Assembly (NCBI GenBank): GCA_021413925.1
Contig: JAIOPL010000001.1
Coordinates: 62,001-126,000 of the forward strand
Length of the DNA: 64,000 bases
DNA from: Verrucomicrobiota bacterium
GTDB taxonomy: Bacteria > Verrucomicrobiota > Verrucomicrobiia > Chthoniobacterales > UBA6821
Reading direction: 5' to 3'
Under the pieces are notes generated by a model, which made no database searches, was not told the origin of the DNA, and was given only the letters and a program-made list of their open reading frames with translations. Position 1 is the stretch's first letter. Each line of letters begins with the position of its first letter. A program made the position numbers and the translations under genes. Positions 1-64,000 of the stretch are shown here, in pieces.

Positions 1-495
1 GCTACCGCAGCGACCTCGTTCGCCGGTTCTGCAGTCTCCTCCAAGAAAGTTGTCGTCGCCCCTCAGGAAGATCTCTTCCGTGCCGGTGAAGTCCAGCTCG
101 ACGTATTCGCAGCTGGTGCTGCCGGTAACTACAAGGGCGGATCCGTCAACGGATTCGGCGGCGGTCTCGGCCTGAGCTACTTCTTCACGAAGTACTTTGG
201 TATCGGAATCGACGACACCCTCACCAGCCTCAATGGCAATGGCCACACCTACAACAGCACTCAGGGCAACCTGATCGCCCGTCTCCCGATCGAGAGCCTT
301 CACCTTGCTCCTTACGCCCTTGTTGGCGGTGGTGCAACCTGGGGCACACAGATCCAGGGCAACGGCAACGTTGGTGGTGGTCTTGAGTACCGCATCAACC
401 GCGGCATCGGCCTCTTCGCTGATTCCCGTTACCTCTTCGGTAACAACGGTCTCAACGAGAGCCTCACCCGCGCCGGTCTCCGTTTCATCTTCTAA
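1..495 (+). CDS. Outer-membrane beta-barrel protein, 3' part only
   Basis: Frame 1 is open from the first base to a TAA, giving the last 164 residues of a protein whose start lies outside the window. The visible part begins with a small-residue stretch that could be the end of a signal peptide, then alternating hydrophobic and polar segments rich in Gly and aromatic residues (LSYFFTKYFGIGID, APYALVGGGATWG, LFADSRYLFG). It ends in RFIF, and a C-terminal aromatic residue is the usual signal for insertion of outer-membrane barrels. It looks like a small OmpA/OmpW-type eight-strand porin-like barrel. No specific substrate can be inferred. It lies 26 bp before mnmA on the same strand. Confidence 0.7.
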   Translation, partial: ATAATSFAGSAVSSKKVVVAPQEDLFRAGEVQLDVFAAGAAGNYKGGSVNGFGGGLGLSYFFTKYFGIGIDDTLTSLNGNGHTYNSTQGNLIARLPIESLHLAPYALVGGGATWGTQIQGNGNVGGGLEYRINRGIGLFADSRYLFGNNGLNESLTRAGLRFIF

Positions 496-521
496 GAATC
501 TCCTCCCGACAGCCTGATTCT

Positions 522-1697
522 ATGACAACACCTGCACCATCATCCGAATCCCGACGCGTTGTCGTGGGAATGAGCGGAGGAGTGGACTCCAGCGTGGCTG
601 CCTATCTGCTGAAGGAGCAGGGATGGGAGGTCATCGGCGTCACCATGAAACTCTGGCCCCAGGACTGCATGTCCCGAGCGGAGGATAAGTGCTGCGGCCC
701 TCAGGCTATAGCCGATGCTCGCGGCGTGGCCCATGCGCTGGGAGTGCCCCATTACGTAATCGATGAAGCCGTGCCCTTCGAGCGGTTGGTAATCGATTAC
801 TTTGCCGATGAGTACAAGGCCGGGCGTACACCGAACCCCTGTGTCATGTGCAACGAGAAGCTGAAGTTTGGTAACCTCTGGGACAAGGCGACCGCCCTGG
901 GCGCGGCCTACATAGCCACGGGCCACTATGCCTCCGTCGAGCATCCCGAGGATACAGACAAAGATAACAAGCTGAAGGCCCCGATCCTCCGTAAAGGACT
1001 CGACCCCAAGAAGGATCAGTCCTACTTCCTCTTCAGTTTGCGACGGGAGCAGCTCGCACGGGCTCTTTTCCCTCTCGGTTCCCTCACCAAAGAGGAAATC
1101 CGGAGCATCGCCCGCAAACTGGGCCTCAAGGTCGCCGATAAGGAGGATAGTCAGGAGATCTGCTTCGTGCCGGGCAAGGATTACAAGGCCTTCCTCAAAG
1201 ATCGTTTCACAGATCGCGGCGAGACCTTTCAGCCGGGCGGTTTTTACGACATGCAGGGTAATCACATCGGGCCGCATGATGGGATCGAACTCTTCACGAT
1301 CGGTCAGCGCAAAGGTCTTCCAGGAGGGGCGGGAACTCCCCGTTATGTCATCGATATCGACGCCGCAAGCGGCCGTGTCGTCCTGGGGGGGGAGGAGGAC
1401 CTGCTTTGCGAGGAGTTCCTTGTCAATCGGACTAACTGGCATGGAGAGGCACCCTCAACCCCACGGAGACTTTCGGTGAAAGTCCGCCATGGTCACTCGG
1501 GAGACTTGGCCGAAGTGACCGCAGGGGAGAATGATACCGCCGTCATCCGCCCCCTCCAGCCCCTACGGGCCGTCACCCCGGGACAAGCCGCCGTCTTCTA
1601 TGACGGCGATCGCGTCATCGGTGGCGGATGGATCGCCCGACGCACCACCCTTGATCCGGCAATGCTTCAAGATATCTCCGCTTCCTCCCTCGCATGA
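522..1697 (+). CDS. mnmA: tRNA-specific 2-thiouridylase MnmA
   Basis: This 391-residue protein should make 2-thiouridine at the wobble position of tRNA-Lys, -Glu and -Gln, using ATP and a persulfide sulfur. The PP-loop GMSGGVDSS sits at residues 16-24. The two family catalytic cysteines are C107 (in NPCVMCN) and C214 (in QEICFV). GHY (about 134-136) and KKDQSYFL (163-170) are also typical of the family. The length is normal. The stop overlaps the start of ribBA by four bases (ATGA), so the two are probably translationally coupled. It acts in the cytoplasm. Confidence 0.96.
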
Positions 1698-2956
1698 AAA
1701 AACTGCCTGTGAAGCCAAGAAAAGCTCCTCAAAAAAGAGCTTCCATCAAAGGCGCCAAATCCTCCGCCTTTGATTCCATTGCCGATGTGATCGAGGAGAT
1801 ACGCAGGGGGCATATGGTCATCGTCACCGATGACGAGGATCGTGAGAATGAAGGAGATCTCGTCATGGCCGCCTCCAAAGTCACGCCACAGGCAGTGAAT
1901 TTCATGGCGACCCACGGGAGGGGACTCATCTGTGTTCCCATCACCGAGGACCGGGCTGCCCATCTTGGCCTCCAGCGCATGGTGGCCCATAATCGGGAAC
2001 TCCACGCAACCGACTTCACCGTCTCGGTTGATGCCTCCCACGGCACAACCACCGGCATCAGCGCCCGCGACCGCGCGGCGACGATCAAGGTTTTGGCAAA
2101 TCCCACAGCTGGCTCGAAGGATCTCCGTCAACCGGGACACATTTTCCCGCTTCAGGCCGCGGAGGGGGGGGTGCTCAAACGGGCCGGTCACACCGAGGCG
2201 GGGGTCGACTTGGCACGACTCGCGGGACTCGACCCATCGGGTGTCATCTGCGAGATCCTGAATGAGGACGGCTCGATGGCGCGCCTGCCCGATCTTTTGA
2301 AGTTCAAGAAGAAGCATGGTCTCAGGATCTGCTCGATCAGGGATCTCATCGCCTATCGCCGCAAGAGCGAGAAGCTCGTCCGCAGGGAACAGGAGATTGA
2401 GATGCCGACGGATTTCGGTGATTTCAAGATGTTCCTCTATCGCGCCGAGGTGGATAACCATCACCACCTGGCCCTGGTAAAGGGCCCTATTGATCCCAAG
2501 AAGCCGGCACTCGTGCGCGTCCATAGCGAATGCCTCACCGGCGATGTCTTCGGTTCCCGCCGTTGTGATTGCGGAAGCCAGTTGCACCGTGCACTAGCAC
2601 AGATTGCTGAGAGCGGGCACGGCGTCCTTGTCTACATGCGTCATGAAGGCCGGGGGATCGGACTGCCGGCAAAGATCCATGCCTACAAGCTTCAGGAAGA
2701 AGGACTCGATACCGTCGAGGCAAACGAGCGCCTCGGCTACCCGGCCGACCTCCGTGACTACGGAACGGGCGCCCAGATCCTAGCGGACCTCGGAGTCACC
2801 AAGATCCGTCTTCTTACGAATAACCCCAGAAAGGTCGTTGGGCTTGAAGGTTACGGCATGGAGATCATCGAACGTGTCCCCATCCGCTCCGAGCCCAACC
2901 GGCACAACTTGCGCTATCTCTCCACGAAGAAGAAGAAGCTCGGGCACATGATCTAG
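1694..2956 (+). CDS. ribBA: Bifunctional riboflavin enzyme RibBA (DHBP synthase / GTP cyclohydrolase II)
   Basis: The first half is 3,4-dihydroxy-2-butanone 4-phosphate synthase, which converts ribulose 5-phosphate. It shows [23 protein letters not shown] and [14 protein letters not shown]. The second half, from roughly residue 225, is GTP cyclohydrolase II. It carries the zinc-binding motif [17 protein letters not shown], the [10 protein letters not shown] motif and LLTNNPRK. Together they supply both precursors of lumazine. The protein starts with about 20 basic residues that lie ahead of the usual domain start. The start codon overlaps the mnmA stop, and ribH follows 133 bp downstream, so this is a riboflavin operon. 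Confidence 0.96.
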
Positions 2957-3089
2957 GTGATAGGTTCTAGGAAATAGGGTGTCTGGAGAACAATCCTCTC
3001 GAATCTCCCTATTACTGATCTCCCATGACCAATCCCCCAAATCCCCTTTAGCCTTCATAATTCATCCTTTAGCCTTCATTCTTTCCCAG

Positions 3090-3575
3090 ATGCTTAAGCC
3101 ACTTCCACCCAGACCCCGACTTGGGTTCAAAGCTGCGAACCGCATTTCGATCGTAGCAAGCCGGTACAATGGGGAATTTGTGGAACCGATGCTGGCCAAG
3201 GCACTCGAAGAAATCACCCTGATTGAGCCGGAATCAAAGACGCACGTCGTTCATGCGCCGGGATCCTTTGAGATCCCTTATCTGGCCGGCCAGCTCATTC
3301 AAAAAAACAAACCCGATGCCGTCATTTGTTTCGGGGTCATTTTTCAGGGAGAGACCGCTCATGCCAACCTGATAGCTTCTTCCGTGAGCGATGCACTTTG
3401 CCGGATGTCGGTCGAGTCCGGCATCCCGATCATTCACAGTGTGCTTCTGCTTCAGAACGAAGAGCAGGCTCGGGAGCGCTGCCTGGGCAGCGAAAGCAAC
3501 CGCGGCACCGAGGCTGCACGCGCTGCCATCGAGGTTATCCGCGCCTCTGCCGCCCTCACGACATCCGGAACCTAA
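3090..3575 (+). CDS. ribH: 6,7-dimethyl-8-ribityllumazine synthase RibH
   Basis: This 161-residue enzyme condenses the RibA-branch pyrimidine with dihydroxybutanone phosphate to make lumazine, the penultimate riboflavin step. Family landmarks are SRYNGEFVEPML, VHAPGSFEIPYLAGQL and GVIFQGETAHANLIASSVSD, whose His matches the usual catalytic histidine. The frame is open further upstream, but those codons come from an AT-richer stretch with a repeated AGCCTTCAT motif. The ATG at 3090 gives the normal family length and was chosen for that reason. nusB follows after six bases. Confidence 0.94.
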   Translation: MLKPLPPRPRLGFKAANRISIVASRYNGEFVEPMLAKALEEITLIEPESKTHVVHAPGSFEIPYLAGQLIQKNKPDAVICFGVIFQGETAHANLIASSVSDALCRMSVESGIPIIHSVLLLQNEEQARERCLGSESNRGTEAARAAIEVIRASAALTTSGT

Positions 3576-3581
3576 ACTATC

Positions 3582-4055
3582 ATGGGAGTACGAAGCGAAG
3601 GCCGCGAGGCCGCAATCCAGTTTCTCTACCAGCGCGATCAGGGGGGGGGCGCGGGTGTTTCCGACCTCGAGGATTTCTATGCCTTCCGGGGACTTAGTCC
3701 TTCGGCTCGCCGGTTCTGCGAAGGTCTGGTGAGCGGCCTGCTCGAGCATTCCGCTGAGATCGACATCAAACTACGCGAGCACACCCAGAACTACGAGCTG
3801 GAGCGTCTCTCAGCCGTTGACCGCAACATCCTCCGATTGGCGATTCACGAGATGCTTTTTTGCGCCGAAATTCCACCCGTAGTCTCGATTAACGAGGCCA
3901 TCAACATTGCCAAGAAGTATGGCACTGAGGAATCGGGACGTTTTGTGAACGGGGTCTTAGACAAGATCAAGTCAACGCTCCAGCGCCCGGACCGCACCCC
4001 CTCCCCGAGGAACGGGAGGGAGGCGATCGAGTCATCAGAGCCCTCTGAAGACTGA
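3582..4055 (+). CDS. nusB: Transcription antitermination factor NusB
   Basis: NusB binds boxA RNA together with S10 and helps RNA polymerase through rRNA operons. The 157-residue product begins GVRSEGREAAIQFLYQRDQ, the classic NusB opening. It contains the AVDRNILRLAIHEML helix and ends the domain with INEAINIAKKYGTEESGRFVNGVLDKI. About 25 residues of low-conservation, Pro/Ser/Arg-rich tail follow. The link to ribH is common in bacteria. The TGA stop shares its last base with the ftsY start codon. Confidence 0.95.
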   Translation: MGVRSEGREAAIQFLYQRDQGGGAGVSDLEDFYAFRGLSPSARRFCEGLVSGLLEHSAEIDIKLREHTQNYELERLSAVDRNILRLAIHEMLFCAEIPPVVSINEAINIAKKYGTEESGRFVNGVLDKIKSTLQRPDRTPSPRNGREAIESSEPSED

Positions 4056-4915
4056 TGGCTGGATGGCTTAAAAACGTCCTTGGCCGTATCACCGGCTCCC
4101 ATCAGGCCGTGGATTGGGAGGAGGTCGAGGCTGCCCTCTGGCAGTCCGATCTCGGCGCGCCCACGGCGACCGCCATCCTCGAATCTCTCCGCAGCAAAGG
4201 TTTGACCCTCCATTCCGAGAACGTTCTGGAAGCCGCCCGTGAGGAGGCCTCAAAGTATCTTCCGGAGAAAGGAGAAGATCTCAGCCCCATGCCAGCCGGC
4301 TCGGAAGGCCCCGTTGTGATCCTCATGGTCGGGGTCAACGGTACAGGCAAGACCACCAGCAGTGCCAAACTCGCAGCCCTACTGAAGCTACGCGGCCACT
4401 CGGTTTTGCTCTGCGCGGCCGACACCTTCCGCGCAGCGGCTGTCGAGCAACTCAAGGCCTGGGGTGAGCGCCTTGGTATTGAGGTAGTGAGCAGTGAGTA
4501 CGGAGCCGATCCCGCGGCTCTCTGCCACGATGCCCTTGCCAAGGCAAAGCGCCTGAAATCCGACTTCCTTATCTGTGACACCGCCGGCCGCCTCCATACC
4601 AAGTCGAACCTGATGCAGGAGCTTGCGAAAATGAAACGCTCCCTCGGCAAGATCGACCCGACCGCACCCCATGAGGTCCTCCTCGTGGCCGACACCACGA
4701 CCGGCAGCAACGCCGTTGTGCAGGCTAGGGAATTCCATGCCGCCACCCCTCTCACCGGTTTGATCCTTACTAAGCTAGACGGCTCGGGCAAAGGCGGCGT
4801 CGCCGTGGCGATTGCCCGGGAAACCGGCATCACCCCCCGCTTCATCGGGACCGGGGAACAAGCTGAAGATCTCGCCCTCTTTGACCGCGCCTCCTTCCTG
4901 GAACGGATGTTATAA
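4055..4915 (+). CDS. ftsY: Signal recognition particle receptor FtsY
   Basis: FtsY docks ribosome-SRP complexes at the inner membrane. The 286-residue protein has a short N domain and then the SRP-GTPase G domain: GVNGTGKTTSSAKLA (P-loop), DTFRAAAVEQLKAW, DTAGRLHTKSNLMQEL, TKLDGSGKGG and the closing GTGEQAEDLALF. It lacks the long acidic A domain found in enteric FtsY and so is a short form. It overlaps nusB by one base. The stop lies four bases from the stop of the convergent channel gene. Confidence 0.95.
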   Translation: MAGWLKNVLGRITGSHQAVDWEEVEAALWQSDLGAPTATAILESLRSKGLTLHSENVLEAAREEASKYLPEKGEDLSPMPAGSEGPVVILMVGVNGTGKTTSSAKLAALLKLRGHSVLLCAADTFRAAAVEQLKAWGERLGIEVVSSEYGADPAALCHDALAKAKRLKSDFLICDTAGRLHTKSNLMQELAKMKRSLGKIDPTAPHEVLLVADTTTGSNAVVQAREFHAATPLTGLILTKLDGSGKGGVAVAIARETGITPRFIGTGEQAEDLALFDRASFLERML

Positions 4916-4919
4916 AAGA

Positions 4920-5687
4920 TCAGCCTTGTTTGTGATGGCCTTCCTGCGAGTCGGAAGAGGAGCCCTTTTTTTCAATACGGCTTCCCAAGTCATGAATCCA
5001 GAGACTGAGGATATAGGTCAGAACTAAGGCGACGTAGAATTGACCGATGACCGCCTGGGTGATTGTCAGCACGCGTGCGATGTGAGTAGCAGGGAGGATA
5101 TCGCCGAAGCCCAAAGTGGTCTGGGTTACAAAACTGAAATAGAGCATCTGCTGAACATCGTTTCTCCACTCAGAGACCGTCGGCACAACGGATCCCGCAG
5201 GCATGAACTGCGAATGACGGAATGCATGGTTGTTGATCCTCTCCACAATGGTGTAGAGGAGTGCAAAGGTTCCCCCAATCCAGACATACAGGTTGCAGGC
5301 CTCCAAGATCTTGTCCAATTTGGCATTCTTGGTGTTCAGAAGTCTCTTGATCCACGAAATGGTGCCGAAGATCAGCGTGGCCAACACCATCAGCACCGAG
5401 GCTTCCTCGGTAGCCTGCCCGAATGTGAGTACTTCACCTGCTAGCGACTTCCATCCGTTCAGCCAATAAACCATGAGGGAAACGAGGAAACTCCCCGAGG
5501 CCACCACGGCGACCTTCATGGTGTCCGCATGGGTTGTCACCGCCATGCAGGCGACAGCAAGAAAAACCAACACAATCAACTCAGTCGGCAGGTAGGGGCC
5601 AAAATAGAATAACCCGAGAAGCGTCAGACCACCTATGACGTGACGCCTCTCGGCTAGGTTGAGGATATGGCGATGAAGGGGGTGCAT
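4920..5687 (-). CDS. One-pore ion channel, probably potassium
   Basis: The 255-residue protein has several N-terminal membrane segments, beginning with an amphipathic stretch (MHPLHRHILNLAERRH). Its C-terminal half is a pore module: an outer helix at about residues 130-150, a P-loop reading TQTTLGFGDILPAT, and a final helix (VIGQFYVALVLTYILSLWIHD). The filter sequence TLGFGD differs from the canonical TVGYGD but keeps the G-x-G-D pattern seen in two-helix potassium channels. No RCK/TrkA-N regulatory domain is present. It is convergent with ftsY and in line with the SulP transporter gene. Ion selectivity is inferred from the family and not shown here. Confidence 0.75.
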   Translation of the reverse strand: MHPLHRHILNLAERRHVIGGLTLLGLFYFGPYLPTELIVLVFLAVACMAVTTHADTMKVAVVASGSFLVSLMVYWLNGWKSLAGEVLTFGQATEEASVLMVLATLIFGTISWIKRLLNTKNAKLDKILEACNLYVWIGGTFALLYTIVERINNHAFRHSQFMPAGSVVPTVSEWRNDVQQMLYFSFVTQTTLGFGDILPATHIARVLTITQAVIGQFYVALVLTYILSLWIHDLGSRIEKKGSSSDSQEGHHKQG

Positions 5688-5737
5688 TATTCCGGGTAGT
5701 CTCGGGGCTTTATTTATGGGAGGAACAGCAGAAATCC

Positions 5738-7495
5738 TCAGATATGTCCCAGCGGCAGAATTTTGCTAACGGGTGTCAGAAGAACCCTGAAGGCTTCCGC
5801 ATTGGTTCTGAAAACCCGGACCTCAGGGAACGCGACGCCTAATTTCGCGGCCCGGAGTGCCGATCTCGGGATCGGTTGAAGGCCAGTAAGGGAGACAATC
5901 AATCCACTGGCGAGCAACTGCTTCACGGTCATCACGAGTTGGGAGATGCCGGTGGAATCGATCAGTGGCACATCGGAGAGGTCGATAACTGCATACTTAC
6001 CTCCCTCCTCCGGATGAATTTCGGAAGTCAACCGGCTCGCTGAACCGAAAAACAAGGCGCCGTTGACCTTAAAGTAGAGAATCCCATCGGGCACCGTAAT
6101 CGGAGCGGTATTCTTTTCGGCTTCCTGATCATTGATAGGTTCATCAACCCCTTCCTTAGTCGCGGATATCTCTGACATGCGGTACATGAAGAGAATGGAG
6201 GTGACAATGACCCCAACTGCGATGGCGGTGACCATGTCAAAGAGGATGGTCAGTACCGCGCAAAGGAGAAGGGTCAACCATTCCTCCCTTTCGGCCGTGC
6301 GCACGATATCGACGCAACCTCTTAGATCACTCATGAAATAGGCAACATAGATCAACAACGCAGCCATGGCTGAAAGCGGCAGATAGCCGAGATAACGGGA
6401 GAATAGAAGGATCGAGGCCAGAAGAAAAACGGAATGCATCACCGAAGCCCAGGGGCTGGTTCCTCCGGCCTGGATATTGGCAGCCGTCCTCGGAATGGCA
6501 CCGGAGACGCTGAAGCCCCCAAAAAACGGCGATATCATGTTCGCGAGACCGTGGCCGATCAATTCGCCGTTGGGATTGTTTCGTGTCGACGTCAACCTGT
6601 CACCGCAGACGGCGGTAACAAGAGTCTCGATTGCGCAGAGCACGGCGATAGCGAAGGCTCCCTTGAAAAGGCTCATGAATCCGGCAAAGGAGTCCAGGAG
6701 ATGCATTCCGTCATGAAGCATCCAGGGAAGCTCAAATTGTGGCGGAATCGGCGGGATTCCGTGGAAAATCTTCCCGTTAGCCACGATGGAAAAATGGTTT
6801 TCAATCGTATCAAAATGAAGGGAGGGCTCCCAGGTCGGAAGAATCACTCCGAGCACGCAGGAAATGGGCAGAACGACCAGTGCCGCAGGGATATTCTTGA
6901 AAAAATAGGACCAACCAAAGAGCGCGACGAGCGTGAACGTCCCCAGAACCATATCGGCAACGTTGCAAGAGTGCCAGTGGCTCAAAACGGTGTTGAACTC
7001 GCTGACGATCGAGTTGGTGGGAGGCGCAATAACGCCGGAAAAACTCCGGAGTTGAAGGATGATCACCGAGATTGCGATCCCAAGGGTGAAGCCCGCAATG
7101 ACGGGGAAGGAGATAAAATCAATCAGCTTCCCAAGCTTCAAGAGACCCAAGAGAAGCAGAATCAAGCCCGCGAAGGCGGTCGTGATCATCAATCCGGCAG
7201 GTCCAAAATCCCTCACGATCGGAATCAGGATGACAATGAAGGCGGCGGTCGGACCCGAGATCTGGTATTTTGAACCCCCAAAAATTCCAGCCACAAGGCC
7301 GCCCACAATTGCCGTGTAAAGTCCCGACTGCGGCGACATGCCCGAGGAGATGGCAAATGCCATCGAAAGCGGAAGCGAGATCGCGCCGACAACGATCCCG
7401 GCGATGGTATCGCGGAATAAGCGGTTGGCAGAGAGTCCCTCGTGGATACTGCTTCTCCAAGCGGCGCAGAAATCGGCAAAGTGGGCTAGGTTCAT
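5738..7495 (-). CDS. SulP-family anion transporter with STAS domain
   Basis: The product, 585 residues from this start, is a SLC26/SulP secondary transporter. The first conserved membrane segment is DTIAGIVVGAISLPLSMAFA, followed by the SGMSPQSGLYTAIVGG and GSKYQISGPTAAFI motifs. Further helices follow, and a C-terminal STAS domain covers about residues 450-560 (YAVIDLSDVPLIDSTG). Substrates in the family include sulfate, bicarbonate and C4-dicarboxylates, and the sequence alone does not choose among them. The frame stays open upstream through the divergent riboswitch, so the start is uncertain. ATGs at 7495 and 7531 are both possible, and neither has a strong ribosome-binding site. I prefer 7495 from the usual N-terminal length. 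Confidence 0.85.
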   Translation of the reverse strand: MNLAHFADFCAAWRSSIHEGLSANRLFRDTIAGIVVGAISLPLSMAFAISSGMSPQSGLYTAIVGGLVAGIFGGSKYQISGPTAAFIVILIPIVRDFGPAGLMITTAFAGLILLLLGLLKLGKLIDFISFPVIAGFTLGIAISVIILQLRSFSGVIAPPTNSIVSEFNTVLSHWHSCNVADMVLGTFTLVALFGWSYFFKNIPAALVVLPISCVLGVILPTWEPSLHFDTIENHFSIVANGKIFHGIPPIPPQFELPWMLHDGMHLLDSFAGFMSLFKGAFAIAVLCAIETLVTAVCGDRLTSTRNNPNGELIGHGLANMISPFFGGFSVSGAIPRTAANIQAGGTSPWASVMHSVFLLASILLFSRYLGYLPLSAMAALLIYVAYFMSDLRGCVDIVRTAEREEWLTLLLCAVLTILFDMVTAIAVGVIVTSILFMYRMSEISATKEGVDEPINDQEAEKNTAPITVPDGILYFKVNGALFFGSASRLTSEIHPEEGGKYAVIDLSDVPLIDSTGISQLVMTVKQLLASGLIVSLTGLQPIPRSALRAAKLGVAFPEVRVFRTNAEAFRVLLTPVSKILPLGHI

Positions 7496-7581
7496 ACCGA
7501 TTCGGAGATTAATAATTAACGCCGTCAGCATAGCAACGCTCTTTTGGCTGAGGATGATCGGCTTTCCCTCATTGTTGGGCG

Positions 7582-7609
7582 TTGACCCGGGACGGGAGTC
7601 GCTTATTCT
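7582..7609 (+). promoter_or_regulatory. Sigma-70-type promoter of the riboswitch-decarboxylase transcript
   Basis: TTGACC (7582-7587) is followed after 16 bases by TATTCT (7604-7609). This would start the transcript just before the THI box. The same TTGACCCG block with the same 16-base spacing stands before the second riboswitch, which supports the assignment. Confidence 0.55.
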
Positions 7610-7623
7610 GAATTGATATTCCA

Positions 7624-7706
7624 CATGCGGGGGAGCCAGCTGGCTGAGAGGTCCGGGACAGAACGGACGACCCTTTGAACCTGACACAGGTCAGGGAGAA
7701 GACTCA
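7624..7706 (+). promoter_or_regulatory. TPP riboswitch (THI element), truncated pyrophosphate arm
   Basis: The core reads ATGCGGGGGAGCC, GGCTGAGAGG, a P3a hairpin GTCCG/CGGAC, then ACCCTTTGAACCTGA and AGGGAGAAGACTC. The pyrimidine-sensing half is intact. Compared with the copy before thiC, ten bases are missing after CTGACAC, which removes the TAATGC loop and one side of P5. What remains can close as CCTGA (7680-7684) with TCAGG (7691-7695) around a six-base loop. It lies on the strand of the downstream ThDP-dependent decarboxylase gene, with no other gene in between. Whether it still binds TPP is open. Confidence 0.8.
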
Positions 7707-7725
7707 GGCTTTGGCAACTTCTCTC
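7694..7725 (+). promoter_or_regulatory. Possible expression-platform hairpin of the first riboswitch
   Basis: GGGAGAAG (7694-7701) can pair with CTTCTCTC (7718-7725), eight pairs with one G-U. The left arm uses bases that close the aptamer, so the two folds would exclude each other. The following bases contain only a short T run (GTGTTTAAATC), so it is a weak terminator candidate. It could act on translation instead, since the ATG is about 24 bases further on. Confidence 0.35.
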
Positions 7726-7748
7726 AAGTGTTTAAATCTACCCCACCC

Positions 7749-9425
7749 ATGACAACACCAACTGTTGCAGAATACGTCCTCACGCGGCTCTCCCAACTCG
7801 GAATCGACAAAGTGTTCGGCGTCCCCGGGGACTACGCCTTCTCAATCGATGATGCTGTTGAGCAGGTTTCCGGCCTTGAGTGGGTTGTTTGCGCGAATGA
7901 ACTGAACGCCGCGTATGCTGCCGACGGCTATGCCCGTGTCCGCGGGGCAGCGATCCTTACCACGACTTACGGCGTGGGCGAACTCTCCGCGATCAACGGT
8001 GTGATGGGTAGCAAGGCCTATAGACTACCGGTCTTTCACCTCGTGGGGATGCCCAGTGAGCGCATCCAGAAACAGTGGCTTCTGACGCACCACAACCTCG
8101 GGGATAACAACTATGATCGCTTCCTACCTCTTTCCGGGGCTGCTGCTTGCGTTACCGCCGTTCTCACCCCTGCCAATTGCATTGACGAACTCGAGCGAGT
8201 GATCCGAGAGGCGCTGCGGCAGAGCATGCCAGCCTATATCGCTATCTCGGAACTCTCCGGTTACTCCCCCTTGGTAGGCACCCCCGTCACAGGCAAACCG
8301 TTGGCTGAAATCAAGCGCCAGCAAAGCGTCCCTGAGGAACTCGAGGCAGCAGTTGCGTCCATTGTCTCGCGACTTGAAAAGGCCAAAAATCCGGTCGCGC
8401 TAGTCACTAATCTCACCTCGCGTTACGGGGTGAATGATCTTGCACTAGAGATCGTCAAGAAGGCGAACCTACCAACAGCCATCGCCTCCTACGATAAAGG
8501 AACGATGGACGAGTCCCTGCCTCAGTATATCGGACTTTATAACGGTAATTTTTCCGTTCCCTCCTCTGTCAAAGAAACGGTCGAAGGAGCCGATGTCGTC
8601 CTTGATATCGGAGGCATGATTCCGACCGAACTAAACACCGGCCTCTGGTCTGAAAATCTCGACACATCACGCCTGCTTTCTATTCACGACAACTGGGTGC
8701 GACTTGGCACCAAGGTCTTCATGAATGTCGCTATTGACGATCTGCTCAAGGCCCTCCTGGCGAGGGTTCCCAGCCGCAATGAGACGATCGCAACTTATAA
8801 GGATCTTTTACCACTCAAAGGAAACGGATCGGACACGCTCTCATCCGCTGCCTTCTATCCCCGCCTCCAACGCAGCTTGAAGTCGGGCGACACGCTGGTC
8901 ATCGAGACCGGCACCTGCATGTTCCACCTCAACGGCATGATTCTGCCGCAGGGTGTCGGAGCGGAGGAATCGGGTCTCTGGGGATCAATCGGCTGGGCCA
9001 CTCCAGCCACCCTGGGTGTTTCCATGGCCAAAAAAACCGGTCGCACTTGGATGGTTACAGGTGATGGCTCCCATCAACTCACCCTGAATGAACTGGGAGT
9101 GATGGGGCGTTATGGTGTGAAACCAATCATCTTTGTCCTCAACAATGATATCTTCGGAGTTGAGGACGTTCTCAGTGCGCGAGGCCATGTTTATGATGAT
9201 CTGGCAAAGCTGAACTACCATCTGCTCCCTGAAGCCTTTGGCTGCAAGGGTTGGCTCACCGCTAAAGTGGGAACGGTAGCTGAGCTGGAGGATATCCTGG
9301 AGAAGATCCAGAATCACGATGGGGCGGCCTATATCCAAGTTCTGATTCCAGAATCCGAGAGCCAACCGATCTCAGAAGTCGACATCGATAGAGACTATAA
9401 ACTCCGAGTTCCTCCGGTAGGCTAA
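7749..9425 (+). CDS. Thiamine-diphosphate-dependent 2-oxoacid decarboxylase (pyruvate/indolepyruvate decarboxylase type)
   Basis: From the ATG at 7749 the protein has 558 residues, typical for pyruvate decarboxylase and its relatives. It has the N-terminal PYR domain (FGVPGDYAF, then NELNAAYAADGYAR with the activating Glu), the adjacent HH pair in THHNLGDNNYDRF, and the C-terminal ThDP/Mg2+ site GDGSHQLTLNE...NND. The HH pair and GVPGDY separate it from acetolactate synthase. It would turn pyruvate, or a larger 2-oxoacid, into an aldehyde in the cytoplasm. An in-frame GTG at 7728 is possible but lies too near the riboswitch. A TPP riboswitch leader precedes it, so its own cofactor may control it. 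Confidence 0.88.
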   Translation: MTTPTVAEYVLTRLSQLGIDKVFGVPGDYAFSIDDAVEQVSGLEWVVCANELNAAYAADGYARVRGAAILTTTYGVGELSAINGVMGSKAYRLPVFHLVGMPSERIQKQWLLTHHNLGDNNYDRFLPLSGAAACVTAVLTPANCIDELERVIREALRQSMPAYIAISELSGYSPLVGTPVTGKPLAEIKRQQSVPEELEAAVASIVSRLEKAKNPVALVTNLTSRYGVNDLALEIVKKANLPTAIASYDKGTMDESLPQYIGLYNGNFSVPSSVKETVEGADVVLDIGGMIPTELNTGLWSENLDTSRLLSIHDNWVRLGTKVFMNVAIDDLLKALLARVPSRNETIATYKDLLPLKGNGSDTLSSAAFYPRLQRSLKSGDTLVIETGTCMFHLNGMILPQGVGAEESGLWGSIGWATPATLGVSMAKKTGRTWMVTGDGSHQLTLNELGVMGRYGVKPIIFVLNNDIFGVEDVLSARGHVYDDLAKLNYHLLPEAFGCKGWLTAKVGTVAELEDILEKIQNHDGAAYIQVLIPESESQPISEVDIDRDYKLRVPPVG

Positions 9426-9455
9426 GAGAAAGTCTTCTAAGGCCGCACTCCCCCG

Positions 9456-9483
9456 TTGACCCGTCCATTAGGCAGCCTATGCT
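9456..9483 (+). promoter_or_regulatory. Sigma-70-type promoter of the thiC transcript
   Basis: TTGACC (9456-9461), a 16-base spacer and TATGCT (9478-9483) lie shortly before the second THI box. The sequence and spacing match the promoter of the first riboswitch. The position leaves room for initiation at about 9490. Confidence 0.55.
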
Positions 9484-9493
9484 TAGTGGACAA

Positions 9494-9589
9494 CACATGC
9501 GGGGGAGCCGGTTGGCTGAGAGGTTCGGAATATACCGAACGACCCTTTGAACCTGACACGAGTAATGCCGTGCGAGGGAGAAGACTCAG
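9494..9589 (+). promoter_or_regulatory. TPP riboswitch (THI element), complete
   Basis: All consensus blocks are present: GCGGGGGAGCC, GGCTGAGAGG, P3a GTTCGG/CCGAAC, ACCCTTTGAACCTGA, then P5 CACG (9557-9560) and CGTG (9569-9572) around AGTAATGC, and CGAGGGAGAAGACTC. P3a differs from the upstream copy but still pairs, so the arm is maintained by compensating changes. It precedes thiC, the standard target. Binding of TPP should expose the terminator that follows. Confidence 0.95.
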
Positions 9590-9630
9590 GCCACGCCGTG
9601 TGAACCACGCGTGGCTCTTTATTTTCCTTC
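9590..9630 (+). terminator. Riboswitch-controlled intrinsic terminator before thiC
   Basis: GCCACGC (9590-9596) pairs with GCGTGGC (9609-9615), seven perfect base pairs with a 12-base loop. TCTTTATTTTCCTT follows. It begins directly after the aptamer, as expected of an attenuator that stops transcription when TPP is bound. Confidence 0.75.
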
Positions 9631-9683
9631 ACCCATCCCTTTTTTCCTTCTCCTCCCTATCAGTCTAATAGCCTACAGCCTAA

Positions 9684-11814
<2,131 letters not shown>

Positions 11815-11815
<1 letters not shown>

Positions 11816-12615
11816 TGGTTTTCATAATAGCCACCATCTCCCTGGAGCAGTCACTCTGCTTCTCTCTTTCGCCGTTGGAGTTATTGTCTTTGTGTGTGCT
11901 TCCGCCAATGCTGATCTCACTTCTAGGACTCTATCTTTTCAGAAAAGTAGTTCCCTTCCGTTTTCTCAAGCAGAGTCATGACGTCACAGGGCCGTTTTTC
12001 AGCACGCTTGGAACTGTCTATGGAATTTTTCTAGCCTTCGTCTTCACCGCGACCTGGCAGGCATATTCCACAACATCCACCAATGTCGTCCAGGAAGCTC
12101 GGTATCTCCGTGATCTCTATTTCGTCACCAAGGCATTTCCTCAACCGACTCAGGGAGAACTGCAACAACTCCTGCGAAATTATCGCGACTCCGTGGTGAA
12201 TGATGAGTGGAAGTGCTTAGAAAAGGGCGATGCCAGTCCGAAAACCTCCCAATTACAGAAGAAGATTATCGAGGACTACCTGCGTTTCAATCCCGGCAAT
12301 GATCAGGAAAAGGAGTTTTTACGCACGTCTATCCACTATATTACTACCATTGCTAGCTTGAGAGCATCGCGCATTGATGACTCATCATCCAACCTCCCTT
12401 CGGTTCTTTGGTTGGTTCTTCTAGTTGGCGCCGTTGCCACCATCGGCCTTTCTTATCTCTTTGAGGCACAAAACTTCTGGCTTCAAGCCATTCTGACTAT
12501 CCTGCTAACTGGGGTGATCTGCATGACCTTTTACATCATCATTGATCTGGATTTTCCATTCATAGGAGGGACAACGATTTCGTCTGAACCCTTCCAGCGC
12601 GTCGAGATGAATTAG
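11815..12615 (+). CDS. DUF4239-type membrane protein
   Basis: This 266-residue protein has two N-terminal hydrophobic segments, then the family motif GTVYGIFLAFVFTATWQAY followed by NVVQEARYLRDLY. It has a soluble middle region and two C-terminal hydrophobic segments (about residues 195-245). This layout, two helices, a soluble part and two helices, matches the DUF4239/bestrophin-like group of unknown function. The first ATG overlaps the preceding small frame by one base. An internal Met before LISLLGLYL is an alternative start. It is convergent with the VOC gene and the stops overlap. Confidence 0.7.
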
Positions 12616-12959
12616 CCTCTCTTGCGGGAGAGCATAATCTCATTCCCCTCGGTATCCGCACACATCGCCAGGTGAGGCGGTTCCCCATTCTCCGGTTGTG
12701 GTTCACGAAGCAACTGACCACCCGCCGCAACGATCTCAGCAGCACCAGCGATCACATCAGCCACTTGGAAACTCATGCCGGTCCACGTGCGCTTTCCCTC
12801 GCCGCCGCCATGGACGCCGATGATGCCGTTGCAGACTTCGATATCGGTCACCGCTGGATTCTCTCGAATCACTTTCGCACCGAAGACGGTGGTATAGAAC
12901 TTCACCGCGCGGGCCGTGTCCGCAGCCCAGATGATGTATTTGAGACGTTCGACAATCAT
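12612..12959 (-). CDS. VOC-family (glyoxalase/PhnB-like) protein
   Basis: This is a 115-residue single-domain protein of the vicinal oxygen chelate fold. It begins with RLKYIIWAADTARAVKFY and FGAKV and continues through the central NGIIGVHGGGEG. It finishes with HLAMCADTEGNEIMLSRK, the usual last strand with the metal-site glutamate. Such proteins act as dimers, and functions range from lyases to antibiotic binding, so no substrate can be named. It follows the permease-USP gene on the same strand after 18 bases and may be the last gene of that transcript. Confidence 0.75.
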   Translation of the reverse strand: MIVERLKYIIWAADTARAVKFYTTVFGAKVIRENPAVTDIEVCNGIIGVHGGGEGKRTWTGMSFQVADVIAGAAEIVAAGGQLLREPQPENGEPPHLAMCADTEGNEIMLSRKRG

Positions 12960-12977
12960 GGGTTGGCCCTAGAAAGC

Positions 12978-14888
12978 TTACACGCAGACCAGAAGATAAA
13001 TGTCATCCGGCAGAAGCGATGCCACCTCGCGGATGATATTTCCCCTCAGCACGTGCAGCAGGGTGTTCCGCTGGGGAGCGCCGAGCAGGACCCGCTCCGC
13101 TCCGATCGTGGAGGCAAGATCGGCGATGGTATGAGCCGGAGCATCGCTGACGGCATAGCAAGGGATGATCGTCTCACCGAGCCCCTTGTCCCTGAGTGAC
13201 TCAAAGGTCTCACGGGCCTGCTTGTCCTCAGTCCATTTCCTGCGCCGGTCACCCGGCGCTATGACCGGCTGCTCACGAACGAAAAGAACATAGAGGGGCT
13301 GGCCGTTTTCTGCGGCTTCCTTGACAGCAAAATCGAGAGTGCGCCCCTTACCTCTGACTGCAACGAGGATGGGGCCGTTGTAGACTTTCGGAACAGGTAC
13401 CGGTGCAGTGGCCGTTCCAGGGGCAGTGGGAATTTCCGGCAACGATGCATTAGCAGGCTCGCTGGCTATTGTTGGCATGGAAGTCTTGCCGCCACTCTCC
13501 ATGGCAAGAACGGCCGCCTGAAGGGCCGCCTCCTGGGCTGCCTTCGCTTTTCGTTCCGAGCTTTCCTTGGCAAGCCCACGAAGCACCAGACCAATGGCCA
13601 ACACCGTGAAGGCAAAGATCCTGGCATTCGGCTTGTCGATGAAGAGGGAGATCTCAATCACTGCCATGATCACAAAGGTCACGAACATGAGGGCGCGCTC
13701 GTGATTTTTCAGCGCAAGCTTCCAATCCGTGCTGGTTGCTCCAAGGTTCACCGCAATGGCTCCCACCACGCCTACCGCATAGAGATCGGCAAGACCCGAC
13801 ATGTCGCTGACAGCGATGACCAGACCTGCAGGCACAAGAACGGCGAAGAAAAGGCCGGCATTCGGGACGCCGAAGGAGTTCAGCTTTGCAAAGATCGGCG
13901 GCATCTCCTGGTCGCGGGCCATCAAGAAGGAAATTCCGCTCAGCGCCACGATCGCCGTGTTCACGGCACTTAGCAGAAGGACACCGAAAACGATGCTGAC
14001 AGTCCAGGCCGCGATGTGTCCGAGGACAGGCCCAAAGAGGTTGCCTGCAAAAATCTGTGCCATGTAGCGGAGCATGTAGTCGCGAACCCCCTCGGCACCG
14101 GGGGCATTGACATCACCATTGACGACAACCATTCCCGGAAGCGCCGCCATGGCGAGACCCAAAAGGGCCGTGAAGAGACAGACCTCCAGCATTACGACGA
14201 TAATGGCTTTGTTGGCGGTCTTGGAAACATTCGGCTTTTCAAGCGTGCTACCCGGATTGAGCTTCATCACACCCGTCGAGTTGGCGATCGCCTCGACACC
14301 TGAAAGCGCCAAAACAATAGCTACGAAGGCATTCCAATTATGAGGAAAACCGCCGTGAAGAGGTTGCGTGTGAATCACTGCGTCTCCCAGATGGGGAATA
14401 GCTAGGAGACCGAGCAGACCAACCACGATGACCGTGGGAATAGCAACAAGGATAGCGGCACCACCGGTATGCTTGGGGCCAAAGTAATTCAATGCTCCGA
14501 TAATCGCGATGGAGCCGGCGGCAAACATCTCGGGGTGAGGCACTCCAAGATATAGGAAAGCGGAGAGGGCGCTGACAGCTGCCGTTACGATATAGTCGGC
14601 AATCAGCAGAAATGCGCCCACGATCGAGATGATCTCGGAGCGATGCCGGACGCTGGCGTAGACACCGCCGCCGTTCGGATAATGCCGGCAGATGACCATG
14701 TAATTGACGCCCACAAGCGCCGTGAGCAGACACATGGCTCCTATGAGCCATGGTGAGCTGTAACCCGCTACCGCAAAGGCCAGACCGATGACATAGGCCT
14801 TGCTGGTGCCCCAGTCGCCGTAGAGGATCGCGGCTGCCCTCTTCCAATCGACATTGCGGGGCCGCGTCGTTGTGTTGGATTCGAGCAT
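12978..14888 (-). CDS. APC-superfamily permease fused to a C-terminal universal-stress-type domain
   Basis: From the chosen ATG the protein has 636 residues. About twelve membrane segments of the amino acid/polyamine/cation family fill residues 20-430, starting GDWGTSKAYVIGLAFAVAG. An Ala/Pro-rich linker follows, and the last 140 residues resemble UspA (GPILVAVRGKGRTLDFAV, then GAERVLLGAPQRN). Permease-USP fusions are known, and the USP part may sense ATP or cyclic nucleotides. The substrate is unknown. The gene begins 20 bases after the cysteine-tailed protein gene, so it may be co-transcribed with the oxidase locus. The frame is open 11 codons further upstream, but this ATG fits the family better. 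Confidence 0.8.
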   Translation of the reverse strand: MLESNTTTRPRNVDWKRAAAILYGDWGTSKAYVIGLAFAVAGYSSPWLIGAMCLLTALVGVNYMVICRHYPNGGGVYASVRHRSEIISIVGAFLLIADYIVTAAVSALSAFLYLGVPHPEMFAAGSIAIIGALNYFGPKHTGGAAILVAIPTVIVVGLLGLLAIPHLGDAVIHTQPLHGGFPHNWNAFVAIVLALSGVEAIANSTGVMKLNPGSTLEKPNVSKTANKAIIVVMLEVCLFTALLGLAMAALPGMVVVNGDVNAPGAEGVRDYMLRYMAQIFAGNLFGPVLGHIAAWTVSIVFGVLLLSAVNTAIVALSGISFLMARDQEMPPIFAKLNSFGVPNAGLFFAVLVPAGLVIAVSDMSGLADLYAVGVVGAIAVNLGATSTDWKLALKNHERALMFVTFVIMAVIEISLFIDKPNARIFAFTVLAIGLVLRGLAKESSERKAKAAQEAALQAAVLAMESGGKTSMPTIASEPANASLPEIPTAPGTATAPVPVPKVYNGPILVAVRGKGRTLDFAVKEAAENGQPLYVLFVREQPVIAPGDRRRKWTEDKQARETFESLRDKGLGETIIPCYAVSDAPAHTIADLASTIGAERVLLGAPQRNTLLHVLRGNIIREVASLLPDDIYLLVCV

Positions 14889-14908
14889 GGGATGAAAAGA
14901 TGGCGAAA

Positions 14909-15394
14909 TTAATGGGCGCACCCGCAGGAACCATGAGCCTGCTGCTCAACAACCTGAGAGCTGCCGCAGCACCCTGTCTCCACATTTCCTCCGCAGCAAC
15001 CCCCGCTGTCTGCAGCCACCTCGCCGATCACGACAACCTCAAGGCTGATCTGCTGGAGTGCCAGTTGGTCGCGGGCCCGTCCAAGGAAGCCCATTGCTTT
15101 CTCGGAAGGTTCCTCGGAAGTACGGAGTTCGATCCGCACGGGTTTTCCCTGAAGATGGGGAAAATTTTCCTTCATCTCGCCGTCCAGGATGAAGGAGACA
15201 TAGGCATTCAGCTTTTCCTGGAGTTGGAAGAGTTGTCGCTCTCCATGCTCCCAGGAACGGGTCTCGAACATCGCAAGCACCAGGACATCCTCGCGGGTGT
15301 CGTGGGCAAAGGCGTCCAGCATACCGGCCCGCTCGATCCCCGAACCGGGCGGAGGGGAATTCGTGCCGGTTAGATCTTCGCGGAGGGAAACCAT
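14909..15394 (-). CDS. DUF6572-like protein with a cysteine-rich C-terminal tail
   Basis: The 161-residue protein has a central domain (LDAFAHDTREDVLVLAMFE, LFQLQEKLNAYVSFI) that resembles the small family DUF6572. The last 35 residues contain seven cysteines and two histidines arranged as CCGG, GCCGS and HGSCGCAH. Nothing suggests secretion. A tail like this commonly binds metal (Cu, Zn or Fe-S). Its place after SCO, CPDC and DUF420 genes suggests a role in metal handling for the oxidase, which is an inference. It overlaps the DUF420 gene by 25 bases. Confidence 0.65.
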   Translation of the reverse strand: MVSLREDLTGTNSPPPGSGIERAGMLDAFAHDTREDVLVLAMFETRSWEHGERQLFQLQEKLNAYVSFILDGEMKENFPHLQGKPVRIELRTSEEPSEKAMGFLGRARDQLALQQISLEVVVIGEVAADSGGCCGGNVETGCCGSSQVVEQQAHGSCGCAH

Positions 15395-15807
15395 ACGTAG
15401 AGCATGAAGTAAACGAGCACACCCGTAACCGAAACATAGAGCCAGATAGGGAGGGTCCAGCGTGCAATCCTCTTATGGGCATCAAAGCGCTGACGAAGAG
15501 CCGGGATGATGGTGAGGATGATCATCGGGACCACGACGATGGCAAGGGGGGTGTGGGTGCCAAGAATCAAGAGATAGAGGGCCTTGGGCCACCCCGGATA
15601 GGTGAAGTAGGTGACATGGCCCGCCTTCAGGAAGTGGTAGACCAGATAACAGGCCAGAAAGGCGGCTGAGGTCAGAATCGCACCAAGCATGCAGAGCGCG
15701 TGGAAGCACTTGCGCTCCGTCTTGATCATGATCCATCCGGTGGTGATCAGCAGGGTGCTGATCCCGTTGAGGGTGGCGTTAACTGCCGGGAGATCGGTAA
15801 CCTTCAT
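15370..15807 (-). CDS. DUF420 membrane protein (CtaM-like)
   Basis: The 145-residue protein has four membrane helices. It opens with VTDLPAVNATLNGISTLLI, contains the HxxxM-type region FLACYLVYHFLKAGH and the YLLILGTHTPLAIVVVPMII segment, and ends with LPIWLYVSVTGVLVYFMLY. DUF420 proteins (CtaM in Staphylococcus, YozB in Bacillus) are needed for assembly of haem-copper oxidases. The position within the cox cluster agrees with this. It lies 18 bases after the small CPDC protein gene. Confidence 0.85.
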   Translation of the reverse strand: MKVTDLPAVNATLNGISTLLITTGWIMIKTERKCFHALCMLGAILTSAAFLACYLVYHFLKAGHVTYFTYPGWPKALYLLILGTHTPLAIVVVPMIILTIIPALRQRFDAHKRIARWTLPIWLYVSVTGVLVYFMLYVWFPSAKI

Positions 15808-15825
15808 GCCTGCCTCAATATCTCC

Positions 15826-16089
15826 TCAGCTGTTCGGTGAGGAGGAGAGGGGCCGCTCCTGATTCAACTCTCGGCAGGTCTTGACCATGATCCAGATCAT
15901 GAAGCTCACCACGGAAAAGAAAACGCCCAGCAGGAGCAGGGTGCTGGAGGAAAAGGCCATCTTGGACGTCATGGTCAGCGGTTCAATGAGGCCGCCGGAG
16001 CTCTTCAGGGCACAGTCTGGACAGGCAACAGCACTTTGAACGGCCAGGAAAAGGGCCGACAGAGCAAGGGAAGGCTTCAAGAACTTCAT
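15826..16089 (-). CDS. Small secreted/membrane CPDC protein of the oxidase cluster
   Basis: The product has 87 residues. A signal-like N-terminus (FLKPSLALSALFLAVQS) ends just before ACPDCALKSSGG. After a short polar segment comes one membrane helix (SSTLLLLGVFFSVVSFMIW) and a polar Ser-rich tail. The CPDC pair would face the outside and could be a thiol-redox or copper site. The start overlaps the SCO stop by four bases, which argues for a real, coupled gene. I do not recognise a named family. Confidence 0.65.
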   Translation of the reverse strand: MKFLKPSLALSALFLAVQSAVACPDCALKSSGGLIEPLTMTSKMAFSSSTLLLLGVFFSVVSFMIWIMVKTCRELNQERPLSSSPNS

Positions 16090-16760
16090 GGCACTGATGG
16101 TGTGGACTGAACAGCTTTAGGTTCACGCAGGAGACTTCCGATGTCGATCAAAAGCTTTTGCACCAACTCCGGCTCCTCCAACTTCCGCGCGGAACGGATC
16201 TTTCCTTCCCTATCCACAACCAGAAAGCGGGTCGAATGGGTAGGAACACCGGCCGGATCGGTGGCCAGGACCTGAAGCATCCCCTTGGTGGTGAACGCAT
16301 CGATCTCTTTTTTCGGTCCGGTCAGGAAGCTCCATCGGCTCGGGTCGGCATTCAGACGCTTGGCATACGCCGAGAGGACAGAGGGAGTGTCGTTTTCTGG
16401 ATCAATGGAAACGGAGACCAGTCGCACATCCTTGGCCTTTTTGAGTTCCTTGGAGATTTCAGCCATCCTTGAGGACATCACGGGGCAGGGGCCGGGACAG
16501 CGGGTGAAAAAGAAATCGACCACCCACACTTTCCCAAGCAGGTCGGCCTTCGAGAGGGTGCTTCCATCCTGGGTCGTGAACCGAAAGTCGGGAACAGTGC
16601 CGATCACTGAATTCTCATCGGTCGTCTTCCTCTCGGAGCCCCGGAAGAGTCGGTTTGCTCCAGCAATCAGGAGGCCGGCCACCAAAAACGCGATGACCCA
16701 TGCCAGAAAGGGAAGCCTCTTGGGAGAAGATCCCCCCTCGTTCGTTGACTTCTCTGTCAC
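16086..16760 (-). CDS. SCO1/SenC-type copper insertion protein
   Basis: The 224-residue protein has one N-terminal membrane anchor (FLAWVIAFLVAGLLIAGA) and an exported thioredoxin-fold domain. The copper-binding cysteines are C88 and C92 in FFFTRCPGPCP, and the partner His is in GVPTHSTRFLVVD. SCO proteins deliver copper to the CuA site of cytochrome oxidase subunit II, and coxB is encoded in the same cluster. The start is GTG at 16760. The gene begins 24 bases after coxC ends. Confidence 0.92.
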   Translation of the reverse strand: MTEKSTNEGGSSPKRLPFLAWVIAFLVAGLLIAGANRLFRGSERKTTDENSVIGTVPDFRFTTQDGSTLSKADLLGKVWVVDFFFTRCPGPCPVMSSRMAEISKELKKAKDVRLVSVSIDPENDTPSVLSAYAKRLNADPSRWSFLTGPKKEIDAFTTKGMLQVLATDPAGVPTHSTRFLVVDREGKIRSARKLEEPELVQKLLIDIGSLLREPKAVQSTPSVP

Positions 16761-16784
16761 AAGGCTCCCAATGATGTCTGAAAA

Positions 16785-17441
16785 TCAGATGAGATAGAGA
16801 ATCGTGTAGAGGAGAACCCAGACCACGTCCACGAAGTGCCAGTAGAGGCCCACGTTTTCGAGGGCGACATGACGCTTTGCCGTGAAGGTCCCCTTGGTCA
16901 CCTGAAGGAAAAAGCACCAGAGGATCAGGAGGACGCCAATGCAGACATGGGCGCCGTGGAATCCCGTGAGCGTGAAGAAAGTGGAGCCGTAGACACCGCC
17001 TTTGTTGAACCAGAGGCCCTCATGGTAGAGCTCCGTCCACTCGATACACTGGATGCCGACAAACGTTGCTCCCATCAGCGCGGAGAGGAGCATCCATCCT
17101 GCACCTGATTTCCCTTTTTTTACCGCCACTTCGGCAAAGTGATAGACAAAGGAACTGGAGACTAGGATCACCGTATTGATGCCGGTCAGGAGCTTTGGCA
17201 TCGGAGGAAGCTCGATACCATCACCGAAATTCGGCGGCCAAGAACCAGCCGCCTGCCGAAGCACGAGATAGGTTGCGATTAGTCCGCCGAAGAGCATTGC
17301 CTCAGAGCAAAGGAAAATGCACATGCCCAGCTTGCAGGTCGCGGGTGCGGTAGGCGGAGCTGCATGATGGTCATGCTCGGAAACAGACGCGACCATGGGC
17401 GCGTGAAAGAGGGCGGAGTCGTTATAGGCTGCGTTATTCAT
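16785..17441 (-). CDS. coxC: Cytochrome c oxidase subunit III
   Basis: This 218-residue membrane protein belongs to the subunit III family, which surrounds the oxygen path of subunit I. Landmarks are KLGMCIFLCSEAMLFGGLIATYL near the start, STFFTLTGFHGAHVCIGVLLIL, and the ending YWHFVDVVWVLLYTILYL. With about five helices it is a short form. It is unusual that it lies after ctaB and not next to coxA. The N-terminal His-rich stretch (SEHDHHAAPP) resembles that of CoxA. Confidence 0.92.
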   Translation of the reverse strand: MNNAAYNDSALFHAPMVASVSEHDHHAAPPTAPATCKLGMCIFLCSEAMLFGGLIATYLVLRQAAGSWPPNFGDGIELPPMPKLLTGINTVILVSSSFVYHFAEVAVKKGKSGAGWMLLSALMGATFVGIQCIEWTELYHEGLWFNKGGVYGSTFFTLTGFHGAHVCIGVLLILWCFFLQVTKGTFTAKRHVALENVGLYWHFVDVVWVLLYTILYLI

Positions 17442-17451
17442 CGGTAAAGCT

Positions 17452-17577
17452 TCAGTAGGCCACGGCTGGACCGCGACGTAACATCATGAACACGACGAGC
17501 CCGCAGAGGGCGAGCGCAAAAATGACCAGACCCGCAAGAATTGCGAACTGGGTTTTGCGTTGACGAGGCGTAGTCAT
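17452..17577 (-). CDS. 41-residue single-helix membrane protein between ctaB and coxC
   Basis: A short frame starting with MTTPRQRKTQ has one membrane helix (FAILAGLVIFALALCGLVVFMML) and an RRGPAVAY tail. The basic N-terminus suggests it faces the cytoplasm. It sits 11 bases after ctaB and 10 before coxC, with no room for another frame. Small one-helix subunits (CtaF/CoxD-like) occupy this position in other oxidase operons, so it may be a subunit IV or an assembly factor. Confidence 0.6.
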   Translation of the reverse strand: MTTPRQRKTQFAILAGLVIFALALCGLVVFMMLRRGPAVAY

Positions 17578-17588
17578 GGAAAGATCGG

Positions 17589-18485
17589 TTATTGGCGAGC
17601 GAAGGCGATCAGCACCCCAAGCAACAGCGGGAGGTAGATGATCGAGGCGAAGAAAAGACGGCGAGCCGAAGCGTTGGTCCTGTTCCTGATAAAAGCCACT
17701 GAGAGATAAATCATTGCGGCACCAAGGGCCAGTGCTGCAAAGAAATAGTAGGGGGAGGCCATCCCGAGGATACCCGGCAGGAGTGAGACGCCTAGAAGAG
17801 CCACGGAATAGATGAGGGCCTGCCACGCCGTGGACCATCCATCTGGGTCGCGAGTGCTGAGCATCTTGAATCCGGCCGCCGCATACTGGTCACGATAGAG
17901 CCAGGCGATGGCCAGGAAGTGAGGCATCTGCCAGAACCAGAGGATTAGAAAGAGGACCCATCCACCCAGACCTAGGTGATCTGTAGCGGCGGTCCATCCC
18001 AGCAATGGAGGAAGCGCCCCGGGGATGGCCCCGACAAGGGTATTCAGCTCCGTGAAACGCTTGAGCGGGGTGTAGAGGGCGGCGTAAATGAGAATAGTTA
18101 ATCCCGCCAGCAACGCGGTCAAGGGATTGGCGAAGAAGGCAAGGATCGCAACCCCGCAACCACTGCAGAGCAAACCGAAGAGTAGGGCGTCGGAAGGGTG
18201 CATCCTGCGGGCAGGCAAGGGACGGTCCGAGGTCCTTGGCATCAGTGCATCGAGATCACGCTCCAGCCACTGGTTGAGGGCCGAGGCTCCGGCGGCACTC
18301 AGGGCCGTACCGAGTAGCGTGGCTACAAGCAGCGTGTAATCCATCGGGCCCCTCCATCCGAGCAGAAATCCGACCAGAGTGGTCATCAGGACCAGGAAGG
18401 AGAGACGCGCCTTTGAAAGCTCGCTCAGATTGGAGAGAAGTCCCACCTTGACCTCGGATTTCACGGTTCCCTCGGAAGCGCTCAT
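17589..18485 (-). CDS. ctaB: Protoheme IX farnesyltransferase (haem O synthase) CtaB
   Basis: This 298-residue UbiA-superfamily enzyme attaches farnesyl to haem B to give haem O, the precursor of haem A. The prenyl-PP/Mg2+ site is NQWLERDLDALMPRTSDRPLP, and the second conserved loop is YTPLKRFTELNTLVGAIPGALPPLLGW. Nine membrane helices are visible. Its start overlaps the ctaA stop (ATGA), so the two are coupled. The presence of both genes implies an A-type haem in the oxidase encoded alongside. Confidence 0.95.
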   Translation of the reverse strand: MSASEGTVKSEVKVGLLSNLSELSKARLSFLVLMTTLVGFLLGWRGPMDYTLLVATLLGTALSAAGASALNQWLERDLDALMPRTSDRPLPARRMHPSDALLFGLLCSGCGVAILAFFANPLTALLAGLTILIYAALYTPLKRFTELNTLVGAIPGALPPLLGWTAATDHLGLGGWVLFLILWFWQMPHFLAIAWLYRDQYAAAGFKMLSTRDPDGWSTAWQALIYSVALLGVSLLPGILGMASPYYFFAALALGAAMIYLSVAFIRNRTNASARRLFFASIIYLPLLLGVLIAFARQ

Positions 18486-19444
18486 GAGAGTGCCTCCCGA
18501 GAGTGAGATGTACCGGGGGATTCCGAACCGGCGCAGAAGAGCCGGAAGGTGAAGAGAATACCGAAGGCTGTCAGCAGCGCCCCGAGCGCCATGTGGGAGG
18601 TGGCGACATCAGCCGCCTTATTCGTCCAGATTGTCACAGCCCCAAGCAGGATCTGAAGCAGTATAGCGCCCACCCAGAGAAGACTCCAAACGCGGAGCCA
18701 ATGTCCTAGAGGCGTCCGGGCCACGGCCAGCGCGGCGGTGGCGATCACGATAAGCAACAGCACAAAGGCTCCGGCACGGTGGGTCAACTGCAAGTGGATT
18801 TGAGCGACAGAAACAGGAGCTATCTTGTCATTGGCCCTCTCTTTGTTGATGCGCGTCAGGGCGCCCTCCGAGGTATCAGGAATAAGCGTGCCGTAGGCGG
18901 CTGGGAAATCACGGATCGCAAGCGGAGCGTGTTGGTGGCGGATGGTCGCGGCGATACCCAGCTGGAAATAGGTCAGCACAAGGCCGGCTAGCACGAGCCA
19001 ACGAAGGGAGGCTGCCGCGCTGTCGGCAAACCAGACTCCCGAACGGAATCCCCTCCCCGTCACGGCGGTGATCACCAGCAGCAGGCCGAAGAAACTCTGG
19101 GCAAGCGCCGCATGGAAGATGCCGATCTGGTCCTTGTAGAGGGTCACGCGGAGACCACCGAGCACGCCCTGTGCTATCACGCCGATCACGGCCGCCACGG
19201 CCAGCCATTTCACCCAGGTTCGTTGTTCCTTCCAAAAGGTTACGCCGGCAAGCACCAGTGTGATCAGGCCGATTCCACTCGCCAGCAACCGATGCGAGTG
19301 CTCCCAGAAGATACCTCCTACCCACTTTGAGTAAGGAAAGAGGAACATGTTGTACCCGTAGGTGGTCGGCCAGTCCGGAACCGACATGCCGGCCCCCTTC
19401 GAGGTGACAAGGCCTCCCACAACAATCAAAAGGAATGTAGCCAC
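18482..19444 (-). CDS. ctaA: Haem A synthase CtaA/COX15, N-terminus uncertain
   Basis: CtaA oxidises haem O to haem A. The family signature GGLVTSKGAGMSVPDWPTTY follows the first helix, then FWEHSHRLLAS with a haem-ligand His, and the internally repeated half has THRAGAF and THMALGALL. The frame from the GTG at 19444 starts within the first membrane helix. In-frame sequence continues upstream as LWQRLGALIAS to a stop, with only CTG (19477) or rarer start codons available. The true start may be CTG, or there may be a sequence error. It is coupled to ctaB. Confidence 0.88.
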   Translation of the reverse strand: MATFLLIVVGGLVTSKGAGMSVPDWPTTYGYNMFLFPYSKWVGGIFWEHSHRLLASGIGLITLVLAGVTFWKEQRTWVKWLAVAAVIGVIAQGVLGGLRVTLYKDQIGIFHAALAQSFFGLLLVITAVTGRGFRSGVWFADSAAASLRWLVLAGLVLTYFQLGIAATIRHQHAPLAIRDFPAAYGTLIPDTSEGALTRINKERANDKIAPVSVAQIHLQLTHRAGAFVLLLIVIATAALAVARTPLGHWLRVWSLLWVGAILLQILLGAVTIWTNKAADVATSHMALGALLTAFGILFTFRLFCAGSESPGTSHSREALS

Positions 19445-19502
19445 CGAAGCGATCAGAGCACCTAGCCGTTGCCACAGTTACCCCTGTTCCCACAGGCTGA
19501 CC

Positions 19503-21302
19503 CTAGTGGGATTCCAAAGTGATGTGGGCGGGGGCCTTCTCATTCTGAGGCAGGAAATCCCTTGCCAGACCGGGAACGCTATACTCGTAGGGACCGTGAT
19601 AGACAGTCGGCGTCACTGCAAAGTTTCCGTGAGGGATCGGATGGGAAACCGTCCACTCCAGGGTGGTGGAGTTCCAGGGATTCGCAGGGGCCTTGGGACC
19701 ATTCAACATGCTCCATACGATATTCACGACAAAGGGAATGGTGGCGAGTCCGAGGCCCATCGCCCCGATCGTGCAGACAACATTCAGGGGTTGGAGCTGC
19801 TTGAGGCAGTCGTAGACTGTCGGATCGGCAATGCGTCGCATCATGCCTCCAAGGCCGAGATTGTGCATCGGGAAGAAGGTCAGGTTAAAGAAGACGAAGG
19901 TCATCCAGAAATGGATCCAACCGAGCGTGTTATTGAACATTCTGCCCGACATCTTTGGGAACCAAAAATAGACTGCTGCGAAGATCGCGAACATGCTACC
20001 TCCGAAGAGGACGTAGTGGAAGTGGGCGACGATGAAGTAGGTATGGTGAACGAAGAGATCCACAGGCGTAGAAGCCATGAAGATGCCGCTGAGGCCGCCG
20101 ATGACGAACATTGAGACAAAGGAGACAGCAAATGCCATCGGCACCGTGTAGTGGATCGACCCGCGCCAGATCGTCCCCATCCAGTTGAAGGTCTTGATAG
20201 CACTAGGAACCGCGATGACCATCGTCGAGACGGAGAAAGCCGCACTCAACGTGAGGTTCATGCCACTGACATACATATGGTGTCCCCAGACGATGAATCC
20301 GAGGAAGCCGATCGAGATCATTGCCCAGACCATGGCCTTGTAGCCGAAGACGGGCTTGCGGGAGAAAACCGAGAGAATTTCAGACGTGAGGCCGAACGCA
20401 GGCAGGATAAGGATGTAAACCTCGGGGTGCCCGAAAAACCAGAATAGGTGCTGCCAGAGAAGAGGTTGCCCGTAACCGGAGGGGCGGTAGAAAGTGGTGC
20501 CGAAATTTAAATCGAAGATGATCAGGGCCGCCGCCGCCGAAAGAACGGGGATCGCCAGAATGAGTAGGATCGCTGTCAGAAAGATCGCCCAGACGGGAAG
20601 CGGCATCCGAAACATTGTCATTCCGGGAGCCCTCATCGTGATCACGGTGGTGATGTAGTTGACCGCTCCGGTGATCGAGGAGAGACCGTTGATAAAGAGG
20701 GCGGCGCACCAGAGGCTCTGACCCATGGGCGTCTGGTTGTAAGCAGCAACACTACTGAGCGGAGCATAGGCGGTCCATCCGGTGCCTGGAGCGCCTCCTG
20801 GCACCCAGAAGGAGCTCAACATGATGACCCCGGAAAGAGCGAAGAGCCAGTAGCTCAACTCGTTCAGAGCAGGAAAGGCCATGTCACCGGCCCCGATTTT
20901 GAGCGGAATGAGGAAATTTCCGAAGACACCGATAAGCAGTGGCATCGCCACAAAGAAGACCAAAATAGTACCGTGCATGGTAACCAGCACGTTGTATCCA
21001 CTCGGAATAATGGCCCCCTCGTCGTTCACGACACTATGGGGAAGGAGATTACCAATCAACGGAATGGGGTGACCGGGAAAGGCCAACTGCCAACGCATCG
21101 CCAAGGCCATCGCACCGCCGAAAAGAAGGAAGATCAAGGCAGACCAGAGAAACTGGAGCGCGATCATCTTGTGATCGGTGTTCCAGAGGTAGTGCATGAT
21201 GCCGGGCTTCCCCTGCACATGTCCATGACCATGGTCATCATGATGACTGCCACCGTGGGTCTCCACGGTCGAGAGGCTGTCGTGGGTGAGTGAGTTACTC
21301 AT
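19503..21302 (-). CDS. coxA: Cytochrome c oxidase subunit I (A-type)
   Basis: This 599-residue catalytic subunit should have twelve helices. The high-spin haem/CuB ligands are visible in HPEVYILILPAFG, which carries the cross-linked Tyr and the D-channel Glu, in VWGHHMYVSG, and in YFIVAHFHYVLFGG, which has both haem ligands of helix X. All six expected histidines are therefore present, unlike in the CcoN-like protein nearby. The N-terminus is His-rich (HGGSHHDDHGHGH). It starts four bases after coxB. Proton-pumping reduction of O2 to water is the inferred role. Confidence 0.96.
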   Translation of the reverse strand: MSNSLTHDSLSTVETHGGSHHDDHGHGHVQGKPGIMHYLWNTDHKMIALQFLWSALIFLLFGGAMALAMRWQLAFPGHPIPLIGNLLPHSVVNDEGAIIPSGYNVLVTMHGTILVFFVAMPLLIGVFGNFLIPLKIGAGDMAFPALNELSYWLFALSGVIMLSSFWVPGGAPGTGWTAYAPLSSVAAYNQTPMGQSLWCAALFINGLSSITGAVNYITTVITMRAPGMTMFRMPLPVWAIFLTAILLILAIPVLSAAAALIIFDLNFGTTFYRPSGYGQPLLWQHLFWFFGHPEVYILILPAFGLTSEILSVFSRKPVFGYKAMVWAMISIGFLGFIVWGHHMYVSGMNLTLSAAFSVSTMVIAVPSAIKTFNWMGTIWRGSIHYTVPMAFAVSFVSMFVIGGLSGIFMASTPVDLFVHHTYFIVAHFHYVLFGGSMFAIFAAVYFWFPKMSGRMFNNTLGWIHFWMTFVFFNLTFFPMHNLGLGGMMRRIADPTVYDCLKQLQPLNVVCTIGAMGLGLATIPFVVNIVWSMLNGPKAPANPWNSTTLEWTVSHPIPHGNFAVTPTVYHGPYEYSVPGLARDFLPQNEKAPAHITLESH

Positions 21303-21306
21303 AAGA

Positions 21307-22248
21307 TTAAAGTTTATTTCCTACGGTCGGGGCGGTCAAGGAAGTCGCCTTTGCAGGACTTGGAACTGCAACAGGAAGAGATGGAGGAGCAGGTGAGATC
21401 CCCGCATTCTTCTGCTGACGAGGAGTCAGCCACTTCTGAAACTCCTCTTCAGAGACAATCTTGATCGGGGCCTTCATATTGTAGTGACCGGTTCCGCAAA
21501 GCTGGTTGCACGCTAGTTGAAAGTCACCGGTCTGTGTTGCTTGAAACCAGACCCAGCCGATGGTTCGGCCCGGAACACAATCCTGATAGAGGCGGAACTC
21601 AGGCACATAAAAGGAGTGGATCACATCGCGGGAGTGAAGAAGAACATGGACAGGACGGCCAACTGGAATCACGAGATCCGTGGTAATGACATCCTGGGCC
21701 GTCTTGGGGTTCTCGGGATCGGTGCCGAAAGGATTCTGCGGGGTTATGTTGCGTACATCCATCGGGGCGAGCTTGCCGCTAATTCCCGGATACCGCATCT
21801 GCCACCCGAACTGGTAGCTGGAGACATCGATGGTCAGGGCGTTATCGGGCGCCGGTCGGTGGATCTCCTCCCAGACACGGTTGCTATAGATGGCGAGAGC
21901 AAGGAAGATGATGGTTGGGGCCGTGGTCCAGATGATCTCCAGCTTATTGTTGCCATGGCTGTAATGGGCGGGAACTCCTGGTCGACGACGATAAACAATC
22001 AGGTAGTAAATGTAGACCCCCTGGGTAACAACGAAGACCACGGCCGTCAGCCAGAAGATCATCTTGATAATCGAGTCAATCTGCAGACCAGTGGTCGTGA
22101 CACACGGCGGTAGTCCGTAGATGTTGCCATTGCGCTGCTCGGCCAAGAGACCTCCCGCCATTAGCATGGATGCGAGAAAAATGCCGCCCGTCAGGCAACG
22201 GGAAGCCATCCGTTTGGTGAAGAGTGAGAAAAACATGGCGGTGATCAT
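21307..22248 (-). CDS. coxB: Cytochrome c oxidase subunit II
   Basis: The 313-residue protein has a signal-like first segment, two membrane helices and an exported cupredoxin domain. The CuA site is complete: the His in SRDVIHSFYVPEF, and CNQLCGTGHYNMK with two Cys and a His. No cytochrome c domain is fused. The C-terminus is a Pro/Ala-rich tail. A separate mono-haem cytochrome gene overlaps its start by four bases and probably replaces the caa3-type fusion. Confidence 0.95.
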   Translation of the reverse strand: MITAMFFSLFTKRMASRCLTGGIFLASMLMAGGLLAEQRNGNIYGLPPCVTTTGLQIDSIIKMIFWLTAVVFVVTQGVYIYYLIVYRRRPGVPAHYSHGNNKLEIIWTTAPTIIFLALAIYSNRVWEEIHRPAPDNALTIDVSSYQFGWQMRYPGISGKLAPMDVRNITPQNPFGTDPENPKTAQDVITTDLVIPVGRPVHVLLHSRDVIHSFYVPEFRLYQDCVPGRTIGWVWFQATQTGDFQLACNQLCGTGHYNMKAPIKIVSEEEFQKWLTPRQQKNAGISPAPPSLPVAVPSPAKATSLTAPTVGNKL

Positions 22249-22889
22249 TTCGTGGCCGGAGCAGGTCCTGCAGGAGCGGCGGGCTTGACTGGAGGAGTAG
22301 CCAGGAGTTGCTCCTGGGTCCAGGAATCAGTCTGGGCAGCGCCGGCTTTCCGGATTTGGGCAACAAAGTCAGCCGTGATAGCGGAGGCATTGTTACCCCA
22401 GTCGGAACGGATGTAGGTCAGGATGTCGGCGATCTGGTCGTCCGAGAGTTGCTTCCATGGCACCATGGCGTTGTTGTATTGCTGCCCCTTGACTTCGAAG
22501 GTCCCCTGCAGGCCGTTCAGGACAAGCATCACCAGATGATTTTCCGCGTGCTTCCCCTCGGTAAGCACCCACTCGCTGCCAGCAAGCGGAGGAAACTGGC
22601 CCGCCACCCCCATGCCGTTCGGTTGATGGCAGACAACGCAGTTCTGCGTGTAGAGGCGCTTGCCAACGACCTTGGGATCCACGGGAGCCGCAGCAGTAGC
22701 ACCACCGCCGGCCCAGTTCACGGCATTGCTCTCATAGACATCCTGACGAAATCCACCGCTGTTAAAGCCGAGGTAGAGGCCACCCCAAATCAGAGCCAGC
22801 ATGAAGGCTCCGACAAGCCAAGGAGACAGCGGCCTATTCGTCTCCTCAGTTACTTCCTTGGGATGTTGGTTGTGGTGATCGTTATTCAC
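22245..22889 (-). CDS. Membrane-anchored mono-haem cytochrome c
   Basis: The product has 214 residues, with a cytoplasmic start (GTG), one anchor helix (LVGAFMLALIWGGLYLGF) and a class I cytochrome c domain. The haem motif is CVVCH, followed by PNGMGVAGQFPPLAGS, and the axial Met is probably in NAMVPWKQL. The C-terminal Ala/Pro-rich tail resembles that of CoxB. Its gene directly precedes coxB, and it likely carries electrons from alternative complex III to CuA. Confidence 0.88.
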   Translation of the reverse strand: MNNDHHNQHPKEVTEETNRPLSPWLVGAFMLALIWGGLYLGFNSGGFRQDVYESNAVNWAGGGATAAAPVDPKVVGKRLYTQNCVVCHQPNGMGVAGQFPPLAGSEWVLTEGKHAENHLVMLVLNGLQGTFEVKGQQYNNAMVPWKQLSDDQIADILTYIRSDWGNNASAITADFVAQIRKAGAAQTDSWTQEQLLATPPVKPAAPAGPAPATK

Positions 22890-22908
22890 GGCTGGTCGTC
22901 TTATCGTC

Positions 22909-23547
22909 TTATTTTGCAGCCCCGATCTTCTTCACGGGAGCCTCCGGCAACGGGTAATCATGGCGCAGGGAAAGGAGATAGGCGACGAGGTTTTTGGCGT
23001 CGGCTGTGGGAACTACTTCATAGCCCTCCTGCGGAGCATCGTCCCCCGTCAGTGCAAGAGCCTCGTTGGATCGCTGGCCCTGGATCTTGCGGATAAGGAA
23101 AAGATCGCTGAAGCAGGGCATGAGCGACCCCTCGCAGACGGCGGAGGGATGGTAGAGGTGGATTAAGTGCCACTTGGCATCGGGACGACGCACACCGACG
23201 TTCGTGAGATCCTGCCCAAGGCGGCGTGATCCCAGGAAGGCCGTTGAGTCACGCAGATAGTCACGGGCTACAGAGGGACGAGCACCCCAACCCCGATCAA
23301 TATCCGAAGAGGTAATGCTGGTCTGGCGCACTTGCTGGCTATGGCAGGAAATGCAACCCTCGGTCGCGTAGACGCGCTGTCCTGCAATGGCTTGACCGCC
23401 ATAGGTAGGGGGAAGGGAGCCCCCGTTATCGGCATCGGCTACTGGAGTGAGACGACCAAGCTGGAGAGCCGGATAAGCGACGAGGCCGAGCCAAGAAGTC
23501 AGGAAGACCAAGAAGATACCGCTCAGCAATGTAGGGAGACGATGCAT
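22909..23547 (-). CDS. CcoO/FixO-like mono-haem cytochrome
   Basis: The 212-residue protein resembles CcoO, the mono-haem subunit of cbb3 oxidases. It has one N-terminal helix (LLSGIFLVFLTSWLGLVAYP), then EGCISCHSQQVRQ with haem cysteines C65 and C68, a WGARPSVARDYLRD segment, and LGQDLTNVGVRRPDAKWHLIHLYHP. GSLMP supplies the likely Met ligand. CcoO normally works with CcoN, and the gene follows a CcoN-like gene whose product has lost its metal ligands. No CcoP or CcoQ is nearby. Confidence 0.85.
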   Translation of the reverse strand: MHRLPTLLSGIFLVFLTSWLGLVAYPALQLGRLTPVADADNGGSLPPTYGGQAIAGQRVYATEGCISCHSQQVRQTSITSSDIDRGWGARPSVARDYLRDSTAFLGSRRLGQDLTNVGVRRPDAKWHLIHLYHPSAVCEGSLMPCFSDLFLIRKIQGQRSNEALALTGDDAPQEGYEVVPTADAKNLVAYLLSLRHDYPLPEAPVKKIGAAK

Positions 23548-23548
23548 G

Positions 23549-25006
23549 TTATTTCCCGTTGTGCTTGTTAAGGAGATAATCACCCGCCAGAGCAAACGTG
23601 ATGTTCGCGCCAAGAGTCAGCATGGCTATAAGGAGCAGCAACTGCGCCACACATTCCATCAAGTGAAAGGGGTAGGAGTAGGAGGTTATGTTGAGGAAGG
23701 AGACTGTGGGATCGGCAAGGGCAAGCCCAGTAAAGAGACCTCCGAGAAGCATCAAGACGACCAGCATACCGAGCCCCACCAAGGTCAGGATGTAATGGCG
23801 TCCCGCGAGCACCGGACACCAGCAATCGCGCCCGAGGAGTTGGGGCAGCGACTCGTAAAGCACGCCGAAAAGTGGCAGGGAGATGGCTCCTAGGATCCAG
23901 AGCTGGGTCTTAGCCTCAGTGAAGGCGGTGAACCGGACAGCTCCGCTGACATCCGGCAAGGAGGCGAGCGCTCCGATCACGCCAACGATGACTAGCGCAT
24001 AGAGCCCCATCAGCAGAAAGCGACCAGGAAGACTTGCAGAAACAATGACTTCATTGCGAGGCATCCCGAGGAGATTGATCGAGATCATGATGATCGGAAT
24101 CAGGAAAAGGACTCCGGCGACCACACCGGCAGAAGTCATCCAGGCTGGAACGGGTCCTCCGATGAGGCGGTCCATGCCATTCCATCCTCCAAGGAGAAGA
24201 AGCATCCAGAACCCGAGAGTAGAAAGATTGGGACGGTTCATGAGGCATCCCAGAAGTCGGGGAAGCAGCGCATAGGCGGATGCAAGCGCCACTGGTAACA
24301 GCCAGAGGGCCAGCAGGCTGCCGCAGTACCATGATTGGATCGGGCCTTGAGCCGAGGCCTGAACAGGCTTCCAGGTGAGGAGGAGATTGGCCGTTCCGTA
24401 AACCCATGGGAACCAGCAGAAGGCAGCGACAAGATACCACTGGGCCACCTCGGCGCGAGGGTTGCTCCGGCGATCAAAAAGCAGAACCGCCCAGATTCCG
24501 ATCAGCAGGAATGAGAGCAGGAGCATCGCGGAAGCCCAGTTGGGATACTCGAGCCATTCGACACCCGTGCTGTAGCCTGCGAAGATCGCGAGCGTTCCGA
24601 GTAGGACAGCCAGATTCCAAAGCACCGTTGCGCTGATGATCAACGTCCTGAGCAGCATGCCACCCATGCCCTGGCCATCTCCACCACCGAGAGGACGACC
24701 ACAGAGGCGGGCCATGAGCCAGACGCCGGCGCCAATCGCAGCTTGAGAAGCCCATCCGTAGAGCATGAGATCGCGGGCCATCGGAGCAAGGCGACCGTAG
24801 TTCAGGAAGCTGATACCTCCAAGGAATCCGGGAGCGATCAACTTGATGGAAACAACAAGAGAGAGTAAACAGGCGATCACTAGCCAGTGGATGGCGTTTC
24901 CGAAGAGGATGATCACCGGCAAGCGGACCGAGGCGTCGATGGCCTTGTTGTCGACGGGTTCATGACCCGGCGCGGGATGATGATGGGGAAGGGTGTGATG
25001 GCTCAT
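23549..25006 (-). CDS. CcoN-like oxidase subunit I homologue lacking all haem and copper ligands
   Basis: The ATG at 25006 gives 485 residues with about twelve helices. Landmarks of CcoN are recognisable, but each metal ligand is replaced. NYGRLAPMARD (69-79) has no His where CcoN has GRLRPLH. IQSWYCGS (223-230) stands for WWYGHN. GGWNGMDRL (273-281) lacks the HH pair. FTEAKTQLW (362-370) lacks the HxH of helix X. Outside a His-rich N-terminus, only H40, H404, H448 and H482 remain. It cannot be a normal oxidase and may be a structural or quinol-binding subunit. Confidence 0.8.
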   Translation of the reverse strand: MSHHTLPHHHPAPGHEPVDNKAIDASVRLPVIILFGNAIHWLVIACLLSLVVSIKLIAPGFLGGISFLNYGRLAPMARDLMLYGWASQAAIGAGVWLMARLCGRPLGGGDGQGMGGMLLRTLIISATVLWNLAVLLGTLAIFAGYSTGVEWLEYPNWASAMLLLSFLLIGIWAVLLFDRRSNPRAEVAQWYLVAAFCWFPWVYGTANLLLTWKPVQASAQGPIQSWYCGSLLALWLLPVALASAYALLPRLLGCLMNRPNLSTLGFWMLLLLGGWNGMDRLIGGPVPAWMTSAGVVAGVLFLIPIIMISINLLGMPRNEVIVSASLPGRFLLMGLYALVIVGVIGALASLPDVSGAVRFTAFTEAKTQLWILGAISLPLFGVLYESLPQLLGRDCWCPVLAGRHYILTLVGLGMLVVLMLLGGLFTGLALADPTVSFLNITSYSYPFHLMECVAQLLLLIAMLTLGANITFALAGDYLLNKHNGK

Positions 25007-25019
25007 GGCAATGGCAAGG

Positions 25020-25358
25020 CTATGGTTGGCCCTCCTTGGGAGCTTTGTTCGCAGAGTTTTGCAGGGTCGGAAGGACCAGTTCCAGCGCCCTGCCGATCGG
25101 AATATGGACGATTCCCTTGGCTTGATCATTCCAGCCATAGGTGGTGAGGGCGTTCGAATCGGCGGCCTGAAGCTCCGCGAGATTCTTCGTACGGACGGCA
25201 GCCCGGTCTGCATCTTCCGTTTCCGTGGCGGTGTTAGAGCGGTTGAGCCAGAGACCTCCTAGCACAGCCGCGAGCAGTAGAATCAGAACTCCGATCCAGA
25301 GCAGAATGCCGGTCGATAACCGCGGGTTTTCAGAATTGGACGTATGATTGTGGCTCAT
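25020..25358 (-). CDS. Small one-helix protein of the alternative complex III operon
   Basis: The 112-residue product has one membrane helix (ILLWIGVLILLLAAVLGGLWL) and a soluble part that ends the conserved region with YGWNDQAKGIVHIPIGRALEL. Proteins carrying this YGW-(D)-IPI-RAxEL pattern are frequent beside alternative complex III and oxidase genes, and their role is not established. The start codon shares one base with the actF stop, which argues for translational coupling. Confidence 0.7.
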   Translation of the reverse strand: MSHNHTSNSENPRLSTGILLWIGVLILLLAAVLGGLWLNRSNTATETEDADRAAVRTKNLAELQAADSNALTTYGWNDQAKGIVHIPIGRALELVLPTLQNSANKAPKEGQP

Positions 25359-26590
25359 CAGTCGATGTAGTTGACGGCCTCAGCTAGACGGGGATCCCGC
25401 GAGGGCCAGAGTGGTGAATCGCCGAGGCGCTTCAGGAAGAAGGCACTCAGCGTGCAACCGATCGCAAGAAGCGAGACGACGTCTAGGACGGCAGGGTGGA
25501 AACCTTCCGGATGCAACACGGGCAGGATCATTGTATAAACGTCCAGCAGGTGCATGCAAAGAATCCAGCCAGCGACCAGACCGAGGAATCCGGAGCTGGC
25601 CTTGGGACCACGGAAGAGCAGTAGGACAAAGGGAACCAAGAAGTGGCCGACCACGAGAATGATCCCCAGAACATTCCAGGACGAAGAGGAGCGCAGGACG
25701 TAGTAAACGCTCTCTTCGGGGATGTTCGCATACCAAATGAGCATGTACTGGACGAAGGCAATCCAAGACCAGAAAAGCGTGAAACCAAGCAGTAACTTAC
25801 CAAAGGCGAAGTTATGCTGAGCAGTCAGCACTTTCTTAAGATAGCCGGCGGAGCGAAGTGCATTCGAGAGCAGTATGATGACGCAGAGTGCCGATAGTAC
25901 TGATCCGGCGAAGATGTAGAGTCCCCAGATCGTTGAGTTCCACTTCCAGTTCAGACCCATGATCCAATCGATCGACCAGAAAGTGAGTGAGATGGCACCA
26001 ACCGGCACCAGGAAGAAGGCGACCCTGCGATTACGGATGGTGTGGATGGCTTCGCCATCCTTGTCCTGAGCCAAGGAATTACGACGGAGCAGCAGTGCTC
26101 CAACTCCGAAGAGCAGGAAGTAAAAGACCGTGCGAACCCAGAAGAAATTCACATTCAGGAAGGCGGATTTTTCTGCCAGCTCATGGTTGGTAGAGGGCGA
26201 CAAAGCCATCCATGTCCAGAGATCCGAAGCCACAAAAAGAAGCGGCACCAGCAGCAGGGTCAGAAGCGGCAGCAGACAGGAGATATTCTCCAGTTGTCGT
26301 CGGATTCCGACGCTCCAGGCCGCATCCACTGCATGATGAACGACGATCCAGAAGAGCGATCCGATCAGGATCGTGAAGAAGAAACACCCTGCAAACAACC
26401 ACGAGAAAGCGAACTGGTGGGGATTCGCTAGCCCGAGGATCAGCGAGAGCAAAAGCGTGAACAAGGCTGTCACACAGAGCCCGACAAAACGTCCGCCGAC
26501 ATGCTTGTAGTCGAAGGTCTCGGCGGGCGGAAGGATTCCGGATGCCGATCGTGCTTGCTGTGCAGGGAGTGATTTGTGTTCAGCGATCAT
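25358..26590 (-). CDS. actF: Alternative complex III subunit ActF
   Basis: The 410-residue integral membrane protein has about ten helices and is related to the NrfD-like ActC. Motifs of the ActF group are VGLCVTALFTLLLSLI, HHAVDAAWSVGIRRQLENI, FFWVRTVFYFLL, and WIAFVQYMLIWYANIPEES. ActF helps form the membrane part of the quinol:cytochrome c oxidoreductase. It overlaps actE by four bases and the next small gene by one. Confidence 0.9.
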   Translation of the reverse strand: MIAEHKSLPAQQARSASGILPPAETFDYKHVGGRFVGLCVTALFTLLLSLILGLANPHQFAFSWLFAGCFFFTILIGSLFWIVVHHAVDAAWSVGIRRQLENISCLLPLLTLLLVPLLFVASDLWTWMALSPSTNHELAEKSAFLNVNFFWVRTVFYFLLFGVGALLLRRNSLAQDKDGEAIHTIRNRRVAFFLVPVGAISLTFWSIDWIMGLNWKWNSTIWGLYIFAGSVLSALCVIILLSNALRSAGYLKKVLTAQHNFAFGKLLLGFTLFWSWIAFVQYMLIWYANIPEESVYYVLRSSSSWNVLGIILVVGHFLVPFVLLLFRGPKASSGFLGLVAGWILCMHLLDVYTMILPVLHPEGFHPAVLDVVSLLAIGCTLSAFFLKRLGDSPLWPSRDPRLAEAVNYID

Positions 26591-27327
26591 GGCTTGGCGG
26601 GGCCGGTTGTGGCGGAAGCCGCGTTGGTGCCGGTGAGTGCGGCACGACTAGCCGCGGGCACGTCGTTGATCGTCGCATTCTGCGAACGCTGCAGGGCGCG
26701 CATGTAGGCAACGATGGCCCAGCGGTCTGGCACCTGGATCACCGAACCGTAGCCCATCATCGTATTCTTGCCGTTCACGATCGTGTTGTAGATCTCGCCA
26801 TCACTCATATCGCGAATGCGCTGTTGCTGTAGGTTGGCGACGCCGACCAAGCCATATTTTGTAGCGATACCATTGCCGGCTCCCGTGGCGCCATGACAGA
26901 CGGCACACTGAATCTGGTAACGCTCGCGTCCCCGTTCCAGAGTAGCCATGGTCGCGGAGAAGGGAATGCCATTGCCCCAGTTCGTTCCGATCTTGCCCGT
27001 GTCGGCATAGTCCTGCTTGCCGGAGAAAACAACAACGCTGTAGGGACTTCCCATGGTAGCGATTCCCTCAGAGGCCTGAGCACTGGACTCTGGAGCCGAG
27101 TAACCAACAGGAACAGTCCCGGCTACATTCGCACGAGCGCCGCGTCCATCGTCATAGAAGTCGCTCGGGGCCTGCGCCTTGACTTTGTCCTGACGGACCA
27201 TATCGGGGAAGATCTCGATCGGAGGACGCTTGGTCTTGTGCGGCAGAAAGGAGTAGTCGCGCAGTCCGGCGATGGAGACCACCAGGATGGTGATCAGGAC
27301 AAGAAGGAAAAGGAAATAGCGTACCAT
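26587..27327 (-). CDS. actE: Alternative complex III cytochrome c subunit ActE
   Basis: The 246-residue protein has an N-terminal anchor (YFLFLLVLITILVVSIAGL) and one haem motif, CAVCH, in a class I cytochrome domain. NTIVNGKNTMMGYGSVI contains the probable Met ligand. The PIEIFPDM motif near the start is typical of ActE. A low-complexity Ala/Thr tail ends the chain. It probably passes electrons from ActA/B onward. The order actD-actE-actF is the usual one. Confidence 0.92.
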   Translation of the reverse strand: MVRYFLFLLVLITILVVSIAGLRDYSFLPHKTKRPPIEIFPDMVRQDKVKAQAPSDFYDDGRGARANVAGTVPVGYSAPESSAQASEGIATMGSPYSVVVFSGKQDYADTGKIGTNWGNGIPFSATMATLERGRERYQIQCAVCHGATGAGNGIATKYGLVGVANLQQQRIRDMSDGEIYNTIVNGKNTMMGYGSVIQVPDRWAIVAYMRALQRSQNATINDVPAASRAALTGTNAASATTGPAKP

Positions 27328-27332
27328 GGCAA

Positions 27333-27935
27333 TTATTTCTCTTCTGAGGCCTCCTGATGGATGGCGGTGATGTCACCGGCACCGAGTTCATGGAGTAGCT
27401 CGGTCAGGGCCGAGGTTGAGAATTTCCGGTCGCGGGCTTCTATGGCAATGAAGAAACCGCGCGAAGCATCCTTGGCAAAGAGATCCCAGGCAAACATCGG
27501 ATTATTCCATCGGGGCATCCCCCCCAGCAGGATCATCCCCGTAACGGCCGTGATCGCGCCGATCATGAGGGTCAGGGCCACCACGATAGGAACGTACTGA
27601 GGCAGCGCCAGAAGATTGAGAGGCTTCCCGTCAACCACCAGTGGATAGATGATGCAGCTGGGGATCAGTTGCATCGAGAGAGCAATCAGGACCGCGGAAA
27701 CACCCCCACCCAGGACGAGTAAGCTCAGGATTGATTTGGGGAGCTTCATCGCCTCGGCAAGTCCGTGAATAGGGTAGGGGGTGAAGCACTCGTAGAGTGA
27801 AACTCCCTCGTCGCGGAGGCGATCGACGGCATGGACAAGGGCCTCAGGCGTCTCGAATCGGGCTCCAAGAGCATAGAGAGGCTCCTCTTTGGAACCAGCA
27901 ATCGGCAGGTGATGACCTTGAAAATGATTGCTCAT
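27333..27935 (-). CDS. actD: Alternative complex III subunit ActD (DUF3341)
   Basis: From the chosen ATG the product has 200 residues. A soluble start (ALGARFETPEALVHAVDRLR) is followed by YPIHGLAEAMKLPKS and two membrane helices (LLVLGGGVSAVLIALSM and PIVVALTLMIGAITAVTGMIL). The remaining chain is the cytoplasmic DUF3341 end. The upstream in-frame Met at 27983 lies inside actC, so the later start, one base after the actC stop, is preferred. Confidence 0.92.
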   Translation of the reverse strand: MSNHFQGHHLPIAGSKEEPLYALGARFETPEALVHAVDRLRDEGVSLYECFTPYPIHGLAEAMKLPKSILSLLVLGGGVSAVLIALSMQLIPSCIIYPLVVDGKPLNLLALPQYVPIVVALTLMIGAITAVTGMILLGGMPRWNNPMFAWDLFAKDASRGFFIAIEARDRKFSTSALTELLHELGAGDITAIHQEASEEK

Positions 27936-27936
27936 C

Positions 27937-29382
27937 TCAGTGTGTTTCCTCCGCGGAATTGTTGGAATGACTCGCGCCAGCATGAGGCTGGGTACCTGGC
28001 AGGACAGCCTTCAACTCGTTCATGCTCATGATTGGCACAAACCGGATGAAGAGCAGGAAGAGGGTGAAGAAAATGCCAAGTGTTCCGGTAGCCGTCAGGA
28101 TATCGACGATTGTCGGGTGGAAGTTCCCCCAGGAAGAAGGAAGGAAATCGTGCGTGAGCGTCGAGGTAACGATCATGAAACGCTCGAACCACATGCCGAC
28201 ATTGCAGAGGATCGCAAGAATGAAGACCAGCGGAAGGCAGCGGCGGACCGCCTTGAACCAGAAGAGTTGAGGCACCGTCAGATTGATCGAGAGGCAGGTG
28301 ATGGCGTACCAGCTGCAACTGCCGGTGAAGCGCTCCCAGAAAGCCCCGCGCTCGAAAGGATTCGCGCTATACCAGGCATTGAAGAGCTCGAACACATAGA
28401 CATAAGCCACGCAGGAACCCATCATCAGGAGGAGCTTGCAGACCTTGTCGAGTTGGGACGGGGTAATCAGATCCCTGAGCTGAGGATAGATCAATCGCAA
28501 CGGAAGCAGCAGCGTCAGGATCGCCGCACTGCCGCTATAAACCGCGCCGACCATAAAGTAGAACGGGAAGATCGTGGCATGCCATCCAGGAATCACCGAG
28601 GTGGCGCAATCGCTGGCCACGATCGTAGTGACGGTCACCACCAGCACAGAGGTAAGCCCGGCTAGCAGGACATACATCATCTCGTAATGGCGCCATTGAC
28701 GCGCCGTACCAAGCCATCCTAGGGAGACGATACCGTAGGCGAACTTGCGAACTTTTGTCGTGGCGCGGTCTCGAAGGACGGCCAGATCGGGAATCATGCC
28801 GGCGAACCAGAAGAGCGAGGAGACAGTCAGGTAACTCGTCACTGCGAAGACATCCCAGAGAAGAGGGCTCGAGAAATTCGGCCACATGCCATAGCTGTTC
28901 GGCACAGGGAAGAGGAACCAGACAAACCAGACGCGGCCGATATGGATCGCGGGATAGACGCCGGCGCAGATAATCGCAAAGACCGTCATTGCTTCGGCCG
29001 CTCGGGAGATCGAAAGACTCCACTTCTGACGTGTCAGAAAGAGCAGGGCCGAGATGAGGGACCCGGCATGCGCCATAGAAACCCAGAAGATGAAATTGGT
29101 AATATCCCAAGCCCAGAAGCAAGGGCTGTTTGATCCCCAGACACCCACACCGGTGCAGATCATGTAGAGGATGCAGGCTCCGCCAATCGCAGCGAAGGTG
29201 CCCGTGAAGGCGATCGCTGCATACCACCAGAGCGGGGTTTTCCCTTCAACAATTGAACAGACCGCGTCAGTTACCCAGAGGGGGCCGCGGTTGTTGAGTA
29301 CCTGCGGCGGACGCTCCAAGACATGAAGGTCTGGCGTCTCAGTCTCGGCGGCAGTGATGATCGAAGGAGTGGACATGGACAT
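27937..29382 (-). CDS. actC: Alternative complex III quinol-binding subunit ActC (NrfD-like)
   Basis: ActC is a 481-residue membrane protein of the NrfD/PsrC family with about ten helices. It is thought to hold a quinol site facing the iron-sulfur subunit. SMAHAGSLISALLFLTRQKW, GRVWFVWFLFPVPNSYGMWPNF and GWHATIFPFYFMVGA are family segments. The start may be at 29382 or at the Met two codons on. It follows actB after eight bases. Confidence 0.94.
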   Translation of the reverse strand: MSMSTPSIITAAETETPDLHVLERPPQVLNNRGPLWVTDAVCSIVEGKTPLWWYAAIAFTGTFAAIGGACILYMICTGVGVWGSNSPCFWAWDITNFIFWVSMAHAGSLISALLFLTRQKWSLSISRAAEAMTVFAIICAGVYPAIHIGRVWFVWFLFPVPNSYGMWPNFSSPLLWDVFAVTSYLTVSSLFWFAGMIPDLAVLRDRATTKVRKFAYGIVSLGWLGTARQWRHYEMMYVLLAGLTSVLVVTVTTIVASDCATSVIPGWHATIFPFYFMVGAVYSGSAAILTLLLPLRLIYPQLRDLITPSQLDKVCKLLLMMGSCVAYVYVFELFNAWYSANPFERGAFWERFTGSCSWYAITCLSINLTVPQLFWFKAVRRCLPLVFILAILCNVGMWFERFMIVTSTLTHDFLPSSWGNFHPTIVDILTATGTLGIFFTLFLLFIRFVPIMSMNELKAVLPGTQPHAGASHSNNSAEETH

Positions 29383-29390
29383 GCTCGCTC

Positions 29391-32300
29391 TTAGGAATGG
29401 TCTGCCTGTTCAGCGCCACGATTCGCGGCGCCGACGAGATCGGCTCCCGGCATCGCAGGGTTGGGATTGCGGATCCTTGCCATGTAGGTCACGCGGGGAC
29501 GCGTGTTCAGATAGGCAAGTGAGGAATAGGTGCGTGGGTCGGCCTTGGCCTGTGAGACGGCGCTCTTGGGATCATTGATGTTGCCGAAGACGATCGACTC
29601 GGATGGGCAGGCCTGCTGGCAGGCGCTCTTGAAGACTGGGAGAGGGGTCTTGGTGACATCACTGGCACCGGCCTTGACCGAGCGGGCGATCTTCGCCTCC
29701 TCGATGCGCTGGATGCAGAAGGTGCACTTCTCCATGACACCGCGCATACGGACAGTCACGTTAGGGTTCTTCGACATCTTGAGGCTGTCGGCCATTCCCT
29801 TCGGTGCAAGCGGTCCGTAGTAGAGCTCATCCAGCGGACGCTCGTTGTAGTCGAACCAGTTGAAGCGGCGGACCTTCCAGGGGCAGTTGTTCGCGCAGTA
29901 GCGGGTACCAATGCAACGGTTGTAGGCCATCAAGTTCAGACCCTCCTCGCTGTGGACGGTTGCGTTCGCCGGGCAGACCGCCTCGCAGGGTGCGCTCTCG
30001 CACTGCTGACACATGATGGCCATCGGGATCATCTCGAGGCTTTCCTCCTTATGATCCGCGCTCGCGAACCAGCGGTCGATGCGGATCCAGGCCATATCAC
30101 GGCCGCGGCGGACCTGATCCTTGCCGACGACCGGGATGTTGTTCTCAGCCTGGCAGGCAACGATGCAGGCATTGCAACCGATGCAGGAGTTGAGATCGAC
30201 CGAGAGCCCCCACTGGAGATCGGAGGTAAGGGGGGGATTCGGGTAGATGGAGATCGGCTCCGGCAGTTCGCCATCCATTTCGCGGGCGAATTCGGGCTGC
30301 TTCTGGAGGGTAGCAAGAGTTCCCGTACGGGCGAGGTTGCGACCTTCCATGTTCTGGTGCTCCTGGGTGCGGGCAAAGACGTAGGAATCCTTGGGCAGAG
30401 CCTGCACCTTGACGCCCGATCGGAAGCAAAGGCTTGAGGAATGACGCAGCGGGTAAGCGTCAAATCCAACGTTCTCCATCACATGGGAGACGCCCTTGCG
30501 GCCGTAGCCGAGGGCGATGCTCAGCGACTTGTCGACATGGCCGGGAGCAACGATCGCCGCGGCCTCGATCGAGCGGACTCCTGCAGTTATCTTCAGCCAA
30601 TCACCATCCTTGATGCCAAGCATGCGGGCGTCGGCCGGGCTGACAAGAGCTGCATTATCCCAGACCAGCTTGGTGACATAGTCAGGGGTTTCCTGAAGCC
30701 AGGAATTATTCGCGTAGCGGCCATCATCGATGCTGGAACTGCGTAGGAAGACCACTTCGAAATCTTTGGAATCCAACTTCGGAGCCGACTGAACCGCAGC
30801 AAGCGCGGCGGAGGCACTAAAGGAAGGCTTGGAGACCGGCCATGCGGTTCTGGCCGCAAACCCGTTTCTCAGGAACTCATTCCAAGATGCATCGGAGCCA
30901 TCCTTGGTCACTGATGAAAAGGTGGTTCGGACTACGGAAGGCCCGTCGACTTTCTCTCCGGCCAAGGCGGCAAGGATCTCGAGGGACGAAATGCCATTCC
31001 AGAGCGGCAGGATCATCGGCTGGACGGAGCAGATTGTTCCGTCGATCGATCGGGCATCGCCCCAGCGCTCGAGATAGTGGGCGGCAGGCACCTGCCAATG
31101 GGTCACCTTGCTGGTCTCATCAACGAACTGGGAGAGATGCAAGGTCTCGGCAACTCCAGACAGCAGGTTCGGAAAATTCAATTCAGCAGGGGCGGTGAGC
31201 ACTGGGTTGCCCTCTAGGATGAGCAGGGTCTTGACCGAACCTGAACCCATGGCCTTTGCGAGATCGGCAAGCGTTGCGGCGGGCTTCATTCCGGTCTGGA
31301 CCACATTGATGGTCGAACCAAGATTGCCGAGCGTGTTGTTGATGCCTAGGGCCATCGCCTGCACCGCGACGGACTGACCGGCTCCCAGTATCACAACTCC
31401 CTTACCCTTGGCTGAGATGAGGTCATCAGCCACGCCGTTTACCCATGCAGGGTCAAAAGAGACACCCGAAGCGGGATATGCCGCCGCCAGCGAGGAGAGG
31501 GATGTGTTGCCCGACTTCGTGGCGATGACCTTGGCTAACGCAGCAGTGAAGTCACCGATTTCACTGGCTCGCACACGGAGGCGATGGTCGGCCATTCCGC
31601 CTGTGAGCGAGAAGTGATTCTCGACCACATAAAGACGATTCATGGTTCTCCCATTGGAACCATTAGGATTGCGCCGCTTTGCAAAGCCCTTTGCGAATCC
31701 AAGTCCGCTCTCGGAGGGATTCAAGAAATCACTGCCTAGTGAGAGGATCACGTCGGCCTTCTTGAAATCATAAACGGGCCGAGCGCCGGCACCTAGCAGA
31801 GAGTCGAAGGCGGCTTCATCCGACTGGATCGCCTCATCCTGCACCCATAGAAGCTTGGGGAACTGGGAGGTGAGTTCCGTCCGGAGACGCTCGACGGTCG
31901 GTGAGTTCTCCTTGCCGACCACGATCGCAAGCCCGTCACCGCCATTGGTTCCCGCAGCAGCGCGGATCTTGGAGATTAAAGAGTCCAGGTCGGAGCGGGA
32001 GGCCTTGGCGAAGTCCCGGGTGATCTCCTTGGATCTGTAAGGGTCGTAGAGGCCCAAGATAGAGGCCTGGGCAAAGACGTCGGTCGAGCCGTTGCTGACG
32101 GGATGAAGTGGGTTGCCCTCGATCTTGGTGGGACGACCGTCCGAGGTCGTGATAGTGAGCGGCACAGCTCCCGCCGGGGTCGGCATGGAGCTGGCGTAGT
32201 AGAGGAACTTGCCGGGGATCGTCCACTCGGCGCTCTTCGCGAAGGGAACGAGATGAGCCTCGGGACGGCGGCAACCAGTGAGTCCGACGCCGGTCAGCGC

Positions 32301-32492
32301 GGTAGCTGCTCCCATCAGACGGACGAAGTCGCGGCGGGAGAGATTGTTATCCTCACCATCGGATCCCGCGGCGCCGGGAGTGAACTCGCGGGCGAGATCT
32401 TCGGCAAAGGCAGGCGAGTTCTCGCGCTCTCCCTGACTTCTCCAGAGGGCTGGCTTCAGATCACGCGTGGGATGTTGGAAAATCTTTTTCAT
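29391..32492 (-). CDS. actB: Alternative complex III subunit ActB (molybdopterin-like domain plus iron-sulfur domain)
   Basis: ActB has 1033 residues from the ATG at 32492. A twin-arginine signal (SRRDFVRLMGAATALTG) is followed by a Cys and a catalytic-type domain homologous to molybdopterin oxidoreductases, but without an evident N-terminal Fe-S cysteine set. The C-terminal ferredoxin-like part has CIGCNACIVACQAEN, CQQCESAPCEAVCPANAT, CIGTRYCANNCPW and CTFCIQ, enough for several clusters. It wires ActC to the haems of ActA. Its start overlaps the actA stop by four bases. Confidence 0.95.
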   Translation of the reverse strand: MKKIFQHPTRDLKPALWRSQGERENSPAFAEDLAREFTPGAAGSDGEDNNLSRRDFVRLMGAATALTGVGLTGCRRPEAHLVPFAKSAEWTIPGKFLYYASSMPTPAGAVPLTITTSDGRPTKIEGNPLHPVSNGSTDVFAQASILGLYDPYRSKEITRDFAKASRSDLDSLISKIRAAAGTNGGDGLAIVVGKENSPTVERLRTELTSQFPKLLWVQDEAIQSDEAAFDSLLGAGARPVYDFKKADVILSLGSDFLNPSESGLGFAKGFAKRRNPNGSNGRTMNRLYVVENHFSLTGGMADHRLRVRASEIGDFTAALAKVIATKSGNTSLSSLAAAYPASGVSFDPAWVNGVADDLISAKGKGVVILGAGQSVAVQAMALGINNTLGNLGSTINVVQTGMKPAATLADLAKAMGSGSVKTLLILEGNPVLTAPAELNFPNLLSGVAETLHLSQFVDETSKVTHWQVPAAHYLERWGDARSIDGTICSVQPMILPLWNGISSLEILAALAGEKVDGPSVVRTTFSSVTKDGSDASWNEFLRNGFAARTAWPVSKPSFSASAALAAVQSAPKLDSKDFEVVFLRSSSIDDGRYANNSWLQETPDYVTKLVWDNAALVSPADARMLGIKDGDWLKITAGVRSIEAAAIVAPGHVDKSLSIALGYGRKGVSHVMENVGFDAYPLRHSSSLCFRSGVKVQALPKDSYVFARTQEHQNMEGRNLARTGTLATLQKQPEFAREMDGELPEPISIYPNPPLTSDLQWGLSVDLNSCIGCNACIVACQAENNIPVVGKDQVRRGRDMAWIRIDRWFASADHKEESLEMIPMAIMCQQCESAPCEAVCPANATVHSEEGLNLMAYNRCIGTRYCANNCPWKVRRFNWFDYNERPLDELYYGPLAPKGMADSLKMSKNPNVTVRMRGVMEKCTFCIQRIEEAKIARSVKAGASDVTKTPLPVFKSACQQACPSESIVFGNINDPKSAVSQAKADPRTYSSLAYLNTRPRVTYMARIRNPNPAMPGADLVGAANRGAEQADHS

Positions 32493-33148
32493 CGGTGGCA
32501 GCCTCCGCAGTTGACGGGTGGATTGACCTTCCACTCCTCTTTGAACTTTGTTCCCAGCTCACGCTGCGCCTCGGGCGAGGCGGGATGCCAGTTCATGTTA
32601 AAGATCTCCGAGGGAGGGCGAAGGAAATTCTCAGGGGCGCGATGGCAGTCCAGGCACCACTTCATGCTGAGTGACTCGGCCTCGTAGACAACGCTCATCT
32701 CGTTTACTGCACCATGACAGCTGTAGCAGCTGACCCCACGGTTCACATGGACCGCATGGTTGAAGTAGGCGTAATCCGGCAGGCGGTGGATCTGCACCCA
32801 AGGAATCGGCTGGCCTGTCTCCCAGCTGTCGCGCACAGCGGCCAGACGGGGACTGTTCGGCAGGATCTTGCCCTGGCCATGGCAGTTGATGCAGGTCTGG
32901 GTGGCAGGCAGGTTCGAGTGACCGGCTACCTCGACGAAGCTATGGCAATAGCGACAGTCCATCCCGAGCTGCTTCACGTGCAGGGCATGGGAGAAGGGCA
33001 CCGGCTGGTCGGGCTGATAGCCGACGCGGGTGTACTTCGGCGTGAAATAGTACCAGATCCCGAGAGTGATGGGTCCACCGATCACCAGGCCGCAGACAAG
33101 CAGCTGGAGCGGAAGCCAATTGGCCCATCTGGGAAAGAAATTCGACAT
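32489..33148 (-). CDS. actA: Alternative complex III pentahaem cytochrome ActA
   Basis: The 219-residue protein has one N-terminal anchor (LQLLVCGLVIGGPITLGIW) and five CxxCH motifs in order: CRYCH, CINCH, CYSCH, CLDCH and CGGCH, the last at the C-terminus. HALHVKQLGMDC and HAVHVNRGVSC supply distal His ligands. Five haems match ActA exactly. It is the first gene of the respiratory cluster, so its promoter should lie in the gap up to 33404. An earlier in-frame Met at 33223 would add 25 residues without a signal and is less likely. Confidence 0.94.
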   Translation of the reverse strand: MSNFFPRWANWLPLQLLVCGLVIGGPITLGIWYYFTPKYTRVGYQPDQPVPFSHALHVKQLGMDCRYCHSFVEVAGHSNLPATQTCINCHGQGKILPNSPRLAAVRDSWETGQPIPWVQIHRLPDYAYFNHAVHVNRGVSCYSCHGAVNEMSVVYEAESLSMKWCLDCHRAPENFLRPPSEIFNMNWHPASPEAQRELGTKFKEEWKVNPPVNCGGCHR

Positions 33149-33404
33149 TCGGGTGTTAGAGAAACGCCCGGATGGAGGAATTCTCAGGCCTGAACAGAGT
33201 AGAAAGTCAGCGGCCGAAGGCAAGAAATTTGCCGCAAAAAATCAAGAAGAGCCGAATGATCTCGCGCAGCCGTAACGTATGCGAAGCAACGGCCGGGCAA
33301 GCAAACGCAGAGAACGCAGAGAGAAGAAAATGAGAAATCTCTTTTTCCTGAATTCCTTATTTTATGCTCACGCCTATGATTGCGAAACATTCAACGGCAT
33401 CCCT
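33149..33404. other. Divergent intergenic region between actA and the DUF192 gene
   Basis: This gap should hold the promoters of both the respiratory cluster and the DUF192 gene, but I cannot identify convincing -35/-10 pairs. It holds one copy of the 25-nt hairpin repeat (33269-33293, minus orientation) and next to it ACGCAGAGAACGCAGAGAG (33304-33322) of the CTCTGCG-type family. Confidence 0.6.
33269..33293 (-). repeat. 25-nt hairpin repeat, copy 1
   Basis: Read on the minus strand it begins GCCGTTGCTTCGCAT and ends CGTTACGGC. The GCCGT and ACGGC ends pair. TTTGCTTGCCCG precedes it, as in copy 2. It differs from copy 2 in one loop base. Confidence 0.75.
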
Positions 33405-33863
33405 ATGAAAAAAATGCTCCCGCTTCTGCTTTCAGTTTTCTTTTCGTTATTGCCACTCCAGGCCGCGCCTAAGCCTCAGACCAACCTTCCCAAGGCAACA
33501 CTTTCCCTTGGGACCAACTCTCTGAATGCCCAGATCGCGGCCGATGATGCCTCACGGGAACTTGGCCTGATGTCGCGGACGAATCTCGGGACCGACGAGG
33601 CGATGGTCTTCGTATTTCCTCACCCCCGATCCGTCACTTTCTGGATGAAGGATACCCCGCTCCCACTCTCCATCGCCTACGTGGGTCGCTCGGGTATGAT
33701 CTTCGAAATCCATGACATGAAGCCCTTCGATGAAACCCCCATCCCCAGCGCCTCAAGCGCCGTCATCTACGCAATCGAGACACCGGTGGGTTGGTTTGAA
33801 AAACACGGCGTGATGGCTGGCAGCACGGTCGGTGGACTTCCTTCTCCCGGCACGGCGAAGTAG
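33405..33863 (+). CDS. DUF192 family exported protein
   Basis: The 152-residue product begins with a signal peptide (KKMLPLLLSVFFSLLPLQA). It then has the single DUF192 domain: ASRELGLMSRTNLGTDEAM, FVFPHPRSVTFWMKDTPLPL, and IVEIHDMKP-like FEIHDMKPFDE. These small barrel proteins are widespread and of unknown function. Two ATGs lie close together (33405 and 33414), and the first is taken. The frame is open upstream through repeat DNA, which I do not count as coding. Confidence 0.85.
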   Translation: MKKMLPLLLSVFFSLLPLQAAPKPQTNLPKATLSLGTNSLNAQIAADDASRELGLMSRTNLGTDEAMVFVFPHPRSVTFWMKDTPLPLSIAYVGRSGMIFEIHDMKPFDETPIPSASSAVIYAIETPVGWFEKHGVMAGSTVGGLPSPGTAK

Positions 33864-34295
33864 GGAGTGGGGAAAAGTGGGAAAGTGAAAGGTTAGAAAG
33901 TCGCAACCCTTAGAGCATTTGCGGTTTTTTCTGACGCATGTACACGTGAAGATATCTCGCGCTGAGGCGCAGAGGCGCAGAGTTTTTAGACTAATGGCTG
34001 CGCTTCTTTGGAAACACATCTCCCTTGGAAGAAGTCGTCAGACCCCATTGTGAATCGATTAAATGATTCTCCGATTTGAGTGGCATAACGGTGACTATAT
34101 TTTCTGGACCCCATCCTTTGTCTTTTCCTCCGCGCCTCTGCGACTCTGCGCGAGTCCTTTTATTCATCGACAGTCAAGTTGATCGCCCAAGCAGCCAAGA
34201 AAATCCACGAAATCCAATCCTGATAAGAACTCCCGGAGCATTCCTCTCGTTTGTGCCGTTCTTGCCATTCGTGGTTTCAACAATTCGAACTCTCC
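33864..34295. other. Gene-free stretch with two CTCTGCG-type repeats
   Basis: About 430 bases lie between convergent genes with no supportable frame. Two CTCTGCG-family copies face each other: GAGGCGCAGAGGCGCAGAG (about 33964-33982) and CGCGCCTCTGCGACTCTGCG (34131-34150). The rest shows no clear structure. Confidence 0.6.
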
Positions 34296-34335
34296 AACAA
34301 AAAAACCCGCTCCTTTTCAGGAAGCGGGGTTTATT
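34296..34335 (-). terminator. Intrinsic terminator of the PEP-CTERM gene
   Basis: On the minus strand a hairpin with GCGGG/CCCGC as its core ends in a run of eight T. It begins about 15 bases after the stop of the PEP-CTERM gene. Confidence 0.8.
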
Positions 34336-34350
34336 TGAAAGCGTCTTGGT

Positions 34351-35022
34351 TTAAGCTGAGCGCTTGCGGCGGTAGGCCACCACGAGGGCTAGCGCACCGA
34401 GGCCCATGAGGGCGTAGGTGGAGGGCTCGGGAATGGCATCGTAGGTGTAGTCGATAGAGACGCTCCCAGAAGCAAACATTTGACTGTAATCGACCGTCGT
34501 ATTGCCCGAGTTGTCGGACGTTAGCACGAAGGGCTGTACTAGCGTTGAAGACAGCGTTCCCGTGCCAGTGAAGAACTCGGCAAACGCGAACAGGTTGTTG
34601 TTCACGGAACCGAGGGACTGCGGATTCAGGCCCAAGTTGAAGGATTGATTGGAATTCGTTGCAATTGTAAACTGCATGGCCGGGATTGTCGTCAGGGTGG
34701 TCTGCGCGGTCTGCTGCGCCGACGGCGCTCCTAAACCGCTGAATGTCAGCCGCAGGCGATCCTTCGGGTTGGAGAGAGTCGCAGGATCGACTAGGTCGGA
34801 GTTGAATACGTCGAAAGAACCGGTCACCGTCCCATCAATGATCAATGAGATCCCCGTCAGCGTGCCAAGCGCAGAATCGAACTGGTTCCAAGTAAGGACC
34901 AGGGAATTGGTGGATAAACTACTAAACGACTGCAACTGGTTGATCGTTGCGGCGTTTGCTGTTCCAGAGGCTAGAATGCCGCCAAGGCAGAGCGCGGCAA
35001 GGAGGGGTAGGGGCTTTTTCAT
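34351..35022 (-). CDS. PEP-CTERM sorting domain protein
   Basis: The 223-residue protein has a signal peptide (LPLLAALCLGGILASGTANA), a Ser/Thr/Asn-rich body without a recognisable enzyme domain, and the sorting tail IPEPSTYALMGLGALALVV followed by AYRRKRSA. In PEP-CTERM systems such a tail is cut by an exosortase and the protein ends up at the surface or in extracellular polymer. The exosortase is not in this window. The body is Asn/Thr rich. It stands alone with its own terminator. Confidence 0.9.
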   Translation of the reverse strand: MKKPLPLLAALCLGGILASGTANAATINQLQSFSSLSTNSLVLTWNQFDSALGTLTGISLIIDGTVTGSFDVFNSDLVDPATLSNPKDRLRLTFSGLGAPSAQQTAQTTLTTIPAMQFTIATNSNQSFNLGLNPQSLGSVNNNLFAFAEFFTGTGTLSSTLVQPFVLTSDNSGNTTVDYSQMFASGSVSIDYTYDAIPEPSTYALMGLGALALVVAYRRKRSA

Positions 35023-35122
35023 GGGTGCTATAAAACTAGGCAGAACAACTAGAGTGTCAAACGGTATTTTTTGAAAACAGACATTGTGGTTTTTCTCCAG
35101 AAACAGCCCAAAGAGAGCCTAT

Positions 35123-35160
35123 AAAAAACCCCGCTTTCCCTTTCGGGAGGCGGGGATGTT
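35123..35160 (-). terminator. Intrinsic terminator downstream of rng
   Basis: On the minus strand a strong hairpin (GCGGGG and CCCCGC arms with a GAAA loop) is followed by six T. It lies some 75 bases after the rng stop and before the divergent upstream region of the PEP-CTERM gene. Confidence 0.8.
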
Positions 35161-35207
35161 TTTCGGCCTCTGACCTAACAGTCTAACAGCCTACAGTCTA
35201 ATAGCCT

Positions 35208-35236
35208 GTTTGATGGAGGCTCTGCCTCCATCAAAC
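35208..35236. repeat. 13-bp perfect inverted repeat across the rng stop codon
   Basis: GTTTGATGGAGGC (35208-35220) and GCCTCCATCAAAC (35224-35236) pair perfectly around a three-base loop. The right arm holds the TGA of rng and its last codon. There is no T run after it on either strand, so it is not a standard terminator. It would make a stable mRNA 3' hairpin in the gene of a ribonuclease. Confidence 0.8.
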
Positions 35237-36820
35237 CTTCAGCTCCTCATTGGTCTGCGCATTCGCGACAGTGAACTTCTCCACATGGAGTGTCGGGTCG
35301 GACTTAAAGGAGAGTCGACCGGCGTACTTGCGCTCGATGTCGATAAGGAGTTCCTCGTCCTCGGTGCGGAGGCGGTTGAGAAGCTCCGGATGAACGGTGA
35401 CCTTAAACTCATGGATCTCCTCCTGGTGACGCTTCATGAGAGTGTGAAGCGCCCGCTGAAGCTCGACGCTCATGGTCATTTGGCTCTTCACGACGCCCTT
35501 GCCGTGGCAATAGGAGCAGTTCGTGTAGAGCGAGCTGGAGAGACTCTCTTGAGCTCGCTGACGGGTCATCTCCATGAGGCCGAGCGCGGAGATTGGGAGA
35601 ACATGGGTGCGGGCCTTGTCGCGACGCAGGCGGTCGCGCATGCGCTGGTAGACGGCTTGCTGATCCTTACGGTTCTTCATATCGATGAAGTCGACAACGA
35701 TTAGTCCGCCGATATTACGCAGACGCAGCTGGCGAGCGACCTCATCAGCCGCCTCCATGTTGGTTTGGAAGATGGTCTTGTCCATGTCCTTGCTACCCTT
35801 GTTCCGCCCAGTGTTCACGTCGACGGCGATCATGGCCTCGGTCTCATCGATGACGAGATAGCCGCCGCACGGTAGCCAGACCTGGCGCAGGAAGGCGTTA
35901 TCGATCTGAGTCTGAACGGCGAAATTGTCGAAGATAGGCTTCTGGCCGCTGTAGAAGTGGATCGATTTCTTGGCGCGCTTGGAGATCTGGCCTACGAGTT
36001 CCTGCATGCGTTCGCAGGCCTTGATGTCATCGACATGAACGGCATCCACACTCTCTGTCAGGAGATCGCGGACCGTACGATCGACCAGATCGGGCTCGAG
36101 GATCAGTGTGCTGGCGGCCGGCTTCTCGGCCATCCCCTTCTCCACTTCGCGCCACTGGTCGAGCAGGAAGCCGAGATCGCGGACGAAGAAACGGGCCTTC
36201 TGCCCCTCTCCTGCGGTGCGGATGATAATGCCCATTCCCTCAGGCAGGGTTAGCTCGGTCAGGATCTTACGGAGACGTGCGCGCTCCTTAGGATCCTCGA
36301 TCTTGCGGGAGATGCCGCACTGGTCGTTGAAAGGCATGAGGACCATGTAACGGCCAGCCATGGAAATGTTGGTGGTGATCCGGGGCCCCTTGGTGCCGAT
36401 CGGTCCCTTGGTCACCTGGACCATGATCTCGCTTCCGACAGGATAGACATTGGGGATGTCCTTGGCGGTGATCTGCGGCTTCTTTTTTGGGTTGCTTCCT
36501 CCTCCTGCGCGCTGGACGGTCTCAATGCCGCTATCAAGAGCCGCCGGGATGGCGTCCCAGAAGTGAAGGAAGGCGTTCTTCTCGAAGCCGATGTCTACAA
36601 ACATGGCCTTGAGGCCATGCTCGATGTTGCGGACCTTGCCCTTGAAGATGCCGCCGACGATGTTGCGCTCGCTGTCGCGCTCGATGGAGTATTCTTCCAG
36701 CTTGCCGTCCTCGAGGAGGGCGACTCGTTTCTCGAGTTTCTCGCAGCTGACGATTAGCTCGATGCGGGGGCCTGATTTTTTGACGCCTAGGAGGCGTTTG
36801 ACGGTTTCAATGATGCTCAT
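35231..36820 (-). CDS. rng: Ribonuclease G/E family endoribonuclease
   Basis: The 529-residue protein matches RNase G in length. It has an S1-type region (GGIFKGKVRNIEHGLKAMFVDIG), the catalytic DNase-I-like part with MIAVDVNTG and IVVDFIDM carrying the two Mg2+ aspartates, and a zinc link CSYCHGKG. It should process rRNA and begin mRNA decay. The non-catalytic scaffold tail of RNase E is missing. A hairpin covers its stop codon, which could matter for self-regulation. Confidence 0.93.
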   Translation of the reverse strand: MSIIETVKRLLGVKKSGPRIELIVSCEKLEKRVALLEDGKLEEYSIERDSERNIVGGIFKGKVRNIEHGLKAMFVDIGFEKNAFLHFWDAIPAALDSGIETVQRAGGGSNPKKKPQITAKDIPNVYPVGSEIMVQVTKGPIGTKGPRITTNISMAGRYMVLMPFNDQCGISRKIEDPKERARLRKILTELTLPEGMGIIIRTAGEGQKARFFVRDLGFLLDQWREVEKGMAEKPAASTLILEPDLVDRTVRDLLTESVDAVHVDDIKACERMQELVGQISKRAKKSIHFYSGQKPIFDNFAVQTQIDNAFLRQVWLPCGGYLVIDETEAMIAVDVNTGRNKGSKDMDKTIFQTNMEAADEVARQLRLRNIGGLIVVDFIDMKNRKDQQAVYQRMRDRLRRDKARTHVLPISALGLMEMTRQRAQESLSSSLYTNCSYCHGKGVVKSQMTMSVELQRALHTLMKRHQEEIHEFKVTVHPELLNRLRTEDEELLIDIERKYAGRLSFKSDPTLHVEKFTVANAQTNEELKV

Positions 36821-36897
36821 GGAATTAGGTTATTAGGGGTTTAGGGGTTAGGTAATTAGACTGAAGGCTGAAGGCTGTTGGGTCAGGTTGATGAAGA

Positions 36898-37055
36898 ATG
36901 AGACCTGAAACTTGAAACCTGAATGACTGCACTGCAGAAGGCAGCAATTCGAGGTTTAATAAACAGATCGTGAATTGATGTTTTTGGTTTGGGAGGTTGG
37001 GTTGTTGGGGCGTAGCTATGGAAGGATGAGACCTGAAACTTGAAACCTGAATGAC
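36898..37055 (+). repeat. Pair of identical 30-bp direct repeats
   Basis: Bases 36898-36927 and 37026-37055 are identical: ATGAGACCTGAAACTTGAAA continuing CCTGAATGAC. Their starts are 128 bases apart. Each contains an internal CCTGAAACTTGAAACCTGAA near-repeat. There is no regular array, so it is not CRISPR. Confidence 0.85.
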
Positions 37056-37173
37056 AGAAAAGGCCGGCCAACCTAAGTGAAAGCTGCAGGTTTGAATTGG
37101 GTTTTTTTTGTCGAATCGTTGCGTTGTGTTTGGAGTAATTTGGGAAATTTCAGCTTTCAGGTTTGCTTGCCCG

Positions 37174-37198
37174 GCCGTTGCTTCGCATCCGTTACGGC
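37174..37198 (+). repeat. 25-nt hairpin repeat, copy 2
   Basis: It begins GCCGTTGCTTCGCATCC and ends GTTACGGC. It is preceded by TTTGCTTGCCCG as in copy 1, and lies 15 bases beyond the mrdA stop, in the 3' flank of that minus-strand gene. Confidence 0.75.
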
Positions 37199-37212
37199 AG
37201 GTTTCTGATCGC

Positions 37213-39417
37213 CTAGTTCGATTGTTTCGGAACGGCCGAGCGGCCGCCACCTAGGAAGTTGAAGAATTTCTGAAGTCCTCCTTGAGCCTGGGGTTTCCGG
37301 TTTTTCACATGGCTGTCGGCATCCTCCCGGATATCAGGCTTGGCTGCAGGGGTGCCTCCATTTGATCCGTTCCCGGACTCGCGAGATTCCTCGGCTGCAG
37401 GATCTGGAGAGGTGGCGCTGTCGCCTCCGTACTGCGCGGGGAGATCCCGTGAGAAGTCGATTCCGGCAATCGGCTGGAAGTTGCCAATAGCCGGGCTAAT
37501 TGCCTCCAGCTTGACCTCCTGCCCTTTCTCCATGGCGGTGATCTGCTCCAGGATCTTCGCGGCGATCGGGGCGGGCACGGAGCCGCCGGATTTACCACCC
37601 TGGACAAAGACGCAGATGACATAGCGAGGCTTATCATAAGGGGCGAAGCAAATGAACCAGGTGTGGTAGTCCTTGATGCCATTGCGCCAGAACTGCGCGG
37701 TGCCGGTCTTCCCTGCCACCGGCACGTCCTTGACCCGTGCCTTGCGGGCGGTGCCGTCCGAGTCGTTGACGACCCGCCACATCCCCTTGCGCACCTTCTC
37801 TAGCTGATCGGCGGTGATTCCTGATTCCTTCAGAAAGTCGGTGCGGATCTTGACTGGCTCCTCCTTAACCACCGCGCCATCCTGACTCACGACCTTCTCG
37901 ACGAGGTGTGGCTGATAAACGATGCCGCCGTTGGCCACGGTCGCGGCCATGTTGGCCACTTGCAGCGGGGTCGCAAGGACGAAGCCCTGGCCGATCGCGG
38001 TGTTGGCCGTGTAGCCGGGGCTCCAGCGTTCGCGGGGATAGTTCTGCGCAAGCCAAGCGGTGCCCGGCATCACACCCGAGGCCACGTTGTTGAGCGGGAG
38101 TTCTGTCTTCTGGCCCAGACCAAGCATGCCACCTACCGCGTCGATCTGGTCGATGCCGGCGGCATTGCCGTACTGGTAGAAGAAGGGATCGCAGGAATTC
38201 TTGATAGCCGTGGTCAGGTCCTGGCGGCCATGGGGCGGCATGGGAGGCTTGGCGGTGAGTACCCAGCACTTCATGTACTTGTTGCCGTACTGGACGCCCC
38301 CGGTGCACTCGAACTGCCTATCGCCAACACCCGCGCGGATACCGGCCAGCGCGGTGCAGAGCTTGAAGGTAGAGCCAGGCGCGTAGGCGTTCACCGCTCG
38401 GTTCATGAGGGGATCTGTCTGGTCTTTGGCGAGTTTCTCCCAGTCAGCCTTGGAAATCGAAGGAACGAACTGATTAGGATCAAAGGAGGGTACCGAGGCC
38501 ATGGCCAAAATCTCTCCGGAGTTCGGATCGAGCACGATCGCCGCCCCGCGACCGACAACACGGAGGGCCTTCTCCACAATGAACTGGATGCGGGCGTCGA
38601 TGGTCAGGCAAACCTTGGAACCTTGCTTCGGCTCGATCCTCTTGGTCTCCCCATCGATGACCCCATGGGCGTTACGCTGAAGAAATTTGGTCCCGGGCGT
38701 GCCGCGGAGGACATCGTCGTAGGCCTGTTCGATCTGCGCTTTTCCCTCCACATCGGGCTGGTAGAAATTGAACTGAGCCGCCTCCTCCTTGTTGATCTCC
38801 TTGGGAAGGCCGACATAGCCGAAGAGATGAGCGGCCAGGGCCCCATAAACATAGTGCCGGACGGGCTTGAGCGTCACCGTAACACCCGGAAGATCGAGGC
38901 TGTTCTCGCTGAACCGGGCCATGGTCTCGAAATCAAGGTCCTGGCGGTAGACATAGGGAACCTCGGCGTTATCGCGGAAATGCACCTGCAGCTTGCGGCT
39001 ATTATAGTCACCGGCAAGCCCCAGCTTCTCGAGGTGAGGAACGATCGACTCGTTGATGATCTTCACGATGTCGGGCTCGGATTTGAGAGCTCTCATGCCG
39101 TGGTCGAGTCCCCAGTACTTGCGGATGGGCACCTCGTCATGCTCTTCCTTCCAGGCACGGACGATGTCGGGCAGGTAGAACTCCACCTCCATGCTGGCCC
39201 GGTTCTCGACTAACGGCACCCCTCTGCGGTCGCAGATCTCGCCGCGCACGGCCGGGAGCCTAACCGTCAGCTGGGAGTGTCCCTTGATGCGGCCCTTGTA
39301 GTCGGCATACTTGTAAATCTGGACATACCACATTCGCGCCAGGAGCAGAACGAGTGAAAAGGCCAGAATCCCCCTGAGGATGAGGATCTTGCGTAGCGAG
39401 TCGTCGAACAATTTCAT
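37213..39417 (-). CDS. mrdA: Penicillin-binding protein 2 (elongation transpeptidase)
   Basis: MrdA cross-links peptidoglycan during side-wall growth. The 734-residue protein has one N-terminal helix (RKILILRGILAFSLVLLLA), the dimerisation domain with VRLPAVRGEICDRRGVPL, and a transpeptidase domain. That domain has the active Ser in APGSTFKL, an SxN-type motif KNSCDPFF and KTGTAQFW. The last 80 residues are a low-complexity Pro/Ser/Gly tail. The ATG at 39417 is four bases after mreD. It is the last gene of the mre operon. Confidence 0.95.
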   Translation of the reverse strand: MKLFDDSLRKILILRGILAFSLVLLLARMWYVQIYKYADYKGRIKGHSQLTVRLPAVRGEICDRRGVPLVENRASMEVEFYLPDIVRAWKEEHDEVPIRKYWGLDHGMRALKSEPDIVKIINESIVPHLEKLGLAGDYNSRKLQVHFRDNAEVPYVYRQDLDFETMARFSENSLDLPGVTVTLKPVRHYVYGALAAHLFGYVGLPKEINKEEAAQFNFYQPDVEGKAQIEQAYDDVLRGTPGTKFLQRNAHGVIDGETKRIEPKQGSKVCLTIDARIQFIVEKALRVVGRGAAIVLDPNSGEILAMASVPSFDPNQFVPSISKADWEKLAKDQTDPLMNRAVNAYAPGSTFKLCTALAGIRAGVGDRQFECTGGVQYGNKYMKCWVLTAKPPMPPHGRQDLTTAIKNSCDPFFYQYGNAAGIDQIDAVGGMLGLGQKTELPLNNVASGVMPGTAWLAQNYPRERWSPGYTANTAIGQGFVLATPLQVANMAATVANGGIVYQPHLVEKVVSQDGAVVKEEPVKIRTDFLKESGITADQLEKVRKGMWRVVNDSDGTARKARVKDVPVAGKTGTAQFWRNGIKDYHTWFICFAPYDKPRYVICVFVQGGKSGGSVPAPIAAKILEQITAMEKGQEVKLEAISPAIGNFQPIAGIDFSRDLPAQYGGDSATSPDPAAEESRESGNGSNGGTPAAKPDIREDADSHVKNRKPQAQGGLQKFFNFLGGGRSAVPKQSN

Positions 39418-39421
39418 GGCC

Positions 39422-39976
39422 TTACCTGCTGAAATTGGGTTTTTGGGGAAGATGGGCCTCATCGATGAAGACTGGCACCATTTTCCGAAGCGTGAAGTAA
39501 AGCAGCGGCGCGATCAGCAGTGATGCCGCCGAGGGAATCACGATCCGAAGCAGAACCGTCATCTCCAGCGGAAATCCTCCCCGTCTGACACAGAGCACCA
39601 GGAATTCAACGCCCAGGAGTGACAAGGTCACCACGGCACTCCCAAGGGCATGAACTTCCCATCTCGTCCCATGGGTCGCCTCACTTGCCATTTGGAGAAC
39701 AATCGCCCAGACCAGAAAAAACACAACGGGCACCGTGAGTCCGAGTTCCGCCTGCCCGGACTGGATCTGCAGCACTACGAGTCCCTGGACCAAGGCGGTC
39801 GCCAGCGCGAAAAAGAGCGCGGGCACAAGAGGAAGAGCCATCGCCCCGAAACAAAAAACCACGGGAAGCAGCAGGATCCTAGCCTGGAAGGGCGGAATGG
39901 CTGGCAGCAGATCCTGGACGGCCACGGCAATCGGCAGCAGGAGCAGGAGAATGACGAATAGAATGGCTTGCCTCAT
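39422..39976 (-). CDS. mreD: Rod-shape protein MreD
   Basis: MreD is a small integral membrane protein of the elongasome. This 184-residue product has about five helices and little conserved sequence, as usual for the family. It overlaps mreC by four bases and is followed by mrdA, and this order is the main evidence. An in-frame stretch near the end (LRKMVPVFIDEAHLP) is cytoplasmic. Confidence 0.85.
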   Translation of the reverse strand: MRQAILFVILLLLLPIAVAVQDLLPAIPPFQARILLLPVVFCFGAMALPLVPALFFALATALVQGLVVLQIQSGQAELGLTVPVVFFLVWAIVLQMASEATHGTRWEVHALGSAVVTLSLLGVEFLVLCVRRGGFPLEMTVLLRIVIPSAASLLIAPLLYFTLRKMVPVFIDEAHLPQKPNFSR

Positions 39977-40770
39977 TTCGCGCCGGTGACAATGAAGACC
40001 TCCTCGAGCGTGCCGAGATCGGCGGAGGGCTCGAGGATGGCTTCGCCATCAAGTTCGCGGGCGTGAAAACTTTTCACCGTGCCGAGAGCGATGCCGGAGG
40101 GGAAGATCCCTCCGCTCACACCCGCCGTGTAAACTTTCTGCCCGGGCTGAAGATCAGCCAGTTTGCTCAAAAACGTCAGACGCAACTCACCCACCGGGTC
40201 ACGCGACCCTGCACTGATTCCCTGTTCCTTGGTTCCCTCCACCTTGGCTGCCACCTTGCAGTTTTCATCCGTAACCAGAAGCACCTCGGATAGGTTGCCG
40301 GAAACGGCCGATACCTTCCCGACCAGCCCCTTGTCGGTAATCACCGGCATGTCAGGCGCGATGCCATCGGCCGAACCTCGGTTGATCTTGATCGTGCTCC
40401 ACCAGACGCCGGCATCATGGCCAAGCACCAGCGCAGGAACGAGGCGGAACGAGGAGCGTTCCCGGTAACCCAAGACCTGTCGGAGATGATCGTTGTCCTG
40501 CTGGAGATCGCGCAGTCCGTTATTCTCCGCGCGGAGCTTTCGGTTCTCGGCGAGCATCCGCTCATACTCTGCCTGGAGTTGATCCAGTGACAGAAGATCC
40601 TTGCCGAGAGTGCCGATGCTGCTTTTCACCGCACTCCCCGAACGGCTGATCGGCGAGATAACTCCGAGCAGTCCGGACTGGAGCCATGTCAGGGTGCCGG
40701 ATTCGAGCAGGCAGACGGCGATCGCGAGCACGGTGAAAACGACAAGGGAGGCGATCTGGATTTTTTTCAT
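39973..40770 (-). CDS. mreC: Rod-shape protein MreC
   Basis: MreC links the cytoskeletal MreB with the synthases outside. The 265-residue protein has one N-terminal helix (IASLVVFTVLAIAVCLL), a coiled-coil (LDQLQAEYERMLAENRKLRAE) and the periplasmic beta domains with GLVGKVSAVSGNLSEVLLVTD and QKVYTAGVSGGIFPSGIALG. Its length is normal. It starts 97 bases after mreB, the only sizeable gap in the operon. Confidence 0.94.
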   Translation of the reverse strand: MKKIQIASLVVFTVLAIAVCLLESGTLTWLQSGLLGVISPISRSGSAVKSSIGTLGKDLLSLDQLQAEYERMLAENRKLRAENNGLRDLQQDNDHLRQVLGYRERSSFRLVPALVLGHDAGVWWSTIKINRGSADGIAPDMPVITDKGLVGKVSAVSGNLSEVLLVTDENCKVAAKVEGTKEQGISAGSRDPVGELRLTFLSKLADLQPGQKVYTAGVSGGIFPSGIALGTVKSFHARELDGEAILEPSADLGTLEEVFIVTGAK

Positions 40771-40867
40771 CCCGATAGTGTTCCTGCTGGTGATTTCCTG
40801 ATCGTGGCCCCGGAAAGGGAGTGGAAGAGATCCGGGAGGGGATTACTCCGCCATCCCGGAAACGGCT

Positions 40868-41905
40868 TCAGGCCCTGGGACGATCGACTGCGGCGACGGC
40901 CCGCAGGAACTCGATTTCCTGAAGGGCCTTGCCGGTTCCTTCGGCCACGGCGCTGAGCGGATCTTCGGCCACGTGGACTGGAAGCCCCGTCTCCTCGGCG
41001 ATAAGCTTGTCGAGCCCGCGCAGAAGGGCTCCGCCGCCTGCCAGGACAACTCCGCGGTCGACGAGGTCGGCGGAGAGTTCGGGTGGGCAACGCTCGAGGG
41101 TGATGCGGATCGCCTCGACGATGCGAGAGACCGGCTCCACGAGGGCTTCGCGGATCTCCTGTGACGTGATGGTGATGGTCTTGGGGAGTCCGGCAACCTG
41201 ATCGCGCCCTTTGACCTCCATGGTGAGTTCCTTCTCCAGGGGGTAGGCACTGCCGAGACGCAGCTTGATCTCTTCCGCCGTGCGCTCGCCGATCAGCAGG
41301 TTGTAAGCGCGCTTGAGATATTGGGTGATGGCGTCATCCAGCTCGTCGCCCGCAACACGCACACTCCTACTGAAGACGATGCCTGCCAGCGAGATGATGG
41401 CCACTTCGGTGGTGCCACCGCCGATATCGATGATCATGTTGGCGGCGGGATCTGTGACAGGAAGCCCAACGCCAATTGCGGCAGCCATCGGCTCCTCGAT
41501 CAGGTAAACCTCGCGAGCCCCGGCATGCATAGCCGAATCTTTCACGGCACGCTTCTCCACCTCAGTGATGCCGCTTGGCACGGCGATCACGACACGGGGA
41601 CGGACAAACCGACGATTGCCATGGGCCTTGGTAATAAAATGCCGGAGCATCGCCTCGGTGATCTCAAAGTCGGCAATGACACCATCCTTGAGGGGCCTGA
41701 TCGCGGTGATATTACCGGGCGTGCGCCCGAGCATGCGCTTCGCCTCTTCGCCAACCGCAAGCACATGGGTTGTGCCCGCCTTAACGGCAACAATGGAGGG
41801 TTCGCGAAGGACGATGCCCTTGTCCTTGACATAAACCAAGGTGTTGGCAGTTCCGAGATCGATGCCGATGTCACTGGAGAAGAATCCGAAAATTTTATTA
41901 AACAT
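40868..41905 (-). CDS. mreB: Actin-like cell-shape protein MreB
   Basis: The 345-residue protein polymerises under the membrane and positions wall synthesis. It has the actin-fold nucleotide motifs [29 protein letters not shown] and [12 protein letters not shown]. The ATG at 41905 gives the usual [12 protein letters not shown] start with its membrane-binding N-terminus. It is the first gene of mreB-mreC-mreD-mrdA, which together indicate a rod-shaped or elongating cell. Confidence 0.97.
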
Positions 41906-42243
41906 GATGATTATAAGTGGCTGAAAGTTAGGAAGTCTTGAATGAAATGAAGCCATGCGATGACAGACCCCGTCACGACGACCCATTTCCGAAAAACTCG
42001 GCGGGCTCTCATGACACGGAGTGCAATCTTAAAGCTGCAACCTATGCAATAAAACCATGGCACGAGCGCGTCAAGCACCCCTCTCCTAGAAATACATGGG
42101 GAACTCCCGGACCAGTATGCTTCGAGATGACAAGAAAAGCCGCCTTGCGCAAATAACTGCAGGCGATGTGTAGCCGACTCGCAGGTGATTGGGGGCGATT
42201 TTGCGTGAGTTGACCTGCCGGAGCACCCATACTAATCACCTTT
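41906..42243. other. Divergent intergenic region mreB/aroC
   Basis: About 340 bases have no convincing gene. A 72-codon frame on the plus strand has no family features. A candidate mreB promoter is listed separately, and no convincing aroC promoter was found (TTGACC at 42210 has only a 14-base spacer to TACTAAT). Confidence 0.5.
42046..42074 (-). promoter_or_regulatory. Candidate mreB promoter
   Basis: On the minus strand TTGACG (42074-42069) and TATTGC (42051-42046) are 17 bases apart. The -35 box is good and the -10 box is weak. The leader to mreB would be about 130 bases. Confidence 0.3.
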
Positions 42244-43332
42244 ATGGCCAGTATCTTTGGAACTCTCTTCCGTGTCTCCACTTGGGGTGAATCCCATGGC
42301 GGAGGAGTCGGCTGCGTCATCGACGGCTGTCCCTCCCGGCTCCCTATCACTGCGGAGGAGATCCAGGTCGAGCTTGACCGGCGTCGCCCTGGCCAGAGCG
42401 ACATCGTCACCCCGCGTCAGGAGGAGGACAAGTGCCGCATCCTCTCCGGAGTATTTCAGGGCCAGACCCTCGGCACTCCGATCCTTGTGGCCGTCGATAA
42501 CAAGGATGCGCGCCCCTCGGCCTACTCCGAGATGGAGACGATGTTCCGCCCCTCGCATGCCGATTTCACCTACCAGAGCAAGTACGGCATCCGGAACTGG
42601 GAAGGCGGTGGCCGCTCTTCCGCACGCGAGACCATCGGCCGTGTGGCCGCTGGCGTCGTGGCGCGCAAGGTAATCCGCACGCTTCACCCGGCCTATGAGG
42701 TCGTCGCCTACGTCCGCTCCATCCACGATCTGGACTCCGAAGTCAACCAAGCGACCGTCACGACAGCTCAGGTCGATGCCACCCCGGTGCGCTGCCCTGA
42801 TCTGAAAGCCGCCGAGGCGATGATCGCCCGCATCAAGGAAGTCCGATCCCAGGGCGACAGCATTGGCGGCACCATCGAGTGCGTCGTTCGCGGAGTCCCT
42901 CCCGCTCTGGGCGAGCCCGTCTTTGACAAGCTGGAGGCAGACCTTGCCAAGGCGATGATGAGCCTTCCCGCCACAAAGGGATTTGAGATTGGTAGCGGCT
43001 TCGCGGGAACACGCCTCACTGGCAGCGAGCACAATGACGCCTTCGTCATTGAGGAGGGGAAAGTCTCCACAGCCACGAACCGCTCCGGCGGCATCCAAGG
43101 TGGCATCAGCAATGGCGAGCACATCTTCTTCCGTGTCGCCTTCAAGCCGACCGCCACGATTGCGAAGATTCAGCAGACAGTCACCGTAGAGGGAGAGGCT
43201 GCCGAGTTGGCTGCACGCGGGCGCCACGATGCCTGCGTCCTGCCGCGCGCCGTCCCTATGGTCGAGGCGATGGTACATCTCGTGCTCTGCGACCACCTGC
43301 TCCGCCAGCACGGCCAGAATGTCCTCCCCTGA
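42244..43332 (+). CDS. aroC: Chorismate synthase
   Basis: AroC makes chorismate from EPSP with reduced FMN, the last common step of aromatic synthesis. The 362-residue protein begins with [19 protein letters not shown]. It has the signature [25 protein letters not shown] and the C-terminal motif [22 protein letters not shown]. All are standard, and the length is normal. A small gene starts inside its last five codons. Confidence 0.97.
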
Positions 43333-43582
43333 TTCCACCCAATTCGTTCAATTCGTTCCTTTGGCAGAGGCTCTCCGTGAGCGCCTTGCAGTCATTGCAG
43401 ATCATGCGCACAGGGATCGGGATGCCGAGGGTCATCTGAAGCGACTCATCGAGGTTTCCGGACGGATCGACGCGCTGATCGCTGCGTTGCCTGCAAGCCA
43501 ACTCGACCCCCAGTTCCACCACTACCTCGAGCGCCGCAGTTACGACAAAGCTCTTGCCTGGATCGAAGAGTCGGCGGGTTAA
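43319..43582 (+). CDS. Small hypothetical protein coupled to aroC (87 aa)
   Basis: The ATG overlaps the aroC end by 14 bases. The product is mostly helical and charged ([38 protein letters not shown]), with [16 protein letters not shown] at the end. The codon use looks like that of the neighbours. I do not recognise the family. The overlap and absence of any competing frame speak for a real gene. Confidence 0.55.
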
Positions 43583-43601
43583 ACGCCGACCCCCTACCGA
43601 A

Positions 43602-44165
43602 CTATCGGAAAATCATTTCTCGCTCCTCGATCGAGAGTTCTCTCCAGGCACCAGAAGCAAGTGATCCCATAGTCAGCTTCCCGATGCTCTTTCTGATAAG
43701 CCTGAGCGTTGGGTGACCGATAACCGCTGTCATCCGGCGCACCTGACGGTTTTTACCCTCGTGGAGTTCCAGGGCGATCCAGCAATCGGGGACATTTTTG
43801 CGCATGCGGATCGGGGGATCTCGCGGAGGCAGATTGGGCTGGGGATCAAGCAGCCATGCCTTGCAAGCACGGGTTTTGTAATCCTGGATAGTTACGCCGG
43901 AGGCAAGTTGAGTCAGCGCTTCGGGGGTTGGGATTCGTTCCACCTGGGCCCAGTAGATCCGTGAATGGCCACGTTCCGGATCGAGCAGACGCGTGTTAAG
44001 ACCCGCTTCGTCGCTCAGCAACAGGAGTCCCTCGGAATCAGCATCCAGTCGGCCCAGCGGGTAAACCTCCTTCGGAAAGCCAAACTCCGCAAGAGTCCGG
44101 TTTAACGATCCATCCGGCGTGAACTGCGAGAGCACGCCGTAAGGTTTGTTAAAGGCCAAGATCAT
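43602..44165 (-). CDS. RluE/RsuA-family pseudouridine synthase without S4 domain
   Basis: The 187-residue protein begins directly with the catalytic domain (LAFNKPYGVLSQFTPDG). The active-site motif is GRLDADSEGLLLLSDEAG, whose second Asp is the catalytic one, and the last motif is GKNRQVRRMTAVIGHPTLRL. Lack of an S4 RNA-binding domain and the short length point to RluE, which modifies 23S rRNA in E. coli, more than to RsuA. The ATG at 44165 overlaps the stop of the MFS gene. Confidence 0.88.
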   Translation of the reverse strand: MILAFNKPYGVLSQFTPDGSLNRTLAEFGFPKEVYPLGRLDADSEGLLLLSDEAGLNTRLLDPERGHSRIYWAQVERIPTPEALTQLASGVTIQDYKTRACKAWLLDPQPNLPPRDPPIRMRKNVPDCWIALELHEGKNRQVRRMTAVIGHPTLRLIRKSIGKLTMGSLASGAWRELSIEEREMIFR

Positions 44166-45523
44166 TGCCCGGGATGAATGGAGGGAGCATTGAGCAGGGA
44201 GAGATGTTTCCTGAATGCAAAGAAAAGGATGCCGCAGGTCAGCAGTAGCCAGAACGGGAGAAATCCGAAGGCGTGACCCAGCTGTTCCTGCGCATTCGAG
44301 CCGGGAACCGCACGAAGAGCCAAGGCAAAGAGCAGGCTGATTCCCGCATAGGCGAGATTGATCGTCACACCCTTGAACGAGAGAACGGTCGCCCGGTGAT
44401 GCGAGTCGACGAGTTGGTTGAGATAAGTCGAGACCGCGTAACCGATCATTGTCATGGCACCCCAGAGGAGATAGCCGAAGAGCAGTCCCCAGTAAGGAGG
44501 ATGGAAGGCCACGCCCACGAGTCCCACAAAGACGACTCCGGTCATGATCGCAAAACTGGCACCAATGCTGCGGGTGGTCACCATCCGGCGGATCCATGGT
44601 GATACAAGGAGACCAATAGCTCCCATAGCGGCACCGAGCACCCCGAAGGCAATCTCGGGAATCTCAATCAGTCGGAAATAGGAAGTGCTGAAGACAAGGA
44701 AGAGTCTAACCACGCAATCCAGCACAAAACCGGCACAGACAACAAAGAGCGCGACCGGACTACTCAGCAGCCAACGTCCTGCCTGGAGCGTGAAGGCGAA
44801 CGCCCCTAAGGCCGAGGAGGCCCGGTGCCCCTCGGGATCTTCCAGGGAGTGGGGCTGATGCCGCAGGGGCTCGCGGAAATTCAGGGCCAGGAGCAGCACT
44901 CCCACGGCGCTGATCAGTGTCAGAACGAGCGGGAGTCGAAGCGTGGTCGCCTGATCCAGATGGGCGGTGATCCCCACCAAAGCGAGGGCTCCATTCACAA
45001 AACCGGGTGCATAGACCGCTCCGCCCACCAGCATGACAAAGACAAAACTCATCGACTGCCATCTGGTCAGTTGCTCCATCACGCCATGCCACTCACCTTC
45101 GCGACCACTCTCCGCCAGTGAGTCGAAGACGATGGCTTCGTCGGCGCCGCTCGCGGCCCCCTCGGCCAGGCCGCTCAGGATCCGGTTTGCCAGACAGAAG
45201 AGAAAGAGCACCAGTCCCCCGTTGTGAGGGGCAAAACAGAGGATTGCCATCTCCGCGACCATGCAGCAACCGGCGGCCACGAGCAGCGGCTTGCGTCCGA
45301 TCCGGTCAGCCAGCACGCCGGCGGGAATGTCGGAGAGCAGGCTCGCCGCGGCCCAAGCCACATTCAGCAGAGTGTACTGGATAGCTGTCAGTCCCAGGTC
45401 CAGGAAGAGCACCGCCATCACCGGGTAGTAGAACCGCGCCGAAAACAGAACGCGAAACCAGAGAAAGATGCGCCAGTTCCGATCAGCATCGGAGGGAACC
45501 GCCCGACTTATTCCCTGACTCAT
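44162..45523 (-). CDS. Major facilitator superfamily transporter
   Basis: The 453-residue protein has about twelve helices. The MFS signature between helices 2 and 3 is GVLADRIGRKPLLVAAGCC, and the second half begins after a hydrophilic loop (REPLRHQPHSLEDPEGH). No substrate-specific motif is recognised. It lies in a set of three overlapping genes: its start overlaps the aldo/keto reductase stop and its stop overlaps the pseudouridine synthase start. Confidence 0.85.
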   Translation of the reverse strand: MSQGISRAVPSDADRNWRIFLWFRVLFSARFYYPVMAVLFLDLGLTAIQYTLLNVAWAAASLLSDIPAGVLADRIGRKPLLVAAGCCMVAEMAILCFAPHNGGLVLFLFCLANRILSGLAEGAASGADEAIVFDSLAESGREGEWHGVMEQLTRWQSMSFVFVMLVGGAVYAPGFVNGALALVGITAHLDQATTLRLPLVLTLISAVGVLLLALNFREPLRHQPHSLEDPEGHRASSALGAFAFTLQAGRWLLSSPVALFVVCAGFVLDCVVRLFLVFSTSYFRLIEIPEIAFGVLGAAMGAIGLLVSPWIRRMVTTRSIGASFAIMTGVVFVGLVGVAFHPPYWGLLFGYLLWGAMTMIGYAVSTYLNQLVDSHHRATVLSFKGVTINLAYAGISLLFALALRAVPGSNAQEQLGHAFGFLPFWLLLTCGILFFAFRKHLSLLNAPSIHPGQ

Positions 45524-46515
45524 GCCTTGAGAATGACCTCTATTTTCTGAAGCTCCTCCTGATCAAACACGGTGTTCGAGACGGCGGCCACGCATTCTTC
45601 CAACTGGCTGATCTTGCTGGCGCCGATCAGCGCCGTGGTCACGCGTGCGTCTCGAAGCACCCAGGCCAAGGCGAGTTGGGCGATACTCTGGCTTCGGGCA
45701 GCGGCAATCTCGCCGAGCTCGCGAACTTTTGCGATGATCTCAGGCTTTACTCCCTCGGGCCTAAGGAAACCATGTTCCTTTGCTGCCCGAGCATCCCCGG
45801 GAATCCCTCCCAGATAGCGTTGCGAGAGCAGGCCCTGGGCCAATGGTGAAAAAGGAATGCACCCGACACCTTCGCGCTCCAGCACGTCGAGGAGGCCATG
45901 CTCGGCCGTTCGCTCGAACATATTGTACTTGGGTTGGTGGATCAGCAGGGGCGTGCCCATCTCGCGAAGCAGGGTGGCTGCCCGCGCGGTCATTTCGGGG
46001 TTGTAGTTTGAAATGCCCGCATACAGCGCCTTTCCGGATTTCACGGCATGGGCAAGGGCCCCCATCGTTTCCTCGAGAGGTGTGGAGGGATCCATCCGGT
46101 GGCTGTAGAAGATATCGACATAATCGAGGCCCATCCGTTTCAGAGACTGGTTGAGCGAGGAGAGAAGGTATTTTCTGGAACCCCAGTCGCCATAGGGTCC
46201 CGGCCACATCGTGTAGCCGGCCTTGGTGGTAATGATCAGTTCATCCCGGTAAGCTGCCAGATCGGACGAGAGTAGTTTCCCGAATGTGGATTCGGCCGAA
46301 CCCGGAGGGGGGCCGTAGTTGTTTGCCAGATCGAAATGGGTGACCCCGAGGTCGAAGGCCCGCAACACGATCCCTCGAGCCGTCTCGAAGGAGTCGACTT
46401 CACCGAAATTGTGCCACAAACCCAGGGAAATTCTGGGAAGCAGCAGCCCCGACTTGCCGCACCGGGCAAAGAAATCGGAACGGTCATAGCGATTGGGGTC
46501 GGCAAGATAGGGCAT
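45520..46515 (-). CDS. Aldo/keto reductase, YghZ-like
   Basis: The 331-residue protein is an NADPH-dependent reductase. The start YLADPNRYDRSDFFARCGKS and LPRISLGLWHNFGEVDS resemble E. coli YghZ, which reduces L-glyceraldehyde 3-phosphate and methylglyoxal. The catalytic set is visible: Asp/Tyr in FDLANNYGPP, Lys in TTKAGY and His in YSHRMDPSTPLEE. The ATG at 46515 fits this family start. An earlier Met at 46587 would add 24 unlikely residues. Confidence 0.9.
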   Translation of the reverse strand: MPYLADPNRYDRSDFFARCGKSGLLLPRISLGLWHNFGEVDSFETARGIVLRAFDLGVTHFDLANNYGPPPGSAESTFGKLLSSDLAAYRDELIITTKAGYTMWPGPYGDWGSRKYLLSSLNQSLKRMGLDYVDIFYSHRMDPSTPLEETMGALAHAVKSGKALYAGISNYNPEMTARAATLLREMGTPLLIHQPKYNMFERTAEHGLLDVLEREGVGCIPFSPLAQGLLSQRYLGGIPGDARAAKEHGFLRPEGVKPEIIAKVRELGEIAAARSQSIAQLALAWVLRDARVTTALIGASKISQLEECVAAVSNTVFDQEELQKIEVILKA

Positions 46516-46764
46516 GGGATTGGAGGCGTAGCCCCTGAATTGAACCGCGATAACGGAAGATATCAAGGCTCGGGAAAGAAGATCCATCCGCTAAGAAATC
46601 ACCGACAGCGGCTCACTAAGACATTCTTCAAAAAAATCCCTCGTCTGGAACGCCATTTGCTTGCGGCAAGGGAAACCATCCACGACATTATATGGTTCGC
46701 TTCTGCTTTGCCTCGGCTAATAGCATCGACGAACTCCATAACTGCATTCCACGCACCCATTCTT

Positions 46765-51354
<4,590 letters not shown>

Positions 51355-51410
51355 CCCAACTGGAGACTGTTAGGTCAGCAGACCAAGAGAGGGATGGAAG
51401 CTCATCCTTT

Positions 51411-51440
51411 TTCTCTGCGTCTCTGCGCCTCTGCGGGAAA
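51411..51440 (+). repeat. CTCTGCG-type intergenic repeat
   Basis: It reads TTCTCTGCGTCTCTGCGCCT and continues CTGCGGG. It is the clearest of five copies in the window (others near 33304, 33964, 34131 and 60728). All are intergenic. Confidence 0.75.
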
Positions 51441-51590
51441 ATATTGCCCCTTTGTCTGCCGGTCGTCCCCGACCAGGCATCCTCGATTTGCTGATCTTGG
51501 GACTTCTCGGCCTTCACCTCGAATGACTAAGCCGCGGTCCCACGCGCCTTTTCTCCTTCTTTTCTTTATAATCAGGGCTACGTTGAAGCC

Positions 51591-52019
51591 ATGAAGAAGG
51601 CTGATCCTTTGGCTCCAAGGATTGTTCAGCAATTGGCTGTCTTTCTTGAGAACAAACCGGGCGCACTGGCCGCCGTCTGCGATGCACTGGCCGGCGCGAG
51701 GATCAACATCTACGGACTCACCGTCTCCGACACCACGGATCATGCAGTTGTTAGGATGGTTGTCAGCAATACCGATCGGGCAATGACGCTCTTCGAGTCA
51801 TACGGCACACTGGTCGTTGAGAGCGACGTGCTGATGATCCAGAACGACAACAAGCCGGGTAGCCTCTCCCGGATCGCCCATGCCCTCTCTTCCAGGAAGA
51901 TCAACATCGACTACGGCTACCTGGCCTCAATGCCTTCGGCGAAAAAGGGCCTTCTTATTCTGCGTGTGACAGATCCCAAAAGGGCGCTTTCCGTCCTCAA
52001 AAAGCTCGATGCCGAGTAA
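51591..52019 (+). CDS. Protein with two ACT domains
   Basis: The 142-residue protein consists of two ACT regulatory domains: residues 10-70 (QLAVFLENKPGALAAVCDAL) and 75-140 (VLMIQNDNKPGSLSRIAHAL). ACT pairs bind amino acids, and stand-alone ones can regulate metabolic enzymes. The N-K-P-G motif in both halves is the typical ligand turn. It follows gltB by 236 bases, so it might sense an amino acid linked to nitrogen metabolism. The target is unknown. Confidence 0.85.
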   Translation: MKKADPLAPRIVQQLAVFLENKPGALAAVCDALAGARINIYGLTVSDTTDHAVVRMVVSNTDRAMTLFESYGTLVVESDVLMIQNDNKPGSLSRIAHALSSRKINIDYGYLASMPSAKKGLLILRVTDPKRALSVLKKLDAE

Positions 52020-52094
52020 TCGGCCCACTTTTCGGCCGCAAAAGGGTGACGGACATTGGTAGGATTCACTATTCTAAGTCGTTACCCCCTACCT

Positions 52095-52562
52095 ATGACC
52101 CTTTCCTCAAACGAAGTTACTTCGACGATTCAGTTGGCGCTGGCACCGGTCTTTCTTCTTACCGCCGTGGTCATGCTCATCAATGCGATTAGCGGACGAT
52201 TGGCCCGCGCCATCGATCGGATGCGATTCATTCACGGCGAGCTCTTTGCTGCCGAAAAACTCACCCCTGCGCTTGAGTCACACTATCGTGTCGAATTTCG
52301 CGAGGTTCGCATCAGGGGGCGGATGTGTGCGCTTGCCATCTTCTTTGATGTCCTAAGCGGGGTGCTCATCTCCCTGACTGTTCTGGAAATCTTTTTCTTC
52401 GAGGCAGGAGTCAGACACTTTCAAGGTAGCTATGTGGTCACAACCTTTGTGGCGGGATTGATTTTCTTCATGACCGCTCTGGTAGTGGTACTGGTCGAGG
52501 TGGTCTATGCCCACCGATCGGTTGGCTGGGATCTGCCGAGCCATCCTGACGAAAAGGCCTGA
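52095..52562 (+). CDS. DUF2721 family membrane protein
   Basis: The 155-residue protein starts TSTIQLALAPVFLLTAVVML, the DUF2721 opening. It continues with ISGRLARAIDRMRFI and has two further hydrophobic segments (ALAIFFDVLSGVLISLTVL and YVVTTFVAGLIFFMTALVVVL). The function of the family is unknown. The ATG at 52095 was chosen because it sits just before the first helix. Confidence 0.8.
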   Translation: MTLSSNEVTSTIQLALAPVFLLTAVVMLINAISGRLARAIDRMRFIHGELFAAEKLTPALESHYRVEFREVRIRGRMCALAIFFDVLSGVLISLTVLEIFFFEAGVRHFQGSYVVTTFVAGLIFFMTALVVVLVEVVYAHRSVGWDLPSHPDEKA

Positions 52563-52568
52563 TGATTA

Positions 52569-52734
52569 ATATGGAACTCAAAATACCTAGTCTCGGGAGA
52601 GCCTGGGACAGACTACCAGAGGTAGCCCCGGAGGGGTGAGACGAGCGGGTGCGAGCGAATCAAACAAAGGAACAACTTTTCTGAGTTGGATTGCCCGGCT
52701 GTTGCTTCGCATCCGTTACGGCTGAGTTCCATAT
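52569..52734. repeat. 166-bp element with 12-bp perfect terminal inverted repeats
   Basis: ATATGGAACTCA (52569-52580) and TGAGTTCCATAT (52723-52734) are exact inverse copies. The interior has no frame of note but holds copy 3 of the hairpin repeat next to the right end, and a GAGCGGGTGCGAGCGAATC segment. The region is gene-free. A small non-autonomous transposable element or a long structured RNA is possible. No target-site duplication is obvious. Confidence 0.6.
52698..52722 (+). repeat. 25-nt hairpin repeat, copy 3
   Basis: It begins GCTGTTGCTTCGCATCC and ends GTTACGGC. The C-to-T change in the left arm keeps pairing as G-U, so the hairpin is preserved relative to the other two copies. Confidence 0.75.
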
Positions 52735-52755
52735 ACTTTTTGTCTGCTCCCCTCT

Positions 52756-54093
52756 ATGAACAAAAACGATAGCCAGGGAATCAGCCTGCTGACCTGCCTC
52801 TCTCTGGTCACGGCAACGATGGTGGGGACCGGCGTTTACACGAGCCTGGGCTTCCAGTTACAGGATCTGAAAAGCGGATTCTCCATCCTGGCGCTTTGGG
52901 TTCTTGGCGGACTTATTTCCCTCTGCGGAGCTCTCTCCTACGCGGAAGTTGCGGCACGGATTCCACGCTCTGGTGGCGAATACACCTACCTCTCAGAGAT
53001 ATACCATCCTGCCCTGGGATTCATGGCGGCCTGCGTCTCCCTGATCGCGGGATTCGCAGCGCCCATTTCACTCTCGGCCATCGCTTTCGGCACCTACTTG
53101 CACGCGGCACTCCCAGTCTGCCCCATCCGCCTCTCCACCGTGGGAGCTGTGGTGCTGATCTCGCTCGTTCATCTTAGATCGCTCAGAACAAGCTCGCTGC
53201 TCCAGAATGGAATGACCGGCATCAAGTTCCTGCTAATCGGCCTCTTTATAGCGATCGGATTCGGAAGTGCGCTACTCCATCCCGCTTGCTTGAAACTCCT
53301 GCTGCCACAGCCAGCTTCTCTGGGGGAACTAACCCGACCAAACGCGGGAATCGCACTACTCTTTGTCCTCTATGCCTACTCGGGTTGGAATGCCGTGACC
53401 TATCTTGCCGGGGAGGTGAAGAGCCCCCGACGGACTGTCGGTCTCTCGCTTGTGATCGGCACCCTGGCAGTGACTCTCTTCTATGTTGTGCTCAACGCCG
53501 TCTTCCTCACGTCGGCCCCGGAGAATGAACTGCGCGGTGTGTTGAATGTGGGGAGCGTGTCGGCTAATCATCTGATCGGCCCCGTAGGCGGACGGATCAT
53601 GTCGGGCATCATTGCTCTCGGCCTCCTTGCGTCGATCAGTGCCATGATCTGGACAGGCCCCCGGGTGACCCAGCGCGTCGGGGCGGATTACCCGTTCTTT
53701 GCCGCACTCGCGAAGACCCGCGATAACATTCCGGTCAGGGCGATCCTACTGCAATTGGCGCTGGTCATGGGACTGATTGCCTTCGACTCCTTTGAAACGG
53801 TCCTTGTCTTTGCGCAGATCCCGCTACTGCTCTGCCTGATGCTGGGTGTCATCGGCCTGATCCTTCTTAGACGGAAACGTCATCGGGAGAACCCTCGACT
53901 CTCGACCCTCGACCCTCGTCATTCCTTTATCTGCCCCCTCTATCCTCTGCCGCCAATCGTGTTCCTGGTCTGCTCGGGCGCTGGATTGCTTTACTCGGTG
54001 ATTACAAAGCCGTGGATTGCCCTTGCAGGCGGGGTGCTTATGCTGCTCCCTCTCATCCTTCACCGATGGCTTTCCCCAAGGCGTCTTTCCTGA
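52756..54093 (+). CDS. APC-family amino acid permease
   Basis: The 445-residue protein has about twelve helices. The first is the APC signature (LVTATMVGTGVYTSLGFQ) with the unwound G-x-G region, then GALSYAEVAARIPRSGGEYTYL and LLFVLYAYSGWNAVTYLAGEV. It is probably an amino acid exchanger or symporter, and the substrate is not clear. Its last nine codons overlap the next gene. Confidence 0.88.
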   Translation: MNKNDSQGISLLTCLSLVTATMVGTGVYTSLGFQLQDLKSGFSILALWVLGGLISLCGALSYAEVAARIPRSGGEYTYLSEIYHPALGFMAACVSLIAGFAAPISLSAIAFGTYLHAALPVCPIRLSTVGAVVLISLVHLRSLRTSSLLQNGMTGIKFLLIGLFIAIGFGSALLHPACLKLLLPQPASLGELTRPNAGIALLFVLYAYSGWNAVTYLAGEVKSPRRTVGLSLVIGTLAVTLFYVVLNAVFLTSAPENELRGVLNVGSVSANHLIGPVGGRIMSGIIALGLLASISAMIWTGPRVTQRVGADYPFFAALAKTRDNIPVRAILLQLALVMGLIAFDSFETVLVFAQIPLLLCLMLGVIGLILLRRKRHRENPRLSTLDPRHSFICPLYPLPPIVFLVCSGAGLLYSVITKPWIALAGGVLMLLPLILHRWLSPRRLS

Positions 54094-55550
54094 TCCGTCG
54101 TAGCGTACTCTTCCTCCTGCTGTGGGGGAGTGCCGTTTCTTTGCTCCATGCCTCTTCGTTGCAGGAGCAGGCGGAGTTTCTGGCTGGAATTCCCCTGCCG
54201 CGGCAAAGCGTACTCTATCCCCTCCAGCAGTCACCCGAGTACCGAGATCACCAGAAACAACTTCAGGAACAATGGGCCTTCTGCAGAAGAATCCGTTACG
54301 ATGTGATGCAGCAATGGAGTCGTGAGCATCTGTCACAGGATCCGGCCAGCCGCGGAGTGCTCCGCTATCTCTTCGGGGGCCCTGACTTTCTGAATGCCTA
54401 CGCCTTTTTTCCCGATACCCGCGTTATGGTTCTCGGGGGCCTGGAGCCCGTGGGGGACCTTCCGCCGCCCGATGCTCTTGATCCTTCGACGCTCGGCGCT
54501 GCATTGAAGAATCTGGATGAGGCCCTCCACACCTCCCTTTTCTGCGGCTACTTCATTACGAGCGAAATGAGGCCACAGTTGGCCAATGGATCCTTTCAGG
54601 GCGTGCTTCCCGTCCTCTTTACGGAGCTGGCCCTCACCGGAAACATCGTCGAGTCAGCCCAGATGATACGCCCCTTCGGCTCCCCGGGAGTGCAGATCAT
54701 CTATCGCCGTCCCGGAGGTCCGGCCCAGACGCTTTATTATTTCAAAGCCGACCTCTCGAATGGCAAAGAGTGCCGCAACTTCCTCTCATGGCTCGGTGAT
54801 CTTGGTCCGGGAGCCTCCTACCTGAAAGCGGCCTCCTATCTCCTGCCGCTCGATGCCTTTTCCGAGACCCGGAACTTCCTGTTGAACACCTCCCAACTGA
54901 TCCTTCAGGATGATTCTGGAATCCCCTACCGCAATTTCAAAACCGGTGAGTGGCGCATCCAGCTTTTCGGTGTTTACACCGATCCGCTTGCCATCTTCAA
55001 GCGCCGCAGGGAAGCGGAGTTGGAGGCAGCCTACGGGACGACCTACTTCAACGGGTCACTGCCTTTCGGAGCTGGGTATCATGTGAATGCCAACGATGCG
55101 AATCTGCTGCTTGCCACGAGGGATCTAGGTAATACCCCTCAGCAACCGATGCCCATCATGCCATTGCCACTACCCGCTGGGATAGCGTTCGCTTCGCCGA
55201 CGCCCACACCCACACCCACACCCACACCCACACCTAAACCAACCCCGATCAGAATCCGCAGAGCCCTCCCCGTTCCGATCCGCAAGGCGATTCCCGTTAG
55301 GACTCCGAAGCCCATTCTGCAAACTGAAGAACCCCAGACTCAGCTCCAATCTCAGTATCAGTCCCCGGCCATGGCTGTTCCCATTGCGATATCCGCAATC
55401 GCAACGGCCACCAGCCCACCCGTGATTCCCCAACAAACAGCGGTTACTCCTACTCCTCTACCGGAGCCTCCTGCTGTTCCAACTGCTCCGTCTGCACTGG
55501 CTTTGCCAGATCCTGTGCAAACAACCACGAGCGGAAAACCGATCGACTAA
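54066..55550 (+). CDS. Secreted protein of unknown function with Thr-Pro repeat tail
   Basis: From the ATG at 54066 the protein has 494 residues. A signal peptide (RRSVLFLLLWGSAVSLLHA) precedes a 340-residue globular part (LRYLFGGPDFLNAYAFFPDTR, FNGSLPFGAGYHVNANDANLLLA) that I cannot assign. A tail of about 120 residues begins with TPTPTPTPTPTPKPTP and is rich in Pro, Thr, Ala and Gln. The DNA there is a (CCCACA)n run near 55204-55234, prone to slippage. It overlaps the permease gene by 28 bases and may share its transcript. Confidence 0.7.
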   Translation: MAFPKASFLIRRSVLFLLLWGSAVSLLHASSLQEQAEFLAGIPLPRQSVLYPLQQSPEYRDHQKQLQEQWAFCRRIRYDVMQQWSREHLSQDPASRGVLRYLFGGPDFLNAYAFFPDTRVMVLGGLEPVGDLPPPDALDPSTLGAALKNLDEALHTSLFCGYFITSEMRPQLANGSFQGVLPVLFTELALTGNIVESAQMIRPFGSPGVQIIYRRPGGPAQTLYYFKADLSNGKECRNFLSWLGDLGPGASYLKAASYLLPLDAFSETRNFLLNTSQLILQDDSGIPYRNFKTGEWRIQLFGVYTDPLAIFKRRREAELEAAYGTTYFNGSLPFGAGYHVNANDANLLLATRDLGNTPQQPMPIMPLPLPAGIAFASPTPTPTPTPTPTPKPTPIRIRRALPVPIRKAIPVRTPKPILQTEEPQTQLQSQYQSPAMAVPIAISAIATATSPPVIPQQTAVTPTPLPEPPAVPTAPSALALPDPVQTTTSGKPID

Positions 55551-55558
55551 AGTTTCAG

Positions 55559-56401
55559 CTAAAACTTCCAGATTTGCTGGGCCACAACGATCAAAACAAA
55601 GAGAAGCCCTATCACGGCATTGGTTTCAAAGAAGGCCTTGTTGATCTTTCCGAGATCGAGCGTCCGTGCAATGCGATGCTCATAGACCAATAGGAAAGGC
55701 ACGGGTATCAGCCCTAGAAAATAGATCTTCCCGAGATGGGCCGAGAGACCGAATCCGATCAAACCCATCAGCATCAGCAGATGCAGCCAACCGGCTAAAC
55801 GCAGCACGCCTGGAACACCAAGCCAGACCACCATCGAGTGCAGTCCCTCACGACGATCCGTCTCCACATCCTGCGTGGCATAGATTATATCGAATCCGGC
55901 CACCCAGCAGAGAACACCCCCAGCCAGAATGATCGGAGGCCAAGCAAAGGATCCTGTCACGGCGAGCCATGCACCCACCGGCGAGACTGAGAGGGCAAGT
56001 CCCAGGAAGAACTGAGCGGCATGAGTGAAACGCTTCGTGAGCGAGTAAAGAAAGATGATCCCGAGAGCCACGGGAGAAAGCAGGAAGCAAAGACGGTTGA
56101 TAAAAAACGTCGTGCCGACAAAGAGTGCAGCACTGATCAGGCACGTCATGATGGCCGCATACTTGCCAAGAAGTTGATGCCGGCCCGCAGTTCTGGGATT
56201 GCGTTTGTCGATTTCCCAGTCAGCAATGCGGTTGAAGGTCATCGCCGCCGTACGGGCAAAGACCATGCAGAGCAGAATAAGAGCGAACAGCCTCCAACCC
56301 GGCCAACTCCCGTTAGAGCCAGCGGCAACGATCATCGACCCGAGAGCGAACGGCAGCGCAAAAACCGTATGCGAGAACCTTATGAAGGTGAGAAACCGCA
56401 C
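55559..56401 (-). CDS. UbiA-family prenyltransferase (ubiquinone or menaquinone synthesis)
   Basis: The 280-residue membrane enzyme transfers a polyprenyl chain to an aromatic acid. It has the two Asp-rich sites NRIADWEIDKRNPRTAGR and YATQDVETDRREGLHSM, and the start RFLTFIRFSHTVFALPFALGSM. In bacteria with the futalosine route a UbiA homologue (MqnP) does this for menaquinone, so UbiA or MqnP are both possible. The start taken is GTG at 56401. A TTG 28 codons earlier would read through a 9-base tandem repeat. Confidence 0.88.
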   Translation of the reverse strand: MRFLTFIRFSHTVFALPFALGSMIVAAGSNGSWPGWRLFALILLCMVFARTAAMTFNRIADWEIDKRNPRTAGRHQLLGKYAAIMTCLISAALFVGTTFFINRLCFLLSPVALGIIFLYSLTKRFTHAAQFFLGLALSVSPVGAWLAVTGSFAWPPIILAGGVLCWVAGFDIIYATQDVETDRREGLHSMVVWLGVPGVLRLAGWLHLLMLMGLIGFGLSAHLGKIYFLGLIPVPFLLVYEHRIARTLDLGKINKAFFETNAVIGLLFVLIVVAQQIWKF

Positions 56402-56413
56402 CAAAGGTGCGTT

Positions 56414-56440
56414 GGTGGGAAGGTGGGAAGGTGGGAAGGT
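56414..56440. repeat. Three tandem GTGGGAAG-type units
   Basis: The motif GGTGGGAAG is repeated three times in a row immediately upstream of the ubiA-like start. Slippage here might vary the spacing to its promoter or ribosome-binding site. Confidence 0.7.
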
Positions 56441-56494
56441 CACGATCTGAACGACTTTAACACCTTGGAACTTTAAACTTTCCAACCTTTCACT

Positions 56495-56512
56495 CCCTCC
56501 GCTTGCGGAGGG
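56495..56512. repeat. Perfect 8-bp inverted repeat at the pyrE stop
   Basis: CCCTCCGC (56495-56502) and GCGGAGGG (56505-56512) lie directly after the pyrE stop on the minus strand. No T run follows on that strand, so termination is not certain. It resembles the hairpin on the rng stop in placement. Confidence 0.65.
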
Positions 56513-57094
56513 TTATTTGCTTCCCGGCTTCACGGCAGCAATACCGATGAGATCCTCGGGTAGCGCATCCGCCGGAAAGGTCTCCGGAGTCATCTGGATC
56601 AGACTGACAAAGGGACAGCCGAAATCGGGGAGATTTCCACCACTACGATCGACGATGGAACCTGCTGCCACCACGACGCCGCCTAGCCCACGGACGATGT
56701 CGATGGTTTCCTGGACACGGCCGCCGCGGGTCACCACATCCTCGGCGACGATAAAGCGCTCACCGGGTTTGATCTCGAAGCGGCGCATCACAAGGCTGCC
56801 ATTCCCGTCCTTCTCGACAAAGATATGGCGGGTGCCGAGATGCCGCGCCACTTCCTGCCCGACAATAATGCCACCGACGGCCGGAGAGATCACCGTTGGT
56901 TTCTTCCCCTCCACTTCCGTGTGGAAGGGACGCAGTTTTTCAGCCAACTCCTCGCAGACTTCAGCCGCAACGGGGGCATCCTGGAGAAGCAGGGCACATT
57001 GAAAAAACTCGCGGCTATGAAGACCGGAACGGAGAATGAAATGACCGTGCAGCAGGGCTCCGGTCTGTTTGAAAAGGGCGAGGACGTCGGGCAT
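56513..57094 (-). CDS. pyrE: Orotate phosphoribosyltransferase
   Basis: PyrE makes orotidine monophosphate from orotate and PRPP. The 193-residue protein has the family start FILRSGLHSREFFQCALL, SPAVGGIIVGQEVARHLG, and the PRPP-binding motif IVAEDVVTRGGRVQETI. EKDGNGSLVMRRFEIKPG carries the flexible-loop region. The length is normal. It begins 113 bases after the parA stop, on the same strand. Confidence 0.95.
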   Translation of the reverse strand: MPDVLALFKQTGALLHGHFILRSGLHSREFFQCALLLQDAPVAAEVCEELAEKLRPFHTEVEGKKPTVISPAVGGIIVGQEVARHLGTRHIFVEKDGNGSLVMRRFEIKPGERFIVAEDVVTRGGRVQETIDIVRGLGGVVVAAGSIVDRSGGNLPDFGCPFVSLIQMTPETFPADALPEDLIGIAAVKPGSK

Positions 57095-57207
57095 TTGGGA
57101 AAGTGAATGGTTAAAAAGTGAAAAGTGAAAGGTGGGTGAAGAGAGCGCCTTAAAAATGGGGAAATAGGATAAGGATGATTGGTTCGATTTTTAACTCTTC
57201 ATCCTTT

Positions 57208-58026
57208 TTATCCTTCTTCATTCCGCTGCGGCGCTCCGACAAAGGAGATTCCGCGCTTCTGGCGGTCGAGGAATTCCTTGGCAAGGACGCGGTAGGCCGT
57301 GGCTCCGGGACCTTTCGGATCATACTCGAGGATGGTTTTTCCAAAGCTCGGCGCCTCGCTGATGCGGACAGATCGTGGAATTGCCGCTTGGAAGACGACC
57401 TCCTCGAAGTGGGCGCGGACATCACGCACGACGGCGGCGCTGATGTTGGTGCGAACGTCGAGCATGGTCATGAGAAGTCCGCTCATGGCGAGGGTCGGGT
57501 TGGCTCCGGACTCACGGATCTGTTCCATAACGCTGACCAGCTTGCCGAGCCCCTCGAGGGCGTAGTATTCGCACTGGATCGGGATGAGGATCTCGTCGGC
57601 GGCGCTCAGGGCATTGGTCATCAGGATGCCGAGCGACGGAGGACAATCCAAAATGATGAACTCGAAGCGGCCCGAGTTGCGCACCGGTTCCAACACACTG
57701 CGGAGCTGACCCAGATGTCCCTCCATCCTTGCCACCTCGATCTCTGCGCCGGCAAGGTCGAGGTCGGCAGGAATACCGGCCAGATTCGGAAGACGCGTCT
57801 CCTGGATCAGATCCTCCATCGGGGTCTCGCCGATCATCGCGGCATAGAGGCTGCTCCCCTCACCTGTCTCGAGGCCCAAGGCACTGGAGGCATTCCCCTG
57901 GGGATCCAGATCGAGTAAGAGGACGGGATGGCCCGACTCCGCGATGGCCGCGGCGAGGTTGACCGAAGTGGTGGTTTTTCCGACGCCACCCTTCTGGTTG
58001 GCGATGGCGATGACTTTGGTCTTCAT
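57208..58026 (-). CDS. parA: ParA/Soj-type ATPase without a neighbouring parB
   Basis: The 272-residue protein is a chromosome- or cargo-partitioning ATPase. It has the deviant Walker A NQKGGVGKTTTSVNLA at residues 10-25, DLDPQGNASSALG, and the Walker B region FIILDCPPSLGILM. No ParB-like gene or parS-like palindrome is seen next to it. It may serve the chromosome with a distant parB, or position another complex. The start is ATG at 58026, six bases after the amidase stop. Confidence 0.92.
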   Translation of the reverse strand: MKTKVIAIANQKGGVGKTTTSVNLAAAIAESGHPVLLLDLDPQGNASSALGLETGEGSSLYAAMIGETPMEDLIQETRLPNLAGIPADLDLAGAEIEVARMEGHLGQLRSVLEPVRNSGRFEFIILDCPPSLGILMTNALSAADEILIPIQCEYYALEGLGKLVSVMEQIRESGANPTLAMSGLLMTMLDVRTNISAAVVRDVRAHFEEVVFQAAIPRSVRISEAPSFGKTILEYDPKGPGATAYRVLAKEFLDRQKRGISFVGAPQRNEEG

Positions 58027-58031
58027 GGGGA

Positions 58032-59273
58032 TCAGTTTGCCGCCCCTCCGTAGTAATCGGCAAGCCCTTGCGCCACCGCATCGGCATATTCCCTGTAAAT
58101 GCTTGGCAAGGAGAGTCCCCCCACGTTCCGGCGACCCTCGTAATCTCCGAGCTGGACCCTGTTGAAGACAGGATTGCTGTTCATGACATACGGCTCGCAG
58201 TAGACCACAGGACACTCGAAGAGCCTGTTGGCCAGAAGATTACGTATCCAGAGGTAGGGGTTGGAGGAGGCCGGGATGGCATTGGCACTATGGTAGATGA
58301 AGGGAGGAAGGCCGGTGGCGGCAGTCAAGGAACGGGCGACGCATTCCGAGGCCCCCAACTCCTCGCCGTGGGTCCCGCCGAGCAGTTTCACGAGCATGGT
58401 GTAGCGCTCATCCTCATGCAGGAGCTCGTTACCAGATATATCCCCGGAAAGGAGAAGGTGGAGATGGTTCTTGTCAGTCAGGGTGGGTCGCGCGGGATTA
58501 CCCCATTCCTCGGCATTGAAATGCAGGCAGACGACAAGATCGGGCCGGATCACAGAGTTCACCAGGCGGGCCCGGTTGCGTATTTCGCCGACTCGATAAA
58601 ACAGCCGCTCTGCCTCGAACTCCAGACGGGTGCTCGAAAGCTGCGCCCCCTCTTCCTGAAGGGAAACCGCCGCCGCTTTCTTGAGTTTGTCCGGCCGCAG
58701 AGAGGTCGTAGCTCCGTTTTTGGAGCGGGTTAGCCAGACTTCCGCGCCCATGGCTTCCAGTTTCTTTTTGAGGATCTTGGCCACAATCAACGTCATCTCT
58801 CCCTCCTCGACCGACCTCGAGTGACCGATCTGGAACCAACGGGCCTCCATCCGGGCAAACTTCCCGCCGAGATGCCCTGGGTCGATCGCGATCCTCAGTC
58901 CCGCCAGAGGCTTGCCTGGTTGAGGGGAACGCTGCCCCCGTTCTTTCCAGAAACGAGGGGGGATCTTGGCGGCACTCCCCGGAGAAGCCAGCGGCAGGAT
59001 GACGGGTGTCGCCCCGGCATGAGGTGTTATCATTGCCTGAGTCGGGGTCAGCGAGATCCATTGGCGCCAGGAGCCATCTGGCACATAGACCTGCCGGAGC
59101 AGGCGCTCGAATTCAGATGCCGTGATAATTCCAGAATAGCGGTGAAGGGTCTTCCAGTCGGGCTGCGGGGCCAACGGACTTAGCAGCGCACCCCTGCCGG
59201 AATGCATGGTCAGCAACAAAAGAGGCAGTACCAGGAGACGAAGCAGGCTTGCTTGAGGGAACAGTTTCTTCAC
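58032..59273 (-). CDS. N-acetylmuramoyl-L-alanine amidase (Amidase_3 type), exported
   Basis: The 413-residue protein begins with a signal peptide (SLLRLLVLPLLLLTMHSGRG). It has an N-terminal domain and then the zinc amidase: IAIDPGHLGGKFARMEARW with the first His, GEMTLIVAKILKKKLEAMG, and VVCLHFNAEEWG with the second. It should cleave peptide side chains from glycan strands during growth or division. It overlaps nothing and is followed by parA. Confidence 0.85.
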   Translation of the reverse strand: MKKLFPQASLLRLLVLPLLLLTMHSGRGALLSPLAPQPDWKTLHRYSGIITASEFERLLRQVYVPDGSWRQWISLTPTQAMITPHAGATPVILPLASPGSAAKIPPRFWKERGQRSPQPGKPLAGLRIAIDPGHLGGKFARMEARWFQIGHSRSVEEGEMTLIVAKILKKKLEAMGAEVWLTRSKNGATTSLRPDKLKKAAAVSLQEEGAQLSSTRLEFEAERLFYRVGEIRNRARLVNSVIRPDLVVCLHFNAEEWGNPARPTLTDKNHLHLLLSGDISGNELLHEDERYTMLVKLLGGTHGEELGASECVARSLTAATGLPPFIYHSANAIPASSNPYLWIRNLLANRLFECPVVYCEPYVMNSNPVFNRVQLGDYEGRRNVGGLSLPSIYREYADAVAQGLADYYGGAAN

Positions 59274-59325
59274 GCAGATGCATTTTTACATCGTCCCGGG
59301 TGCTTGTTTCGATAAAAACCGCTGA

Positions 59326-60117
59326 GTGATTAAAATCCTCTTCCTTGGCGATGTGGTTGGAGAGCCAGGTCGTATGGCCGCATGCCGGACCGCCGAGCTC
59401 TACCTGAAACGCGGCGATGCCGACTTTATTGTGGTCAATGGGGAGAACGCAGCGGCGGGTCGCGGGATCACCCCGAAGCTGGCGATCGATCTCATGAGGA
59501 GCGGCGTGGCGGTTATCACCACCGGCGACCACATCTGGGACCAGAAAGAGATTTATTCCTACATTTCCACCGAACCCAGGCTCCTACGACCGATCAACTA
59601 TCCCCCCGGCACGCCTGGCGGAGGCAGCATCGTTCTGGATACGGCCCATGGCCCCATCGCCGTCATGAACGTCCAGTGCCGGACCTTCATGAAGAATCCG
59701 CTGGAGAATCCCTTCCTGGCAGCCTCAGCCGAGATCCAGCGCCTGCGAAAAGAGACTCCCGTGATCATCGTCGATGTCCACGGCGAGACCACGAGCGAGA
59801 AGATCGCCATGGGCCGTCATCTGGATGGCAAGGTCTCGCTGGTCGTCGGAACCCACACCCATGTGCAGACCGCCGACGAGCGGATCTTTCCCGGGGGCAC
59901 CGGCTTCCTCTGCGATGCAGGGATGTGCGGCCCGGAGGACTCCATCCTGGGCCGCGATTGCGATGCCGTCGTGGGGCAGTTCCTCACCTCGATGCCGGCC
60001 AAGTTCCCGGTGGCCCGGGGGCCTGTCATGGCCTGCGGGGTACTAGTCGAGGTCGATCCTGAAACGGGAAAGGCCAAAGCAATCCGCCGTGTCGTGGAAC
60101 GCTACGGCGCACCTTAG
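59326..60117 (+). CDS. YmdB-like metallophosphoesterase (TIGR00282)
   Basis: The 263-residue protein has the YmdB pattern: KILFLGDVVGEPGR, VVNGENAAAGRGITPK, TTGDHIWDQKEI, VDVHGETTSEKIAMG and VVGTHTHVQTADERI, covering the dinuclear metal ligands. Family members hydrolyse 2',3'-cyclic nucleotides and, in Bacillus, influence biofilm and sporulation decisions. It starts at GTG and is divergent from the amidase gene. Confidence 0.92.
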   Translation: MIKILFLGDVVGEPGRMAACRTAELYLKRGDADFIVVNGENAAAGRGITPKLAIDLMRSGVAVITTGDHIWDQKEIYSYISTEPRLLRPINYPPGTPGGGSIVLDTAHGPIAVMNVQCRTFMKNPLENPFLAASAEIQRLRKETPVIIVDVHGETTSEKIAMGRHLDGKVSLVVGTHTHVQTADERIFPGGTGFLCDAGMCGPEDSILGRDCDAVVGQFLTSMPAKFPVARGPVMACGVLVEVDPETGKAKAIRRVVERYGAP

Positions 60118-60218
60118 AAAAACTCCCTTAACGAGCTTTTCGCTGGCGTTTGCCATCGGGCAACCTAGTGTGCCGACGCAGTCTCTTTCCCACAAACCAA
60201 CCTCCTTTTCTTATTCCC

Positions 60219-60707
60219 ATGACGATCACCAAAGGCTCCGTTGTTCTCTTTGACTACACGCTCACCGACGATGACAAGGAGCTCATTGACTCCTCTAAAG
60301 ACGCGGGTCCTCTCGCCTATCTGCAGGGCGAGGGCCAGATCGTCAAGGGCCTCGAGAACGCTATGGAGGGCAAACGCGCGGGAGATACCTTCAAGATCAG
60401 CGTTACTCCCGAGGAGGGCTACGGCGCGATCGATCCTGCGAAGATCGCCGTGGTCGATGCCGATCAGATCGAGGGGGGGGATGAACTTGAGGAGGGAATG
60501 CAGTTGGAAGCCTCCCATGATAGCGAGGAGGGCGAACAGGTCGTGGTCGTCGCCAAGATTGAGGGGAATAAAATTACCCTAGATGGCAATCATCCGCTAG
60601 CCGGCATGAATCTCCACTTCGACATCAAGATCCGAGAGGTCCGTGCCGCTACCGCCGAGGAAATCGAACACGGCCATGTGCACGGTGACGGCGGCCATCA
60701 TCACTAA
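60219..60707 (+). CDS. FKBP-type peptidyl-prolyl isomerase, SlyD-like
   Basis: The 162-residue protein has the split FKBP fold of SlyD. VVLFDYTLTDDDKELIDSS and LAYLQGEGQIVKGLENAM are the FKBP parts, with the IF chaperone insert (PEEGYGAIDPAKIAVVDAD) between. The end is His-rich (HGHVHGDGGHHH), a nickel-binding tail as in SlyD. It assists protein folding and perhaps nickel supply. The ATG at 60219 is preferred to an upstream start in repeat-poor leader DNA. Confidence 0.9.
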   Translation: MTITKGSVVLFDYTLTDDDKELIDSSKDAGPLAYLQGEGQIVKGLENAMEGKRAGDTFKISVTPEEGYGAIDPAKIAVVDADQIEGGDELEEGMQLEASHDSEEGEQVVVVAKIEGNKITLDGNHPLAGMNLHFDIKIREVRAATAEEIEHGHVHGDGGHHH

Positions 60708-60727
60708 TCACGCAGCGTTTTAGATCT

Positions 60728-60885
60728 CCCGCAGAGGCGCGGAGACGCAGAGAGTTTTTTACTCTGTGTTGTTAAAGGGCTTGGAGACTTGCCCTAAGTG
60801 ACTGGAAGTTTTGATGCCGCGCTAGGCGCGTGAGCGAAGCTGTAGTGAACTACTGCGAGCGAACAGCAACACCGCGCGGCGCAAA
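60728..60885. repeat. Intergenic repeats downstream of the FKBP gene and katG
   Basis: The region contains a CTCTGCG-family copy (CGCAGAGGCGCGGAGACGCA, about 60730-60750) and a GC-rich palindromic part (60824-60880) bounded by GCCGCGC and GCGCGGC. Inside is GTAGT/ACTAC around GA, with GAGCGAAGC and GCGAGCGAAC around it. It may form a REP-like hairpin between convergent genes. Confidence 0.55.
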
Positions 60886-60902
60886 AATCCCAGACACCTC
60901 AA

Positions 60903-63191
<2,289 letters not shown>

Positions 63192-63199
63192 TCACCATA

Positions 63200-64000
63200 A
63201 TGCCGGATCTTGATCAGCTTCTCTCCTTGCCCGCCCCGGTCCTGGCATTGGCCCCGATGCAGGATGTGACCGACCTGCCGTTCTGGCGTCTGATGACACG
63301 CTATGGCGGTGCGGATCTCTACTACACCGAGTATTTCCGCGTTACGGCAACCTCGGGCCTCGACAAGCCGATCCTGGCGTCGATCACGCAGAATCCGACC
63401 GGCCGCCCCGTCATCGCTCAGATGATTGGCAACGACATCGCAGCATTGGTTCGCACGGCCAAGGAGCTGTGCCATCATCCCATCGCGGCGATCGATCTGA
63501 ACCTGGGCTGCCCCGCCCCCGTGGTCTACCGCAAGTGCGCGGGAGGGGGGCTACTGCGCGATCTTCCCCGTATCGATAAAATCCTCGGGGCTTTGAGGGA
63601 CGCCATCCCGGGGAAGCTCACGGTGAAGACCCGTCTTGGCTTCGACACGGAGAAAACCCTTGAGGCACTTCTCCCTCTCTTTGCAAAACACTCCATTGAT
63701 CTGGTGACCGTCCATGGGCGGACAGTGCTCCAGATGTACAGCGGAGGGATCCGCCATGACCTGATCCAGATGGCGGCCGAATCACTTTCTTGCCCAGTCC
63801 TAGGAAATGGTAATGTCTCCACTCCTGCCGATGCCGAGACTCTCCTGAGGGAAACCAGTGCCCGCGGCCTAATGATCGGACGCGGTGCGGTCCGCAACCC
63901 TTGGCTCTTTTCGCAGATTCGGGAGCATTTTGCGGGGAATGCGATTACCTACCCGACAGGCCGCGAAGTCCTGGCCTATATTCACGATCTCTACGAGACG
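63200..64000 (+). CDS. tRNA-dihydrouridine synthase, 5' part, cut by window end
   Basis: The frame from the ATG at 63200 has no stop up to the window end, giving 267 residues. It is a Dus flavoenzyme that reduces uridines in tRNA. The opening APMQDVTDLPFWRLM, then EYFRVTA, IDLNLGCPAPVVYRKCAGGG with the catalytic Cys, and VTVHGRTVLQMYSG and GNGNVSTP cover the FMN barrel. The C-terminal domain is missing because of the window edge. It cannot be sorted into DusA, B or C. Confidence 0.92.
   Translation, partial: MPDLDQLLSLPAPVLALAPMQDVTDLPFWRLMTRYGGADLYYTEYFRVTATSGLDKPILASITQNPTGRPVIAQMIGNDIAALVRTAKELCHHPIAAIDLNLGCPAPVVYRKCAGGGLLRDLPRIDKILGALRDAIPGKLTVKTRLGFDTEKTLEALLPLFAKHSIDLVTVHGRTVLQMYSGGIRHDLIQMAAESLSCPVLGNGNVSTPADAETLLRETSARGLMIGRGAVRNPWLFSQIREHFAGNAITYPTGREVLAYIHDLYET

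Follow-up and report, generated by a model that had tools for sequence, protein, structure and literature searches.

The window, a stretch of 64,000 nucleotides from a verrucomicrobial genome, carries on its minus strand an operon that opens with the genes of an alternative complex III (ACIII), in the order and with the haem content of such operons (actA with five haems, actB, actC, actD, actE with one haem, actF). The operon continues through a small single-TM protein, a relative of the oxidase subunit CcoN, a CcoO-like subunit, a cytochrome c, coxB and coxA, and ends with the genes for Cox15-like and CtaB-like proteins, coxC, and the genes for an SCO-like and a DUF420 protein (Table 1). The CcoN relative encoded at 23549-25006 and its counterparts elsewhere are here designated N′. 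The small single-TM protein that precedes N′ has relatives at the same spot in many related loci.

Table 1. Genes of the ACIII-oxidase operon in the window
Feature	Position	Strand	Basis
ActA, pentahaem cytochrome c	32489..33223	(-)	five CxxCH
ActB, molybdopterin-like + Fe-S	29391..32534	(-)	translation + synteny
ActC, NrfD-like	27937..29382	(-)	translation + synteny
ActD	27333..27983	(-)	translation + synteny
ActE, mono-haem cytochrome c	26587..27327	(-)	one CxxCH
ActF, integral membrane subunit	25358..26590	(-)	position + conservation in ACIII clusters
Small single-TM protein between actF and N′	25020..25358	(-)	motif YGWxDxxKGxxxIPIxRAxEL; no Pfam family above cut-off
N′ (ligand-free CcoN relative), 485 aa, 12 predicted TM helices	23549..25006	(-)	phmmer/Pfam/NCBIfam homology, AlphaFold2, Foldseek
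CcoO/FixO-like mono-haem cytochrome c subunit (CISCH), membrane anchored	22909..23547	(-)	Pfam FixO E=5.6e-19
Mono-haem cytochrome c (CVVCH), N-terminal anchor, CcoP-like	22245..22889	(-)	Pfam Cytochrom_C 3.6e-15; weak FixP_N, ccoP matches
CoxB, CuA motif, no fused cytochrome c domain	21307..22248	(-)	TIGR02866 153 bits; no CxxCH
CoxA, A-type oxidase catalytic subunit	19503..21302	(-)	TIGR02891 638 bits
Cox15-like	18482-19444	(-)	translation
CtaB-like	17589-18485	(-)	translation
CoxC	16785-17441	(-)	Pfam COX3 8.5e-28
SCO-like	16086-16760	(-)	translation
DUF420	15370-15807	(-)	Pfam DUF420 4.5e-38

The placing of actA-F beside an A-type oxidase operon recalls, at the level of genes, the ACIII-oxidase supercomplex of Flavobacterium johnsoniae. 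As reportedly described by Sun and colleagues in 2018, ACIII is there joined to a caa3/aa3 oxidase, a cytochrome c passes electrons inside the assembly and no CcoN-CcoO module is present. The operon in the window differs in that CoxB lacks a cytochrome c domain and in that an N′-CcoO-cytochrome c module lies in between. The COX1-family genes of the whole source genome are coxA and N′ only, and CoxA is apparently its sole canonical haem-copper oxidase; cytochrome bd is also present. With CoxA and cytochrome bd of its own, the organism has no requirement for an oxidase function of N′.

The CcoN relative and its metal-ligand sites

The N′ reading frame of the window has no internal stop, and the similarity of its product to CcoN extends over the full length of the protein. 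A phmmer search matched CcoN of the PDB with E=6e-9 over residues 38-468, the Pfam COX1 model scored 99.5 bits and the NCBIfam ccoN model scored 62.8 bits, far under its cut-off of 583; a profile built from the N′ family matched 9g6b with an E of 4e-73. The AlphaFold2 model, computed from a 31-sequence alignment, reached a pLDDT of 90.7 and a pTM of 0.92, and a Foldseek search with it placed seven CcoN chains at the top, with NorB behind, the top match being the CcoN chain 3mk7_A (TMt 0.90, rmsd 2.2). These results confirm what an earlier note on this DNA had proposed, that N′ is a true, full-length CcoN homologue, and the 12-helix fold is intact in prediction.

An identity as NorB was considered because the family lacks the cross-link tyrosine, which is missing from NorB of cNOR (3o0r, 4xyd) as well; the two proteins belong to one fold superfamily. 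This identity was rejected on both sequence and structure, which lie nearer to CcoN: the family profile scores 45-52 bits for NorB versus 224-250 for CcoN, and NorB is the weaker structural match (TMt 0.81-0.85). N′ further differs from NorB in having no ligands and in its partners, which are CcoO and cytochrome c rather than NorC. With CcoN of cbb3-type (C-family) oxidases N′ shares the fold, the full-length homology and the succession of CcoO-like and CcoP-like genes, but its gene sits behind actA-F, outside any cbb3 operon, and all six haem and copper ligands are absent together with the cross-link tyrosine.

Ligand sites were placed by in-register alignment of N′ with intact CcoN and with relatives that retain six ligand histidines. 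The histidine pair of the low-spin haem b (helices II and X) is replaced by A77 and Q368, the proximal histidine of haem b3 by K366, and the three CuB histidines by G229, D279 and R280, leaving 0/6 histidines. The earlier note had read the same loss by eye, and the residues that it quoted (G71-R72-L73, W226-Y227-C228-G229-S230, GGWNGMDRL and FTEAKTQLW) are correct. The histidines that N′ does contain are residues 3, 4, 8, 9, 10 and 15 of the disordered N-terminus and residues 40, 404, 448 and 482. In cbb3 oxidases one of the CuB histidines is cross-linked to a tyrosine of helix VII (PMC8780969); the matching position in N′ is G283, and all 50 six-His members of the N′ clade have Gly or Ser there.

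Judged from the alignment, the absence of ligands is not a matter of chance. The six ligand columns, invariant in the 50 six-His relatives, rank at the 7th-38th percentile for conservation in 70 ligand-reduced sequences, and the steepest drops in conservation between the two sets occur at and around the metal pocket. It is unlikely that N′ nonetheless keeps a redox role by coordinating at least one haem, or copper, with non-canonical ligands. Ligand-reduced relatives in other clades do keep 1-3 of the six histidines, and SCO-like and haem A synthesis genes lie close by, although these serve the CoxA oxidase. Set against this, the helix ends carry no conserved pair of His, Met or Cys in the clade of the window protein; only H404, which is not a ligand, is histidine in more than 50% of the 70 ligand-reduced sequences; and the replacement sets differ between clades (AGDRKQ, SESHFV, QQRHQQ, ASAQLQ) and therefore offer no common new ligand set.

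Maintenance, distribution and repeated ligand loss

Ligand loss usually signals lost function, and some ligand-free lines have longer branches, as might be expected of a decaying gene hitch-hiking in an essential operon. This reading retains practically no probability, since it is refuted by selection and conservation, in keeping with the earlier note's judgement that decay was unlikely. In pairwise comparisons within the genus, N′ has a dN/dS of 0.06-0.17; ActB, CoxB and the cytochrome c share this range, and ActC and CoxA lie somewhat lower. Across the 70 ligand-reduced sequences 45 positions are strongly conserved. N′ is full length in nearly all genomes, with a match in 14/15 good family genomes and in 129/147 order genomes, a few of the weaker hits at order level being qNOR-type genes. 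The compared genomes are mostly metagenome assemblies. A scan for N′ relatives in viral contigs found none.

The arrangement of ActA-F, N′, CcoO and cytochrome c is widespread in the class Verrucomicrobiia. When loci of 9 kb or more are considered, N′ is accompanied by two or more Act genes in 57/59 ligand-reduced cases versus 19/31 six-His cases. In both ligand-reduced exceptions N′ lies close to one end of a short contig (10-11 kb). The ligand-free form is conserved next to actA-F, a point that the earlier note had put forward for checking. The haem motif of CcoO is found in all 59 ligand-reduced loci of this size and in 30 of the 31 six-His ones, and in 122 aligned relatives of the CcoO-like subunit CxxCH is conserved in 100% and M143 in 93%. 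A CuA motif occurs in all 47 members of the CoxB set, and a fused cytochrome c domain in 0/47. Raw counts in the loci of at least 9 kb show coxA nearby in 40/59 ligand-reduced versus 4/31 six-His cases; on the tree these reduce to four independent pairs with a non-significant sign test, and therefore no link between ligand loss and a neighbouring coxA is claimed.

Within the Verrucomicrobiia, counterparts of N′ in the same operon position range from six ligand histidines down to zero. A maximum-likelihood tree of 145 sequences, which is a quick tree with long branches at L100, L182, L190 and L192, places ligand-reduced forms in four separate places, apart from the single row L040, and requires a minimum of five changes of ligand state. 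A single origin of ligand loss was rejected, the one-clade constraint costing 204.6 log units with a p-AU of 0.00025 in the AU test, and by this phylogenetic evidence the ligands were lost at least four times. The losses are nested among six-His forms that are themselves linked to ACIII; in one strongly supported clade two rows, L072 and L137 (A,A,V,N,Q,Q), lie among six-His relatives. The row L040 (G037:C100) retains five of the six histidines (HRHHHH), with the first CuB histidine changed to Arg, and possibly represents a first step of ligand loss.

Beyond the Verrucomicrobiia, a few Planctomycetota have six-His relatives, with act genes nearby in the case of L274. So do Burkholderiales, where these relatives belong to an N-CcoO-cytochrome c-SCO operon without act genes that looks like an ancestral copper-bearing reductase. 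As the cross-link tyrosine is already missing from six-His members, the ancestor of N′ was perhaps an NO reductase-like enzyme.

Several further CcoN families were encountered. Fused CcoN-CcoO proteins of the same class and phylum (L157-L160, L155) score above the NCBIfam cut-off and keep all six histidines, and their cross-link site is Asn in L157-L160 (HHLLNTALP for HHLLYTALP) and Phe in L155. Several six-His families from Planctomycetota (L244-L265) and Burkholderiales (L266-L272), many without the cross-link tyrosine and many with a CcoO-like neighbour, are possible undescribed NO or O2 reductases. On one Planctomycetota contig (L078) a six-His relative is split over two frames, which reflects either a genuine frameshift or a fault in the assembly.

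Proposed role beside alternative complex III

The reading that we favour, and regard as probable, is that N′ is a formerly catalytic CcoN that has become a cofactor-free membrane platform for c-haems between ACIII and CuA, which makes the redox-inactive scaffold suggested in the earlier note the best account. N′ would have its origin in the catalytic subunit of a haem-copper reductase of the C family, organised as a CcoN-CcoO-CcoP-like unit, whose genes would have entered the ACIII operon early in the Verrucomicrobiia. Several lineages, that of the window included, would then have lost catalysis and exchanged most or all of the residues that bind haem and copper. What may have preserved the 12-helix body is its continuing task of anchoring the CcoO-like mono-haem cytochrome and of docking the second mono-haem cytochrome c beside ACIII. 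Electrons would pass from quinol through ActB, ActA and ActE to the CcoO-like haem, then to the cytochrome c, the CuA of CoxB and finally CoxA. We infer this path, the assembly of N′ with ACIII and CcoO, and the absence of bound haem from N′ itself.

Several lines of evidence point in this direction. A gene that is strictly kept in an electron-transfer operon after all of its ligands have been lost probably encodes a structural platform for electron carriers. CoxB with a CuA motif and no fused cytochrome c domain implies a need for a separate c-haem carrier; since the haem motif of CcoO is kept, a chain of single c-haems (ActE, the CcoO-like subunit and cytochrome c) leading from ActA to CuA would be the simplest route. 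In genuine cbb3 oxidases CcoN holds CcoO in place, and N′ could therefore do so without metals. The six-His relatives in the same operon position, the repeated loss and the haem-intact partners together suggest a carrier of c-haems. Six-His members are likewise accompanied by CcoO and cytochrome c, however, and so these partners alone are no proof of a scaffold. Many ligand-reduced loci (19 tree rows) have no coxA within about 10 kb, and direct hand-over to an adjoining oxidase is therefore not universal.

N′ could also be pictured as a subunit that binds quinol or conducts protons and so gives ACIII a further means of energy conversion; its intact 12-helix fold, with the conserved polar residues R72, N131, N311 and H404 lying within or near the helices, could accommodate such a path. 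We consider such a role improbable: no conserved quinol-site signature was identified in N′, the cytoplasmic loops are its least conserved part, and ACIII already has its own quinol-oxidising subunits. The quinol-binding subunit linking complex III and the oxidase that the earlier note offered as its other option accordingly finds no support. A broader version, for which we see only a small chance, is that subunit I, once a metal-bearing enzyme, became on four or more independent occasions a cofactor-free component of an enlarged ACIII and may contribute a quinol or proton path beyond holding cytochromes. Also improbable is a function of N′ outside the mature complex, in the assembly or biogenesis of the oxidase, the cytochrome c or the CcoO-like cytochrome. 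Biogenesis proteins of the Cox15, CtaB and SCO types are encoded in the same operon, but the structural CcoNOP gene order is copied everywhere, and the six-His relatives in the same place look like real enzymes.

Published cbb3 oxidases beside ACIII

The favoured reading, a membrane platform for c-haems, bears on other members of the phylum. Genome G294, which we take to be Methylacidiphilum strain Kam1, has two A-type, one ba3-size and one NorB-size COX1-family gene in addition to an ACIII-linked N′, and no second CcoN was found among these genes. The ligand sites of its N′ read S,E,S,H,F,V, and the best match of the predicted model is CcoN (TMt 0.81-0.86). Genome G186, presumably strain SolV, shows the same pattern of an ACIII-linked N′ with replaced ligands and no other CcoN; G242 is assumed to be Opitutus terrae.

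A C-type oxidase adjoining ACIII has been reported only from verrucomicrobial methanotrophs and Opitutaceae (PMC8498564, citing Refojo 2010), and in the methanotrophs the cbb3 oxidase has been linked to high oxygen affinity (PMC6688271), the assignment being repeated in PMC10205796 and PMC11102522. These loci share with the window the gene position and homologous N′, CcoO and cytochrome c (L196-L198, L203, L184), but they were published as encoding a working high-affinity oxidase (PMC6688271, PMC8498564), whereas their CcoN lacks ligands. By sequence and model, the ACIII-adjacent "cbb3 oxidase" of Methylacidiphilum is the same type of protein as N′ and is probably not oxygen-consuming. With the Kam1-type sites and no other CcoN in the genome, the affinity must therefore come from another oxidase. 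A 2-residue insert in "cbb3 subunit 1" has been proposed as a marker for Verrucomicrobia (PMC3444138), and this marker may derive from N′ sequences instead of a genuine oxidase. No report of missing ligands in ACIII-linked CcoN was found in the literature searched, which was mainly non-subscription papers.

To our knowledge, no subunit I of the haem-copper superfamily has been shown to persist without any metal ligands, and here a ligand-free form is widespread in one bacterial class. With N′ proteins ranging from six ligands down to none at one and the same place in the operon, the order and the consequences of losing catalysis become open to study. The finding also corrects the published cbb3 oxidase account for verrucomicrobial methanotrophs (PMC6688271, PMC8498564, PMC10205796, PMC11102522), and the explanation of their high oxygen affinity by an ACIII-adjacent cbb3 oxidase (PMC6688271) is undercut by the ligand-poor N′.
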